Below, piece by piece: positions 1-64,000 of a stretch of DNA of 64,000 nucleotides. Both the position numbers and the translations under genes were made by a program. The DNA lies in the NCBI GenBank assembly GCA_015178975.1, contig WHVD01000052.1:248001-312000 (forward strand), read 5' to 3'. This stretch comes from Hysterangium stoloniferum (lineage: Eukaryota; Basidiomycota; Agaricomycetes; Hysterangiales; Hysterangiaceae). The first letter of the stretch is position 1; every line of letters begins with the position of its first letter. Under the pieces are notes generated by a model, which saw nothing but the letters and a program-made list of their open reading frames with translations, searched no databases and had not been told where the DNA came from.

Positions 1-136
1 TACAAGGATGGGAACAGATCAGGGAATAAGAACAAGAACAATAAACAAACAAATGAACATCAGTTACCAAATGTGGAACAAAGAAAGTGAGTTGGAATAT
101 CAGATATCTGATACTATCCGGAAATGGATCCTAACA
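1..136 (-). repeat. 3' end fragment of a family-1 LTR
   Basis: The segment ends in GGATCCTAACA and matches the right end of the LTR at 20001-20646, including the stretch just before the end. In both places the same non-LTR sequence follows, so this is the inner edge of an LTR still attached to element sequence. The minus orientation is inferred from the shared TATA-containing block in the other family-1 copies. CpG is scarce here, unlike the CpG-rich solo copy at 8180-8722, so this copy looks old. The LTR start lies outside the window. Confidence 0.6.
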
Positions 137-2850
137 CTATAATGACTAAGTGTGTGCATTTCCAGGAAAGCCATGGGTTCCAGGCAAGCCAGAACATTGG
201 CATAGAGGAGTTGACAAGGAGACCATGATATAGGCAGATAGAACTAGTGACATGGGGAAACCCCATGGGAGTTCTGGAGATGGGTAATCTGAGGGGCCTG
301 AGGATACATGACAAGGGTTACCTTGTCAGGAGGAAGGGGGTCAGGTTCTGGCAAGGTACTGGAAAGGTTTAGAAAGGATTCAGAAAGTCAGGGCAAGGCC
401 ACAGGCATATTTGGATATGTGATTGTAAGTTCCAACCTCTGAAAAGGTCCAGAAATCCAAAAATGTCTGAAAATCCAATAAGAGCTGAAAGTCCAAAAAG
501 GTCTGGAACAGGGTACCAAAGCTCCGAGGGATCTGAGCACACTGAAAATGTCAGAGCAGACAAACAGGGAAAAGGGGACAGGGGTGACAATAGTCCAAAG
601 ATGCCAAAATACAGAGGGTACAAGGCAGCACCAAAATAAAGGCCAACCAGCAGCACAGAAAGGTTCCAGAAAGGCCAGAAAGTGTCTGAATGGACCAGAA
701 GCTGTCCATGAGGGGCAACAGGGAATGCCAGAAAAGGACAGAAAATGCCTGAATAGGCTGAGAGTTGCCTGTGAGGGACAAAACATTGCCCAAAAGCAAG
801 GGGACAAGGAGGAGTTAGAGTGGTCACTGTAAATGGGCAGTGGACACTGAGAGGATCTGGTCGGAGAAGGAGGTGGTCCACAAGGAAAAGCTACAGGTGT
901 TCCAAGGACAGGTGGACCTTAAACCACAGGGAAAAACCATGGGGAAAAGCCATGGATATTCCGAGGGTGGGCAGGCCTTGTTCTAACTTTGAATGGGCTG
1001 TGTGCCACAAAACTGGGAAGTCCATATGTTCTGGGAATATGCTGCATGTGAACCGGAAAGTCCGGGAATTCCGGGAACTCTGGAGATTCTGGGAATATGC
1101 TGGATGAAACAGAGAAGTCCATGGGCTCTGAGAATACAATGGTGACATTAAGAAGTTTAAATAGGACTGCAAACATGCTGAAAGTCATAGGTCTAGGAGG
1201 TCCGGGGGTTCCGGGAATATGCTGTACACAAACCGGGAAGTCCAGGCTCCGAGAATGTACTGAATGAGCACCAGAAGTCTGGGTACCCTGAGGATACATG
1301 ACTGGCCAGAAGTTGGAATGCCCAAGGGCCGGAAAATGCCCAGATGACCCAGGAGTTGCCTGTAAAAGGCTACAATGTTGCCTAAAGGCAAGGAGAAGAA
1401 GATGGAGTCCTTGGCAGGATTGCCACAGAACTGGAGGAGGAGCCAACAACATCCCAAGAGGTGGATGACTTAGAGGACGAGTCATCTATGTAAGGGCCTA
1501 TAGAGTCTATGGACTCCATGGAGAACAGCAAGTTGGAGAGGTCCATGGGACCCGAGGAGGTAAGTGCCCTTATGGAAAAGAGCAGAAAGGCAAGGGAGTT
1601 GGGGTCCTGTGGAGTCCAGGTCATAACAAATGAGGTCTGAAAGGACAGAGGGCTGAAAGGACAGATACTTGACTCATCTGTTACTAGGTCAACTGAGAGT
1701 CAAAGTGTGCTGTGTAAGTGCTAGAAAGGCAAAGAGAGACATAGGGTGAACTAGGAATTATGAAGTGAATCCAAAATTATAGGGACTAGAGTAATAACAG
1801 GATAGGTGTTACCCCCCCTTTTAATGTAGACATCCCAATGTCTACACCATAGTAGTGAGGTAAGGGCTAGGTGGGCTGGATGGTCAAAAATGGTCAAGAA
1901 AAAAACTAAACTGAATGTTATTTCGGAGTCCGAGGATTTTCTGAAGATCCGGAGAGATTGGAAAATCCGGAAATCTGAAATTGAGTCAAAACATTGGTGC
2001 CAAAAGACCAAGAATGCTAAAAAGGTTGAAATGGCACAAGTGGCCATACATATATGTATGCTAAAAAGGCCACATAAAAACAATCATGGCAAGCAGGAAA
2101 ACTCAACAAAGAGCTAAAATTCGGAGCATCTGAGGATTCCAGAAAATTTGAGGATTTTGGAATGTCCAGCAATTCTGGAAAGTCCAAGGGTTCCAGAAAG
2201 TCTGAGGATTCTGGAAAGTCTGAAAATTCACAGAAGCTGAAAATGCCAAAAGAAAAGGCAGAGGATGCCAAAAGGCTAGGATTTCCTGAAGGCAAAAGTT
2301 GCCTGAAAGGTTGGATTAAAATGATCTTGGAAAGCAAACACTCAACAGATAATTGGGAATGGAAAGGTCCAAGGATGTTGGAAAGTCCAGGGATTCCAGA
2401 ATGTTCAAGGGTTCCGGAAAGTCTGATGGTTCTGGGAGGTCCAAGGATTCCAGAAAGTCCGAGAATTCACAAAATCTGATGTTGAGTGAAATGGTTGAAT
2501 GTGCTGAAAAGGACCAGAGATGCCAAAAAAAGGCCAAAATTTTGCCTGGAAGGGCCATGGGTTGCCTGAAGGCTGGAAATGCCTGAAAGGTTCAGAGCAG
2601 ACAAATGCAATCAAATGAGAGGCATTGGATGGTTTGGAAAATTTACTGCTCAATACCCGGAAATCAACAGATTTATAGTGGGTGAGACAATGGTATCCAA
2701 ACACAAACAAGCAACTTGTCTAACTGCTAGTGATGTCGAGATTTGTTCCACAAGGGAAACAAATAAATGTCCTTCAGGAATGCTGAGAGGAACTGGAAAG
2801 GAAATAGCAGTTTGGAGTGTATCCAGGTTGTGAAAGCTGACAATCATACA
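137..2850. mobile_element. Decayed internal region of a family-1 LTR element, with degenerate tandem repeats
   Basis: The first ~250 bp resemble the sequence to the right of the LTR at 20647-20890. The rest is dominated by a degenerate short repeat built on TTCCGGAAAGTCCGAG-like units (about 420-720, 1010-1260, 1920-2480). On the plus strand near 1395-1620 there is an acidic coding-like run (EEEPTTSQEVDDLEDESSM, then a stop). About 1733-1800 resembles 14757-14830, the region beyond the chromodomain of gypsy B. No intact gag or pol domain is visible. By analogy with gypsy B and C the plus-strand acidic stretch may be what is left of an antisense accessory frame; this is a weak inference. Confidence 0.45.
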
Positions 2851-4255
2851 GGGGCTGCAAGAATCTTCCTAACTTAGAGTTCTGGAGGAAAGTATTTTGG
2901 GAGTAGCTTCAGTCACACATCACGGACCCTTCTGAGATTTAAGCTAGTTACATGTTTGTCATGCATCACAGTAACTCACACTAGAGGGACCCCAAGATCT
3001 TTGGAGTTGGACAACATTCAGAAAATCTTGATATTTGGCCAAATTTTCTAAGCATTTTTTGAACTCAAAAACTGTTTGAAAATTTTAAGTTTTAGTAGGT
3101 TTTTCTGAGATCAAAAATTGTATCTAAAAACTTTAAAATTTGCATCAGGAAATTCTGAGGAAATATTGTTAGAAATAGTCTATTTTTGATGGATGGTCTG
3201 AATAAGTGTTAGGATCCCCATTGTTTTGGACCCCTGCAACCTGTTTTGGACTCACACCACCACCCATGAGGCCCCCAACACTTGTTTTCATTATAATTTT
3301 GACCCTTTTAGCCTTCCATTCTATCTCTGTCCCACTCCCCCATCATCATCTCCCTGGATACATCTCACTTGCCACCTCAGACCTTTTGAGTATTGTTTAG
3401 TACTTTACATTTAGTCTCCCCACCTTGTCATTGATTTCCTATAATCCATTTCACACTTCACTTCTTTGATTGGCTCTCTGGTCATCTGTCTCATTGTAAT
3501 ATAAAATCTTCTTCATGTACGCTACAATTCTTCAGTTCAAAAATCAACTTAGATTACCCTCTACTGTAAGGGGACATTCTATGTCTTGTCTCTTGGTTTT
3601 TGTCATGTCTATACTTACTAACCCTCAGAGGTTATTTTATATTGTTTCCTTTATTTTTCTCACATTTTTCAGAGGACTGTTCCATCCTCTAGGAATATTC
3701 TAGGATAGAGTAGATAGTTATGGACCATTGAGGGTAAGCTGTCATTCTATTTTTAGACACCCCCATGTTTCGGAACATCTAGCAGAGGCACCTCCTTATC
3801 CTTTTCTCTCTGGATATCCCTCTGTTAGGTGAGTAGTCCTTATCCATATCTAGTAGCTACCTAATATACTCTGGATATCCCTCTGTTAGTTGGTCTAGTG
3901 TGAGTACCACAGGCTCTACTGAGGTGGCCCTTACATCTACTGGTTCTCAGTCTCTTTCCTTCCTTCTCACCTTCTCAATACTCTTGAAGGTGTTCTTCAG
4001 CAAGCTGTGAACTCTTACCTTATGACTCTTAGTATTTCAGCCCACTGGTTGTGAAGAATTGTAGAAGTTCTGACCACTCAATATACAAAGAATATTGACT
4101 ATCAAAGTACAATATCTATATAAATGAATTTTGCTTGGTGGGTTGTGGGTGCAAATAGGCACTGTAGGGCACCTGATTTGGTGAGGGCATGGAGCATCTG
4201 AATTGTCCCCGATTAAGCCCAGAAACCAAAAATGGTGAATCATACTAATTGGCAA
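2851..4255. other. AT-rich repeat-derived sequence without a recognisable gene
   Basis: No open frame with a recognisable domain was found. A possible LTR start (TGTTAGGATCCCC) lies at 3207 and resembles the start of family-1 LTRs in sense orientation, followed by pyrimidine-rich sequence to about 3710. I could not find a matching TAACA end or a target duplication. A 30-bp phrase around CTCTGGATATCCCTCTGTTAG occurs twice (about 3807 and 3870). Confidence 0.3.
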
Positions 4256-4545
4256 GTTGTCCCAAAGAGTGTTATTAGTCAGCATGGGTGCATTTGTGCA
4301 CTTGCAGGAGTATTTCATCATGCATGCTGTGGAAGCATTTTGGCATCACAGGACTATTCTATGACTGTGTGGGAGCATTTGTGATGCCACAGGAGTATTT
4401 TGTGATGCATGCAGAAGTATTTTGTAACACATGGAGGTATTTTTACATGGGTGGGAGTATTGTGTCACATGTGCAGGAGTATTTTGTGATGCCATGGGAG
4501 TATTTCTCAAATGTGCAGAACCATTTCACATGCCCCTAATGGACA
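4256..4545. repeat. Degenerate minisatellite, about 30-bp unit
   Basis: Variants of GCAGGAGTATTTTGTGATGC recur about nine times (for example near 4303, 4388, 4410 and 4475). Units differ by substitutions and small length changes. Short frames on either strand reflect the repeat and are not genes. Confidence 0.6.
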
Positions 4546-4729
4546 CATTTCCCATAGCTCTCCCAGTGGAAGTTCCCAACCCTTCACATAAGCACATGCT
4601 GTTCATGAAAGCATTTCCCACATCCTTCACAGAAGCATTTCCTACACCCTTCATGGAGGCATTTTGATGCCAGTTCCCTGGAGATGGATTGCATATCCCT
4701 GGGGGAGGTCTATAAGGAATTTCTGGGAA

Positions 4730-5085
4730 AATCACAATAAAATCAGAGAATAAGGAAAATAAAATACAATAAATGAAAATAAAATGTTTAAAAATAAAAT
4801 AAAATTGAATAAATTGAAATACATTATGATAAATCAAGAAGAAATAACAATAAATCAACATAAAATAAAATAAATCCAAATAAAATACAATAAATTGAAA
4901 TACATTATGATAAATCAAGAAGAAATAACAATAAATCAACATAAAATAAAATAAATCCAAATAAAATACAATAAATCCAAATACAATATAATAAATCCAA
5001 ATAAAATACAATAAATCAGAATAAAATATAGGAAGTCAATAAAATACAATAAATGAAAATAAAATATATTGAATTAAAATAAATG
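4730..5085. repeat. AT-rich tandem repeat with an 81-bp duplication
   Basis: The segment is built from AAATAAAATACAATAAATC-like words. On top of this short period, an 81-bp block starting at 4808 is repeated almost exactly at 4889, which suggests a recent slippage or unequal-exchange event. The minus-strand 161-aa frame across it is only repeated Phe/Tyr/Ile words. Confidence 0.75.
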
Positions 5086-5124
5086 AATCAGGTGACCACA
5101 GTAGTTACTTGCAAGTGACAGTCA

Positions 5125-5660
5125 ATTTAACCATTGGAACTGTTGTTCCTTTTGTAACCTTTATTCCTTTTGTACTCTTTAGTCCTATTGTAACCTTTAT
5201 TCCTTTTGGAATCTTTATTCCTTTTGACTGATGTTCCTATTGTAACTGTTGTTCCTTTTGTAGCTATTCTTCCCTTTTGTAACCTTGATTCCTTTTGTAA
5301 CCTTTATTTCTGTTCTAACTGTTGTTCCTTTTGTGACCTTTGATCCCTTTTGTGACCTTTGGTTTCTTTTGTGACCTTTGTTTTCTTTTGTCACCGTTGA
5401 TTTCTTTTGTAACTGTTGATTTCTTTTGTAACTGTTGATTTCTTTTGTAACTGTTGATTTCTTTTGTAACTGTTGATTTCTTTTGTAACCTTTTTTCCCT
5501 TCCTTTGTGACCAGTATTTTCTTTATAAAGGGTGTTTCCGTTGTAATGGGTGTTTCCGTTGTAACGGGTGTTTCCATTCTAATGTGACTTTCCATTCTAA
5601 CGTGACTTTCCATTCTAACATGACTTTCCATTCTAATATGACTTTCCATTTTAGCAGTTT
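5125..5660. repeat. Compound minisatellite (19-bp and 18-bp units)
   Basis: Three related arrays follow one another. From 5125 to about 5400 there are variable units of the type CTTTTGTAACCTTTATTCC. From about 5400 to 5495 there are near-identical 19-bp units (TTTTGTAACTGTTGATTTC). From 5530 to 5655 there are 18-bp units (GGGTGTTTCCGTTGTAAT, then GTGACTTTCCATTCTAAC). The 144-aa minus-strand frame (MESHVR repeats) results from the repeat and shows no domain. Confidence 0.75.
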
Positions 5661-5731
5661 CCCTTTTAAAACACTGGACCTTGGAAATGCTTAAGAGTTA
5701 TCAATGCAGGGGGGTTTGGGGGCTTCCCCCC

Positions 5732-7028
5732 TGTAATGTATTCAGGGGATTCTCTCAGATAGCTCAATATATGCTATAGTGTCACAGAGCTTCAACAATA
5801 AAACAAGCAAAGGTCCAGTAATTTAAATACTGATAGATTAATGAGCTGCGCTATGAAGCTTAAACAACTCAAATCAATGCTTATTTTGATTATTGAAAGG
5901 TTCAATAGAACTGTGTATGACTCTTTTAGCAAATAAAAGAACTACTCCTTGAGAATAGGGGCTGGAAGCTAAATATATGCACAGTAACTTGGCAGAGACT
6001 TGATATAAGAGCTTCGGATTCTTGTATGCTTATTTGTAACTATTAATAGTTATTTAACAAGGTGTTAAATAATTTATTAATAGAGAAAATAATATGTATT
6101 GGATTATCTGAGTGCTTGTACTTGATTAATTCAATAAACTTAGGGCTGGGCCTTGAGTAATCTAGTATTGGCAGGGATTTCAGTAAGGATACTTAGATAC
6201 TTATTAGGTTTATTATCTAATTAATAAGCCTAAAGGGTAGCTGTGAGGCTGGGGGAACTTAGATGATTAGCTAAGTCCAAGAGTTGCTGACAAAGATTCA
6301 AGATGCTGCAAGTGTAGGTGCTTGCAGTTAGTGTATCAGACTAAGGCTATTATTGTCCTTAGGATGATGAGGTAAGGTTCTGTGCTGTACTGTAAAATAT
6401 GTGTGTGATAGATGATTTTATTGGAAACTTAGCCCTCCTTATATACATTTTGATAACTCAATGATTAGCTAACTATTTAGTTTATGAGGTCATTAGTTAG
6501 ATCATAATGACCTCATATTCTACTCATTATTTACCCTTTATTTATCATGTGATTCCCTTCTCTGAGACAAGGGTTCTAACCTCTTGCTTGAACATGAAGG
6601 TTCAAGGCCGCGGTCCCGGGACGAAGCAAACGATGAGTCGGCGGAATCTAATAATGACTCGGGTAGTCACATTCGTGACTTGTGTGACTCGGGTAGTCAC
6701 ATCCGTGACCTGTGTGACATCCCGACACCGGAGGCTTATCTAATAAGTCACATGACTTCAAAAATGCGCAAACTGGGCTGCAGCAAGGTGCTGAAAGGTA
6801 ATAACTAAGTAAATAAAATATAAATAATTAGTTAAAAATTATAATAATTTAATTAAGTAATAATAGCATAATATGAGTCCATATATGCTATTATTTATGT
6901 GAAGTTAAAAGGAATAAGGCCTATTTTTCACAATAAACATAGTAAAAATACAATAAAAATTCGAGAAAATATTAAGTAATTCAAAAGAAAATTAAGAGAA
7001 CATTATGAGATAATGATGATACCTCACA
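5732..7028. repeat. Solo LTR, family 3, copy A (1297 bp)
   Basis: It starts TGTAATG and ends CCTCACA, and is flanked by runs of six C on both sides, consistent with a 5-bp duplication CCCCC. It carries no coding sequence. It is homologous over its whole length to the composite copy at 7758-10368. It serves as the empty-site reference that proves two LTR insertions in copy B. It contains a 30-bp tandem duplication near 6657-6716 (GACTCGGGTAGTCACATTCG core) that is single in copy B. No internal retroelement with this LTR is in the window, so the assignment as an LTR rests on TG...CA ends and the target duplications. Confidence 0.7.
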
Positions 7029-7033
7029 CCCCC

Positions 7034-7437
7034 CAACAAGCTGGAGCCCACAGTGAAGTTGTGGGGCAGGTCACAAAGTGACCACCCCACAGTGTAGCAA
7101 GGGTTCCCAGGCTTGTCATATAAGTTAATTCACATTGATGGGTCCATGGGTATTGTTGCTGAGTCATAAAATGGAAGCACCTGTGAGTGAAGTGAGCAGT
7201 ATATTCCCATGGTCTGTATGTGAGTGCAGCAAGCCTAGGTTTTCCCACAGTCTGTATCTGTGAGCAAAGTGAGCCTTGGTTTTCCCATGCCCACAATGGC
7301 ACACTGGTTACATTGTTGGCACATGCATTCCCAGGCATGACCCATCACATTCGTGACATACTGCACTTGGTCATGTGATGCACCATTCATGTGTTTCATC
7401 ACATAATGCACTAGTCATGTGATGCATTGCCTCATTC
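7034..7437. other. CpG-poor repeat flank, no gene
   Basis: This is G/T-rich sequence between two solo LTRs, with repeated words around GTCATGTGATGCA (about 7368-7430). Nothing coding is recognised. The uninserted joint at 5706-5731/7029-7050 would read as a G-run/C-run hairpin (TTTGGGGGCTTCCCCC). Confidence 0.4.
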
Positions 7438-8179
7438 TGTTAGGACCAGAAAACCCACAAGGCTCCGGACCCCATCCTATATGCACCAACTCTCTATACC
7501 CACCAGGTTACAGCTATCTGGAAAATTCACCAGCATCTGGACCATGCCTTGTATGCACCTGACCCTCTATATGGTACCCAAGTACAGTCACAACCAGAGT
7601 GCCCACTGGGACCACACATGTCACACCTGTCTATATCCATCTCTGTCTTGCACACCAGTTACTGGACTCAGCCCAGACAACCCATCAGCTCTCTAACTGA
7701 GCCCCATTCCCATTATGGTCAAATGACCTGTCATGTTTTGGACCCCACTCCCATTCCTGTAATGTATTCAGGGGTTTCTCTTAGATAGCTCAATATATGT
7801 ATGCTATAGTGTCACAGAGCTTCAACAATAAAACAAGCAAAGGTCCAGTAATTTAAATACTGATAGATTAATGAGCTGCACTATTTTAAGCTTAAACAAC
7901 TCAAATCAATGCTTATTTTGATTATTGAAAGGTTCAATAGAACAATATATGACTCTTTTAGCAAATAAAAGAACTATTCCTTGAGAATAGGGGCTAGAAG
8001 CTGAATATATGCACAGTAACTTAGCAGAGACTTGATATAAAGCTTCGGATTCTTGTATGCTTATTTGTAACTATTAATAGTTATTTAACAAGGTGTTAAA
8101 TAATTTATTAATAGAGAAACTAATGTGTGTTGGATTATTTGAGTGCTTGTACTTGAATAACCTAGTATTGGCAGGGATT

Positions 8180-8722
8180 TGTTAAGTGCCGTGTCGGGAA
8201 CTTATTCCGGAACTATCGGGAAGTCACCGGGAAGTCGGAAACTATTAGATAGGGTCAGGACGTCGGCTTCAGCTTATGTGCTGCGCCTCTACGCAAACGC
8301 TCAAAGTCCTTAATTTCGGAAGTAAAGATTATGATGGAAGATATGGATATTCAGAGTTCCGTAGAGTTCCGAATATCGAGCGTACAGAAAGACGGGAGGA
8401 GGAATAAGAAACTAAGTCGATATCAGATCTAAGGTAAAGTACAATTCGCGGAAACTAATATAAGTCTACTCATTATTGTACTACAAACTAAGACCATAAT
8501 AAGATGGAAACGGAAATGTTCCTTTAAACAGAAATACAATAAGACATATTAGGAAGACAATATTCCGAAACGGGAATATAACAACAAACGAGTGAATACT
8601 TGTCAACGGACAAATTACCAAATACGGAACAAAGGAAGAATGCGGATGATATGGTAACTATGATGTTCCGTAGTCGGAGATCGGAAGTCGGATATTGAAA
8701 CATCCGGGAACGGGTCGTAACA
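8180..8722 (-). repeat. Solo LTR, family 1 (543 bp), with GGATT target duplication
   Basis: It starts TGTTAAG and ends GTAACA, with GGATT at 8175-8179 and 8723-8727. Copy A has the uninserted site (GCAGGGATTTCAGTAAGG), so the boundaries are exact. It is rich in CpG, unlike the decayed relatives at 1-136 and 20001-20646, which suggests a later insertion. The conserved TATA-containing block is on the minus strand near 8266-8290. Confidence 0.9.
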
Positions 8723-8983
8723 GGATTTCAGTAAGGATACTTATTTTACATTTACTATGTATTTAGTAAGCCTAAGGGTAGCTGTGAGGCTGGGGGAACT
8801 TAGATGATTAGCTAAGTTCAAGAGTTGCTGACAAAGATTCGAGATCCTGCAAGTGTAGGTGCTTGCAGTTAGTGTATCAGACTAAGGCTATTATTGTCCT
8901 TAGGATGATTAGATAAGCTTCTGAGCTGTGCAGTAAAATATGTGTGTGATAGATTATTTAATTGGAAACTTGGCCCTCCTTAT

Positions 8984-9812
8984 TGTTATGACCGGAATTC
9001 CCACTGGACTCCAGGCACTAACTTATACATATGCACCCACACCCTATACACACCAATTGTCAGTTTACCGGAATTCCCACTGGACTCCATATGTCAGACT
9101 TGTCTACATTCGACTTCGTTATGTTGTGTATCAGTCACCAGAATACCCACTGGACTCCGTCCTGTCTATGTCTGACCTCGTCCCATGCATCAGTCACTGG
9201 ACCCCCCTCGGAAAACCCGTCATCCCTCTAACAGAGCCCCGTTCCTGTTTTAGTCAAATGACCTGTCACAATTCGGACTCCACTCCCACTCTGTTTCCCA
9301 TTATGGTTTATGATTTGTCATGATTCAGACTCCACTCTGTTCCATCCCGTTCCTAACACCAAATTTGGTGTTTACTATTCTCGTTTTATGTTTTGCTAGT
9401 TTCATTTCATTATTACTGGATTTGGTATGTCATTCATTCCACAATCTATATAGTCTGGCAGATGTTGTATGTACATACAATCCAGTCAGAAAATCAGCTT
9501 AGATTCCCCCCAGTAATCTAATACATTTTCCACTCTAAACTCCTACTTGAATTACACCGCTCATGCTAGTCGGAGCCCACGGGCTACAGCGCATCTATCT
9601 CTTATTCATCTCGACTCACAACCTCTGAACTCACAACCTCTGACCTACAACCCCTCAACCCATGAACCCCGCCCGGACTCCCTGGGATTCCCATCCACCT
9701 GTCTGAAATTGGACAACATGATCTCGTGAGGGTGCAGCCTATAAGCTGAAGCCAAGTCCTACTGGATATCCCATGGGTTTCTCCAGAAACCCACTGTGTA
9801 CGTACCCTAACA
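8984..9812 (+). repeat. Solo LTR, family 2 (829 bp), with CTTAT target duplication
   Basis: It starts TGTTATGACC and ends ACCCTAACA, with CTTAT at 8979-8983 and 9813-9817. The uninserted sequence in copy A (CCCTCCTTATATACATTTTG) confirms both edges. The promoter block GCAGCCTATAAGCTGAAGCC lies at about 9735. The small frames inside (for example 8940-9323) have no domain and come from repeated words. Confidence 0.9.
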
Positions 9813-10809
9813 CTTATATACATTTTGATAACTAAATATTTAACTATTTATTTATTTTATGAGGTCATTATTTAGGTCATAATGACCTCATATTCTACTT
9901 ATTTTTTACCCTTTATTTACCATGTGATTCCCCTCTGAGACAAGGGTTCCAACCTTTGGCTTGAACATGAAGGTTCAAGGCCGCGGTCCTGGGACGGAAG
10001 CAATTGATGAGTTGGGGGAATCAAATAATGACTCGAGTAGTCACATCTGTCACTTGTGTGATATCCCGACACCGGAGGCTTATCTAATACGTCACATGAC
10101 TCCAAAAATGTGCACATTGGAGCAAGCAATGTGCCAAAAGGCAATAACTAAGTAAATAAAATATAAATTATTAGTTATAAATTATAATAAATTAACTAAG
10201 ATATAATAGCATAATATGAGCTCATATATGCTATTATTATGCGAAGTTAAAAGGAACTAAGCCTTATATTTCACAATAGAATATAATAAAAATACAACAA
10301 ATTCGAGAAATATTACATAATTCAGAGAAAATTAAGAGAACTTTATGAGATAAAGCTGATACCTCACAATTCTGTTCCATCCCTAACACCTAGTTTGGTG
10401 TTTACTCATCTTGTTCCATGATTGCTTTGTTTGATCTTCATTATTACCAGATTTGGTATTGCATACATTCCACAGTCTATATAGTCTAGCTAATGTTGTA
10501 CATAAAATCCAGTAAGAAATTTGACTAAGTTCTCCCCCAGTAACATAGCATATATCCTGCTCCATCCCCATCTCTCATCTTCGTAACACAACAGTATTGA
10601 CCTTGTTGCAGCCCATGGGCTTTCTGACTGGTCTCCCAACCTATCAACCTATCGACTACTCCTGGACTACCCAGGTTTTTCATCCACCTGTTTGAAATTG
10701 GACACCATGATCTCGCAAGGGTGCAGCCTATATGCTGAAGCCAAGGCCTACTGGATTATCCATGGGTTTCTCCGGAAACCCTCCATGAGCCTGCACATCC
10801 CTTAAAACA

Positions 10810-11448
10810 CTCATTGTGTGACTAATACATTACATCACAAACATGTACATACAAACACATACACCCATTCATACACGTGTAAAGGTGCCAGACACAACTC
10901 ATGCACCACCTCACTCACATTGCACGACTGGGTGCATTACCTCACAAACATGCCCATTTGTGTGTGTGTGGGGTTATGCAGGTGTTGCCAAATGCCCACC
11001 AGGCATGTTATCTCTGAGGGGTCCATTATGTCTGTCAGTCCACATACAAGTGGCAGTGTGAGCCCATGTATTATTGCAAGGCTCTAAGGGTGTTAAAAAA
11101 ATTACAATAAATTTCAGAAGAATTAAAATAAATACCCAGAAAATATACTAAAATTATGGGAAATAGAAGTCAATTAAATGAATATCAGTAAACCTGTAAA
11201 TCCAATCAAATTCCAGTAAATTTCAGTAAATTTTAATTAAATCCAATCAAATTCCAATTAAGCTCAAGTAAATTCCAGTAAATTCAATTAAACAACATGG
11301 TTAAACTGTTCTATTCCTGACCATTCTGTTACATCCTTTGTGGACCATTATTCCATTCTCATTGATATTTTGAAAAGATTTTAAATACATAAATGTACAG
11401 CACCCAGTGTAATTTCCAGAGGCTTGGGATACTAAGAGTTACATGTAT
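10810..11448. other. Repeat-derived intergenic sequence, no gene
   Basis: A CA-rich stretch (10840-10940) is followed by AT-rich short repeats of AATTCCAGTAAATTTCAG type (about 11100-11300). No coding sequence is recognised. Confidence 0.35.
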
Positions 11449-12928
11449 TGTTAAGGGACAGGCAGGCTCATGGGGGATTTCCAAAGAAACCTGTGGATAA
11501 TCCAGTAGGACTTCACTTCAGCTTATAGGCTGCACCCTCGCTAGATTGTGGTGTCCAATTTCAAACAGGGAGACAGAAAACCTGGGGAGTCTCAATAGGT
11601 CAATAGGTCAGGAGGCCTGTCAGAAGGCCTGTGGGCTCCAATGAGGTCAATAGCATTGTGTTTCAAAGATGAGAACTGGGGATAGAGTGGGATATATGTA
11701 TGCTAAGTCACTGGGGGAGAACTAAGTTGATTTTCTGACTGGATTGTATGTACAACATTAGCTAGACTATATAGACTGTGGAATGTATGCAATACCAAAT
11801 CTGATAATAATGAAGATCAAAACAAGTAATCATGAAACAAGATGAGTAAACATGTTAAGAACTGAAAACTGACTAATGTCGGTGGCCGACGGGAACCGAT
11901 CGGAAGGACTTGGCTTCAGCTTATGTGCTGCGCCCTCGCAAATATCCGCAGGGTGTCCTTGAATTTCGGACAGGTGAAGACCAATCCTAAGAAGTGCCTT
12001 TCGGTGAGATACCGATTGGGACCGAAGGACAAGTCGAGTGTCGGGCCAAGGGGGTCGGGGCTGAGAGTTGGTGAGCGCACGCAAAGGCGAATGGAGGGAT
12101 TCTTAGTTTGAGACTGTTTACAGATGTATGAGGGTATTCTGAGTCGATATTCTGATTGCCTGGTAACTACAACTACAGCGGGTTCATATACAAGTAACAG
12201 GCATCTAGAAAATACTAATGGGGAGAAGGGCGGAAAACGGTATCAGCAATAAGCTTGACTTGGAACGGGAAGTTTATGATTAGTTCGGAGGCCAATGATA
12301 ACCGAGAATGGAAATTACGAGATAAGGAAATAGTTCGAGAACTACAAATATAGATAGACATATGTGAAACATAGGATGGAACAGATCAACATAATGAAAG
12401 GGACGTATCAAAACATAACCAGACAGAAAGGCATAGTTGGGTTTGATTGACCGGAAGGCATATGTCAGCGTCGGGGGGACCGATGGCTTCCGAGATCTCG
12501 TCTTGTTGAAGACCCCTACAACGACATACCATCGGGGGCCGTCGGCGCGCAAAGGGTTGCGACACAGTCGTAACAAAACACCAAACTAGGTGTTAGGAAT
12601 GGAATGGAATGGGAGCAGGGTATGAAACATGACAGGTCATTTGACTGTAATGGGAATGGGGCTCAGTTAGAGAGCTGACAGGTTGTCCAGGTGGACTCTG
12701 GTGACTGGTGTATGAGACAGAGTCAGATATAGACAGGTTTGACATGTGCAGGTTCCAATGGGCACTCCAGTTGTGACTGTACTTTGGGTACCATATAGAG
12801 GGTCAGGTGCATATAAAACAGGGTCCAGATACCAGTGGGTTTTCCAGATAACTGTAACCTGGTGGGTATAAAGAGTCAGGTGCATGTAGGATGGGGTCCA
12901 GAGCCCAGTGGATTTTCCAGGCCTAACA
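11449..12928 (-). repeat. Family-2 LTR, 3' LTR of gypsy B, split by a solo LTR
   Basis: It starts TGTTAAGGG and ends GCCTAACA on the plus strand. Without 11853-12575 and one AAACA it is about 752 bp and is homologous to 19020-19745. The sequence to its right reads, on the minus strand, as a polypurine tract directly before the LTR, which fixes it as the 3' LTR. Confidence 0.8.
11853..12575 (-). repeat. Solo LTR, family 4 (723 bp), with AAACA target duplication
   Basis: It starts TGTTAAGAACTG and ends GTCGTAACA on the plus strand. AAACA flanks it at 11848-11852 and 12576-12580. The uninserted site is seen at 19455-19470 (GTAAACAGCAAACTAGG). It is CpG-rich and in opposite orientation to the family-4 copies at 15403, 35245 and 49256. 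Confidence 0.9.
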
Positions 12929-13108
12929 GTACCCTCCCTTTAAGGCTGAAGTCCCATAAAGGCCCTAGAACATGATAAGGTTCATTGGTTACACACATGT
13001 GTCAAAGAGTCATGTGATCCAGAAGGTAAGGTTCAAATGTGATGAGCCTATATAGAATTTCGAAATAATAAAATTTCCCTTCTTTCATACCCCCATCATC
13101 TACTCACC

Positions 13109-14330
13109 ATGCATCCAAAGCCCACACTTCAAAGACCAAATGCAATGGCTGGGTCATCCACAGGGGCTGGTTACTGGGCCCCCCTCATTGCTGTTCAAAT
13201 ACTTGAGCAGCATGAATAACAGCAGCAGTGACAGGAGGAGGAGGAGAAAAAGGTGAGAGAGGAGGAGGAGCTCAAGTGAGAGTACTGGGTGGTGGTGGTC
13301 ACTGAGAAGGAGGCTGAAGAGGAAAGGAAGAAGAAAGAAGAGGAGGTGGCATGGTTGCCATTGAGCATGCCAGAGCAGCCGCAGAGAGGGCCATGGGCAA
13401 GGTACATTAACTTCACTCTCTCTTTTTTTTTTTGACTTCACTGACTGTTGCTTTCTAGAGCAAAGGGGTAGAAGTAGAGTCCGAGTCCGAGGAGGAGTCC
13501 GAGTCCGAGGAGGAGTCCGAGTCCGAGGGGGAGTCCGAGTCTGAGGGGGAGTCCGAGTCCGAGGGGGAGTCCAAGTCCGAGGGGGAGTCCGAGTCCGAGG
13601 GGAGTCCGAGTCCGAGGGGGAGTCCGAGTCCGAGGGGGAGTCCGAGTCCGAGGGGGAGTCCGGGAGTCCGAGTCCGAGGGGGAGTCCGAGTCCGAGGGGG
13701 AGTCCGAGTCCGAGGGGGAGTCCGAGTCCGAGGGGGAGTCCGAGTCCGAGGGGGAGTCCGAGTCCGAGGGGGAGTCCGAGTCCGAGGGGGAGTCCGAGTC
13801 CGAGGGGGAGTCCAAGTCCGAGAGCCCTCAAAAGGTAAGTGGCAGGTCCACAGGAATGTCCGAGACTGAACAAGACAACAGAAGTCAAAGACAATGGCTC
13901 CAGTACATCTGGAGTCAAAGAACATCAATGGTGCACTGGGTGCAATGACCACAACACAGAGTGCTACCAGAAGTCCAGGTGGGGGCCAGGCTGTTGGCCA
14001 TGTGCACACCTCAAAGTGAGGTGCTCACTTGTTCATGAGCCCACAGGGTCCATGGTATGGGAAGCAGGTGGCTTGGCGGAAAGGCCTGGGGGCTTGGAGG
14101 AAACTTTGGGGTGGATAGCAGCAGGTATAGAGGCCCAGAACTGGTTGCTTGCAAAGAGCAACTGGGTGCAAGGGACTATGGTGGAGAGTCTCCAGGGACT
14201 CCACAGGGAGTTCCAGGAGTTCTTCGTGGAATATGGAGGATATGTATATAAGGAGTCCCAGGGCAGGAGTTCCAAGGAGCCTGGAGAGGAGTCCGGGGTG
14301 GCCGAGGAGCTGGTGGAGCTCCAAAAAGAG
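13109..14330 (+). pseudogene. Antisense accessory gene of gypsy B (Zn2Cys6-like, acidic repeats)
   Basis: This frame lies between the 3' LTR and the end of pol, on the strand opposite gag-pol. A TATATAG box (13049-13055) precedes the ATG at 13109 by about 55 bp. The first part is Glu/Lys-rich and contains stops (one TAA, two TGA that could be decayed CGA) and a frame change near 13350. An intron (GTACATT...TTTCTAG, about 13401-13457) is followed by an ESESEG repeat tract (13479-13818). After an AAG|GTAAGT donor the last exon encodes a six-Cys motif: C-x2-C-x6-C-x9-C-x2-C-x6-C, residues from CTGC to KVRC, about 13935-14025. The remaining sequence is hydrophilic. The spacing matches fungal Zn2Cys6 clusters, but no function can be stated. 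Gypsy C has the same arrangement. Confidence 0.6.
13479..13818 (+). repeat. 18-bp coding minisatellite (ESESEG), about 19 units
   Basis: The unit is GAGTCCGAGTCCGAGGGG. In the frame entered from the upstream intron it encodes Glu-Ser-Glu-Ser-Glu-Gly. One unit near 13595 lacks a base and another near 13665 is irregular (GAGTCCGGGAGTCC), so the array shifts into SPSPRG and then VRVRGG frames. The array is CpG-rich although the rest of gypsy B is CpG-poor, which suggests recent homogenisation. The long minus-strand frames (LGLGLP, SDSDSP) are its shadows. Confidence 0.85.
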
Positions 14331-14646
14331 TTTAGCCAGGGCTTTCAAAGACATCAAAGTCACACTGAGCTCTGCTCCAGTACTCGGGTACCCCATGAGT
14401 GGCATGCCTTATCAGCTACACACAGATGCTTTGGACTTCACATTAGGATGTTGTCTCCAACAAGTGCAGAAAATGACACTTCAGGACCTAAGGGATACCA
14501 AAATCTACACCCAAGCAAAATCAGCCTTCAATCAATCTCAAGATGTGCCCATTTTCATCACTCATTATAAGACCAAGGAATCAGAATTCACCTGGACAGA
14601 TTCCTGGGTAATGAAAATGGGCAAAAACATAGCCCCATTAATGTAG
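14330..14646 (+). pseudogene. Ty3/gypsy RNase H-region fragment, plus strand
   Basis: The translation contains AFKDIKVTLSSAPVLGYP followed by LHTDALDFTLGCCLQQVQ. This is the conserved end of RT and start of RNase H in Ty3/gypsy Pol (the TDAS/A motif). It runs to a stop at 14646. It points the opposite way to the pol of gypsy B, directly after the accessory reading frame, so it is a foreign fragment of another gypsy family or a chimeric joint. Confidence 0.6.
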
Positions 14647-15402
14647 AGTGAACAGAAAATATTTTTAATTTTTAATTTATTTATTTTCAAATAAAAGCAT
14701 GAAAAGTCTGCAGGAAGGTCTGCTAAGACTTAACAGACAAGTCTGAACCCTGTAAAAGCTAAGAGAGACATACAGTAGGGACAAGGAAAAATGAAGTGAA
14801 TCCAACATATACACAGGGCCTGTGGAATGCAGCTAGAGAGGATAATGGTCCCAGTTTGAGTGGGTAAGCTGTGTGAAAGTCAGTGAGGATCTCTGTGGCA
14901 TTCCCCAATTCTGTGGCCAAAATCCAAGATGTGTCTTTGTCTGTGCCCTCGTAATCCACCTACTTGACCAAGTAAAGCAGTTTACAAGTGCATCAATGCT
15001 TCTCTATTTTTGAGTCTAAAATTTGTGAGATTTCAAACTCGGGTTCTCTGTCAATAATGACTGGAGGGGGTAGAGATTGTATGTGGTTTGGAATAGTGTT
15101 AGTAGTATAGGGTTTTAGTATAGAGATATGAATTATTGGGTCTACTGCATACATGCTATCTGAAAGCTTCAGGGTCCATGAAACTGAACCAACTTGTGCT
15201 ATTAACTTGAATGGATCTAAATATTCTTCAGCAAGCTTCTTTGATGGATGGGTAGTCCGGAAGAATTGGGATTTGACAAAAACATGGTCACCAATTTTGA
15301 AGTTGGGGGGCAGAATCCATTTTTTGTCTGCTGAACACTGATATTGTTCTTGGGCAGATTTTATTGTAGTCTGGAGTTCTTTGTGGAGTTTGTGGAGGTC
15401 CG

Positions 15403-16139
15403 TGTTATGACCGTGTCGCAACCCTATCGGTCCCCAAGGTTATCACCACCTATCGACGATTCAAGTTACTGTTCAAGTTACCACATCGGAGACTATCAGC
15501 CCCGAAGCTGATGTATGCTTTTGTGGTGATCAAACCCCGTTTACGCCCACGTCAAAATATACTCGTACTATCTGGTTAAACTTTTGATACGTCCCTTTTT
15601 ATTATGTTAATCCGTTCAATCCTATGTTTCACATATGTCTATCTATATTTGTAGTTCTCGAACTATTTCCTTTTATCGTAATTCCACTCTCAGTTATCAT
15701 TGGCCTCTGAACTAATCATCAACTTCCCGTTCCTAGTCAAGTTTATTGTTAATCCCGTTTTCCGCCCTTCTCCCCATTAGTATTTTCTAGACGCCTGTTA
15801 CTTGTATATGAACCCGCTGTAGTTGTAGTTACTAGGCAATCAGAATATTGACTCAGAATACCCTCATACGTCTGCAACAGTCTCATACTAAGAATCCCCC
15901 ATCCGCCTTCGCGTGCGCTCGCCTACTCTCGGCCCCGACCCTTTGGCCCGACACTCGACTTGCCCTTCGGTCCTGATCGGTATCTCACCGAAAGGTTCTG
16001 CTTAGGATTAGTCTTCGCCGGTCTGAAATTCAAGGACACCCTGTGGATATTTGCGAGGGCGCAGCACATAAGCTGAAGCCAAGTCCTTCCGATCGGTCCC
16101 TGTCGGCCACCGACATTAGTCAGTTTTTAGTTCTTAACA
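15403..16139 (+). repeat. Solo LTR, family 4 (737 bp), inserted in integrase
   Basis: It starts TGTTATGACCGTG and ends TTCTTAACA. The flanks GTCCG (15398-15402) and GTCCA (16140-16144) are a 5-bp duplication with one CpG-type change. The integrase reading resumes exactly across it: ...VHAQEFVMD on one side and TDLHKLHKELQ on the other, as in the uninterrupted homologue of gypsy C. The TATA-containing block is at 16059-16090. Confidence 0.9.
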
Positions 16140-17096
16140 GTCCATGACAAATTCTTGAGCATGGACTGAGGCAAGGTTCCGTTCTGGGTGTACAATAATA
16201 TTTGGATTGTACCCTTTATTTGCAAAGAACAGGGAAATGCCAGTAGTGGCCAAGGGTGCATTGTTGTAAGCAAATTCTGCAAGTGGTAACAAGGATTTCC
16301 AACTGTCCTGTTGGTAGTTGCAATATACATGGACATATTGTTCCAATGTCTGATTGACACACTTGGTTTGTCTGTTGCCTTCCAGGTGGTGTCCAGATGT
16401 GAAGTGTAACTTCATGTCCAAGGATTTCCCAAGGGATCTAAAGAAATGAGATACAAACTGTGATCCTCAATTGGAAGTCATGTGGGACAGGACTCTGTGC
16501 TTGAAAAATACATTGATAATAAAAAGTTCCACTAACTGCACAGACCTGATTATGTCATGTGTAGGGATGAAAATACCTTGTTTTGAGAATCTGTTGATAA
16601 TGACTAGAATGGCAGAAAAACCTTCAGAGTCCAGTAGGTGTTCAATTAAATCCATAAAGATGGAATTCCACAGGTGTTCCAGTACTGGGAGTTGTTTCAG
16701 AAGGCCATATGGCTTGTGATGCTGTGATTTGGAGTGTGGACAAGTGATGCAAGATTTACAATAGTGCTTAACTAAATCTCAGAGTCTGGGCCAAGTGTAT
16801 TCTCTTCTTATCAATGATAGAGTCTTGTTGAGCCTGAAATGTCCCAAGAGTGGGTGATCATGGTTGTACTGGACTATTCTTAGGCAGAGGCCAGGTGTAT
16901 ATGTGATTGTCAAGTCTAATGAAACCATGCTGGTCAAGAGACAACCAGGGTTGACCGGGATCCACGGGATTGTCAAGGTGTGCTTCTAGCAGAATTGCCA
17001 ATAGAATATCTTGATGTAATTTCTCAATATCCATAATGATAATTCCATGGATGATGGGATGGATGAGGAAAGTCATGTGGACTGATGCAGTAAGCT

Positions 17097-17312
17097 TGTA
17101 ATCCTGGTGCCCCCAGTCTTACGCACGGACCCTTTAGTTTTACGTGATTACATAATCACCGTGTTGTATGGTATAAGTAGCCGGGAAGTTTTCAGGACCT
17201 TAGATCTTACCATACGCTGCACTTGCCTGTATCTTGTTCTGCTCTGGACAATACACCGTGGTCCTGTCAACTTGTGTGACCGCCAGTGATTCCAATTGAC
17301 GACGGGATTACA
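17097..17312. repeat. 216-bp LTR-like insertion with 8-bp inverted ends
   Basis: It starts TGTAATCC and ends GGATTACA, a perfect 8-bp inverted repeat, with AAGCT at 17092-17096 and 17313-17317. The uninserted homologue is at about 34810-34830 (GGTAAGTTGCTGGTTTG). A GTATAAGTAG word could be its TATA box. It is best read as a solo LTR of a small, probably copia-like, element. No full element of this family is in the window. Confidence 0.75.
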
Positions 17313-19019
17313 AAGCTGCTGGTTTGTGAAAATGGGTTTCAAGTTGTGTGGGTTTACTGTGGCATAGTCATTGCTCCCCTCTTTGGGATAGATGTCCCAT
17401 CATCTAGTCAAAGTGTTGGGTTTGCCACTGAGGTGGAGTAAGGGGGACCATGATCTTGGAATACTCACAGATAAACCATCAGTAAAAATTGGCAAATCTG
17501 AGGAAAGATTGTATGTCTTTGACTTTTCTGACTGAATTGCTTGTGCCATCAAAAAGTTGGAGTCCAACCAGATTTATCAGGTAAGTTGACAGTAGATTTT
17601 TTTGCATGAATTTTGTATCTACAAAGCAATGAGTTGAGCTGGAATCTATGAGTGCTGAGAAAGCGAATTTCAGGATCATATCAGACATAAGTTTAATAAA
17701 AAACAAGTCAGAGTTCAAAAGAGCAGATGTGTTAAGATGAGTAAACTCATGAATGCACAGAGAGGTAACACAACCCCCAACCTACACAGAGTCCATGGGG
17801 TTGCTTACTCTTTTTTTGGGTTGGAAGCCAGTTTGTCCTTCAATGGGGATTCTGTGGAGGGAGTCTTGGCTACACAACCTTTTTGCAGAGTTTTCTTTCA
17901 CTAATGGACATTCTGGAACTCGATGACTGGGTTTTCCACACAAGAGACAAAGGTTGTTGTCCATACAATGCTGCCTTTCTTGTGGGGTAAGTTTGCCATT
18001 GGGCCTGAGCTTGCCTGTGAGGTCAGTTTTTCCATTTTGTTTACCAGATTGCTGACCTTTGCTGTTGTTATTGTTGTTAGAAGACTTTTTGTCATTCTTC
18101 TGGTCAGATTGCATGGAGTTTTGGTTGCTGGGAGATGGGGTATTGTTGTTGGGTTTGTTCACTGTGGACTTGTTGGTTTTCTCCATGGAGGTCTCATGGG
18201 CAACTTCCACTCAACATTCCCAATAGTGTGTGTCTGCATTTTGAGCCTTGAGGTGCATGCAGGACAATGTTTTGGGTTTGCCATCTTCACCTTTTGAGAC
18301 TTCATCCTTGAGGTGGGATGGCAGACAAGCATAGAACTGGTGGTGGAGAGTGGGATTGCCCCATTGACAACACACTGCAAGATTGTTGAATTGGATGATG
18401 TAGTCTGTGATGTACTGGCTGTCCTTCATATGAAGCTTGGTGAGGCTATTCTCAGCTTCTCCAGTCAGTCGTACAGGCCTGTTCAAACCATTTCAACATT
18501 GATCCCAAGAGGTATGGGTGCCTAATTGACTTTTGGGAGTCCATGGAGAATGTGGCAGATTGATTGTGGAAATTGAAGTGACATTGCATGAGGAAGGTGG
18601 AAAGTTTGTTGGGGTTAGAACCTGTGAAGGGTTCCAGAGTGTTGATTTTTGACCACAGAGGTTCCTGATCCTTTTTTTTGTTTCTCCAAGCATGTGATCC
18701 ATCAATTTATCTAAAGTGATTGCTAACAACTCAGAAGTGGGATCTGAAAACTGTAGTCACTCATTAGATGGAGGATTTTTGACACTTTTGCCCTTGTTGG
18801 GGGCCACAGACTCATCCTCATGCTTGGAATCATCCAGGTTTGCTGGGGGTTCTTTGATACAGGATTCATTTGTAGCATCCAACTGGTTTGTGAGTGTCTG
18901 ACTGGTGTACAAAGTGAGTGGGGAATGAAGAGTTGAGGGTCCAGGTATGTTTTCCTGTATGGGTGCTCTTCTTCTTGGTGGCATATTGACACAATCTGTG
19001 AGTCCTGGTCAGAAAATAC

Positions 19020-19745
19020 TGTTAAGGGTCATGCAGGCTCATGGAGGGTTTCTGGAGAAACCTGCAGATAATCCAGTAGGACTTGGCTTCAGCTTATAGG
19101 CTGCATCCTCACGAGATCATGGTGTCCAATTTTAAACAGGCAGATGGGAAACCCACAGAGTCCAGGAATAGTCAATAGGTCAATAGGTTGAACAGTCAAT
19201 AGATCGGAAGGCCAGTTGGAAGGCCCACAGGCTCCAATGAGGTCAATAGTGTTGTGTTTCAAAGATGAGAGATGGTAATTGAGTGAGGTATATGCTAAGT
19301 TACTGGGGAGGAGAACTAAGTTGAGGAAAACTTAGTTGATTTTCTGACTGGATTGTATGTACAACATTAGCTAGACTATATAGACTGTGGAATGTATGCA
19401 ATACCAAATCCAGTAATAATAAAGATCAAAACAAGTAATCATGAAATGAGAGAAGTAAACAGCAAACTAGGTATTAGGGATGGAATGGAATGGGAGTGGG
19501 GTGTGAAGCATGACAGGTCATTTGACCTGTGAGACAGAGTTGGATATAGACAGGTTTGATGTGCACAGGTCCCAGTGGGCACTCCAGTTGTGACTGTACT
19601 TTCAGTACCATATAGAGGGTTGGGTGCATATAAGGCAGGGTCCAGATGCCAGTGGGTTTTCCAGTTAACTGTAACCTGGTGGGTATAGAGAGTCGGGTGC
19701 ATGTAGGATGGGGTCTGGAGCCCAGTGGGTTTTCCATTCCTAACA
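19020..19745 (-). repeat. Family-2 LTR, 5' LTR of gypsy B
   Basis: It starts TGTTAAGGG and ends TTCCTAACA (726 bp). It sits just upstream, in minus orientation, of the gag start at 18984 with about 35 bp between, where the primer-binding site should be (first bases AGTATTTTCTGACC after the LTR). I could not assign the tRNA. It is homologous to 11449-12928 and CpG-depleted. Confidence 0.8.
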
Positions 19746-20000
19746 CAGGAGGACATCTCATTTTAAGTTTTAAATCCCCCTTGAGGCTGATGAGATATCC
19801 ATCTGTACAATGAAATAACACTCAGATAAGGCCAATCTGATGAAAGAGGCCTACCTTACTTGGGATAAGGTTCTAATGCAGAATTGCTTCACATGTGAGG
19901 CAGTAGATCATAGCCTTAGAGATATCCTTAACAAGGATGTTCCTTTTGGAGGCATTACAGTGGCATGGGGTGGTGACTTTCAACAGACATTGCCTGTCAT

Positions 20001-20646
20001 TGTTAAGTTCCAGACCTCTGGGTGGAATTTCCAGGAGATATTCTTCCCAGAATGTGTCCATGGAGTTCCAGAGGATTAGTCCGGGAGTTTCTGGGGATTA
20101 GTCTGGGGAGTATTGGAATATTACCAGAGTACAGGATGGACTTGGCTTCAGCTTATGTGCTGTGCCCTTGTACACTCACTTGGGTGTCTATATTTCAGAG
20201 GGCAGATATATGCTGGAGTGTTTATGGATACTCAGAGTTCTGGAGAGTTCCAGATATGTGGAGTCTGGAGAGTTCTGGATATTGAGTGTACAGAAAAAAC
20301 AAAGGAGCAGATTAGATCAAGACTAATTCAAGATGCAAACTAATTCAAGATTAAAACTGAGGAGTAAGTACATAACTATGGAAGACTATATAGATGTTCC
20401 AATAATTGTACTACAAATCTGGGAGTATAATAAAACCTATTTGAAACTGTTTCCGAACTAAGTATATATGTAATAATGAGTCAGATAAATAAGGAAACAA
20501 GGATAGGGACAGATCAGGGAATAAAGGCAAGAACTATAAACAAACAAATGAACATATGTCAACCAGTCAGTTACCAAATGTGGAGCAAAGGAAGGGAGTT
20601 GGAATATCCACATATATCTGATACTATCTGGAAATGGATCCTAACA
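20001..20646 (-). repeat. Family-1 LTR of the 1513-bp insertion
   Basis: It runs from TGTTAAGTTCCAG to GGATCCTAACA. It contains the conserved block on the minus strand near 20140-20170 (GGCTTCAGCTTATGTGCTG on plus). It is CpG-depleted compared with 8180-8722. Confidence 0.7.
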
Positions 20647-21153
20647 CTATAATGATTAAGTGTGCATATTTCTGGGAAAGCCACAGGTTCCAGGCAGGTT
20701 GGAACATTGGCATAGAGAAGTGACAAGGGTTTTGACAGGGATGATTGAGTGAAGGTTGGGTCATGGATTAAAGATGTATATAGAACAAATTGTGAGGAGT
20801 CTGGGTTGGGAAATGACCAAGGAGACTTGGAGATGCTAGCTGGGAAAGGGTGGAGTCTGATGGGTTCTGGGTCATAACAGGAGGTGTCTAGTCAAGGGCA
20901 GAATACCAGAATGGGATTTGAGTTGAAGGGTACTTGAGAGATGAGGGTCAGGTTCCAGTGGTTTCTGGATCTTGATACTAGTCTGGAAGATGGTTCAGAA
21001 CCATAGCCAGGTGACCATGACAACACGAGGTCACCAGTGTCCACCAGAGCGCCACTGGGCAGACCACCACCTTATCACTTGCCACAAACAGTTGTCTCCA
21101 AAGATTGAACTTTGTCAGCTAGTGTAGAGGGTGGCTAGGGGAAACGGGATAGT

Positions 21154-21209
21154 AATGGTTTCGAGCCGACGAGAGCTCTCATCAGGGGGATACCGCTACC
21201 CCAACCATT
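21154..21209 (-). ncRNA. Type III hammerhead ribozyme (predicted self-cleaving RNA)
   Basis: On the minus strand the order is: AATGGT (stem III 5' strand, 21209-21204), T (position 17, cleavage site, 21203), GGGG (stem I, 21202-21199), loop (21198-21190), CCCC (21189-21186), CTGATGA (core, 21185-21179), GAGC (stem II, 21178-21175), an 8-nt loop (21174-21167), GCTC (21166-21163), GAA (core, 21162-21160), ACCATT (stem III 3' strand, 21159-21154). All conserved core bases (CUGAUGA, GAA, the A15.1-U16.1 pair) are present and all three stems pair without mismatch. Position 17 is U rather than the usual C or A; this is allowed by the NUH rule but usually slower. Stem III is the open stem, hence type III. 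Activity is not shown by sequence alone. Confidence 0.8.
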
Positions 21210-21402
21210 TCACCCATCCAGAATTACTGATTAGGAGTCTACTACTGAGCCTGGTCCAAAGGGAGTGATAAGATAGTCGATTCATGCTGACCTATGTGTG
21301 CATCGAACTCTGAGAATCTTGGTAACCCAGTGGTGGGTAGTATACGGTTGGGAGCGAGTACCGAGGCCAGCAGGTTTCCCTGCTGGATCGGATTTGTCGA
21401 TG

Positions 21403-21470
21403 TCCATACAGCAAGATGATGGTGGATGATATGATATCCATACAGCAAGACGATGGTGGATGATATGATA
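21403..21470. repeat. 34-bp tandem duplication
   Basis: Two copies of a 34-bp unit starting TCCATACAGCAAGA differ by one T/C change (GATGATGG against GACGATGG, a CpG site). It lies near the right end of the 1513-bp insertion. Confidence 0.85.
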
Positions 21471-22280
21471 TCCAGGAAATACTCCATAGAGTCTCCAGGA
21501 ATGGATCTTCACAGTCATTCCTAAAGGTTCAAAAGAAGATATTATTGGTGCATGTACATATGTATCTCATGGTCTCACCTTTGGAACAATGCCAAGACTA
21601 TGTTTTTAACTGAGAATATGCCTGTAGATCCTACTGACCAAGAGAGTGCTGTACTTTCTCAGTAGCTTTTGGATATTAGAAATGGAAAGGACATACATAC
21701 CTCTCAACCATATGTTTTAAAGTGCCTGAACACATGCTATGTGTAGTGGATAATTTTGTCTCATCTATTTATCCAAACATACATGATCCTGAGGTTCTTA
21801 CCAATGAGTTTTTCTTGGAGTGGGCCATTCTCTGTCCTAGAAACTCAGATGTAGATGAAATCAATGACATGCTCTTTGAAAAAATTCCAAAGATTGGTCA
21901 AACCTACTATAGTGCAAACAGTGTCAAAGATGAAGAATGAGACATTATATCCTGCTGAGTACTTAAACTCAATCAATTTTGAAGGATTGTCACCAAGTAA
22001 ATTGCATTTGAAACCTGGAGTGCCATGGATGTTTCTTTGGAACTTGGATCCAGGACAAGTACTCTGTAATGGAACAAGGTTGCAAAAGGAGACTGACAGA
22101 TGTCTTTTAGATTCAGTGAATTCACACGAGTATATAATTGTATATAATTATAAATAATTAACGAACTTTGATCACTTTAAAATAAGTTTCTCTGAGTTAG
22201 GTCACATGCCTTAATAGATATGTAAAATTGTTAATACAGAGTAAAGTTGTGGGGGTGGTGGGGGGCTTGCCCCCCACGGG

Positions 22281-22735
22281 TCATAGCCTTGTACTTCAAC
22301 AAAGAGTCGGCGATTTCTCGCATCGATTATTTAACCCAGCGAGGAGGCCAGGTGGTGGTAGAAAGCAAATATTATGGAACCGGATCCCAAGTGTGTTACA
22401 CGTTGGCTGCAAATGTTTATCATGCCTGCAAGAGAGTTGGATGAAGAAGGTACTCAGAAATTGATAGTTCAGCCCTGATGGATGATCTCCCCAGTCTATT
22501 TCCAATGTACAACTCAAATAATATTATAGTATTGGCTTGGTTCATTTCAAGCCCATCAAGCAGACAAGCAGACTCTCCTGCACCATCCTAGTACTTGATG
22601 TTGGATCCAGAGTGGCCGGACTCTCCAAAAATCATTTCCATATGTATACGGGATTTGTTGACAGGTGTCTCTTCTTTAGGCAGTCAGCTTACAGATGTCT
22701 GAGTTGGTTTTTTAATCAAGAATTTGATTAGCATG
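22281..22735 (+). other. Unidentified coding-like fragment
   Basis: A plus-strand frame contains FNKESAISRIDYLTQRGG and then a KYYGTGSQVCYTLAANVYHACK-like run (read in two pieces), ending at 22444. Further coding-like pieces appear in other frames up to about 22731. I do not recognise a family. It lies directly after the Helitron helicase remnant, so it may be a captured or truncated host gene. Confidence 0.3.
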
Positions 22736-22751
22736 ACGTGTGTTGGCAGTC

Positions 22752-22780
22752 GAATTCACCTGCGGCTTCGCCGTGAATTC
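22752..22780. other. Strong hairpin GAATTCAC...GTGAATTC
   Basis: A perfect 8-bp inverted repeat (GAATTCAC/GTGAATTC) encloses a short GGC-TTC-GCC stem. It lies between the Helitron remnant and the 3' end of fcp1, which is transcribed toward it. No further termination or transposon-end signal was found. Confidence 0.5.
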
Positions 22781-23135
22781 CTTCTCCCACACAGCGTTCC
22801 TTCTAGCCGATTTTGAAATTATTATACCAAGATGGGTGAAAGGTCAAAGTTACTGGACCTTATATTAGAAGAGTTCCATTCAAGATTGCCTCTTTAACGT
22901 GTTTAAGCATCACATGCGAATATAACAACAACAAAAAACGACCCGCTCTCCAAGCTTGAAATTGTAATAGGTAGTTTTCCAATAGAAGTGTACAAACCTA
23001 CGAAATAACAATACAAGGTATCAGACTAATAAAATACAACGATCCATCCCATGACAACCGAATGCAGGAATGCAAGTGGCAGGAGATAAGAAAGGAACAG
23101 TACCGCAGGGGACCCAACGGGCCCACAGCCCGTGA

Positions 23136-26012
23136 CTAGCCTCCCTCTTCTTCCTCTTCCTCTTCCTCCTCAAGTTCCCGCGCAAGAAAATCATCGTCAT
23201 CAAACGTATCATTAGCACCATACCCATCCGCCGACGTCGTACTATCATCGTCCTGAACCTGGTCTGACCGTTTGCTGCCTTTATCGTCTTCTTCTGATCC
23301 TTTCTCAACTGTTACATCAAGATCACCCGCAACCATCCCCACTTTCAGACGAGACGAGCCTCGCCTAGCTTCCGATAGTCGTTTCCGCTTGGCAAGCGGC
23401 GATGCTGCGTCCTCGTCGCCTGCTAACCCAACGCTTGAACTCCGTGAACGTTTCTTGCTCCTATAAGAAGACGAAGCCGCCGACCGAGTGCTACCACTGC
23501 TTTTAATACTAGACCAAAAAAACTCCCATGTCACGAAGGCGTAAACGATAAGAAGCAGAACATACCTCCCATCCGACTGCCACCCCCCTTCCCCATCTTC
23601 TTCATCCAATAAATCGGCTTCGTCCTCCGTCTCTTCTAACACCGCGTCCACCTCGGCATTAGCATCTGCCCACATATCTGCATCATTAAGGCTGATCTCT
23701 TGTTCTGGCTCCTGTGCCAGCTCCTCCTCAATCGGGCTTACATGCATCGGACGCGGCGTGCTAGTCACCCCAGTCCCATCTTCATCCGCGTCGAGGAGAT
23801 ACGCAGATTCGTCCTGGCGCTCCCAAAGTGCGAGGGAGTCCAAGAACCAGGCTAGCCGCACGATGTGGATAGTGCCGCGACGGCGGGCCTCGTCGACCTT
23901 TACTGTGCCGCGCTAAGAAAACAACGGGTGTCAGTTCAGTTCCAAGGAATGGGGCTGGCGATCCAAGGTCTGGTTCACCTTGGCGGCGACGACGTGTGTG
24001 ACACGGTTTGTTACAGACATGTGACATGTTGCTCCGAAGACCTCTGCGGTTCTCCATATCTCACTTCTGCAAGCCAATCAGCGCTGAAGATGCCTCGAGT
24101 AGAGTAGAAGAGATAACACGTACGTTGCCGGCTCAACATTCAAAGGAATGACACTCGAGAAAACTAGGTGTGTCCCGGCGAGCGTTGCTGCACGTATTTG
24201 GGGAATGATATTCTGATATTCTGTATTAGATTGTGCGATTGACGATGTATGTTTGACAATCACTCACCTTGACGTCGTAGGACATCGGGGATTCACTTGG
24301 CCTTCCGTTTGCCTTGGTTGTCTTGCTCTTATCTTTCTCTGAATCAGTTGAGCAGGAATCATACGCGTCATAAAATCGTTCATGAACTTTCTCAAGCAGC
24401 TATTGTAATGGTTAGCTGACGGACATGGAGCTGTGCTAAGGAAACGAATCACGTACATTAGACACTCGGAGAAGCTCCGTATCGTCATTCTTCAAGAGGG
24501 CCTTCTTTGTCGCGGTGTGCACTCTCTCAGTCTTTACTTCCTCGGTACCATCTCCTCCTCTCTTAACGATTTCTTCCGTCGGTGATTCTTCCAAAAGCTC
24601 CTCTTGTTTCCTAGCTAGAGGTCTCTCTTCGACTTGAGCGGCAATCCGGGCGATCGTCATTCGGTTTTGAGTTGCGAGTGCCGCATCTGCCTCCTTGGCA
24701 GTCGGCTCGGGTGCGGGTAGCTCTGGGATTGGGCTGATGGGTGGAGCGGAAGGAACCAATGAGGGGGCCTTGGGAAGAAAGGTGGAGTTGATATCACCAA
24801 TGCCAACAAAAAAGTCGTCTATATGATGATAAGTCATAGTCATGCAGTTAGGACCAGTAACAAACTCACAAGGTCGAACTTTGATCAGGTTTGGACTCCA
24901 CTCCCAGACATCGGCTCGATCGTCGATAATGACCACCATGGACGTGTCACACGGGAACAACCTTTGCAAGCTCTTCTGTGTAAGACCTTGAAGGATGGCG
25001 TTAGGGTGATGGCATTTTTTTATGCGACAAACGTACTTCCGCTCTCGTCTCTGCTCAAGATACGGTCTCGGAAGAAATTACCGGCTGGGTCGATGGCGGC
25101 GCAGACGGCCTCAGCATATGCTCGGGTTCCCATGGTATACACGTGCATCTCATACTTCTCATTCATCTTTTGGAGAAAGTCTTGAAGACCCGGTCTGGAA
25201 GATTGACGGTTAGAAGTGTGACTGAAGATGCAAGTCAAATGGTATGCCTAGGCTTGATGTAATACATGCACCCCTGCACCTGTGCTCTAGGTCCATGTGT
25301 GGGAACAGTCTCTGTCCCAAGAGTAAACTTCTTCACGTCCTTGAGTGCTTCCCAGTTTGGATTCACCTCGGCGTCTTCGGTGGACAATCCACCCTGTTGA
25401 TGCTTCGCATCCCATGCTTCTCCGTCTGTAATCCATTCCCCAACAGTAGGATCTACAGTAGCGTGCACTATTGTTTGATCGAGATCAACAATAAGTGACA
25501 GTTTGCGAGATTGTGCAAGATATTTGGCGGTTTCTCTCTCCAGCCGCTGAGCTTCCTCTAGCGAAACCGTAGGTCCATTAGCCGAATGTGTCATCTGAAT
25601 ATGAGCTCTAGATGTATCAGAATATCCAGTATAGTCGAAACTAGAACAATTCTGATAAGGGAATGCTGGAAACGAATGGGGTCACTCACTCGGTCATATC
25701 CTTCCCGCAAACCGCGCAAAGGCCCCCAACTTGTACATCGTGTTTACAAGGTTCCTGAACCATAGCTACAGCGCATTTCGATGAGATAAGATCGCCAGGC
25801 TTGACGGTCCATGATTCGAGCTTGCAGTCAATCGGCGAATCCCAAGTCCCAAAGCGCGTCTCAACGACACCAGTTGTCGAGGACTTGTGCTTAAACGAAT
25901 ATGTGAGTAAGCGCGTTGAACGCTCTACCTCTGCAGGAGGCTCGAGGTCTAAAGACGATATGATAATGGGATAAGGAAGTCCTTCACACAGCAGCAATTC
26001 AGCCCCTCCCAT
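23136..26012 (-). CDS. fcp1: RNA polymerase II CTD phosphatase FCP1
   Basis: FCP1 dephosphorylates the C-terminal heptad repeats of RNA polymerase II in the nucleus to recycle the enzyme. From the start at 26012 the N-terminal domain contains ERSTRLLTYSFKHKS, FGTWDSPIDCKLESW and CKHDVQVGGLCAVCGKDMT. The FCPH catalytic domain has the DxDxT motif in SLIVDLDQTIVHATVD (about 25480) and the second acid motif in VVIIDDRADVWEWSPNLIKV (about 24930). A BRCT domain follows (TLAGTHLVFSSVIPL near 24170; LAWFLDSLALWERQDESAYLL near 23840). The acidic C-terminus (DDDDFLARELEEEEEEEEEGG) ends at 23136. At least seven short introns interrupt it. One (about 25250-25200) seems to use a GC-AG pair (CCTAG|GCATAC ... 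TTCCAG|ACCGGG). The frame is intact in every exon I checked. Exon borders are approximate. Confidence 0.92.
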
Positions 26013-26398
26013 CGTGGTTCAAGCATAGACGCTCGCGATTAGTCAGCGGCACACCCATGGAAGCTGGAACCTTACCACCCTCGTCGTCATTTCATTTATA
26101 ACGATTGAGGTTGTTTACGGATAAACTTAGTGAAGTCCGAATTCGCATTATTCCCCATGACTCGCACTGGGCCATCTATATCCTCACAAGTCACCGAATA
26201 CCATTTGGAGGTCCTTCACTACAAACCCTACAGTCATTGCCATCTCCAAATCGGATGCAACATTGACCATTAGAAAATGTCTCTGCAGTGGTTCAAAATC
26301 AATCTGACCGGGATGGGCAATGGTTGTCTCGCTTGCATGATTGTAGATGATATTATTCCGTTATTGTTATAAATACTGCTCATGTCCGTCGAACGATT

Positions 26399-26570
26399 TT
26401 AATACGATTCTCCCAACACCTGTGGACCTGACAATGGCTCAAGCTCAGCAAACTTAACCAATTCTCCTAGCGTGTCGATAATCATATACTCTTGCAGTGG
26501 CCGTCCTGTGTGCGGGTTCTCCCCGCTGCAGAGAATAGCAGTGAATACAACACGTATCAAGACGACCTAA
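26399..26570 (-). CDS. Possible last exon of an unrecognised conserved gene
   Basis: After an acceptor (CCCCCTTAG) the minus-strand exon reads VVLIRVVFTAILCSGENPHT and GRPLQEYMIIDTLGELVKFAE, ending LGESY plus TAA at 26399. The codon pattern and the plausible intron (GTATGG...CCTTAG, about 59 bp) look real. I could not find upstream exons or name the family. It may be a truncated gene: the sequence to the right (26660-26960) carries a plus-strand frame instead. Confidence 0.35.
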
Positions 26571-26692
26571 GGGGGCCGTATAATTTCATTTCCTCGGTGA
26601 TATCTTCGTCCATTCGCTCCCATACCTGGTATCGAACATTTTAGACAGTTGTCAGTGACGTAACCGAAAAGAAACCGGGATTTTATGGGCAA

Positions 26693-26956
26693 ATGGACGT
26701 AGGGGAATATCTCAGGTTCAGGAAAGGTTATGTCATCGCGAAGGTCCCTCCACCAGAGGTCACGGTCAGATTTAGCGTCCAGAGCGCGATTCGGGTGAGT
26801 CGAATGCTTCGATGCGACTGTCTCGACTATGTTAATGACATCCTCGTATGTGTGCAGAGAGCAGGAATAACCTCGGAACCAGACATTCCAAGTAGAAGAG
26901 TGTATATGATCAAGAGAACGTCTGAGACGTTTGTAGAACTGTCACTGGACTGGTGA
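26693..26956 (+). CDS. Small hypothetical gene, possibly spliced
   Basis: The frame starts MDVGEYLRFRKGYVIAKVPP and ends FVELSLDW. A well-formed 63-bp intron (GTGAGTCGAATG ... TTAATGAC ... GTGTGCAG) can be removed in phase between AIR and RAGITSEPD, giving about 66 aa. I recognise no domain. It might be the 3' end of a longer gene. Confidence 0.3.
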   Translation: MDVGEYLRFRKGYVIAKVPPPEVTVRFSVQSAIRVSRMLRCDCLDYVNDILVCVQRAGITSEPDIPSRRVYMIKRTSETFVELSLDW

Positions 26957-27629
26957 TAGTATAGTCGTATTGTATGGTGTGGGAGGAGGTCAGGATATTT
27001 TGTATTGAGGAGTTGATGCATATCGTCAGTCTTGAGTGATTAGGAGCCAGAGATATTATTATGAAGCATGGCGTTAGCGCTTAATTCCATCTCCCCCGAG
27101 AAAGAGAATGAAAGAAGACATCAGTCACCCGTGCCATTTATCATGCAATCAGAACAATATGCTGAAGATTATGGGCTGAATACAACTCGATGACCTCTTC
27201 CATACTAAAAGTACAAAAGTCCACAAGGGAATGTGAAAAACAAGAACAAGGGTCTCCCTGCAGCTGCGCTTTTGTGAAACCCGTTTTAGTTAGAATAAGT
27301 ACAATAGTAATAGCTTACAAAAAGATTGCGAAACTTCGATCGTGTAATTATAAACACTTATTTTCGCAATGGGTTGAATCACTTGAAGAGCTCCACAATG
27401 TGTGGATACATCTCACATTACCACGCCATCAGGCTCTCATTTGTTTCTCAGACATATGGCGTATATGTTCCAAAAGAACTAGACAACGCCAGTTCATGAT
27501 AACTAGGTAACTTGCGCGCATAGATGTGAATGGAAATCGACATTGGGGGAATGTTTTTTCATTGGAAAATTTTCAACAAGAAATTCTACACAGACGCATG
27601 GTAACACAACATCCGATAAAACTGCCGGT
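26957..27629. other. Intergenic, no gene seen
   Basis: Moderately AT-rich unique sequence. Short frames on both strands have no recognisable domain and no splice-supported extension. Confidence 0.35.
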
Positions 27630-27903
27630 TTAAATAGGTAAGCTAAGGCAGCCTTCCAAATGACTGAGGAGGGCTTTACCTGGAGGGGAAGGTCCCAGCG
27701 CCTGACAGGATGCGGGGACAGCTACAATTTCGCAGAGGGGCTGAAGAATGTCAGAATATTAGATTGTTCACAATGACAATTAGTAACATACACCACGGCA
27801 GTTTCACAGAGGAAACGGTGGCAATTGTCCGTTTTAACGACGGGCGTCGCAGAGACGAAGGAGAGTAGGCCACGAGAGTGAAAAGTTTGGTAAAAGAGGC
27901 CAT
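27630..27903 (-). pseudogene. Frameshifted small secreted cysteine-containing protein
   Basis: The start MASFTKLFTLVA (27903) looks like the first half of a signal peptide. A shift of reading frame after VA continues it as LSFVSATPVVKTDN, a natural signal-peptide end and mature start, and then CHRFLCETAV. A 53-bp intron (GTGTATGTT ... CTGAC ... TTCTTCAG) leads to an exon reading PLCEIVAVPASCQALGPS, ending at 27630. The mature part would have at least four Cys. The shift (two extra bases near 27868) makes it a likely pseudogene, unless an unseen micro-intron is used. Confidence 0.35.
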
Positions 27904-29258
27904 GAGTTGTGACGAATGTCTTAGCTGAGAGCTTTGACTATTGTGAGCTGAATTTTGGAGTACAGGATGTTGGCTTTTATAGGAAATTTGAGGGTATCTA
28001 CAGTCACGCAAGGAGGAAGTTGGTATTAGCAAGGTCACATGAATCATTCCTGCTGGTGTATCGCCATGAAACCACAGAACAAACCTTACCTAGTTAAATG
28101 CTCATAGGTTGAGACAAGTCGGGAAATAAACCTGGTTACATGCTTATAGATTCCAGAAATAGCTTGAATCACTCACCCTCATGACAAAGGGCGAAATGGG
28201 ACAACACTTCATGTTGTATTCAAGTTGCCGCTGTTGTGCCACATCTGCCTGGCCGAAACTGCGACAACCGCTTCCGCCATTAAATAGTGGCACTTCTTAG
28301 GAGACCCGCATCTCATACGAATCAAAAGTGTCAGTTCGACCATCACCTCGGCTTGAATCGGAGGGAGGTAATCGTTGTCCGTTGACAGTTCTTTATTTAT
28401 TATATGTTGTATTCAGATTGCCATCATAAAGCATACTGCGTTGAATACGAATATTCCATTCCCTCAAATTTTCGCTTGGGATTTCGATGCTTCCAACCCA
28501 GTTGGTGCCTATGTCGGAAAAATCCGAACACCGAGCATGCCTTAAGAGACGCTCAGGTTGGTTGAACGGCTGATCAGGGGCTTCTGATCATGCTTGATAG
28601 CCTATCAGCATGACGTACCCTGTCCAGGCTCGTCCGGCTTGGACAGGCCAATGAGCGGGTGACCTATTTCACCTGGAAGAAATACATTAGCGCCGACGCA
28701 TCGATTGACTAATTTTGAATTCTGATAAAGGATATGCGTACTAATGGACAGGGTTTTAATCTCAACTCATTGTGGCGATATACTTCCACTGATACCATAT
28801 TGAATATCACACTACAGATTTGATTTATGGGAGTTAAAACTCTCTGCCATCAGTGCATCTCCAATTTCATGACTGTCCTTCAAATTCTCACACAAAATAA
28901 ACAGAAATGATTTCCAGTGGAATGAAGCCTCTGCCAATGATTATATATTCACTGAAAGTATGCTGAGAGTTGCTCCCTTGCTGAGCTTCGGGCTGCGTGC
29001 TGATGGCACTCGCATGTATTTTTACATAGAAAGACCCGGATTGCAGCCCTCTGCCGCCAGATAGCAGGCACGGAAGCACAATAGATGCATCAGCATCCGA
29101 TGCAGAAACTCGTTGGAAACGCACCAAAATAGGCACTATGAGATGGACATATTAATGCAGATCATTGATGGGGGACAAATAGACGAGAAGATGACATTCT
29201 TCCCCTTCGATCCTAATGGAGGTATCCACAGTCCATTTTTGGTTCCCGGCAGCTTCAG
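27904..29258. other. Intergenic, no gene recognised
   Basis: Unique sequence without a convincing coding pattern. Frames at 28888-29136 (minus) and 29113-29301 (plus) are short and show no domain. Confidence 0.3.
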
Positions 29259-29759
29259 GTGGGCGTGCACACAAGGAACATCCCAAAGGGCACGCTACTG
29301 ACTCAGAAGATATCACGAGCGTGTTTGTGCACCACGAGTAGAGGAACACGACAGGGACTGGTGAATGGCACATGCATTGTGCGGCGAGAGCCGTGCCATG
29401 TTCAACAAAGTGGACGCATAAGTCTCTCCATATGGTTGAAATGGCTAATCGGAGTGGGTTTGTCCGTTTCGTTCATCCCGAATCGTATAGTCAGTTACGT
29501 TTTCATCCAGATTGGCATAATTCTGGTTGATACAGGGAGCCTTTCACTCACCTTGCCCGAATCAATCTACACTTCTGCATGTGATCTACTAACCAGCCTG
29601 CGCGTGAACGCAAGCTTATTCAAATTGGCAATAGAATGCTCCGTAAAGCGCCCAATACGCAGCGGTATTGACATTTGGTGCCAGAAGCTTTATGGCAAGG
29701 AGATTGACGGGCGCTGCGGGACATCAGTGGTATCATTGGATGGAGGACACGGGCAGTAG
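29259..29759 (+). CDS. Hypothetical protein, possible aspartic-protease remnant
   Basis: This is an open frame of 166 aa. Around 29520-29590 it reads GIILVDTGSLSLTLPESIY, which resembles the second active-site segment (DTGSS and a following LP) of pepsin-like proteases. No first DTG, flap or disulfide pattern is visible, so the resemblance is weak. If it is an A1 protease, only a degraded piece remains. Confidence 0.22.
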   Translation: MGVHTRNIPKGTLLTQKISRACLCTTSRGTRQGLVNGTCIVRREPCHVQQSGRISLSIWLKWLIGVGLSVSFIPNRIVSYVFIQIGIILVDTGSLSLTLPESIYTSACDLLTSLRVNASLFKLAIECSVKRPIRSGIDIWCQKLYGKEIDGRCGTSVVSLDGGHGQ

Positions 29760-30636
29760 TGGCGGTAGTTGTTGTGATTTAGAAAGTTGATTTAGCCTAG
29801 AAGAGGAAGGCTTGGTGTATCGCTAGTTGGTAAGTCCACGAGGATGGGTAAAGAGGGTCCACTTGAGAGTTATTAGGAGAAAACACATAGACCGGGGGGG
29901 GTTGGCAGCCGACCCTAAAGAGTGGTAAGACAACTATACCATAGTAAATAGTGAAAATGATCAAAACGGCGCGCGCTTTGTGCCGTGATAGTTGCACCGG
30001 AGATTGCTCTGGGAGTTAGGAATAGCGTGCCGTTCTTGGTACCGCATTGGTATGGGGCCCGTCTGCTGACGACAGGTTAACTTCCTCATTTGACCGCCTT
30101 CATCCGGATGATAAATATCGGGTCTTCTCCTTCCTAATTGGTGTAATTTACCCCTTATTAGGTGCGGGCGTTTCTGTTTGCTCCCACTTGAAGTGTAGTT
30201 GTTCACAGGATTTGTGTCAGCAGGCACGGTACATAGTAACCGGCAGCAACATTCAATACTTACGATATCTCCATAATTCTCTACAACAATGAGAAGGACA
30301 CTAATCTACTGCCTTGTACCCCCGTCGCATTCCCCCCTCCTGCCAGAGTACCCAGAACTGCATCATTTCCCGAAGATTAGGAGAATTACGCCCATGGGAT
30401 AAATGCGTCATAATCAATGCAGAAATCGTCGGACAATATGACTACCTACAACGTTCATATGGTTTGAAAAAAAAAGATAGATGCCAGATTGTATTGCTTC
30501 TCAGAGATCTTGTAAATACAAATACCATATTTATTTCAAAACGGGCATCCAGTACATATGGCTGCTTGAACAAATTTTCAAACACAAACTCTCAAACTTT
30601 TTCAATCCTTAATCCGCATCATGAAACTTCTTGTCT
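29760..30636. other. Intergenic, no gene recognised
   Basis: Frames in this interval (for example 29961-30227 minus, 30314-30790 plus) have no recognisable domain. The plus-strand frame overlaps the last exon of the DUF6533 gene on the other strand and is probably spurious. Confidence 0.3.
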
Positions 30637-32295
30637 TCAAACCATTCTGTTTCCAGTTTCACCTTCTATGTGGTCTAATCTCCCTGCTGCCCATGGGAAC
30701 TCCTCAAGATTGACCGCAGGAGTTGAGTCGTTATTTTCAGCCTCGCCAGCCGACGGACGCAACGCTTGTCCGGAGACAGTGCCGGAATGAGTAGTTTGGC
30801 TGGCGAATAGCGACCCGTCTTCCGGATCTCCAAGATCTTCAATTATTGCATTTGAGAATTTCCGCATGGCCGCCCTAAATGAGGAACAAGGTTCCAGATC
30901 CCTTGTTTGTGATGTGCCATTTGGGTGGGCATTCCGTTCACGAAGGTCGAGGAAGAACCGTAAAATGAGTATCATCGAGACACTAGAAACAGGCGAATCT
31001 ACGAGATATTGCCAGCTAATAAAATATACTTACGATCTCTCAATACCTGCCGTCAAACCACCAAGTTCAGGCTTTGAAATTTAAGGCTCATTAAAATTGA
31101 AGAATAATTGACAGTCTTACTCGAACCTGTTTTAATGACGAGGCTCAGTATCAATCGAGGCATTTCAACGACTAGCGTAAGGAACTCACGTTGTCGGTTA
31201 TGATGCCTTGAAGTACCCAAACAAATATTAACCTGTTCCATTATTAAGGCTCAAGGGAGTACTGGTGGAAAAATTTTCGCACAAAAAGCGAAGGACACCT
31301 AGTACATCCAGCGTCTGATTGTTGAGAGTATTTTCGGACAAAAGTGGTATGCTCACCTTGCTTGAGGATGAGATACCCAAGCGATGTGCCGCTGATCACC
31401 TCAGTGATTGACAATCTCAATTTTACGAGAGTCCACGTATAATACACGGTTACTCCAAATATTGCTCCGTCGTACAATAATGTTGATCCATTGTTAATAT
31501 TGAGCACTGTTGTGCAAGGCGGTTAGATGCTGCAAGTGTGTGGGCAGCTCTGACAAAAGTACTCCTTTTTTCACATGTTAGAAGTTCAATGAGGAAAAGA
31601 TAGTAAAGCGATGCATACAGATGTATTGGGAAAGTAGAGTCACAACTTCCGAGGGCCGAGACGGTCTGGGAGATCATTAGCTCTAGGATTTCCAAAAATT
31701 CAGCCTCATACCCCGCCCAAAACCCAACGAAAGAGCAATAAAATCACCAAGCATGAGAACAGATACCGCTGTGAAGGCATGATGGCATGGACACGTGCCA
31801 GTAAAATTCCTATTCCGATTCATTACCACCTTCTCTGTATAATTGGTTTCGTACCTCCAAATGAAAAGCCCAGGATGAGCTCGCTAGAAACCAGAATCTT
31901 CACTAATACGGAACAGCCACTAAGAGAAACCAATCAGATCAACTCTTTGTCTCATAGCTGTCAAGAGGGATTTGGTACTGAAGGGAAATATAGCAATATG
32001 TAGGGGAATATGTACGCAAGCAGGCAAGACATACCTTTTCCACAATCCAGTGAGCTGGAAGAGAGGATAGAGAGTTTGAAACAGAAGCATAGATAACCGA
32101 GCCACCACATATAGAAAGGTCACGACCCGCCATTTTCTTGTCCAAATATACCGTACTTCCTGGTGAAATGTCAGGATTGTATCATAAAATGCAATTACTG
32201 GACATAATGTCAATGTATCTCTGTGGAATTGAAACGATATGTATACCAGAACCAGCGATGATGCAGTAGTTAAAGAGTTGGCTGGGGACTGTCAT
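30637..32295 (-). CDS. DUF6533-type multi-pass membrane protein
   Basis: A spliced gene. Exon 1 (from 32295) reads MTVPSQLFNYCIIA. A 55-bp intron (GTTCTGG...GTCCAG) joins it to VIAFYDTILTFHQEVRYIW and TRKWRVVTFLYVVARLSMLL, which matches the YD-x-hydrophobic-L-x3-x-EVRYIW signature of the basidiomycete DUF6533 family. Later hydrophobic exons include RVHAIMPSQRYLFSCLVILL (about 31780-31730) and GAIFGVTVYYTWTLVKLRLS (about 31470-31410). The last exon is hydrophilic (FFLDLRERNAHPNGTSQTRD ...) and ends at 30637. The family typically has about seven membrane segments and an unknown role. Exon limits in the middle are not certain and some may be damaged. Confidence 0.6.
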
Positions 32296-33534
32296 GAGTT
32301 TCAATGTAGAGATCTCTTCCCCTCCGCTTACTTGTCACTTTCTGCCTGAACGAAGGAAGCAATTTCAGTGGCGTTGTATGACATTTGAATGAGGAGAAGA
32401 GAGGAAGGAATCGACAGTTTGAATCACGATTGAATATACATTATAAGGATGAATGAGACGAGATGGCACCTATAGGGTCACCGCTCGGGTCCAACGTCAC
32501 CAATTGCCATGTGGACAAGCCATGATTGTGCTGCGCGATGGGGCTATGGAGGACAATTTTCTTGGAAACCTTAATGGTTCACGTCAAGTGCTAGTGCGGA
32601 CAAAAGGTTCACACCCCTGTACCTTTGCTTAGATGGAAGCTTGAATTCTCCGCGTATAAACATAATAAACAAATTTGGAAATAATGGGTTTCCATTTTAA
32701 TTCAGTATAGAGCGAATGAAACAAAAAAGGAGAAGTAAAAATCTCTGCTTCCTGCGATAATGCCAGACTCATGGCTAAATATTAGGTCAGAGAGTTGATT
32801 GATGGAATTAAAAATCTTTGGAATTGGTGCTTCTTCAATTCAATGGCATCTTGTTCGAATTTCAAATGGTGGTCATGCACCATGTGTCAGCACTTCAAAC
32901 ACAATACCTACCACTACTCCGAACACTCCTGCTCTCGCAAGCTCTGCTAATTCGAGCCCCAACCTAAAAGCGTACGCCCTCAGTGGGTCATCAATCGTGG
33001 GATGCACATAAAGCTCCCAAGATCGATTTAATGTTTCCGTTTTAGGACTACTTCTCAGACTTCTGCGTTCTTCGACCGGTGCCTTGGCACGTTCGATGAT
33101 GAATTACGTTACTGCCACAACCACTTTCAAAAATTTTGACAATGAAATGTGAGCTATACCCTACACTCGCAACTTTGTATGTTCCACCGTCATTGAACGT
33201 GTTCTTCCCCTCTCACTGGCATATTCTATTTTTGTGGCAATGTCTTCCCTTCCCACAACACTCCGAGAATGGCGTCACTCTCCATGGGATCCTGAAAAGA
33301 ACATATATCCTCGTGATATCATTTGGCAACATTTGGAATTCATCTGTAGAGAACATGATCTTATTAGTATTGTTAGTCCCGTCACCTGTTGGAGACTCAA
33401 ATCGCCCAACAGTAACGAAAGATCTCCGCATTCCTTCACATATTACATCGCTTTTACCAACAAACGCGCTTATTATGAGCCTGCCTTGACTGGGTGCATT
33501 TTAGTGGCATCACCACAGCCCATTGAGCTCTTCA
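32296..33534. other. Intergenic, no gene recognised
   Basis: Unique sequence. Overlapping frames at 33136-33560 have no clear domain, although their right end runs into the LINE-like fragment, so part of it may be decayed LINE sequence. Confidence 0.3.
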
Positions 33535-33895
33535 GCCCCACTCAAAGCAGCTGGCCCTGACAGCATCCCAAGGATTGTTCTTCAACAGGCCAGCTGTCTT
33601 ATTTTCCCAAGCTTGTAGCAATTTTCGCAGCCACAATATGTCTTGGATACCACCCTGTTCAATGGCGGACCTTCACCACCATCACATTGCCAAAGCTTAA
33701 CAAGCCAGATTACATGCTGCCAAAGGCCTATTGTCCCATAGCACTGGAAAATTCACTAAGTAAAGTAGTGGAGTAGACTCTTTCCCACTACCTCTCTGTT
33801 GTCACTGAACAATATGGCCTTGTTCCCCAAACTATTTCGGCGGTAGGCCAGGATGGCCAACCACAGATACTATCCTCCTTGTGTCACAGTACAGT
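33535..33895 (+). pseudogene. Non-LTR (LINE) reverse transcriptase fragment
   Basis: In two frames the sequence reads ALKAAGPDSIPRIVLQQAS, then TLPKLNKPDYMLPKAYCPIA and LENSLSKVVE. This corresponds to RT blocks 0-2 of LINE elements (AxGPDGIP...; LxKPGKPDY...PKAYRPIALxNxxxK). A frameshift near 33597 and a TAG at about 33773 break it. It is truncated on both sides. Confidence 0.65.
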
Positions 33896-33962
33896 ATATC
33901 AGGGATGCATGGTGTAGTAGGAAGGTGGCAGGATACTAAAGAATTTTAGAATAAAAGAAGAG

Positions 33963-34326
33963 TGTTGTAGTTTCTGTCTGGTTAATGTGACTGGTACCAG
34001 TAGGGATGCCAGGCAAAAGAATCCAGTCACTGCAACCACTGTTTCCCACTGGTCATGTAAGTCATTCCGTGAACTGAGCGAAATCATACAGTTTTATTTG
34101 GATAGTGACTCCAAGAGGTTGGTCTGGATTTGATCAAGATGAATTTAATCATACAGGGTATATTCAAAAGTATAATTATTTGAAGTATACCAGCATAAGC
34201 CTCTAGTTGTCAGGTTGTTTACTTTGAGCTGTAGTTTTTTACTCTCAATCTCAAGGACAAAGCCCTCCAATTTGCGATAGTATTATGCCAAACTTGTGTG
34301 ATGGATAAATACTCTTCTCAACAACA
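33963..34326. repeat. 364-bp LTR-like repeat, decayed copy
   Basis: It starts TGTTGTAG and ends TCAACAACA, with a purine-rich stretch (AATAAAAGAAGAG) just before it. It is the direct-repeat partner of 51141-51505. Nearly all differences between the two are CpG in the right copy and TpG or CpA here. There is no target duplication of its own. It lies at the left edge of gypsy fragment D. Confidence 0.6.
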
Positions 34327-34966
34327 TCCAGTAGGTATTCAATGGAATCCATAGAGATGGAATTCCACAAGTGTTCCAGTACTAGGAGTTGCTTCAAAAG
34401 GCCATATGGCTTGTGACATTGTGATTTAGAGCACAACAAGTAATGCAAGATTCACAATAGTGCTTGATGAAATCTCAGAGTTCAGGCCAAGTATACTCTC
34501 TGCATATCATTGATAGAGTCTTGTTGAGCCTGAAATGTTCCAAGAGTGGGTGATCATATTTGTACTGGGTCATTATGAGGCAGAGGCGATCAGAGCCTAG
34601 TACATATGTATATACAATCATCAAGTCTAATGAAACCACACTGGTCTTGAGACCACCAGGGTTGACTGGGGACCACAGGATTATCTAGATGTGCCTTGGT
34701 TACTAGGTCTGATGGAATTGCCAATAGAATATCTTGATGTAATTTCTTGATATCCATAATGATAATTCCACACATGACTGGATGAATGAGGTAAGTAGCA
34801 TGGATTGATGTGGTAAGTTGCTGGTTTGTGAAAATGGGTTTCAGATTGTGCAGGTTTACCATGGCATAGTCATTACTCCCCTCTTTGGGATAGATGTCCC
34901 ATTATCTAGTAAAAGTGTCAGGTTTTCCATCAAGGGGGCTAGGTCAAAAATGGATGATCATATTAC
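34327..34966 (-). pseudogene. Gypsy D integrase zinc-binding region and core start
   Basis: The minus-strand reading includes TR*WDIYPKEGSNDYA, then MVNLHNLKPIFTNQQL, DIKKLHQDILLAI and, farther on, SISMDSIEYLLD at the start of the integrase core. Homology to 17330-16640 of gypsy B is continuous at the nucleotide level except for the 216-bp insertion there. It stops abruptly at 34327. Confidence 0.75.
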
Positions 34967-35244
34967 TACAGCACTTTGCATTATGTAATGTGCATGCTAG
35001 ATTTGCATGGAAATATTGCTGAAATTTGTGAACCTTGTAGCTTTCTCAATAATTGACCAATTGTCTTGTAACTTCATATATGTATTTTACTACTATATAT
35101 ATAGTATATTATGATGTTATAACTCCAAAATTTGACCTACAGCATGTTTCCCAAAATTGTAGTCTATTTGAGCTTGCAAACCAATTCATGAGCCAACAGA
35201 TGTGTCACTCCCAATGAGCTTGTGATATGTTGTTTTACATGTAT

Positions 35245-36143
35245 TGTTACGACCGTGTCGTAACCCATATCGCAACCCGATGGTCTCCGAGAATACTACA
35301 GTCTATCGATGTTTGAAGTTATTGATCAAGTCATCATTTCGGCAACCTTCGGAACACCGACACTGATGTATACCTTCATGGTAATCAAACCCCATTTACA
35401 CCCCTGTCAAATATACTCGTACCATCTGGTTATGCTTTGATATGTCCCTTTTCATTATGATGATCCGTTTTACTCTATGTTTCACATATGCCCATATATA
35501 CTTGTAGCCCATGGACTATTCCCTTTTCTCGTAATCCCGCTCTCGGCTAAATCTCGGCTTCCGATCTTATCGTAACCTTCTGGTTTCTAGTCAAGTCTAT
35601 TTGTCAAATAGTGTTTCCGCTCTTCCCTTAGTTAGTAGTTTCTAGATGCCGACAACTCGTATATAAATCCACTGTAAATGTAGTTATTAGACAATCAGAA
35701 TATCAACTTAGAATATCGACTTAGATTGACTTAGATACCCTTCTAATTCCATTATCTATTCACGACCACCACATTCCGACCCCATCCGATTTACGATTCA
35801 ACCTACATTTACAACTTCAATCTCTAATTCTGACTCTCAGTCTCTGACTCTCTCAGTCTCCGACTCTCGGTCTCCGACTCTCTCAGTCTCCGACTCTCTC
35901 AGTCTCCGACTCTCTCAGTCTCCGACCCTTGGTCTCTGACCCCTCAGCCTAACCCTCAACTTATCCTTCAGTTTCCGATTGGTAGTTTACCAAGAGGTTT
36001 ACTTGACAGGACTAGTTTCCGCCCGCCCGAAATTTAAGGACACCCGATGGTAACTTGCGAGGGCGCAGCATATAAGCTGAAGCCAAGTCCTTCCGTTCAG
36101 TCCCCGTCAGTCTGCCAACATCCGTCAGTTTCTGCTCTTAACA
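35245..36143 (+). repeat. Solo LTR, family 4, enlarged (899 bp)
   Basis: It starts TGTTACGACCGTG and ends CTCTTAACA, flanked by TGTAT and TGTAC. It is about 165 bp longer than its family-4 relatives (723-737 bp), mainly because of a CT-rich tandem array with a 16-bp period at about 35830-35945 (CGACTCTCTCAGTCTC unit). The block GCAGCATATAAGCTGAAGCC is at 36066-36085. Confidence 0.85.
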
Positions 36144-36285
36144 TGTACATATCTAGATAGTAAAAAATGACAGTGCCTGGCTTTTGTGGTCAGAGCTAAT
36201 GTAAGTGAGGTTGCCAAGTAAATGCATACAACTACCCTTATACAGGTTTGCAGCTGGTATTTAGACAGCAAAAGCCAGGCACTGT

Positions 36286-36706
36286 TGTCACGAATCGATT
36301 ATTCTTCAATAAAGTCGAATAATATTCTACTAATCAAACTCGGAAGCCTCGTTTGACGAAGTATATATTCACCCTGTCGATGAAGTAAGAGGCTATTACC
36401 AGTCGTGAGAACTCACGGAAGTATTTGTCAAAGAAGTTACGACAAAGATAGATCACTAATATCACTAATATACAGATATTTCGACTGACTTCCCTCGCTC
36501 CTTTCGTAGCCCTTTTATGCTTTTCGTCATATTGTTATGACTATGTTATGAACTAATAATGAAATCATACATGATGTCGGAATGAAAGAGATTCAATGGT
36601 GTCGAATAGTGTTCGGTTTTGTCGAGTTGAATTTGATAGGTTGAAGAGTTGTTGAAAGTTACCTTTGAATGTTGTGACAATATTGTGACATGTGACAGTT
36701 GTGACA
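36286..36706 (-). repeat. 3' LTR of gypsy C
   Basis: It starts TGTCACGAATCG and ends GTTGTGACA (421 bp). On the minus strand a polypurine tract lies directly before it. Confidence 0.9.
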
Positions 36707-36784
36707 GTATCCTCCCTTTGTGACCGAGCCCATGAGGTCGGAGTTTAAAAAGTTTTCATTGTCTATTTTTGTGTTCATCAATCA

Positions 36785-37611
36785 ATGTCTGATATAGAAG
36801 TCGATCAACTCGAATCAAGTTCCGAGTTTTTGGGTTTTGGAGTAGGGGATATGGTTGTTGATGTGGTTGGTAAGTGAATTTCTGGGATTTCTTTAAATTA
36901 GTTAATTAGTTATTTTTTTTAGAAGAAATTCCCAAAAAGCGCATAGCTGATTGCAAAGAACCATTTAATAACGCGACTCGTAAGGGAATTGGGATGCAAT
37001 GGGAATTTGAGGCAAAATCGGAAAATTCATAATTTTTCGTTTTTGTCGAATTTTGCTAATTTGTTTTTTCCAGTTGCACAATGTGTTTTAACATGAATTT
37101 CATGTGTAAGAAAACTAACGCATCATCAAATTGCAATCGGTGCAATTGATTGCATGGGGCATGTTACTGGACCGTAAATAGGCCAGTCAGAAAACCGCGG
37201 TGAAATCAAAAGAAAAGTCAAAACATGATTGAAGAATCGGAAGAGGAGAGCGAAAATGGTAGTCCAGAGATTTGAAAGCTTGGCCAAAGGAAAAATACTC
37301 GTCACAATGTCATGTCAAGATTGTCGAATTTTTTGAGACGGTCGAGAAGGTCGGAACATCGGTTGGATAAAGACTTGGAGAAGGAAATAAAGTCAATCAG
37401 TGAAAGAATGTCAAAATTGGAAGATACCATGGAAGATTTGATCAGTGAGATTAAAGTATTCAGGAATGATTTTTCAGTTCTGTCGAAGAAGTTGGTCGAA
37501 AATGGGGATTTTAGCAAAGAGACTGATATTAGTGTGAATAGTGGAAGGTTTAGGAGGGCATGGTTTGATAAGATGGAGGAATTGAGAGAGGAAGGAATTG
37601 AAGATTTGTAG
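36785..37611 (+). pseudogene. Antisense accessory gene of gypsy C: six-Cys cluster and coiled coil
   Basis: It is on the strand opposite gag-pol, starting about 80 bp inside the 3' LTR and ending 107 bp from the end of pol (tail to tail). Exon 1 (36785-36869) reads MSDIEVDQLESSSEFLGFG. A 53-bp intron (GTAAGT...TTTTAG) leads to exon 2 (EEIPKKRIADCKEPFNNATR). A second intron probably ends at TTTTTTCCAG (37073), but the exact phase there is unresolved. Exon 3 has C-x2-C-x6-C-x8-C-x2-C-x6-C (37075-37164), an acidic stretch EESEEESENGSP, and a helical coiled-coil-like region (LDKDLEKEIKSISERMSKLE ... DLISEIKVF). It ends REEGIEDL. Three in-frame TGA codons (37147, 37201, 37273) could all be former CGA, so an intact ancestor is plausible. 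The Cys spacing is like fungal Zn2Cys6 clusters. The role is unknown. Confidence 0.65.
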
Positions 37612-37717
37612 TTACTTTTAAATTTTGATATAATTGATATTTTGTGTTTTGATGTGTTTTTTCGATTTTGTCGAATAGATGTTGAAATAAGTGTCGAAAG
37701 ATAGTTAAATGAAATTT

Positions 37718-40700
37718 TTAATGTTGTGGAAGATTTGGATATTTTTGATGAAATTCTTCGATAAGGTCAAAAGCATGTTTGAGATCTTGAGATCCTAACC
37801 ACTTCGTCTGTTCCTTCATAACCTAACCAAGCAACTAAATATCATAACGAATCTTTATATCTTTTATCGAATTTTGAATCCAAAATTTCTCGAATTTCAT
37901 ATTTGGGTTCTTCTTCAACATAAATTGGTGGAGGAGGAGGTTGTTTTCGATTTGGGAAAGTATTGGGATAAAACAGTTCTAACATTGAGACGTGAAAGAC
38001 AGGATGAATTCCTTTGAGATGATTGGGGAGTTTTAATGTATATGAATGAGATTCTGGTCGAGTGATGATTTCAAATGGGCCTAATAATTTTTCCGATAAT
38101 TTTTTCAATGGTCGAGTCGTTCGAATGAAGTCAGATTGTACAAAGACTTGAGAATGGATCGGAAAGTTGAAAGACTCTTTTCGATGTATGTCGGAATATT
38201 TTTGATAATGTATTTGCACTTTCTGGTTTGATTTGAGATGTTTATGTAGAGCTTCGAGATCCGTCATATAATCGCGAGCTAGAGCAGAAGCTAGATCTTT
38301 TTCAGGGTGAATTTCTAACAATGGATGATAACCTTTATTAGCAAAAAATGGTGTTTCACCAGTTGTTTCGCAAGGTGCATTGTTGTAAGCGAATTTGGCT
38401 AAAGGAAGTAATTCAGCCCAATTGTCTTGTTGATAATTGGAATATATTCGTAAATATTGTTCGAGAGTTTGATTGACTCGTTCAGTTTGTCCATCGCCTT
38501 CAGGATGATATCCCGAAGTGAAATGTAGTTTCATGTCGAGTGCTGTTCCGAGAGATCGAAAGAAATGCGATACGAATTCGGATCCTCGATTGGAAGTTAC
38601 ATTACTTGGGACTCCATGTTTTGAAAAGACATGTCATACGAAAAGTCGAGCGAGTTCGGGAGTGTTGATTGTAGTATAAGTTGGAATGAATATTGCTTGT
38701 TTCAAAAGTCGATCGACAATTACGAGTATTGAGTCGTAACCATTTGAGGTCAGTAATTGTTCGATAAAGTCCATTGAGATCGAATGCCATGGTCGAAGAG
38801 GAATCAGAAGTTGCTTAAGTAATCCAACAGGTCGATGTCGTGGAGTTTTCGATTTTGTACATGTTACACATGATCGAATAAAATCTTGAATATCTTGTCA
38901 AAGTCGTGGCCAAAAGAAATCTCGATATATTGTGCGATATGTTTTCATTTGACTGAAATGGCCTGCAGTAATATGATCGTGTTGTGATTGAAGAACTCGT
39001 AGTCGGAGAGTTTGATAATCGGGAACGTAAATTCTGTTTCGGAAACATAAAAAGTCTTGTTTGTTCTTCTGCCAATCTTCTTCAGTACCGTCAGAAACCT
39101 GTCGAATTTTGTCGAGAGTAAATTGATCTTCTTTTTGAGCTTTGAATATATCTTTCAATAGTTGATCCGTATCCATGATGAGAGTAGCTTTTCTGGCTAT
39201 TGGAAGATAATATGTTGCACGTAAGGAAGCTTGAATTTGCTCATTTGTAAAGACCGGTCGAAGATTAGTCGGATTCTTTTTTGAGTAGTCGGGTTCATTC
39301 AGATAAACGTCATTTCTTCTGGAAAGAACATCTGTTTTCAAATTTAGTTTTCCCGGTCAAAATCAAATAATCAAATTAAAGGTCGATAAATATTCTGCCC
39401 ATTGAGCTTGTCGTCGAGACAAAATTCAAGTTGTCACAAAATATTCGAGATTCTTGTGATCCATTAAAACTTCAATTGGTTCTTTTGTTCCTTTGAAATA
39501 ATGTCACCAAATTTTAAAAGATTCGAATATTGCTAATAATTCTTTGTCATAAGTGTCATAGTTGGTTTTGGAAGTCGAAAGAGTTCTTGAATGATAAGCA
39601 ACTGGATGAATTTCATTATTGGGAGTCTGCATAGAAAATATTGAAGCTATAGCATGATCAGAAGCGTCAGTTTTCAGTATAGGTTTATAATCTGGATTCC
39701 AATGAATTAAAATCGGAGCTGTAGTAAATTCTTTTTTCAAATAGTTAAATGCATGTTGACATTTTTTGTCGAAATGCCATTGAACCTTTTTTTGAGTAAG
39801 TCGAGTCAACAGTAAAACGATTTCAGAATATCTTGGAATAAATCTTCGATAGAAATTCGCGAATCCTAAAAATGATTGAATGTCGTAGACTTTTTGTGGT
39901 TCGGGCCAGTCTTGAATAACTTTGATTTTTTCTTCGTCCATATATACGCCTTGAGGAGAAATAACATATCCTAGAAACTCGACACTAGTTGTGTGAAATT
40001 CACATTTTTCGGGTTTTGCAAATAATCAATTTTGTCGAAGCCATCAAAGAACTTCTCGAACATGTCGTAAATGTTCTTCGAGATTGTCAGAAAATATTAA
40101 TATGTCATCGAGATAGATAATTACCCAAATATCAAGTAAATCTGAAAATATTTCATTCATTAATTGTTGAAAGGTTGCCGGAGCATTGCATAGTCCGAAG
40201 GGCATAACCAAATATTCGAAAGATCCATATCGAGTCCGAAAGGCTGTTTTCCATTCATCACCTGGAGCAATCCTAACTAAGTTATAGGTGCCTCAGAGAT
40301 TGATTTTCGTAAAATATTTTGCCATTCGAAGTTGGTCCAAAAGATCTGGAATTAAAGGAAGTGGATATCAGTTTTTTCACATAATTTTATTAAGTCCTCG
40401 ATAATTGACAAAGTCGTAGGCTTCCATCCTTTTTCTTAATGAATAAAATCAGTGCATCAGTGGGAGATTGCGACGATCAAATAAATTTCTTCAAAAGGTT
40501 CTCTTGGAGATATTCTCGTAGCACTCGAAGTTCTGTCTCAGATAACAAATAGATCGGACCCATAGGTGGAATAGTTCCTTCTTCTAATGGGATAGTGTGA
40601 TCATAACTTCGATGTTGAGGTAAAGCTTCAGCTTCTTTTTGTCGAAAACATCTGAGAAGTCGAAATATTCAGTTGGAATGTTCAGTATGTTGAATGAAGT

Positions 40701-42672
40701 CGAAGTCGTAGTTTTTGCACCAGAGGCCCTACAAGTCTTGAAAGATTCGTCGCGAATAAAGACCACAAAAGTTTGAGAGTCTTTTGCTTTCGCAGCTCAT
40801 AAGAAAGTCTTCTGATTGACTATGTTGATATTCAGATTGACAGTCTCGGATTTCAATTCTTCACGGATTTTCTCAGATGTCGATGAATGACTCGCCGAGG
40901 TCGAAGCATGCTTCTCTTCCGATAACGTTTTGATTGACAGTTGAATCGGATTCGGATTTATCGAAGGTGTTGAAGTAGGTTTGAATGATATATGGCCAGA
41001 TCACCAGTCAATCACAGGATTGTATTGCTTCAGCCAGTTGAGTCCTAATACCACTTGACAAGACGAGTCGAGATTGGTTAAAAAAAATTGTAATTCTTGA
41101 GTTTGCCTGGATGAAAAGTAAACTTGTAATGTAGTCATATACGTGATTTGTCCTGATGTCAGAGTCGATCCGTCGATTAATTTCAATGATAATGAATTTT
41201 TCAATTGGTCGAAAGATAGATTATTTTGTTGTGCAAACGTTTTGTCCATAAAAAGATGACTAGATCCTGAATCAATTAATGCTTTCATTCTCAAAAAAAT
41301 TTTCAATTTAAGTTCAATAATTAAAGAATCAGAAACTGTTACCGCTTGTAATATTACACAGGAATCTTTTTTGGCATGATCGAGTCTTCTTCAATACTCT
41401 TCACATGCCTGAAGAGTATCCCGTTTCAATTTTCCAAATTAACATTCGATGTTTGATTCGACTGGTCAGATTGAGTTGTCAAATCTTGGACTTCAACGAT
41501 TCATCCTTTTGCAATTTGACGAGTTTTTCTTTTTGGCAATCCCTTGCTGAATGGCCTTTTTCTCCACATAATATACACAACCCTTCTTTAAATCTTCTGT
41601 CTCATTCGGCAGGAAGTAATTGTCCATCAGGTCCTAAAATTGTCAAAGATGGTTTCACTTGTGTCGAAGGCCTAAATGTTCTTGAAGTCGAAGTTGTCGG
41701 TTTTGAAGTCGAAGGTGTTCATGATGTCAAAGGATAAGTTGTAGGTGTCATCAGTTGTCTTCTTTCAAATCTTCACGGAGTCGAACTTGATTCTGTTTCG
41801 CATTGTCATTCATTCTCTTGCATCCAATAGTAAGAATCAAGTCGATGGGCTGCCGTTCGCAGTTCAGCAAAACTTTTGGGCTGAACTTGAAGCTTCACTA
41901 TTTCGTCCTTAATTTGATTTGGAAGTCCTTTATAAAATCATCGTCGTAAAGCGAATTCGTCGTATTGAGTTTGAGCAGCAAGGCTTGTAAATTGAATCAA
42001 ATACTTTGCAACGTGATGATGAGCTTTCATTCAAAGATTGTCAAGTTTTTCTTCAGCTTCTCCCTCTGCATCAATTTCTCCGAACTGAGCATATAATTCA
42101 TCTAGAAAATTGAGATAATCCACAAGGAAAGATGGTGGAGGAATTGGGGGATTTAATAGAAAAGGTTGCCACCATTCTTGAGCCATTTTCTGGAAATACA
42201 AAGTTACCATCGTAATTTTCGATTGATCGGATTCGAACGATTTTGGTCGAAAAACCATTTCACATTGAGCGATAAAATTCTTTAACATTGAAGGTTCTTC
42301 TCCAGTAAACTCTTCGGGCTTATTCACTGTGATTTCAGGCTCCTTCGAAGACATCTGGTCCTTCAATACTTTTCCGAGTGCATCTCCAAAATGTCGAAAC
42401 ATTGTTTCATCTTCAGACATAACAGGTTCAGGAGGTGAAGATTCAGGCAAAGGCGTTAACGGGGATTTGGATTCTTGAATTGGTAAGATCGGTTCTTCTC
42501 AAATTTCTTCAGGTTCTCGGATTGAAGTCATCGTAGCTCTTCGAGTTTTGGTCAAAGGAGAAACTGGAATTTGCGATGGGCGAATGACTCTTGGTGATGG
42601 AGTGGGAGCCACGGATTGGAGTGCTGTAGAACTCGATGCTTTGGTAGTCTCAGATCACGTCCTGGGCTTCAT
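37718..42672 (-). pseudogene. gag-pol of gypsy C: gag, protease, RT, RNase H, integrase, chromodomain
   Basis: The ATG at 42672 lies 24 bp inside the 5' LTR. Gag includes PEEFTGEEPSMLKNFIAQCE and a CCHC knuckle (CILCGEKGHSARDC, about 41580-41535). Protease has ALIDSGSSHLFMD (about 41280). RT has [14 protein letters not shown] and the intact YLDD box (about 40120-40105). RNase H has KTDASDHAIAS (about 39690). Integrase has the zinc region (LQSQHDHITAGHFS), core (SISMDFIEQL) and C-terminal part (RERVNQTLEQY-like, AYNNAPCETTGETPFFANKG). A chromodomain-like tail (YEGTDE ... LKHAFDLIEEFHQKYPNLPQH) ends at 37718 after a small frameshift. TGA codons at 38898, 40026, 40293, 40477, 41391, 41938, 42031, 42499 and 42655 each sit where an Arg codon CGA is expected. 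Confidence 0.88.
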
Positions 42673-42696
42673 CAACAGCTGATAGTCGAAATATAC

Positions 42697-43126
42697 TGTC
42701 ACAAATCGATTATTCTTCAATAAAGTCGAATAATATTCTACTAATCAAACTCGGAAGCCTCATTCGACGAAGTATATATTCGCCCTGTCGATGAAGTAAG
42801 ATGCTATTACCAGTCACAAGAACTCACAGAAGTATTTGTTGAAGAAGTTACGACAAGATAGATTACTAATATCACTAATATACAGATATTTCGACTGACT
42901 TCCCTCGCTCCTTTCATAGCCCTTTTATGCTTTTCGTCGTATCATTATGACTATGTTATGAACTAATAATGAAATCATACATGACATTGGAATGAGACAT
43001 GTTGAAAGAGATTTGATGGTGTCGAATAGTGTTCGGTTTTGTCGAGTTGAATTCGATAGGTCGAAGAGTTGTCGAAAGTTACCTTTGAATGTTGTGACAA
43101 TATTGTGATATGTGATGGTTGTGACA
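42697..43126 (-). repeat. 5' LTR of gypsy C
   Basis: It starts TGTCACAAATCG and ends GGTTGTGACA (430 bp). After it, in minus orientation, the sequence GTATATTTCGACTATCAGC precedes the gag ATG and should contain the primer-binding site. I cannot assign the tRNA. Confidence 0.9.
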
Positions 43127-43431
43127 ACTGTCATTGTTATTACCTAGATACATGTAAAACAACATATCACAAGTTCATTGGGAGTGACACATCTGTTGGC
43201 TCATGAATTGGTTCACAAGTTCAAATGGACTGTGATTTTGGGAAACATGCTGTAGGTCAAATTTTGGAGTTATAACATCATAATCTACTAGATATATAGT
43301 AGTAAAATATGTACAGGTATATGAAGTTATAAGACAATTGGTCAATTATTGAGAAAGCTACAATGTTCACACCTTTCAGCAATATTTCCATGCAAATCTA
43401 GCATGCACCTTATGTAATGCAAAATGCTGTA

Positions 43432-44764
43432 AAAGCAGATAGGTATTCAGACCACTGGGCTTGCCAGCAGGTCAAAAGTTTCATGGTTGAAAAATATTCC
43501 AGGTTCTTGTGATCTGTGACAATGTCAACCAGAATTCCCACACCCTCCAAATAGTGTTGCCACACTTTGAAGGCTTCAAAAGTGGCTAGGAGTTCCTTGT
43601 CATGGATGTCATAATTGAGCTCCAGTCCAGTAAAAGTCCAGGAGAGAAGAGCAACTGGGTGCACTTCTCTGTCAGAGTCCTGGATAGATAAAATGGCTCC
43701 TAACACATAGTCCAAGGCATCTGTTTCAACAATGAGTGGGATGCCCAGTTTCCAGTGTGAAAGGATGGGAGCTGAAGAAAAAGAATCCTTCAAAAAATTG
43801 AAAGCTGAATGACACTTATCATCAAAATTCCACAGAGCATCCTTACAAGTGAGATGAGTAAGGGGAACCATGATTTTGGAATATTTGAAGGTAAACTGTT
43901 GGTAAAAATTGGAAAAGCCAAGGAAATATTGTATGTCTTTAACCTTTCGGGGTTCTGGCCAATCTTTGATGACTTGTACTTTAGCTTCATCCATGCAGAG
44001 TCCAACGGGTCCCATGATAAAATCTAAATATTCCACAGAATCCATGTCAAAAGTAACATTTTTACCATTTGCAAAAAGACCATGTTGCCAGAGTCTTCAG
44101 AGAACCTCACTGACTTGTTTGTCATATAACACAGGGTCCTCAGAGTAGATGAGAATGTTGTCCAAGTAAACAATGATGCATACATCAGGCATGTCAGAGA
44201 AAATATCATTCATAAAACATTGAAAAGTGAAAGGAGCATTGGTGAGCCCAGACCAAGTGGAAGGTATGTTTGAGGTCTATCTTGGTATAAATCTGGGCAT
44301 TCCACAGAGCATTGAGTAGAACAGAAAATAAGTGGGAGTGGATACTCATCTTTCCATGTACATAACAGCATTGAGTCCTCTGAAATCAATGCATAGTCTA
44401 AGGGATCTGTCCTTCTTTCTCACAAAAAGAACAGGTGCTCCAAAAGGAGACTTTGATGGCTGAATGAAACCTATGGACAAATATTTGTCCAGGAACTCCC
44501 AGATTGTGGAAAGCTCCATGGAGTACAGTGGGTAAATATGTCCAAGGGGAGGCTGGGCCCTGTCTTCAAGATCAATTTTTAAATTGTACTGTCTGTGGGG
44601 AAGAAGCCAGTTAGCTTTCACTTACTAAAAACATCCACAAAGTCATGATATTTCTCCAGGAGGCCCTCTAGGTCTGTGATGTGCTCAAATTCTAGAGTTG
44701 AAAAACATCTGGTTGCTTCATCAACTTTCAAGTTGATTGTGACCACCTGGGATCTGTCCAATTT
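43432..44764 (-). pseudogene. Gypsy D reverse transcriptase and RNase H
   Basis: The minus-strand pieces include [20 protein letters not shown], then [20 protein letters not shown] (RT start), IIVYLDNILIYSED (catalytic box with Asn for the last Asp), VKDIQYFLGFSNFYQQF, and RNase H (VETDALDYVLGAILSI, ELNYDIHDKELLATFEAFKV). It is cut on the left by the fold-back element at a TA and on the right by the copia element. Confidence 0.85.
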
Positions 44765-45092
44765 TGTAAGAAATACGCTCAGTCGACACAGATAGTGACT
44801 CGACTAATATTTACTACCTGTAAGAAATACGCTATGTTACATCAAGATAAGAGTCTGAAGACAGGATATAGTTGTGGTAACGTACCTCAGTCGACACAGA
44901 TAGTGACTCGACTGAGGTATGGGTATTGAAACGTTCGAGACTAAATAGTAAAATATCTAAATTATGTAGATGATGGTAGTAAGTCGTGGTATATTAGACA
45001 GGGGATAATGTGGCTTGGTATAACCGTATACGGGGTGGTATAACCGGATACGGTGTGAGGTAGCCATTGCTCCGAGTGCGAGAGCCTAAAAT

Positions 45093-48000
45093 TCAACACT
45101 CCCCCTGGCTCGACGCACTCTCACAGAGTCGCAGTGCAATACATTGCTGAGTGAATGTTGATTTGGGCAATGGTTTTGTGAACATGTCGGCGAGGTTGTC
45201 AGATGATGCGATGCAACAGACTTTGATGTCCCCCTCCTCGACCCGTTCCCGTATGTAGTGATACCATATATCAATATGCTTAATACGTGCATTGTGTTTC
45301 GTATTCTTAGTTAAAAGAACTGCGCCTGAATTATCATTGTAGAGGATTGCTGGCTTCAGCTGTGGAAAACCGACTTCGTCCATTGCAGCATACATCCATA
45401 AGATCTGCTCATGGCTCAGGTGAGTGCCATATATTCCGACTCTGTTGTTGATAGAGCGACTGTTGGCTGGTACTTTGATCCCCAAGCAGTAGGTCCCCCC
45501 ACCTGAATAAAGACGTGCCCAGAACAAGATTGGCATGTGTCAGTGTCCCCTGCAAAATCAGCGTCGACATACCCGACTGGCCTGACATCCTTGAGTGAAC
45601 CCCCATATGTAATGCCGTAGTCGAGTGTCCCTTTGATATATCGTAAGACGTGGGTCAATGCATTCCAGTGAGCCTTCCTGGGGTTTGAAGCAAATTTGCT
45701 CAGTGTGGATATGGCATATGAGAGATCTGGATGTGTTGCGATTTGTGCATACATAATCGATCCCAGTAACTCTCGATATGGCTTATCAGCCATGAAGATG
45801 CAGTCCACAGTCATCTGAGGTCCCTGCTCCCTGTTCAGTATAATGCCTGGGGGTAGTGGCGTGCCGTGAGGGTTTGACTCTGTCATTCTGAAATGCTCAA
45901 GAATGTGTTCAAGGTATGCATGTTGTGATAGCCTGATTGTCCCACGTTCCCTGTCTCAGTCAATTTGGATTCCAAGAACTAAATTTGCATCCCCCATATC
46001 CTTGGTCTCATAGGTCCAGCCTAGTTCTTCCTTGGCTCTATTTGCCTCTTCTTCAGATGATGAGATTCCAGTTGTGTCATTGGTATATGTGGATGTTATC
46101 ATGGTGCTGCCGTTTGCATGGCGGGAGCGTACTGATGGGTCGGCTTTTGACCAGTAATATCCCAACTCACCCATTTCTCTGTCCAATGTCCCCCACCAGT
46201 TATTGGCACCATCCATGGTGCCATATAATGTCCTTTCTAGTCGCCCAACCTTCCCTGCCTCCTTCACGCCATCAGGGAGTTTGATGTACATAGTGGCTTG
46301 TGGAACTGAGTTGAGGTATGCTGCAACATAGTCAATTTGCCATGACTCCATGCTTTTGGCAGCTGCAATGGCCAAATTCATCCACAGTGACTCATACCAG
46401 ACGACAGAGGCATATGTTTCAAAAAAATCGATGCTGGGAATTTGTGTAAATCCTTTAGCTACGAGTCTTGCCTTGCGGGCAATAAGTTCGCCGTTACCGT
46501 TGTATTTGTGTGCAAAGGTCCAACACGTTTTTACCAGTCTAGCATTTGCAGGACAATCCACAACTGTCCACACCCCGTGTTTCCTCATGACTGCTAATTC
46601 TTTGTGGATAGGGCCTGCCCATATGTCAGGACGCATCATCGCCTCGCTGTATGTATTGGGGAGCCACATGTTTGTTGGGTCTGGCACTGTCATGGCGTCA
46701 GTATGGAACGCACTATGTACTCTGTTGTCAGCCCATGCCTCCCCTGCCAACTGGGCTTGCTGTACATTCATTTCTGAGTTGAGAGAGTCCTCAAGTGCCT
46801 GTGTTGGGACAGATATGCGTGTGGAGCAACATGGTGCAGATTCCATGCTGGTCAGTTCAGTGACAAGTGGGGATGAGATATTGGTTGGGGTGATTGAAGG
46901 AGCGTGGTCTTGTACTGGTGCCAAACCTCTGCTCGGTTCATCTGGGGTCTCGTTAACCGGTGTGGCAAGTGTAACGTGGTCAAGATTCTGTGTTTCCTCC
47001 TCACCCAATATCTCAGTTAGTGTCTTGCAACTGTGACCTTCCTCAAATATGACGTCACACGAGCAAAAGATACAACGTGTTTCTGGATCATAAATTCTGT
47101 AAGCATCACGTCCGAAATATCCGATATGCACCCCTTTGATGGATCTTGGGTCCAGTTTACTGAGCCCACCTCCTGTTTTGACAGGAATCTTAGCATAAGC
47201 TACACAGCCGAGGGGACGCAGGTGAGAAATATCAGGTTTCTTCCCATGCCACCACTCAAAAGGAGTCAAATTGGAGTTTCTAGTAGTAGGAATAAAATCC
47301 ATCACATATATGATTGCTGCTGCAATTTCGCACCACAGTGCAGGAGGTAATTTATTCTCATACAGGCAAACGCACACTCGCTCGATAATGGTGCGATGGC
47401 ACTGTTCAACAATGCCGTTGGAGGAAGACGAGTACGCAGTGGTGGTTTCATGTATAATCCCTTGTTCGTTGAGATATGTGGTCCACAAGGAATTGGAGAA
47501 TTCTGTGCCTTCATCGGTATGTATCATGCGCACCTTCATCCCTGTCTGACGTTCAGTGAGCGCTGTATAGTGCTTCAATGTGGCTAGGGTTCCTTTGGCT
47601 TCCTTACTGGACAAGAAGAAAACTTCCAGGTGACCCCTGTACCCATCAACACATGGCATCATATAGCTTCTCCCACCGATGGACTGGACTCGGGATGGTC
47701 CCCACAAGTCAACATAGGTCCGTTCCCCTATAGCTGTTTCACGCTCATCATTGATATAGAATGGGTGGCATGTGTGCTTCCCCATTATACATCCTTTACA
47801 TGTCCCCAGTTGGGGTATCATGGTGGTTACCTGCATACCATGGACGATGTTATGCTTGGCCATTTGTTGTACAGTATCATATCTAGCATGACCAAGGCAT
47901 CAATGCCAGGTATCTATGTTGGTTGGTCAGTCGTGGGATTTGGCTGCAAAAGTGTGTGTAGTTGTCTTGACTACAGTTGTTGGGTGCATTGCCATGTCCG

Positions 48001-50125
48001 GGGATAATTGCATGTTATCCAGGAGGGGACCAGCTGGTGGAAAGATGTTGATCTTGTACATTGTCCCTTCTCCCCTCCCATACATAAATGGGCGGCCATC
48101 TGAGTTGATAAAGGTAACACCACTGCCCCCGAAAATCACGTAACATCCGCTGTTATCAAGTTTCCTGATAGACATGAGATTGTGAGACAAGGTCGGGCAG
48201 TGAAGTGTGTCCCGAAATGTAAGATTGATAACGTGTCCATCATATACGAAGCACTTGTTAACTGTCCCCTTTCTGCAGATTGAGAAGGTGCTACCGTTGT
48301 TAGCCATAGTCCCGTTCTTCCCATTATAATTCTTGTAGGTTTGAAAATCATTTATATCAATAAAAAAAATGATCACTCACTGCGGAGTCAGTGTAGGTGA
48401 CAATAGTGGATACTGTTGGATCTACCTGCATCTTAAGAGCGCAGAATTCTCCAGATCTGGGCGTGAAGGGAGTGGAGGGTGCAACCACCACGTTAACTGT
48501 TGATTTGGTAGGTATGGCGTCGGTCAATGGTTTTTGCTGCTGCGCGGCTTGACTTCCACCAGTACCGGTCCCCTTCTTTCTCCCCCAATCAGGAAACTGA
48601 CCTTCCATCCCTCCTCTGACTTTGAAACACTTCTCGATTGTGTGTCCTACACGTTTACAGTTGGGGTTGGAGCAGACATCACTAGACCGATTGGATTTAG
48701 TGGTCGCAAGAGCTTGTGAGGTTTGAGGTGTGAGTTTCCTGTTTCATGCAATTGTTTTGTCATATAAGGTGAGGTGTGATATTACTTCTTTGGAGGTCTT
48801 CAGTGAAAAAAGAGTTCCAATTACTAGATCCCACTCCTTAGGCATCGACGCAATGATGATTGTGCAGAAGGTAGAGTTGTTCATTTTTCCCCCTTGCACA
48901 TTGACTTTTGCCCATCCTTTGCACAGTCATGTGAAATGGGATACGATGTCCACGCCATCAATATGTTTGATTGCACACAAATTGTTATCGGCATTAAGCA
49001 ATCCTATATCGGAGGTTGCGCTGTGTATTGCTTTCAGGGCAGACCAAGCCTCACTTGCGGTATCCGACAGTTGAATGCCATTGCCGATAGGATTTTTGAT
49101 GTTCAGGTCAATCATTGCCTTTGCATATGCATCATGCTGTTCCCATTCCTCAGGTGAAGGATTGTGTGATCCCCAGTAAGTCGTTGGTACAGGTGTAGTA
49201 TTGGGGGCAAGTTGGGAAGGTTTCTTTATGGTCCCATCCATATACCCTCGGATGCTGTTACGACTATGTCGCAACCCTTCACGTGCCGATGGCCCCCAAT
49301 GGTATATCGTCGTAGTTGTCTTGTCTTTAATCAAGACGAGATTTCGGATGCCGTCGGGTCCCCGATGCTGACGTATGCTTTTCTGGTCAATCAAACCCGA
49401 CTATGCCTTTCTGTCTGATTATGCTTTGATACGTCTTTTTCATTATGTTGATCCGTTCCACTCTATGTTTCACATATGTCTATCTATTTTTGTAGTCCTC
49501 GAACTATTTCCTTTTATCGTAATTTTGCTCTCGGTTATCATCGGCCTCCGAACTAGTCATAAACTTCCCATTCCTAGTCAAGCTTATTGTTAATGCCATT
49601 TTCTGCCTTCCCCCCCATTAGTATTTTCTAGACGCCTGTTACTTGTATATGAACCCGCTGTAGTTGTAGTTACTAGGCAATCAGAATATCGACTCAGAAT
49701 ACCCCCTTACGTCTGCAACAGTCTTATACTAAGAATTCTCCTATCCACCTTCGCGTGCGCTCGCCCACTTTCAGCCCCGACCCCCTTGGCCCGACACTCA
49801 ACTTGTCCTTCAGTTCCGATCGGTATCTCACTGAAAGGTACTTCTTAGGATTAGTCTTCGCCTGTCCGAAATCTAAGGACACCCTACGGATATTTGCGAG
49901 GGCACAGCACATAAGCTGAAGCCAAGTCCTTCTGATCGGTCCCCGTTGCCCACCGACATTAGTCAGTTTTCAGTTCTTAACAGATGCCTCGTGCACCCGC
50001 TGCAGACCAGATAGTGTTATGCCACGTGAACCAATTGTGTCCATTGAGGCGATCCTCAGGTTGCAACATGAATAGTGCTGGTTGGTTCGATGCCATGTTT
50101 GTTTTAGTCAGGTTGGTCAGGGTCA
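45093..50125 (-). pseudogene. gag-pol of copia E
   Basis: Gag starts MASNQPALFMLQPEDRLNGH at about 50125. It is interrupted by the solo LTR between SAAGARGI and RGYMDGTIKKPSQLAPN. Integrase has the H-C region (MAKHNIVHGMQV ... CKGCIMGKH) and core (RTYVDLWGPS, IHTDEGTEFSN, NGIVEQCHRTI). RT follows in the same long frame (47863-45956). Its catalytic box is STYTNDTTG, where YTDD is expected. RNase H has YADADFAGDTDT-like and STTESEYMALT motifs and an end at ADMFTKPLPKSTF (about 45150). Breaks are few: TGA at 45956 and 47900, both at expected CGA codons, and a frameshift near 45420. The order integrase before RT confirms the copia superfamily. Confidence 0.88.
49256..49982 (+). repeat. Solo LTR, family 4 (727 bp), with GATGC target duplication
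   Basis: It starts TGTTACGACTATG and ends AGTTCTTAACA. GATGC is perfect on both sides (49251-49255, 49983-49987). It is inserted in the gag of copia E in antisense direction. It is very similar to the LTR at 15403-16139. The block GCACAGCACATAAGCTGAAG is at about 49903. Confidence 0.93.
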
Positions 50126-50561
50126 GGTTCAGTTGGTCAGGGTCAGGTTCAGTTGGTCAATGTCAGGTCAGTTGGTTTGATCGGTCAATTGTGATTAACA
50201 GCTTTGGACGGGGCCCATAACCTGTAAGAAATATGCTCAGTCGACACAGATAGTGACTCGACTAATATTTACTACCTGTAAGAAATACACTATGTTACAT
50301 CAAGATAAGAGTCTGAAGACAGGATATAGTTGTGGTAACATACCTCAGTTGACACAGATAGTGACTTGACTGAGGTATGGGGATTGAAACATTTGAGACT
50401 AAATAGTAAAATATCTAAATTATGTAGATGATGGTAGTAAGTCGTGGTATATTAGACAGGGGATAATGCGGCTTGGTATAACCATATATGGGGTGGTATA
50501 TCCAGATATGGTGTGAGGTAGCCGTTGGTCCGAGTGCAAGAGCCTAAAATTCAACAAATTT

Positions 50562-50900
50562 TGTAGCCCTAATAAAAGCTGCTGCATTAATAAGGGAAAT
50601 TGATGGGATTACCATGGGTTCCAAGGAAGCCAAAGATACTGTAGGGGCCACAGGTGCCAAGATGGTGGGGGATGATATAGTTATATCAGGTGCTGTGGGC
50701 ATCCAGAAAGTAATACTGCCTGATACCCAGTCAATCAATGGATTGTGTTGGGTAAGCCAGTTGTATCCTAGGATGACCAAGCAACTTGAGTGAGTCCGAC
50801 TGCATCACATAGAAAGTGACCATCTGAGATGTTCTGCATGAGAACTGGATAGACATTAAAAACCCTGTCTTAAAGTAAATTACCAGGGCCCAGGACACAT
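50562..50900 (-). pseudogene. Gypsy D protease-region fragment
   Basis: On the minus strand it contains [18 protein letters not shown], the end of the gypsy protease region (LGxxWLxxxNPxIDW), then a Pro/Ile-rich linker that leads into the RT part beyond the copia insertion. It is truncated near 50900 before the active site. Confidence 0.75.
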
Positions 50901-51140
50901 ATTGATATATTATGAAGAATATACAAAAAAATCATATCTATTTTATGCTAGTCAAGTGTGTCTTTGATTGAGGTGTTCGCGGCAGTCGCAACGCCCTGTT
51001 CCCATGCCCCCCTGGGACAGGACTGGACAACAGATTTTGAAAGTCCGGCCCTGTGTCTATACCCTCTTACAAAGGTTTTTCACGTCTGCTGCTTCTGCTG
51101 CTCAGGAAGGTCGGCGATTTGGAGTAAAATAAAAGGAGGG
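50901..51140. other. Short CpG-rich joint sequence, no gene
   Basis: It joins the gypsy D fragment to the LTR-like repeat at 51141. It ends in a purine-rich stretch (AATAAAAGGAGGG) that could be a polypurine tract for that repeat. Confidence 0.35.
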
Positions 51141-51505
51141 TGTTGTAGTTTCTGTCCGGTTAATGTGACTGGTACCGGTAGGGACGCCAGGCAAAAGAAT
51201 CCAGTCACTGCAACCGCTGTTTCCCACCGGTCATGTAAGTCATTCCGTGAACTGAGCGAGATCATACAGTTTTATTCGGATAGTAACTCCAAGAGATTGG
51301 CCTGGATTTGATCAAGATGAATTTAATAATACAGGGTATATTCGAAAGTACAATTATTTGAAGTATACCGGCATAAGCCTCTAGTTGTCAGGTTGTTTAC
51401 TTTGAGCTGCAATTTCCTACTCTCGATCTCAAGGACAAAAGCCCTCGAATTTGCGATAGTATTATGCCAAAATTGTGCGACGGATAAATACTCTTCCCAG
51501 CAACA
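51141..51505. repeat. 365-bp LTR-like repeat, CpG-rich copy
   Basis: It starts TGTTGTAG and ends CCCAGCAACA and is the direct-repeat partner of 33963-34326. It has no target duplication of its own. It is either the 3' LTR of an otherwise missing element or a dispersed repeat. Confidence 0.6.
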
Positions 51506-51619
51506 TACTGTTATCGCAACCAAAAAATCTCATAACTGTGCCACACGAGCTTTGTTGGCTGAGACGATCAACAGATAAAGAGGTAGAGCTGAGTAGGGAA
51601 GGGAATATTCATTGTTGAG

Positions 51620-52289
51620 CTAAATATTGCAAATAAAGAAACTCACCAATGCTCGAAAGCCATACTGAAGAACTGCAAGACAAATATTATCCAAAGCTTG
51701 ATAACATGAAAGCAAAGAATATACCGCAGCGCTGAGGCTGTTTTCGTGTTCTGATTGATATAAATGTAGTTGAAGAGCAGGCGAGTCACCACAAAGCTTC
51801 CTGATATTACATTGACAGTCTTGGTATCGATACCAGCAAAGTTAGCCGCGAGCTAAAAGAGCACCAATATACATTTTAGCTTATAATTCCCAACCTTACT
51901 AGAAAGAGTAGACACGTACGGTTGCCGCAGCCCAGAGGGGGGATATCTCGTTCCCATTCTGCGTTGGAAGATTTGTCAACGAGATAGAGTCCGGTGCGCT
52001 ACAAGACACGAACGTTATGGGCCCCCGTCAATCTTCCAACCTTCAGTGCTAACTCCGCAGACATCCCTTTTTTGACCAGGTAGTCGTAATCTTGACCGCG
52101 GGGGTTGGAACTGTTGTGTGAGTATCACTCAATATGGATGAAAGCGGAAATAAGTTATAACAGCATTACGGACTTGTCCCAACCGACAGTGCTCTGGATG
52201 AGCCTGAACTTCACATTATGAGGATAAAACGCCATAATCCACGCAATTGGGATGGAATAAAGAGACAGCGGCGTGGTAAACAGCGACAT
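51620..52289 (-). CDS. MAPEG-family membrane protein, copy 1
   Basis: MAPEG proteins are small four-helix membrane proteins of glutathione and eicosanoid metabolism, usually in the ER. The start at 52289 gives MSLFTTPLSLYSIPIAWIMA and FYPHNVKFRLIQSTVGWDKS. After an intron come NPRGQDYDYLVKKGMSAELA, the family-typical NPR region, and then an exon with NEISPLWAAA-like sequence. The following LAANFAGIDTKTVNVISGSF and VVTRLLFNYIYI is the third/fourth helix segment with the RLLYN-like motif. The last exon ends FFICNI at 51620. Four to five short introns interrupt it. Copy 2 (54152-54792) has the same exon pattern. Confidence 0.75.
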
Positions 52290-52736
52290 ATTGGTGAATT
52301 ACGAGGATTAAGGTATGGGAGGCAACTTTCTTAGTATGTTGGATACTCTGCTTTATATGTGGGAACAACGCGTAAAATGATTGCCACGTGGTAACTTGGG
52401 GTTACTTTGGATATGGGGTATTGATGCTATCACCTCGGAGGGCATACTGCTGTTTTTTCGCTTCTCCACAAACTGCACTTTGCGCTCTAAAAACGGTCGG
52501 AACGTATTAATATAGTGTACTAGATATGATGTGTCAATTTTGGTGTGGATTGAACAGAGATTGAGCAAGGTATTTGATGTGGACGGAAACTGTCCGATGT
52601 GTGAAACCTGTTCGGTCCCGCGGCTTCCGAGTTCTGCCCCTTGACCTTACAACATGTTATCAATGAATAAAATAGGATTATAATTCTCGTTTGAGTTCTG
52701 CAGCTTGTAAAAGGTAAAATGATAGCACATATACTA
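52290..52736. other. Intergenic region upstream of MAPEG copy 1
   Basis: This should contain the promoter of the 51620-52289 gene. No clear TATA or other element was recognised, and no other gene is seen. Confidence 0.35.
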
Positions 52737-53720
52737 AGGCTGCCAACCGTACCGTATACGGGTTACGGCCGAACCAGTACCACCGCATATCTCATGTGCA
52801 ATAGGCTTGATAGTACGGGACGGGTCGCCAGACGGCCGTAATACGGCTATGCGGCTTAGATTCAGCAGAACAACAAATTCATAAAAAGTTACAGCTCTGC
52901 AAGTATAGAGAATAATTCCTATTAATTACCTATAAAATCATTTATTACTTGACCTGTGTGACGTAAGTGTTGCCAGACAAGCATCAAAGTCCGGATAGAA
53001 TCCGGTTGAAGACTAGCCTTCCGTAATGAAATAGTATCTTGTCCTGAAGATGTTCTCTCGACAGCAACAGCAGAACCTTTGGAAATTGATATCAGTAATG
53101 GCGCTAGACATGCAGTGTAGGACTCACCCGGTATAGCCAAGAGATCGCGGGCAAAGACAAAGAGGAATTGGGATCAGCGCCCAATCCACCAGCTGACAGG
53201 GCCGCATGAGTCAAAATCTTTGCGGGGGAGCTTTGAAAGATTCATCAAGCTCATCCCTCAAACCACGGGTTTGTTTCTTGTAACGGGCAGTAAAGTTTAC
53301 TTTTTATGCAGAGAGTCATCTTTGTGAGACCGTGAATTTGTTGGATTGGCTGGAAGGGGATCAGAACGGGGAAAGCAGCATGTTTGCCCCTGTAATTCTC
53401 TTTGAAGTATTCAAGGAGCGACACCCTAGAAGACTAGAGATACTCTGTAACATTGTGTCATTAAAGTGATCTGCTTTCATTCCTCCGTATGATATACGAT
53501 GGTCAAACATTAGCGAGATGTTATTTATTAAATATAATAAACAATATAATAACGAAGACCTACATGCAGCCTCCTATAACAACCACAAGACTACAAATAA
53601 GCAAGCCGGGCAACATCCCCAGTTGCCGTGGAATGGCACTAGACTAGCCAGGTACTTATGATCGACATTATGCGCCCTGACGACACCCTCTATACGGGAT
53701 GGTACGGTACAGCCACCAAA
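52737..53720 (-). mobile_element. hAT transposon remnant
   Basis: The left end AAGGCTGCCAACCGTACCG and the right end near 53690-53715 (GATGGTACGGTACAGCCACC) resemble imperfect inverted termini. Subterminal words (TACGG, CGTAT) repeat near the left end. A transposase C-terminal piece lies inside. No 8-bp target duplication could be seen, so the limits are approximate. Confidence 0.45.
52925..53170 (-). pseudogene. hAT transposase C-terminal (dimerisation) fragment
   Basis: With a 50-bp intron removed (GTGAGTCC...TTCCAAAG) the reading is FARDLLAIPGSAVAVERTSS followed by SLRKASLQPDSIRTLMLVWQ. This matches the hAT dimerisation motif (DxLxIPGTSVxVERxFS ... LxxxSxxxLMxxxxW). It ends at 52925. The rest of the transposase is not recognisable. 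Confidence 0.6.
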
Positions 53721-54151
53721 TTAAGGAGACTTCCTAGCATACTTTTATATCTTCAGTTCATCACCACCTGTTGGGTGATAGATTCCAGCTAGGTGACAAC
53801 TTCCTCAGCGTCGATGCAGATGGTGGATGTAGACAGGATGAGACTACAAAGTTCATGGCCAACATAAAGGCGCGAAACTTAACCGGTATAAAAGCACACT
53901 ATTTTTGGTACTTCCCTTGTCAATTGATAGTATTTTATGGTATGCTCGGGGTCTAATACTACATCAAAGCAAGAAGAACACCTTTGAGATATAAGTGTGC
54001 CAGAGAATAGTTAGCGTGTGCAATTAAAGAGTGGATCTCTCTTTTTAATACCCCAAATTTCTTATTTCATGCCAGGCAGAGCTTGTTTCCAGCTTTAACA
54101 AGAAGATACATGGGCAAGCCTAGTGGGGCCACTTAAAAAAGACACCAATAC
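53721..54151. other. Intergenic, no gene recognised
   Basis: A 61-aa plus-strand frame (53771-53956) has no domain. AT-rich sequence follows up to the end of MAPEG copy 2. Confidence 0.3.
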
Positions 54152-54792
54152 TTAAAACTTAAACCACTCACTGATGCTCGAGAAGAACGTAAGGGTACTT
54201 CCAAAGCTATATATTAGTGAAAAGCGCCGCTAGATATTGAATGACATACCGCAGCCAAGATGCAGTCGGCGTTGTCTGATTTATGTAGATGTAGTTGAAC
54301 AAGAGACGAGCCAATACAAATCCGCCGGATACAGTATTGAGAGTACAGGTGTCTACTCCAGCAAAATTGGCCGCAAGCTAAATGATAACGGTGGGTCAGT
54401 TTGTATTTTAGGTTCAAAGATATCTTTAATGTGTACCACCGCCACGGCCCAGAGGGGGAAAGTTTCATTTCCGTTCTAACAAAAAAATTAGACGAGTGAT
54501 TAACAAATGAAGTATTACAACGTACCTGATGAGCTGCAGCCATCCTATCAACCTTGGCCGCCAATTCTGGCGCCATTCCTTTCTTTACCAAAGTTTCTTG
54601 GTTATGACTACGAGGATCAAGGCTATCGAGAGGAATGAATCAAAACTGAATATCATAAGTAGCAACGGTAAAATACTTGTTCCAGCCAACAGTTCTCGCA
54701 ATGAGACTGAATTTCGCGTTGTGAGGGTAAAAGGCCATGAAATACGCAACGGGGATGGAGTATAGAGATAAAGGGGTGCTCAGCAACGACAT
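54152..54792 (-). CDS. MAPEG-family membrane protein, copy 2
   Basis: The start at 54792 reads MSLLSTPLSLYSIPVAYFMA and FYPHNAKFSLIARTVGWNK. The next exon has LDPRSHNQETLVKKGMAPEL and AAKVDRMAAAHQ, followed by NGNETFPLWAVAV in a separate short exon. The helix 3-4 exon reads LAANFAGVDTCTLNTVSGGF and VLARLLFNYIYINQ. The last exon ends EWFKF at 54152. Exon order and boundaries match copy 1 about 1.9 kb away in the same direction, with a hAT remnant between, so the two arose by tandem duplication. Confidence 0.75.
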
Positions 54793-56267
54793 GATGGTCA
54801 GAGGGAAGGGGTATGTGGGAACGAAAAGACCACTTCGTGTCGGTAATAACGAATACCCATATTATTGTTGGGAAGCGTGTAGTCAGAACGGAAGAATTAG
54901 TTCAGAGGGTCCATATGGACCCATAGTGGTAAGTTTTGTATAGTACATAGTACTAAGGCTCAAATTTGTTGTAAGTTCTTGACATTGAGGATACACAAGA
55001 TTTTTCTGTGTTCCTTGTGGTGGATCTGTTGTTTTCACATAGTATATTTGATGTTAAGTACCACATGTTTAAATTTTAATGTATTTAAACAGCTGTAAAT
55101 AGAAATATATGAGAGGAAAATTTGGTTTCCTAAGAATGTTCAAATTTTTGGAAATGCGCTGTTATACATTCAAAAGAATTTTTGGGGACTTTATAAATTG
55201 AGCCGTGTGTGGAAGGTGCCTATATAGACCAATTTTTAGAGTGCCCAGCTATACAGTTCGACTCAAAACACTTCATATTTTCCGTGAATTTTAGAGGATA
55301 TTCTGAGCTCGAGAATTCGAGCCTCAGTGCTGTGACACTACGTCTCATATACTGTAGTTGAAATTATGTAGGATCAAATGGTAGATCCCGTTTTTGTGGA
55401 TTTCAATTTGTCATTGGCACTGCGCTACGGGCTTTATTTTCGGGTTTAGAATTGGCTCAGAATATTAAGATCCATGGAACTGCCTTCCGCCGAAACATTA
55501 CATTTTGGAAGCGTCTTCAGCAAGCTTCTGGGATCGAGAATTGATCCTTAACTGTGTGGATCCTTTTGTTTTTACGTACAGAAAGTAGCCAACAACTTGA
55601 AACCAACTTCCCCGTCGACTCGGAAGAGTTACCACAGTCGCAGGTGCAATTGGGTTCCTGTGAGGCACCCCTCACTTTTTCTTAAAAAGTATACGTGGGT
55701 TTTGTGAAACCATGATAGTGTATGGGCATAAAATAATGGCAAAGATACTGTTTCCAGGCGGGTGTCTAATTTAAGCTTGGTCTCGTGACTTCTGACAGTT
55801 GGCGTCTTTTCAAATTTCCTGGCGTCAGAGTAAAAATCATATTAATGACGGCTCAGGCTCAAGAATTACAACCATGTGCTTCTGGGGTCTTCGCTGAAAA
55901 CTTAATATCTTCACTCTTTTATTTTTGTCATTAAATATACATACCCTTTGTAGTATGATCCCCGTCTGAAGGAGTAGACTCAGAGTATGAAACAAAAAGC
56001 AGAGGTTTAATTCAGTAGTAAATTAACCTAAGTGATGGGACTGTGTTGACTCGGACAGGAATGCCTTCATAAATGAGAGCGCTAGATATTTCTTCACAAA
56101 ACTACCTGAGAACTCAAACAACTGTCAGCAGTCAATCAAGGAAAGAACCGAGTCTGATCACCATCAAGAAGAGCTTATCCCCCATTATCTCATCAGTGCT
56201 GTCCTTGAGAGATCAACATATTCGTATAATTCTTCGGGATTTCATGGAATCTCAGGATGTGTACAGG
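54793..56267. other. 1.5-kb gene-free AT-rich region
   Basis: No coding pattern is seen on either strand. The start should hold the promoter of MAPEG copy 2. Frames at 54737-54943 and 56073-56291 are short and featureless. Confidence 0.4.
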
Positions 56268-56687
56268 CTATGTACATCTCGTGAACATTAATGACAAATA
56301 AGTTGACTTGAAATTGACCTTATTCAGTGAAGTGCAGGAATACTCGCCAACGGGCAAACAACGAACGAAGTTCTGTTGCTGGCAGTCGTTATCCGTGTCA
56401 TACAAGCAAAGTTCTAGTGTTATAGTATTAAGCCTCAGTCTCTCTTCCATATCACCTAACATACCATAGTCTTTATCCCAATCCAATCCATCGGAAACAC
56501 TACCATCAAAGGCGATGAAGCCTAGTCCATGCTCGCTGGTGAAAGTGTGGCACGTGTCAGTGTAGAGGGTGACATATACCGTGCGCACAGGCACTTTACA
56601 ATCATCGTTGTAGTACAGACGGAAAGGCCAGCTTAGTGCTCCCTGCATAAGGGAGAACATGAAAATGAAAAGCGTTGCAAGATTCAT
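56268..56687 (-). CDS. Small secreted cysteine-containing protein
   Basis: An intact 139-codon frame. The first ~19 residues (MNLATLFIFMFSLMQGALSW) form a signal peptide. The mature part is acidic and has Cys at DDCKVP, DTCHTF, LELCLY, NDCQQQ, VRCLPV and YSCTSL. The last 20 residues may be intronic read-through, because a GT...AG pair (GTCAATTTC...GTACATAG) starts after LNK. I recognise no family; secreted proteins of this size and Cys content are common as fungal effectors or cell-wall proteins. Neighbouring genes give no further clue. Confidence 0.5.
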   Translation of the reverse strand: MNLATLFIFMFSLMQGALSWPFRLYYNDDCKVPVRTVYVTLYTDTCHTFTSEHGLGFIAFDGSVSDGLDWDKDYGMLGDMEERLRLNTITLELCLYDTDNDCQQQNFVRCLPVGEYSCTSLNKVNFKSTYLSLMFTRCT

Positions 56688-57579
56688 GACTCTCAGTTGA
56701 GGTGGTGTTGGTAAAAGGATCGAAATGATACGACAGAAAGCTCCGCTTCATTTTATATTATAGCCCCTCAACTTTCAGCCTTTCTTCAATTGAGTCTCGG
56801 AAACTTCCCAATTATGTATACTCAGCGCTTTTGTCATCTGGCTGCGGCGTAACGTGTCACGCTCCAATAATTAGAACATCGGCTGCGGTCTATCTCTGCC
56901 GCCTACTTAGTTTCTTTATTTATTATCTCTGTCACATTCAGTCTAAAATTGAAAATATCTAAAATTTGGTTGTTATATCAGTCGGAAAATAAGCTCAAAC
57001 GATACATTATATACCCAACCACCTTTACTTTGTGGTAATACAGTTGATTAGGTGGTCATAATGCATAACGCTTGTCCCCACCAGCTGATGCAACCAGAAG
57101 TGTCACACGTGTGTGTGACAACAAGTCTAATGTAAATTAGAATATTATTTTTTGCAAAACGACAATTTCAACAGTGATTCAGTTTCAAGAGTAGTTTTCC
57201 CCCTTTGATTCCAGCAGTATTAATGCCAATCTGGAATGCCCGCCTCGTTTATGTAACCTCACCTATTCAGATGCCGTTTCGCCACGCTCACCATATTTTA
57301 ATTAGTCGATGCCTTCACACTAACTTCATATACATTCATACTACAAGTTATGAGCCCTAAAAAGCTGTGGTTCCACAAAAAAATCAGGCATTATCGTGTT
57401 CGGATTGAAATTCAAAACTTAAATATACGTCACATGTTTTAATAAAAGCTCACTAATGGTGATCAATGTTTGTCAGCCAGCGCCTACAAATGTGTTTAAA
57501 CCAAGACCTTAGCGATCTCTGATTTTATCAAATAATGGCACCAGAATTCTTGGCATAACTCAATGTTTCTAACATGTCA
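56688..57579. other. Intergenic, promoter side of the secreted-protein gene
   Basis: AT-rich sequence with a TATATTATA word about 60 bp upstream of 56687. No other gene or repeat is recognised. Confidence 0.35.
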
Positions 57580-57715
57580 AATATCGGTAAAGATAAACAG
57601 GAGCAGGATGGAGGGAAGTGTGTTCGACTCGAGCTCAAAAATAATTTTAGTCAATTATTTTGAGCTCGGGTCGATTGACTCCCCCTATTCTGCTCCCATT
57701 TGCTTAATTCCCCGA
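57580..57715. repeat. Inverted repeat (fold-back), arms about 55-60 bp
   Basis: The inner arms TCGACTCGAGCTCAAAAATA and the complement of TTTTGAGCTCGGGTCGA pair almost fully around a 4-base centre near 57649. The similarity continues outward (GGAGCAGGATGGAGGGA against GGGAGCAGAATAGGGGGA). It ends about 200 bp upstream of the C2H2 gene at 57912. It is either a tiny MITE or a regulatory palindrome. Confidence 0.6.
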
Positions 57716-57911
57716 TCTTTAAATCCTTGATATCGTCATGTAGGCCTGTATAATGACTTAATATACATCCGGTTTTTCCCCCCTAAACCCCTCTTTCAAT
57801 GCCTGAGTCATCTGGCCTTTAGCACTGTATCCCTTTTTCTTTCTCCTACATTCGCGTCCCTCGGCATTGTCAGCCACCTCCGTATTATCGGGTGTAATAC
57901 TCCAGATTGCT

Positions 57912-58909
57912 ATGGATTACTCTAGCCTGGGCACGGGATATAGCACGGAATACCTGGAGATGGCCGTGCTCAAGAACCACCCACTAATCGCTCACCCAAG
58001 TGAGATTCAGGGGTCCATTGAATCTGCAGATTCCAATCGGGAGACGAGCGATTATTCTGATGCAGTGCAGTTAGATGAAACTGATGATTCCCACGATATC
58101 ATCTACTTCAATGGCGAGTCCACTATATTGACCACCGCGATGACCAGAGCTGCCCCAGAACCTATCCCGGTGCATGTGGGTTTCTTTTCGTTGATGTAAT
58201 GTCCTGTTGTCTCAATCGTTTCAGAAAACGTTGGATATTGCCACCCCAGAATACAATATAAACGATCACGGTCTCCTGTATGATTCACTCCAGGGGCAGC
58301 ACACGCTTTCTCCATTCTACGACACTGAGCCGCCCATGCATCAACAGATGTATGTATCTCTGGCCGAGGTTTGGGGGACTCCACCGCCCATAATGGAGGT
58401 ACAATCCCCTCCCTCTTCTCCCAAGGAGGAATCCGACACCACGCTCCACTCCGGAGCATCCGAAGACGGAAATAACCTGCACAAGATCAAGAGGAAGCCC
58501 GTGTGCTACAGTAGCAGCACAGGCAAGGCCAAAGGCAACCGTGGTCGGCCGGTGTTTACGGCGGCAGAGCTTGAAGCGAAGTACGGCACGGTGGGCAATC
58601 GTAAATGGGAATGCATGGTGTGCTGTCGCCTTTTCACGCGCAACGACCACATGAGACGCCACATGAGCACGTCCCACGGCGAAAGCAAGGACGGTGAGCA
58701 CCCCCATATCCTAGTTTCCCTTATTCCTGGGCCTCGTCGCTGACTGATGCCATGCAGCATTTGCATGCCCTGTCGTGGGATGTTACCACACGGCGACGAG
58801 ATCTGACAACTTGCGCAGCCACGTCTTGAGTCATCACCAGGACGATATCCCTGAGGAGTATATATCTTCGCACCCTGGCAAGCGTGGTCGCGGGGGCAAG
58901 AAACATTAG
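57912..58909 (+). CDS. C2H2 zinc-finger protein, copy 1
   Basis: A putative nuclear DNA-binding regulator. Exon 1 starts MDYSSLGTGYSTEYLEMAVL; an in-frame upstream ATG at 57867 is also possible. The first intron (GTGGGTTTC...GTTTCAG, about 50 bp) is followed by exon 2. This exon holds a Ser/Pro-rich stretch, a basic region (KIKRKPVCYSSSTGKAKGNR) and finger 1 (CMVCCRLFTRNDHMRRHMSTSH, C-x2-C-x12-H-x4-H). A second intron (GTGAGC...CATGCAG) precedes finger 2 (CPVVGCYHTATRSDNLRSHVLSH, C-x4-C-x12-H-x3-H; split here for length as CPVVGC and RSDNLRSHVLSH). A basic tail PGKRGRGGKKH ends at 58909. The neighbour on the other strand is a paralogue. Confidence 0.8.
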
Positions 58910-59568
58910 CTGTCGGCCATGACAGATCCTGATCATTGCAGAACGCGAATTTACTAGTAAATCATCAACCCTATGGACCTTCTTTAAGGATGTTGTAGAT
59001 ATAATTGATAGTATTGATGGGCGAGTCGCTCTCTTTTGTTTTCATTTCAGTGTATCCTGCTTTTGAGTATCTAGTGCATCTCGCGCCAGATTGCTACTTT
59101 GCCTTTTTGTTGCATTTTCACTTGTCAAGGCGCACGCTATGTAAGATAGTACAAACTGTTTATTAATGAGAGAATCCCATTTGCACATTCCTATGTACGA
59201 ATGAAAAGAGCCTCTGATCCTCCACATAATGTTGGGTCCAACTTTCAGCTTAGTGACCAGAGAACCATGTCACTGAAAATGTATATCACTGTAGATCTTT
59301 TGATACTCTTGGGCACTAGGGTATAATTGAATGGAGAAGCTCCTTTAAACTTTAAATATAATATGCATAGCGTGTATAAACATGTGATCATCACAGACAT
59401 TGCAAACCAACAAGGGCGACGACAATTAATTAGTCGCAATATGTGTGACTATGTATGTGAATATAAAGAGACAGTGTAAGGGTGGTTGAGGGGGATGTGA
59501 ACGAGTCGGGAGAAGAAGCAATTAGACAGTAGACAGGTGCATAAAATAACAAGCCAAACTCTAGAGCA
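58910..59568. other. Intergenic between convergent C2H2 genes
   Basis: This should hold the 3' ends of both genes. No other gene is recognised. Confidence 0.4.
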
Positions 59569-60810
59569 TTAAAAGGCAGATGAGATCGCTTCTGCCGACC
59601 TACCAGAACGAGTACGTTTCGCCGGCACAAGTTCTTGATTGAAATCACCTTCGGTGTGACTAGAAGACTCCATGTGTTTGTGCAGCTCTCCCTTTTTCGT
59701 AGTCCTGTAACTACAGTATTCAGCGGGACAACGAAGTTCTGTACAAAAATGCATTTTTTAGTGGCGGATACCAATGGGAATTATGATCGGGACTTACGAC
59801 GTAGTCTTCTTCGCTTGCTCGCAGGCATCTTAAAATCGTCGGGCAAGTCACTAGAATTATGAGTCAAGGCATGTTGTCGCAAATTGTCGACCCTGTTCGC
59901 TTTATACTTGCATCCTGTTGCAGGACAAAAGTGATCTGTAAAAATCCGATCAGTCGCTGAGGCTATGTCACGAGCCGGGTGCAAGACGAACATTTTGCAC
60001 CGATACCGTGCACACTTGCCATATGGCGGACCTTGTGTTCCCCACGGTTGAAGCACGTAGAGCAATAGTCACAAACCTCCCTCCGAGGACCAGCCATACC
60101 ATCTAGTGCCGCAAGTTCCGAAAGCTTGGGAGCAGCCCTTCCGCGTGTATCACTCTTCCTTTGGATTATAGGCGCCGTTGGAGTCCTCCCTCTGGTACGT
60201 TTCCTTTTTCCGGAGGTATTCGGGGTGTATGTGCCGCTCTCGGCCTTGGGTTCGTCGCTCGTAATTTCAAGAGAAGGGGTGACCGGCGCACGCTCGGGGC
60301 TCGAGCCGACATCTCCAAAGGCTACACTCATCGGCTGATGTACCGGAGAGTCGGTATGGTACGTCGAAGGGAGGGTTTCAAACACTGGTAACGGAGGCAT
60401 ATTTTCACCGGGCAGGAAGAGGGGACCGGCGATGGGACTGAGTACGGTAGATCTGTAGTTGTGATTGGTATTGGAAAGAGATAGATCCTGACATTGAGTT
60501 AAATCAAAGTGTCGGGTGTGGATTGTTTGCCAAGACTTACAAAGAGGATCCCAGGGACAGAGCTAGCGCCAGCTCGAGTGATCGTCAGCGGATGCAGCGT
60601 GTCTGGGAGAAGTGGGGCATCGAAGGGGGTGTTCGAGTCATGGAGATAACGGGAAGTGGATGCAGTATTAGAGCCATCATAGGAACAGAGATGTTCGGCT
60701 GCCAACTTGCCCATCTGGGATTGAGCCTTCAAGGCGATATCTTTGGTCATGTCGACGTTGGGGAATCTCATATCCATGTCCAAATCCAGATCAAAGTTGA
60801 CATATTCCAT
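59569..60810 (-). CDS. C2H2 zinc-finger protein, copy 2
   Basis: The start at 60810 reads MEYVNFDLDLDMDMRFPNVD. After an intron near 60530-60480 the frame has LPGENMPPLPVFETLPSTYH, a basic segment (SGKRKRTRGRTPTAPIIQRK) and finger 1 (CDYCSTCFNRGEHKVRHMAS plus VH). An intron (GTATCGG...TTTTACAG) joins VHG to DHFCPATGCKYKANRVDNLR, then QHALTH (finger 2). A last intron (GTAAGTCCC...TTGTACAG) joins KRRRLRR to a third finger-like segment (CPAEYCSYRTTKKGELHKHM plus ESSSH), ending AEAISSAF at 59569. The overall plan (acidic N-terminus, basic linker, C-terminal fingers) matches copy 1, with one extra finger. Confidence 0.8.
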
Positions 60811-61801
60811 AATAGTGACGCCACAGAACTCAAAGCGGCTGATTCCGACACGCGCGACCACGGCGAGAGGGGAGAAGCTGGGAGATATGGGTCAATAAAG
60901 GGGCTAGCGTGACTAAAGACCCAGAGTAAAGGGGCTAGGAGACACTTATGAGGAGCGATGTAAACGAATTAAAATTCCTGAACCGACCCAATTCCTTACT
61001 GCAAGATGAAGCAACCTATTTAAACCCTTGGACCAGACGCTGCAGTCTGCCAGTGGCACTAACACAGCATCTAGCTTAGACCCACTTATCCATTATTTGA
61101 ATTTATAATATACACTGCCACAGGGTTATAAGACCCATGTATAGCAGGATCCTGTTTGTGTTGGTGTGGGTCACAGACTCCAGATTACTAAGTGAAAGGA
61201 ACAACACAAATATGAACAAAAGAGCATCAAGATAAAGGAAACGTCCGAGAAATTATTTAAAAATCTTTCAGAAGCAGGAAGGGACGGGACGGTTTGTACT
61301 TTTGAAGATCGAATTTTGACTCCGCATAGCACGGGGGTATGGATCAAAGTTTTTTGAAATCCTTCAGTTTTGTGAGCTGTCCCTTTATTTCGCTACCTCA
61401 GATGACACGACCGGTTTTCCTCCCTCTTGGCCAGAGCGACAGACACGTTGCGTACCGGTATTTTTAATTCTATTATGGTGCTGGGGCACCACGTGCGGTA
61501 GGCAGTTGCGCGTGCTAAACGGTAGAGGTTTTCTGTTAACATGGAAGTTCAGGTGGGCGCAAGCGATAGATGCTTGCGGGCGTCGTCATTCCTAGTAGTA
61601 CAATCCTTGGACCAGTATTAATTCAGCCATACCTGTGCGAATCTCACAACTAAACGAGTTAATATACTATTTCACGGGATCGCAAACGTTGTTGGTTCCT
61701 CACCTTCGGTTTTTCAGGGTCGGCGAGGGCTTCGACTCGGAGTCGTTCATTTTCGATGATGTCTTCGAAAGCGTCACAGCGTAGAGAATATTGATGCACC
61801 A
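60811..61801. other. Intergenic, promoter side of C2H2 copy 2
   Basis: No coding sequence is recognised. A TATTTAAA word lies at about 61017, some 200 bp upstream of the start. Confidence 0.35.
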
Positions 61802-62035
61802 TTATGAATTTAGAGTTGAGGGGTTATTCGACGAGAAGATACTGCAAGATTTCATAGAAATAGGGGCCCCAGGGAAGGTACACGTCTCATTCTCTTGAAC
61901 CGCTAAAAAAGCTGAAGCTGAGAATCCGCAGAGCAAGCCACGCGTTGATAGTAGCCATTTAATGTTGCCTGTTTGCTTAAAGAAAATCTCATCAAATAAC
62001 GTATCGAGTGTCAGATTTCCTAGACTTACGAGCAT
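61802..62035 (-). CDS. Hypothetical short protein
   Basis: An open frame of 77 codons, with an inner stretch KWLLSTRGLLCGFSASAFLA that looks like a signal peptide or membrane segment, followed by ENETCTFPGAPISMKSCSIF. I recognise no family and cannot tell whether it is a gene, an exon or chance. It is divergent from LNP1. Confidence 0.25.
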   Translation of the reverse strand: MLVSLGNLTLDTLFDEIFFKQTGNIKWLLSTRGLLCGFSASAFLAVQENETCTFPGAPISMKSCSIFSSNNPSTLNS

Positions 62036-62207
62036 GGAATTTTACAAAAAGGCAGACTACAAGTAGAGTAGACCTACATGCAAGTTGAAGGGGGAAATGA
62101 GGGCAACCAACAAGCAAGAGCGGGCATATGGATGCAGCCCGTCAACTGGGCCGCTGACATAATATAATCCGACCCCACAAAACGCGTCAAGCAGATCTCC
62201 CACCATC

Positions 62208-63787
62208 ATGCCACTCTTTTCTTGGTTTTCAAAGGCAAGTTTTTATGCACAAAAATGGCCTCATTATAAATACCCACAAACACTAACGCGCCAAATATCA
62301 TAGACATCTCCGGCGGAAGACTACGAGCAAGTCCTCGCGTCAATCGCTCTCTCTATTCAGAAGCGGCAGACGCGGCTTTCAGAACTTCGTCTTCGAGAAC
62401 GGAGAGCTACGCTCTTGGTTACGACGTGGACGTTTGCGGCGTGGGCGGGGTATGTTGCATTATGGTGGGCCGGCATTATTGGTGTTCGGGGACAGACGAT
62501 GAGGAGCGTCGGTTGGGGGTTGCCCGTAGTCGTGGGGCCGGTCATGTGCGTAGGCTTGTGCTGTTTGGGGTTATATAGAGTCGAGTGCTGATGCGTGGTT
62601 TCTTGATAGAATATTGTTCACGAGGAGGATTGTGCAGTTGTGGTATACGCAGAAAGGGAATGCGGAAGGTATATCCGTTTCGGTTATAATTAGACCTTTG
62701 CTTGAATACTGACCTTTTCCTCTCTTCAGAGAAGACACTGAAGGAGCTTCTTGTCCAGCAACGGACTAAGATCGAGGAAATAAAGAAGAAGACAAATTAC
62801 TATTCAACGAAGAGTCTTCTGGATCGATATGACGAAGGGCCTGCTTCTAAGGTATAACGTTACTACTCGCACCCGCACGATGCAAAGGCAAACGCCAGCT
62901 GTTTTCCCTCCTTTCAGAGCAGGCAAGCCGCCTCCCAAGCCAGCCAAGCCAGTCCAAGGCGTGGCGCGCCGCAAGCCATCAACACACAAGGCCCTCCTTC
63001 CGCCACTGCCTCCGCTGTGCAGTTGCATCCGCAGACCCCTGTACGTGGCGGCCAACAGCCACCAGCTAACTCAAACATACTATATTCCCGTAAGCACAGC
63101 GCCGCTTTGCTCCTGTTTGACATCCCGGAATGGCTAATACACGCGGGCAGCAGCGCTGCCACCACTGCCCCCGCCGCAGAAACAATGGTACGATAAACTG
63201 GCCGATGCTCTTCTCGGAGACGACACAGCAAGCACGGGTGCATCGCCCTCGTCGCGCTACGCGTTGATTTGTGAGCGGTGCTTCTCGCACAACGGGTTGG
63301 TGAAGGAGGAGCAGTGGGAGGATGCCCGTGAGTCCTTTTTTTGTCTTTCAAGCGCCGAGCCACGCTTTTCTTGAAGGAGGCTGACGATTCGCCGTTCATG
63401 ACACCAGAATATTTGTGTCCGAAGTGTGGTCACTTTAACCAGTCTGCACGCGCGCGGAAGGCTTTGGCGTCCCCGACGACACCGCAATCTGCCGTTTCCG
63501 CTGCGAGTGCACTGTCTGTGGATCCTTCTTCGTCTGCATCTACGTCACTTGCACCCCAACCTTCCTCACCTGCACCACCTGCACCTGCACCCCCGGTTAC
63601 GCCTCAAGCACACGCCGCTGTGCCACGACATCTGGCGCATTTAGCGTCCCCGAATAGACCACACGAGAAATCGCCATTATCAGAGTCAACAGTGTTCGTT
63701 GAGAAATCGGATGCGGATGAGGATGACGCTGAGAGGCCTGATGTGGCTGTGGGAAACGATGCAGAGCGGATGGAGGTCGATTCGTGA
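62208..63787 (+). CDS. lnp1: Lunapark family ER protein
   Basis: Lunapark stabilises three-way junctions of the tubular ER. Exon 1 (MPLFSWFSK, from 62208) is followed by an intron with a GC donor (AAAG|GCAAGT ... CATAG), then TSPAEDYEQVLASIALSIQK and RQTRLSELRLRERRATLLVT. Two hydrophobic hairpin segments follow (TWTFAAWAGYVALWWAGIIG and SVGWGLPVVVGPV). A coiled-coil exon (EKTLKELLVQQRTKIEEIKK) and a Pro/Gln-rich linker lead to the Lunapark zinc ribbon, CERCFSHNGLV ... YLCPKCGHFN (about 63270-63433; C-x2-C ... C-x2-C). The C-terminus is Ser/Pro/Ala-rich and acidic and ends MEVDS at 63787. At least six short introns. The frames are intact. Confidence 0.92.
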
Positions 63788-64000
63788 TGTAAGACTTGGG
63801 TAGGGATGGGTTGGCTTGGTTTGTTTTATTGTGTCGTTTTTTACTTTGTCGTTTTTTACTTTAGCCTAATTCGGTTTGTTTGCCTCGTGGTACTCTGGGT
63901 CTCCACCGTGTTCCGTATGTCATGTTTCAAAGGATTGGATTACAGTGTTTAAACAATGATTATATATATGTATATAACAGCGGCTGAGGCCTTTTCTTTT
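63788..64000. other. 3' flank of lnp1
   Basis: T-rich sequence (TTTTTTACTTTGTCG repeated twice at 63836-63864), probably containing the 3' UTR and polyadenylation region. No further gene before the window ends. Confidence 0.4.

Follow-up and report, generated by a model that had tools for sequence, protein, structure and literature searches.

In the portions of the literature drawn on here, eukaryotic genomic hammerhead ribozymes are mostly tied to reverse-transcribed or tandem-repeat elements, where they can yield unit-length or circular RNA; the descriptions that follow come from excerpts of the cited papers. Plant retrozymes carry long terminal repeats (LTRs) of 300-400 bp with hammerheads in tandem and are flanked by 4-bp duplications (PMC4918200). 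Animal retrozymes are tandem repeats of 150-450 bp with type I hammerheads (PMC7229834), and minimal type I hammerheads occur in the Penelope-like elements and Terminons, which are retroelements (PMC7761336, PMC6431247). Among fungi, hammerheads lie in interspersed repeats of Yarrowia lipolytica (PMC3088659), and five Hammerhead_3 matches are recorded in Pleurotus ostreatus (PMC5040776).

Helitrons form a second group of relevant elements. Helitron2 is marked by asymmetric terminal inverted repeats and terminal hairpins; one fungal group has no established insertion preference, and evidence indicates that the ends are joined in one subgroup of Fusarium Helitrons (PMC5148889, in excerpt). HINE/DINE-1 elements have subterminal repeats, a 3' stem-loop, no target modification and a TT target (PMC4067079, in excerpt). 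A search of the open-access literature, with most subscription journals outside its reach, turned up no description of a Helitron-like element that contains a hammerhead.

For the locus described here, the reading that we favour, with modest confidence, is that a type III hammerhead is a fixed internal part of a short, non-autonomous DNA element family of Helitron2 type.

The hammerhead motif and its detection

A type III hammerhead motif lies at 21212-21151 on the minus strand of the window, the whole 64-kb stretch of DNA analysed, and as a sequence motif it is confirmed. Hammerhead cleavage falls after position 17, where U is a non-optimal base. The parts of the motif are as follows.

21151..21212, minus strand: type III hammerhead ribozyme (92.2 bits to family model R1, which has the window copy among its training sequences)
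21209-21204 and 21159-21154, minus strand: arms of stem III, AATGGT/ACCATT, 6 bp (direct reading and covariation)
21202..21203, minus strand: predicted cleavage site, 3' of U17 (T) at 21203 (general hammerhead rule applied to the sequence)
21186..21202, minus strand: stem-loop I, GGGG/CCCC of 4 bp, a bulged U, 2 bp (U-A and A-U) and a GCGG loop
21179..21185, minus strand: catalytic core CUGAUGA (DNA CTGATGA; direct reading and copy alignment)
21163..21178, minus strand: stem-loop II, GAGC/GCTC of 4 bp (21178-21175 with 21166-21163) and an 8-nt loop
21160..21162, minus strand: catalytic core GAA (direct reading and copy alignment)

The window copy thus has both core segments, CUGAUGA and GAA, three stems with stem III open, an H at position 17 and the pair A15.1-U16.1. 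Reading the minus-strand letters directly bears out the initial annotation, which had given stems of 6, 4 and 4 bp and the cleavage position; its remark that U17 is not the optimal base is also sound. Position 17 varies among the 65 distinct copies: 29 have A, 22 have C and 9 have T, and 3 show a gap. The 2 remaining rows, L040 and L120, read G through alignment shifts, with an A and then an extra G in the aligned letters.

Scanning for type III hammerheads under relaxed rules (the core, U16.1-A15.1 and H17 fixed, and 4-bp stems that may contain G-U pairs) gave one match in the 64-kb window and none in 1500 first-order Markov resamplings, in agreement with the earlier statements that the motif has a low chance probability and occurs once in the window. 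The region is a quasi-palindrome, which would suit a chance hairpin that mimics a hammerhead. This reading is very improbable in view of the resampled windows, of the covariation of stem III, which lies outside the palindrome on its 5' side, and of the Hammerhead_3 match in the sister copy L005.

That match, in a copy with C17, reaches 31.9 bits (E 7.5e-4), below the gathering score of 48.5, as do the Hammerhead_3 scores of 28.1 bits in L045 and 24.1 bits in L031; in all three loci the Rfam hammerhead match is confined to one strand. The window motif itself was not called by Rfam at the gathering level, and no hammerhead was among the matches with E up to 5 in window positions 20000-22800. A genome search with Rfam RF00008 at E 0.001 found none; since the control genomes were equally empty, this result is not evidence of absence. 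An Rfam near-match to the bacterial sRNA AaHKsRNA69 was also seen at 264-344 of L045 (36.7 bits, gathering score 43) and is probably a chance hairpin.

A dispersed element with fixed ends

A 28-base core pattern, allowing at most 3 mismatches, occurs 130 times in the 111-Mb genome and its reverse not at all, so the further genomic copies that the initial annotation had proposed to look for are present; hammerhead families with other loops may have escaped the count. A DNA search with 21060-21320 gave 40 scored copies of 94-100% identity (40 of 181 candidates scored). Homology to 29 other copies begins at about 21426 and ends at 21003, which delimits a unit of 424 bp:

21003..21426, minus strand: whole mobile unit of 424 bp, 5' TCCACCATC... 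at 21426 and 3' ...TGGCTAT at 21003 (homology limits)
21420..21426, minus strand: TCCACCA, 5' arm of the asymmetric terminal inverted repeat (sequence reading and copy comparison)
21040..21046, minus strand: TGGTGGA, subterminal 3' arm (sequence reading; perfect 7-bp match in 35 of 46 copies)
21004..21035, minus strand: 3' terminal hairpin GGTGACC-loop-GGTCACC, then TGGCTA (sequence reading and 3'-end pattern)
21399..21466, minus strand: tandem duplication of the 5' end, with a unit of 34 bp (94%)

Helitrons with two 5' termini are discussed in the excerpt of PMC5148889. The end patterns of the window copy match at C464:269399-269426 (5') and 269004-269035 (3'). A second subfamily of about 483 bp was recognised among 40 further loci, with an identical 3' end and a nearly identical 5' end. 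The genome holds 142 5' ends and 101 3' ends. For 67 of the listed 5' ends, a 3' end on the same strand lies within 12 kb; 41 of these pairs are spaced 381-396 from start to start, 22 are spaced 429-459, and the remaining four, at 1.6-3.8 kb, are probably interrupted copies. L121, from a widely spaced pair on C442, is broken within the ribozyme.

The element begins with 5'-TC and ends with CTAA or CTAT-3', CTAT rather than CTRR being found in 19 of 46 copies. In 35 of the 46, its 5' heptamer is matched perfectly by an inverted copy that lies 43-45 nt from the 3' end, compared with 3 of 343 internal heptamers of L005 that have an inverted partner in the last 70 nt, and the 7-bp 3' hairpin is perfect in 39 of 46. 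A TCCA/TGGA hairpin at the 5' end was noticed by eye.

Insertion leaves no target-site duplication at 46 independent sites (53 copies with both ends, minus 7 dropped as the same insertion): the longest common flank stretch averages 2.80, against 2.72 in shuffled flanks (280/1000 shuffles as high). When the joined flanks of 14 sites were used as queries, uninserted relatives were found for five (40 of 409 candidates scored). Two of the five are exact empty sites, L012 (GCCG|TTTG) and L005 (GAT|TCT), where TCC...CTAA/CTAT was added and nothing was lost or duplicated. The other three are inexact: about 11 bp are replaced at L009, L044 is ambiguous, and the match table gives L029 a 5-nt net length difference. 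The target preference is loose, neither A|T (5/46) nor T|T (7/46), with T after the insertion in 23/46 and G before it in 19/46 (p 0.003 each).

These features suggest the anatomy of a non-autonomous Helitron2-type element, an assignment that is based on the ends and the insertion behaviour and not on a partner. The genome is rich in Helitrons: Helitron_like_N has 151 matches in it, of which some fall within long open frames of up to 1923 aa. No autonomous element with the same ends was found, the nearest listed Rep match being 9.4 kb from any listed end or ribozyme (150 of 342 candidates scored, with at most 100 entries in each list of ends), and a comparison of the DNA downstream of two Rep domains gave no shared stretch that marks autonomous ends.

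The initial annotation had seen a mobile element with a type III hammerhead, and the dispersed copies, the fixed ends and the covarying fold uphold it. The carrier it proposed has to be replaced. Its LTR-bounded unit of 1513 bp has no flanking direct repeats (none of at least 20 nt in 17000-26000, of 60 nt in 12000-32000 or of 14 nt in 20200-22800), and homology ends at about 21426 and 21003 instead. A fungal retrozyme-like element does not agree with the missing LTRs and target-site duplications, the unit of 424 or about 483 bp and the Helitron2-like ends; nor were the proposed ribozyme pairs 0.5-1 kb apart found, no same-strand pair lying within 5 kb among 100 listed sites.

An RNA-mediated repeat, SINE-like or similar to animal retrozymes, would spread when a circular RNA, cut open at one fixed place, is reverse-transcribed. 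Known retrozymes include hammerhead repeats a few hundred base pairs long (PMC7229834, in excerpt), and the RNA is strongly folded, with a z of -4.78 for the ribozyme strand and -2.31 for the opposite one. Such a route is nevertheless unlikely, given the 46 sites free of duplication, the finding of no same-strand ribozyme pair within 5 kb among 100 listed sites, and the presence of a 3' hairpin and an asymmetric inverted repeat; no A-tail was seen by eye in the 3' flanks. A tRNA-derived SINE was rejected as a candidate, ARAGORN having found no tRNA.

The element could also represent genome copies of a viroid-like circular RNA, with a compact fold and a length of 424 nt that is within the viroid range of 220-450 nt (PMC8781251, in excerpt), and viroid-like RNAs are known in fungi (PMC13343976, in excerpt). 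Because the ends are fixed and do not coincide with the cleavage site, the viroid-like insert suggested initially is unlikely, and we rate this origin as highly improbable: the termini are of transposon type, more than 100 copies are dispersed, the Rfam hammerhead in L005, L031 and L045 is on one strand alone, and the exact core pattern had 0 matches in viral contigs.

The window has several further features. An open frame at 23136-23861, about 1.7 kb from the element, has 15 matches, of which three carry the name RNA polymerase II CTD-phosphatase-like. A minisatellite with 18-bp units lies inside overlapping open frames at 13428-13879. The arms (about 280 bp each) of an inverted repeat are at 12118-12402 and 15594-15877, 3.2 kb apart; a further repeat pair is at 12576-12928 and 19457-19745. 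Pieces of LTR retrotransposons, including a Copia-type reverse transcriptase, gag and a Tf2-1-like domain, occupy 37842-49394.

Conservation, competing fold and possible role of the ribozyme

The association of hammerhead and element was read from the 3' ends. A listed core lies 80-260 nt upstream in 66 of 100 listed 3' ends (101 counted). Reading 24 of the remaining 34 gave 21 with a variant or decayed hammerhead and 3 that are truncated. Among the 90 examined copies whose 3' end is intact, 87 therefore have a recognisable hammerhead, and for this reason the motif belongs to the element. L101 and L102, which have common flanks, are one insertion that was copied.

In seven loci (L032, L035, L038, L042, L045, L049 and L070) the hammerhead stands in largely unrelated flanks, and the stretch in common with the 424/483-bp element shrinks to little beyond the ribozyme. 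Here the hammerhead was observed 0.3-3.8 kb downstream of a TATA-containing repeat, which has 45 genome matches, 27 of them long, and which may either have supplied the ribozyme or be a second repeat that hosts it. In L045, the hammerhead is preceded by 96-bp repeats with an apparent short intron, noticed by eye (GTAAGA...CTGAC...TAG).

The fold was tested on 65 distinct ribozyme stretches, with identical ones collapsed. Hammerhead pairing is kept in 96.1% of 1024 cells, while slid versions reach 36-52%, and two-sided changes occur in 13 cells at four pairs, against 4.6 in shuffles (0/500 shuffles as high); stem II is without any two-sided change. The best pair, C-22/G29, has 45 CG, 9 TA, 5 TG, 2 CA, 1 AA and 1 gap in 63 copies (Fisher 1.5e-6, with kinship among copies uncorrected), and the adjoining pair -21/28 is not significant (p 0.12). 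The window copy is among those with U-A in place of C-G at C-22/G29, a compensatory change in stem III that sets it apart from the majority of the copies read. The motif is accordingly conserved among related repeats through compensatory changes across 65 distinct sequences, as a check proposed with the initial annotation had sought.

As aligned, 27 of the 65 distinct sequences have every feature a hammerhead requires. The commonest core defect is GAA to AAA (G12 = A) in 13 of 63 copies, a CpG-type transition that should kill the ribozyme. In the conservation sample (63 copies with an intact 3' end, from 71 loci with 8 dropped as the same insertion; 101 exist), departure from the majority is 5.9% at the ten core positions (37/630 cells), 13.1% in the upstream part and 6.4% in the downstream part. 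Since most copies were first found by their core or by overall similarity, the conservation of the core does not prove selection. A claim that the core is under strong selection was therefore abandoned, the downstream part also being nearly as conserved, and per-column diversity was set aside for the same discovery bias.

The minimum-energy fold is another structure. In all four stretches tested, loop II and the first bases of the stem II 3' arm pair with CUGAUGAG. By the nearest-neighbour model, the folds that sequester CUGAUGA are more stable than the hammerhead fold by 3.7-8.0 kcal/mol; for the whole L005 RNA of 424 nt, the modelled probability of the hammerhead stems is near zero. Energy models of this type omit hammerhead tertiary contacts and co-transcriptional folding. 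In the window itself, at 21185-21166, loop II and the start of the stem II 3' arm are complementary to the catalytic core. The copies retain this built-in hairpin, with 98.8% of the cells paired, and it might act as a switch.

These data bear on the possibility that the hammerhead is a passenger. It would have been picked up, for example from the TATA-containing repeats of L035, L042 and L045, would have no role, would exist mostly as a long imperfect hairpin and would be decaying by CpG-type transitions. Capture of gene fragments is known for Helitrons (PMC4289320, in excerpt). For the long hairpin seen in L005, 92.5% of 1221 cells are paired and 7 have two-sided changes, against 2.7 in shuffles (4/500 as high). 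The greater stability of the competing folds, the core that is not clearly better conserved than the downstream part, and the 38 of 65 distinct sequences that fail at least one requirement are all consistent with it. However, covariation is stronger for the hammerhead pairs (13 against 4.6, 0/500) than for the hairpin pairs, and the hammerhead is kept in both size classes and in the other-flank loci, with C, A or T at position 17. A passenger is a possibility to which we attach limited probability.

For the favoured reading, a fixed hammerhead in a Helitron2-type element, the following sequence of events can be proposed. The element would be mobilised as DNA by a Rep-helicase encoded elsewhere in the genome. 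Read-through transcripts of an intact copy on the ribozyme strand would be cut once, after position 17, and the RNA downstream of the cut would begin with the ribozyme. Uncut linear RNA is an unlikely mobile form, because one cut splits the element RNA whereas many full-length copies exist; tandem copies that could yield unit RNAs were not seen among 100 listed sites. The ribozyme would most probably serve either to trim or remove transcripts that read through the element, or to cut RNA transcribed from a circular DNA intermediate into unit lengths.

An extended form of the latter idea, which we regard as quite unlikely, is that a DNA circle with joined ends is transcribed round and round, the hammerhead cutting the multimers into 424-nt units that close to RNA circles. 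If true, the RNA circles would have DNA circles as their source instead of LTRs or tandem repeats, which would connect Helitrons directly with viroid-like circular RNAs. If an element that moves as DNA keeps a hammerhead, either the ribozyme serves something other than in the reverse-transcribed and tandem-repeat elements, or rolling-circle DNA elements make ribozyme-cut RNA. More than 100 copies in one genome, with natural C17, A17 and U17 variants and broken cores, make the question directly testable.

Comparison with known systems

The comparisons below hold as far as the excerpts describe the other systems. Like the plant LTR retrozymes, which can reach more than 100 ribozymes per genome (PMC4918200), the present element is non-coding and has a type III hammerhead; it differs in that neither LTRs nor a 4-bp duplication were found and in carrying one ribozyme, placed mid-element. 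Size and non-coding nature are in common with the animal non-LTR retrozymes, whereas its hammerhead is of type III, no tandem arrays were found among 100 listed sites and its ends are Helitron-like. Penelope-like elements and Terminons are also mobile and equipped with a hammerhead, but theirs is minimal, of type I and located in retroelements.

Yarrowia and Pleurotus are similar as fungal hosts, and in Yarrowia the hammerheads are repeated; this comparison is by description, and the excerpts do not describe the carrier element.

Among Helitrons, the target is A|T for Helitron1 and T-rich or TT for Helitron2/Helentron, and the present element, with a weaker preference for T, has no such defined target. 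It is further distinguished from its Helitron2/Helentron relatives by the hammerhead, the loose target, the autonomous partner that was not found, a CTAT-ending subfamily and an inverted repeat of 7 bp, against 12-16 bp in Helitron2-type elements. In other respects the likeness is close: an asymmetric or subterminal inverted repeat, a terminal hairpin and duplication-free insertion link it to FoHeli of Fusarium and HINE/DINE-1, the 5' TC is that of FoHeli1/2, and HINE/DINE-1 elements are short and non-coding like the element described here.
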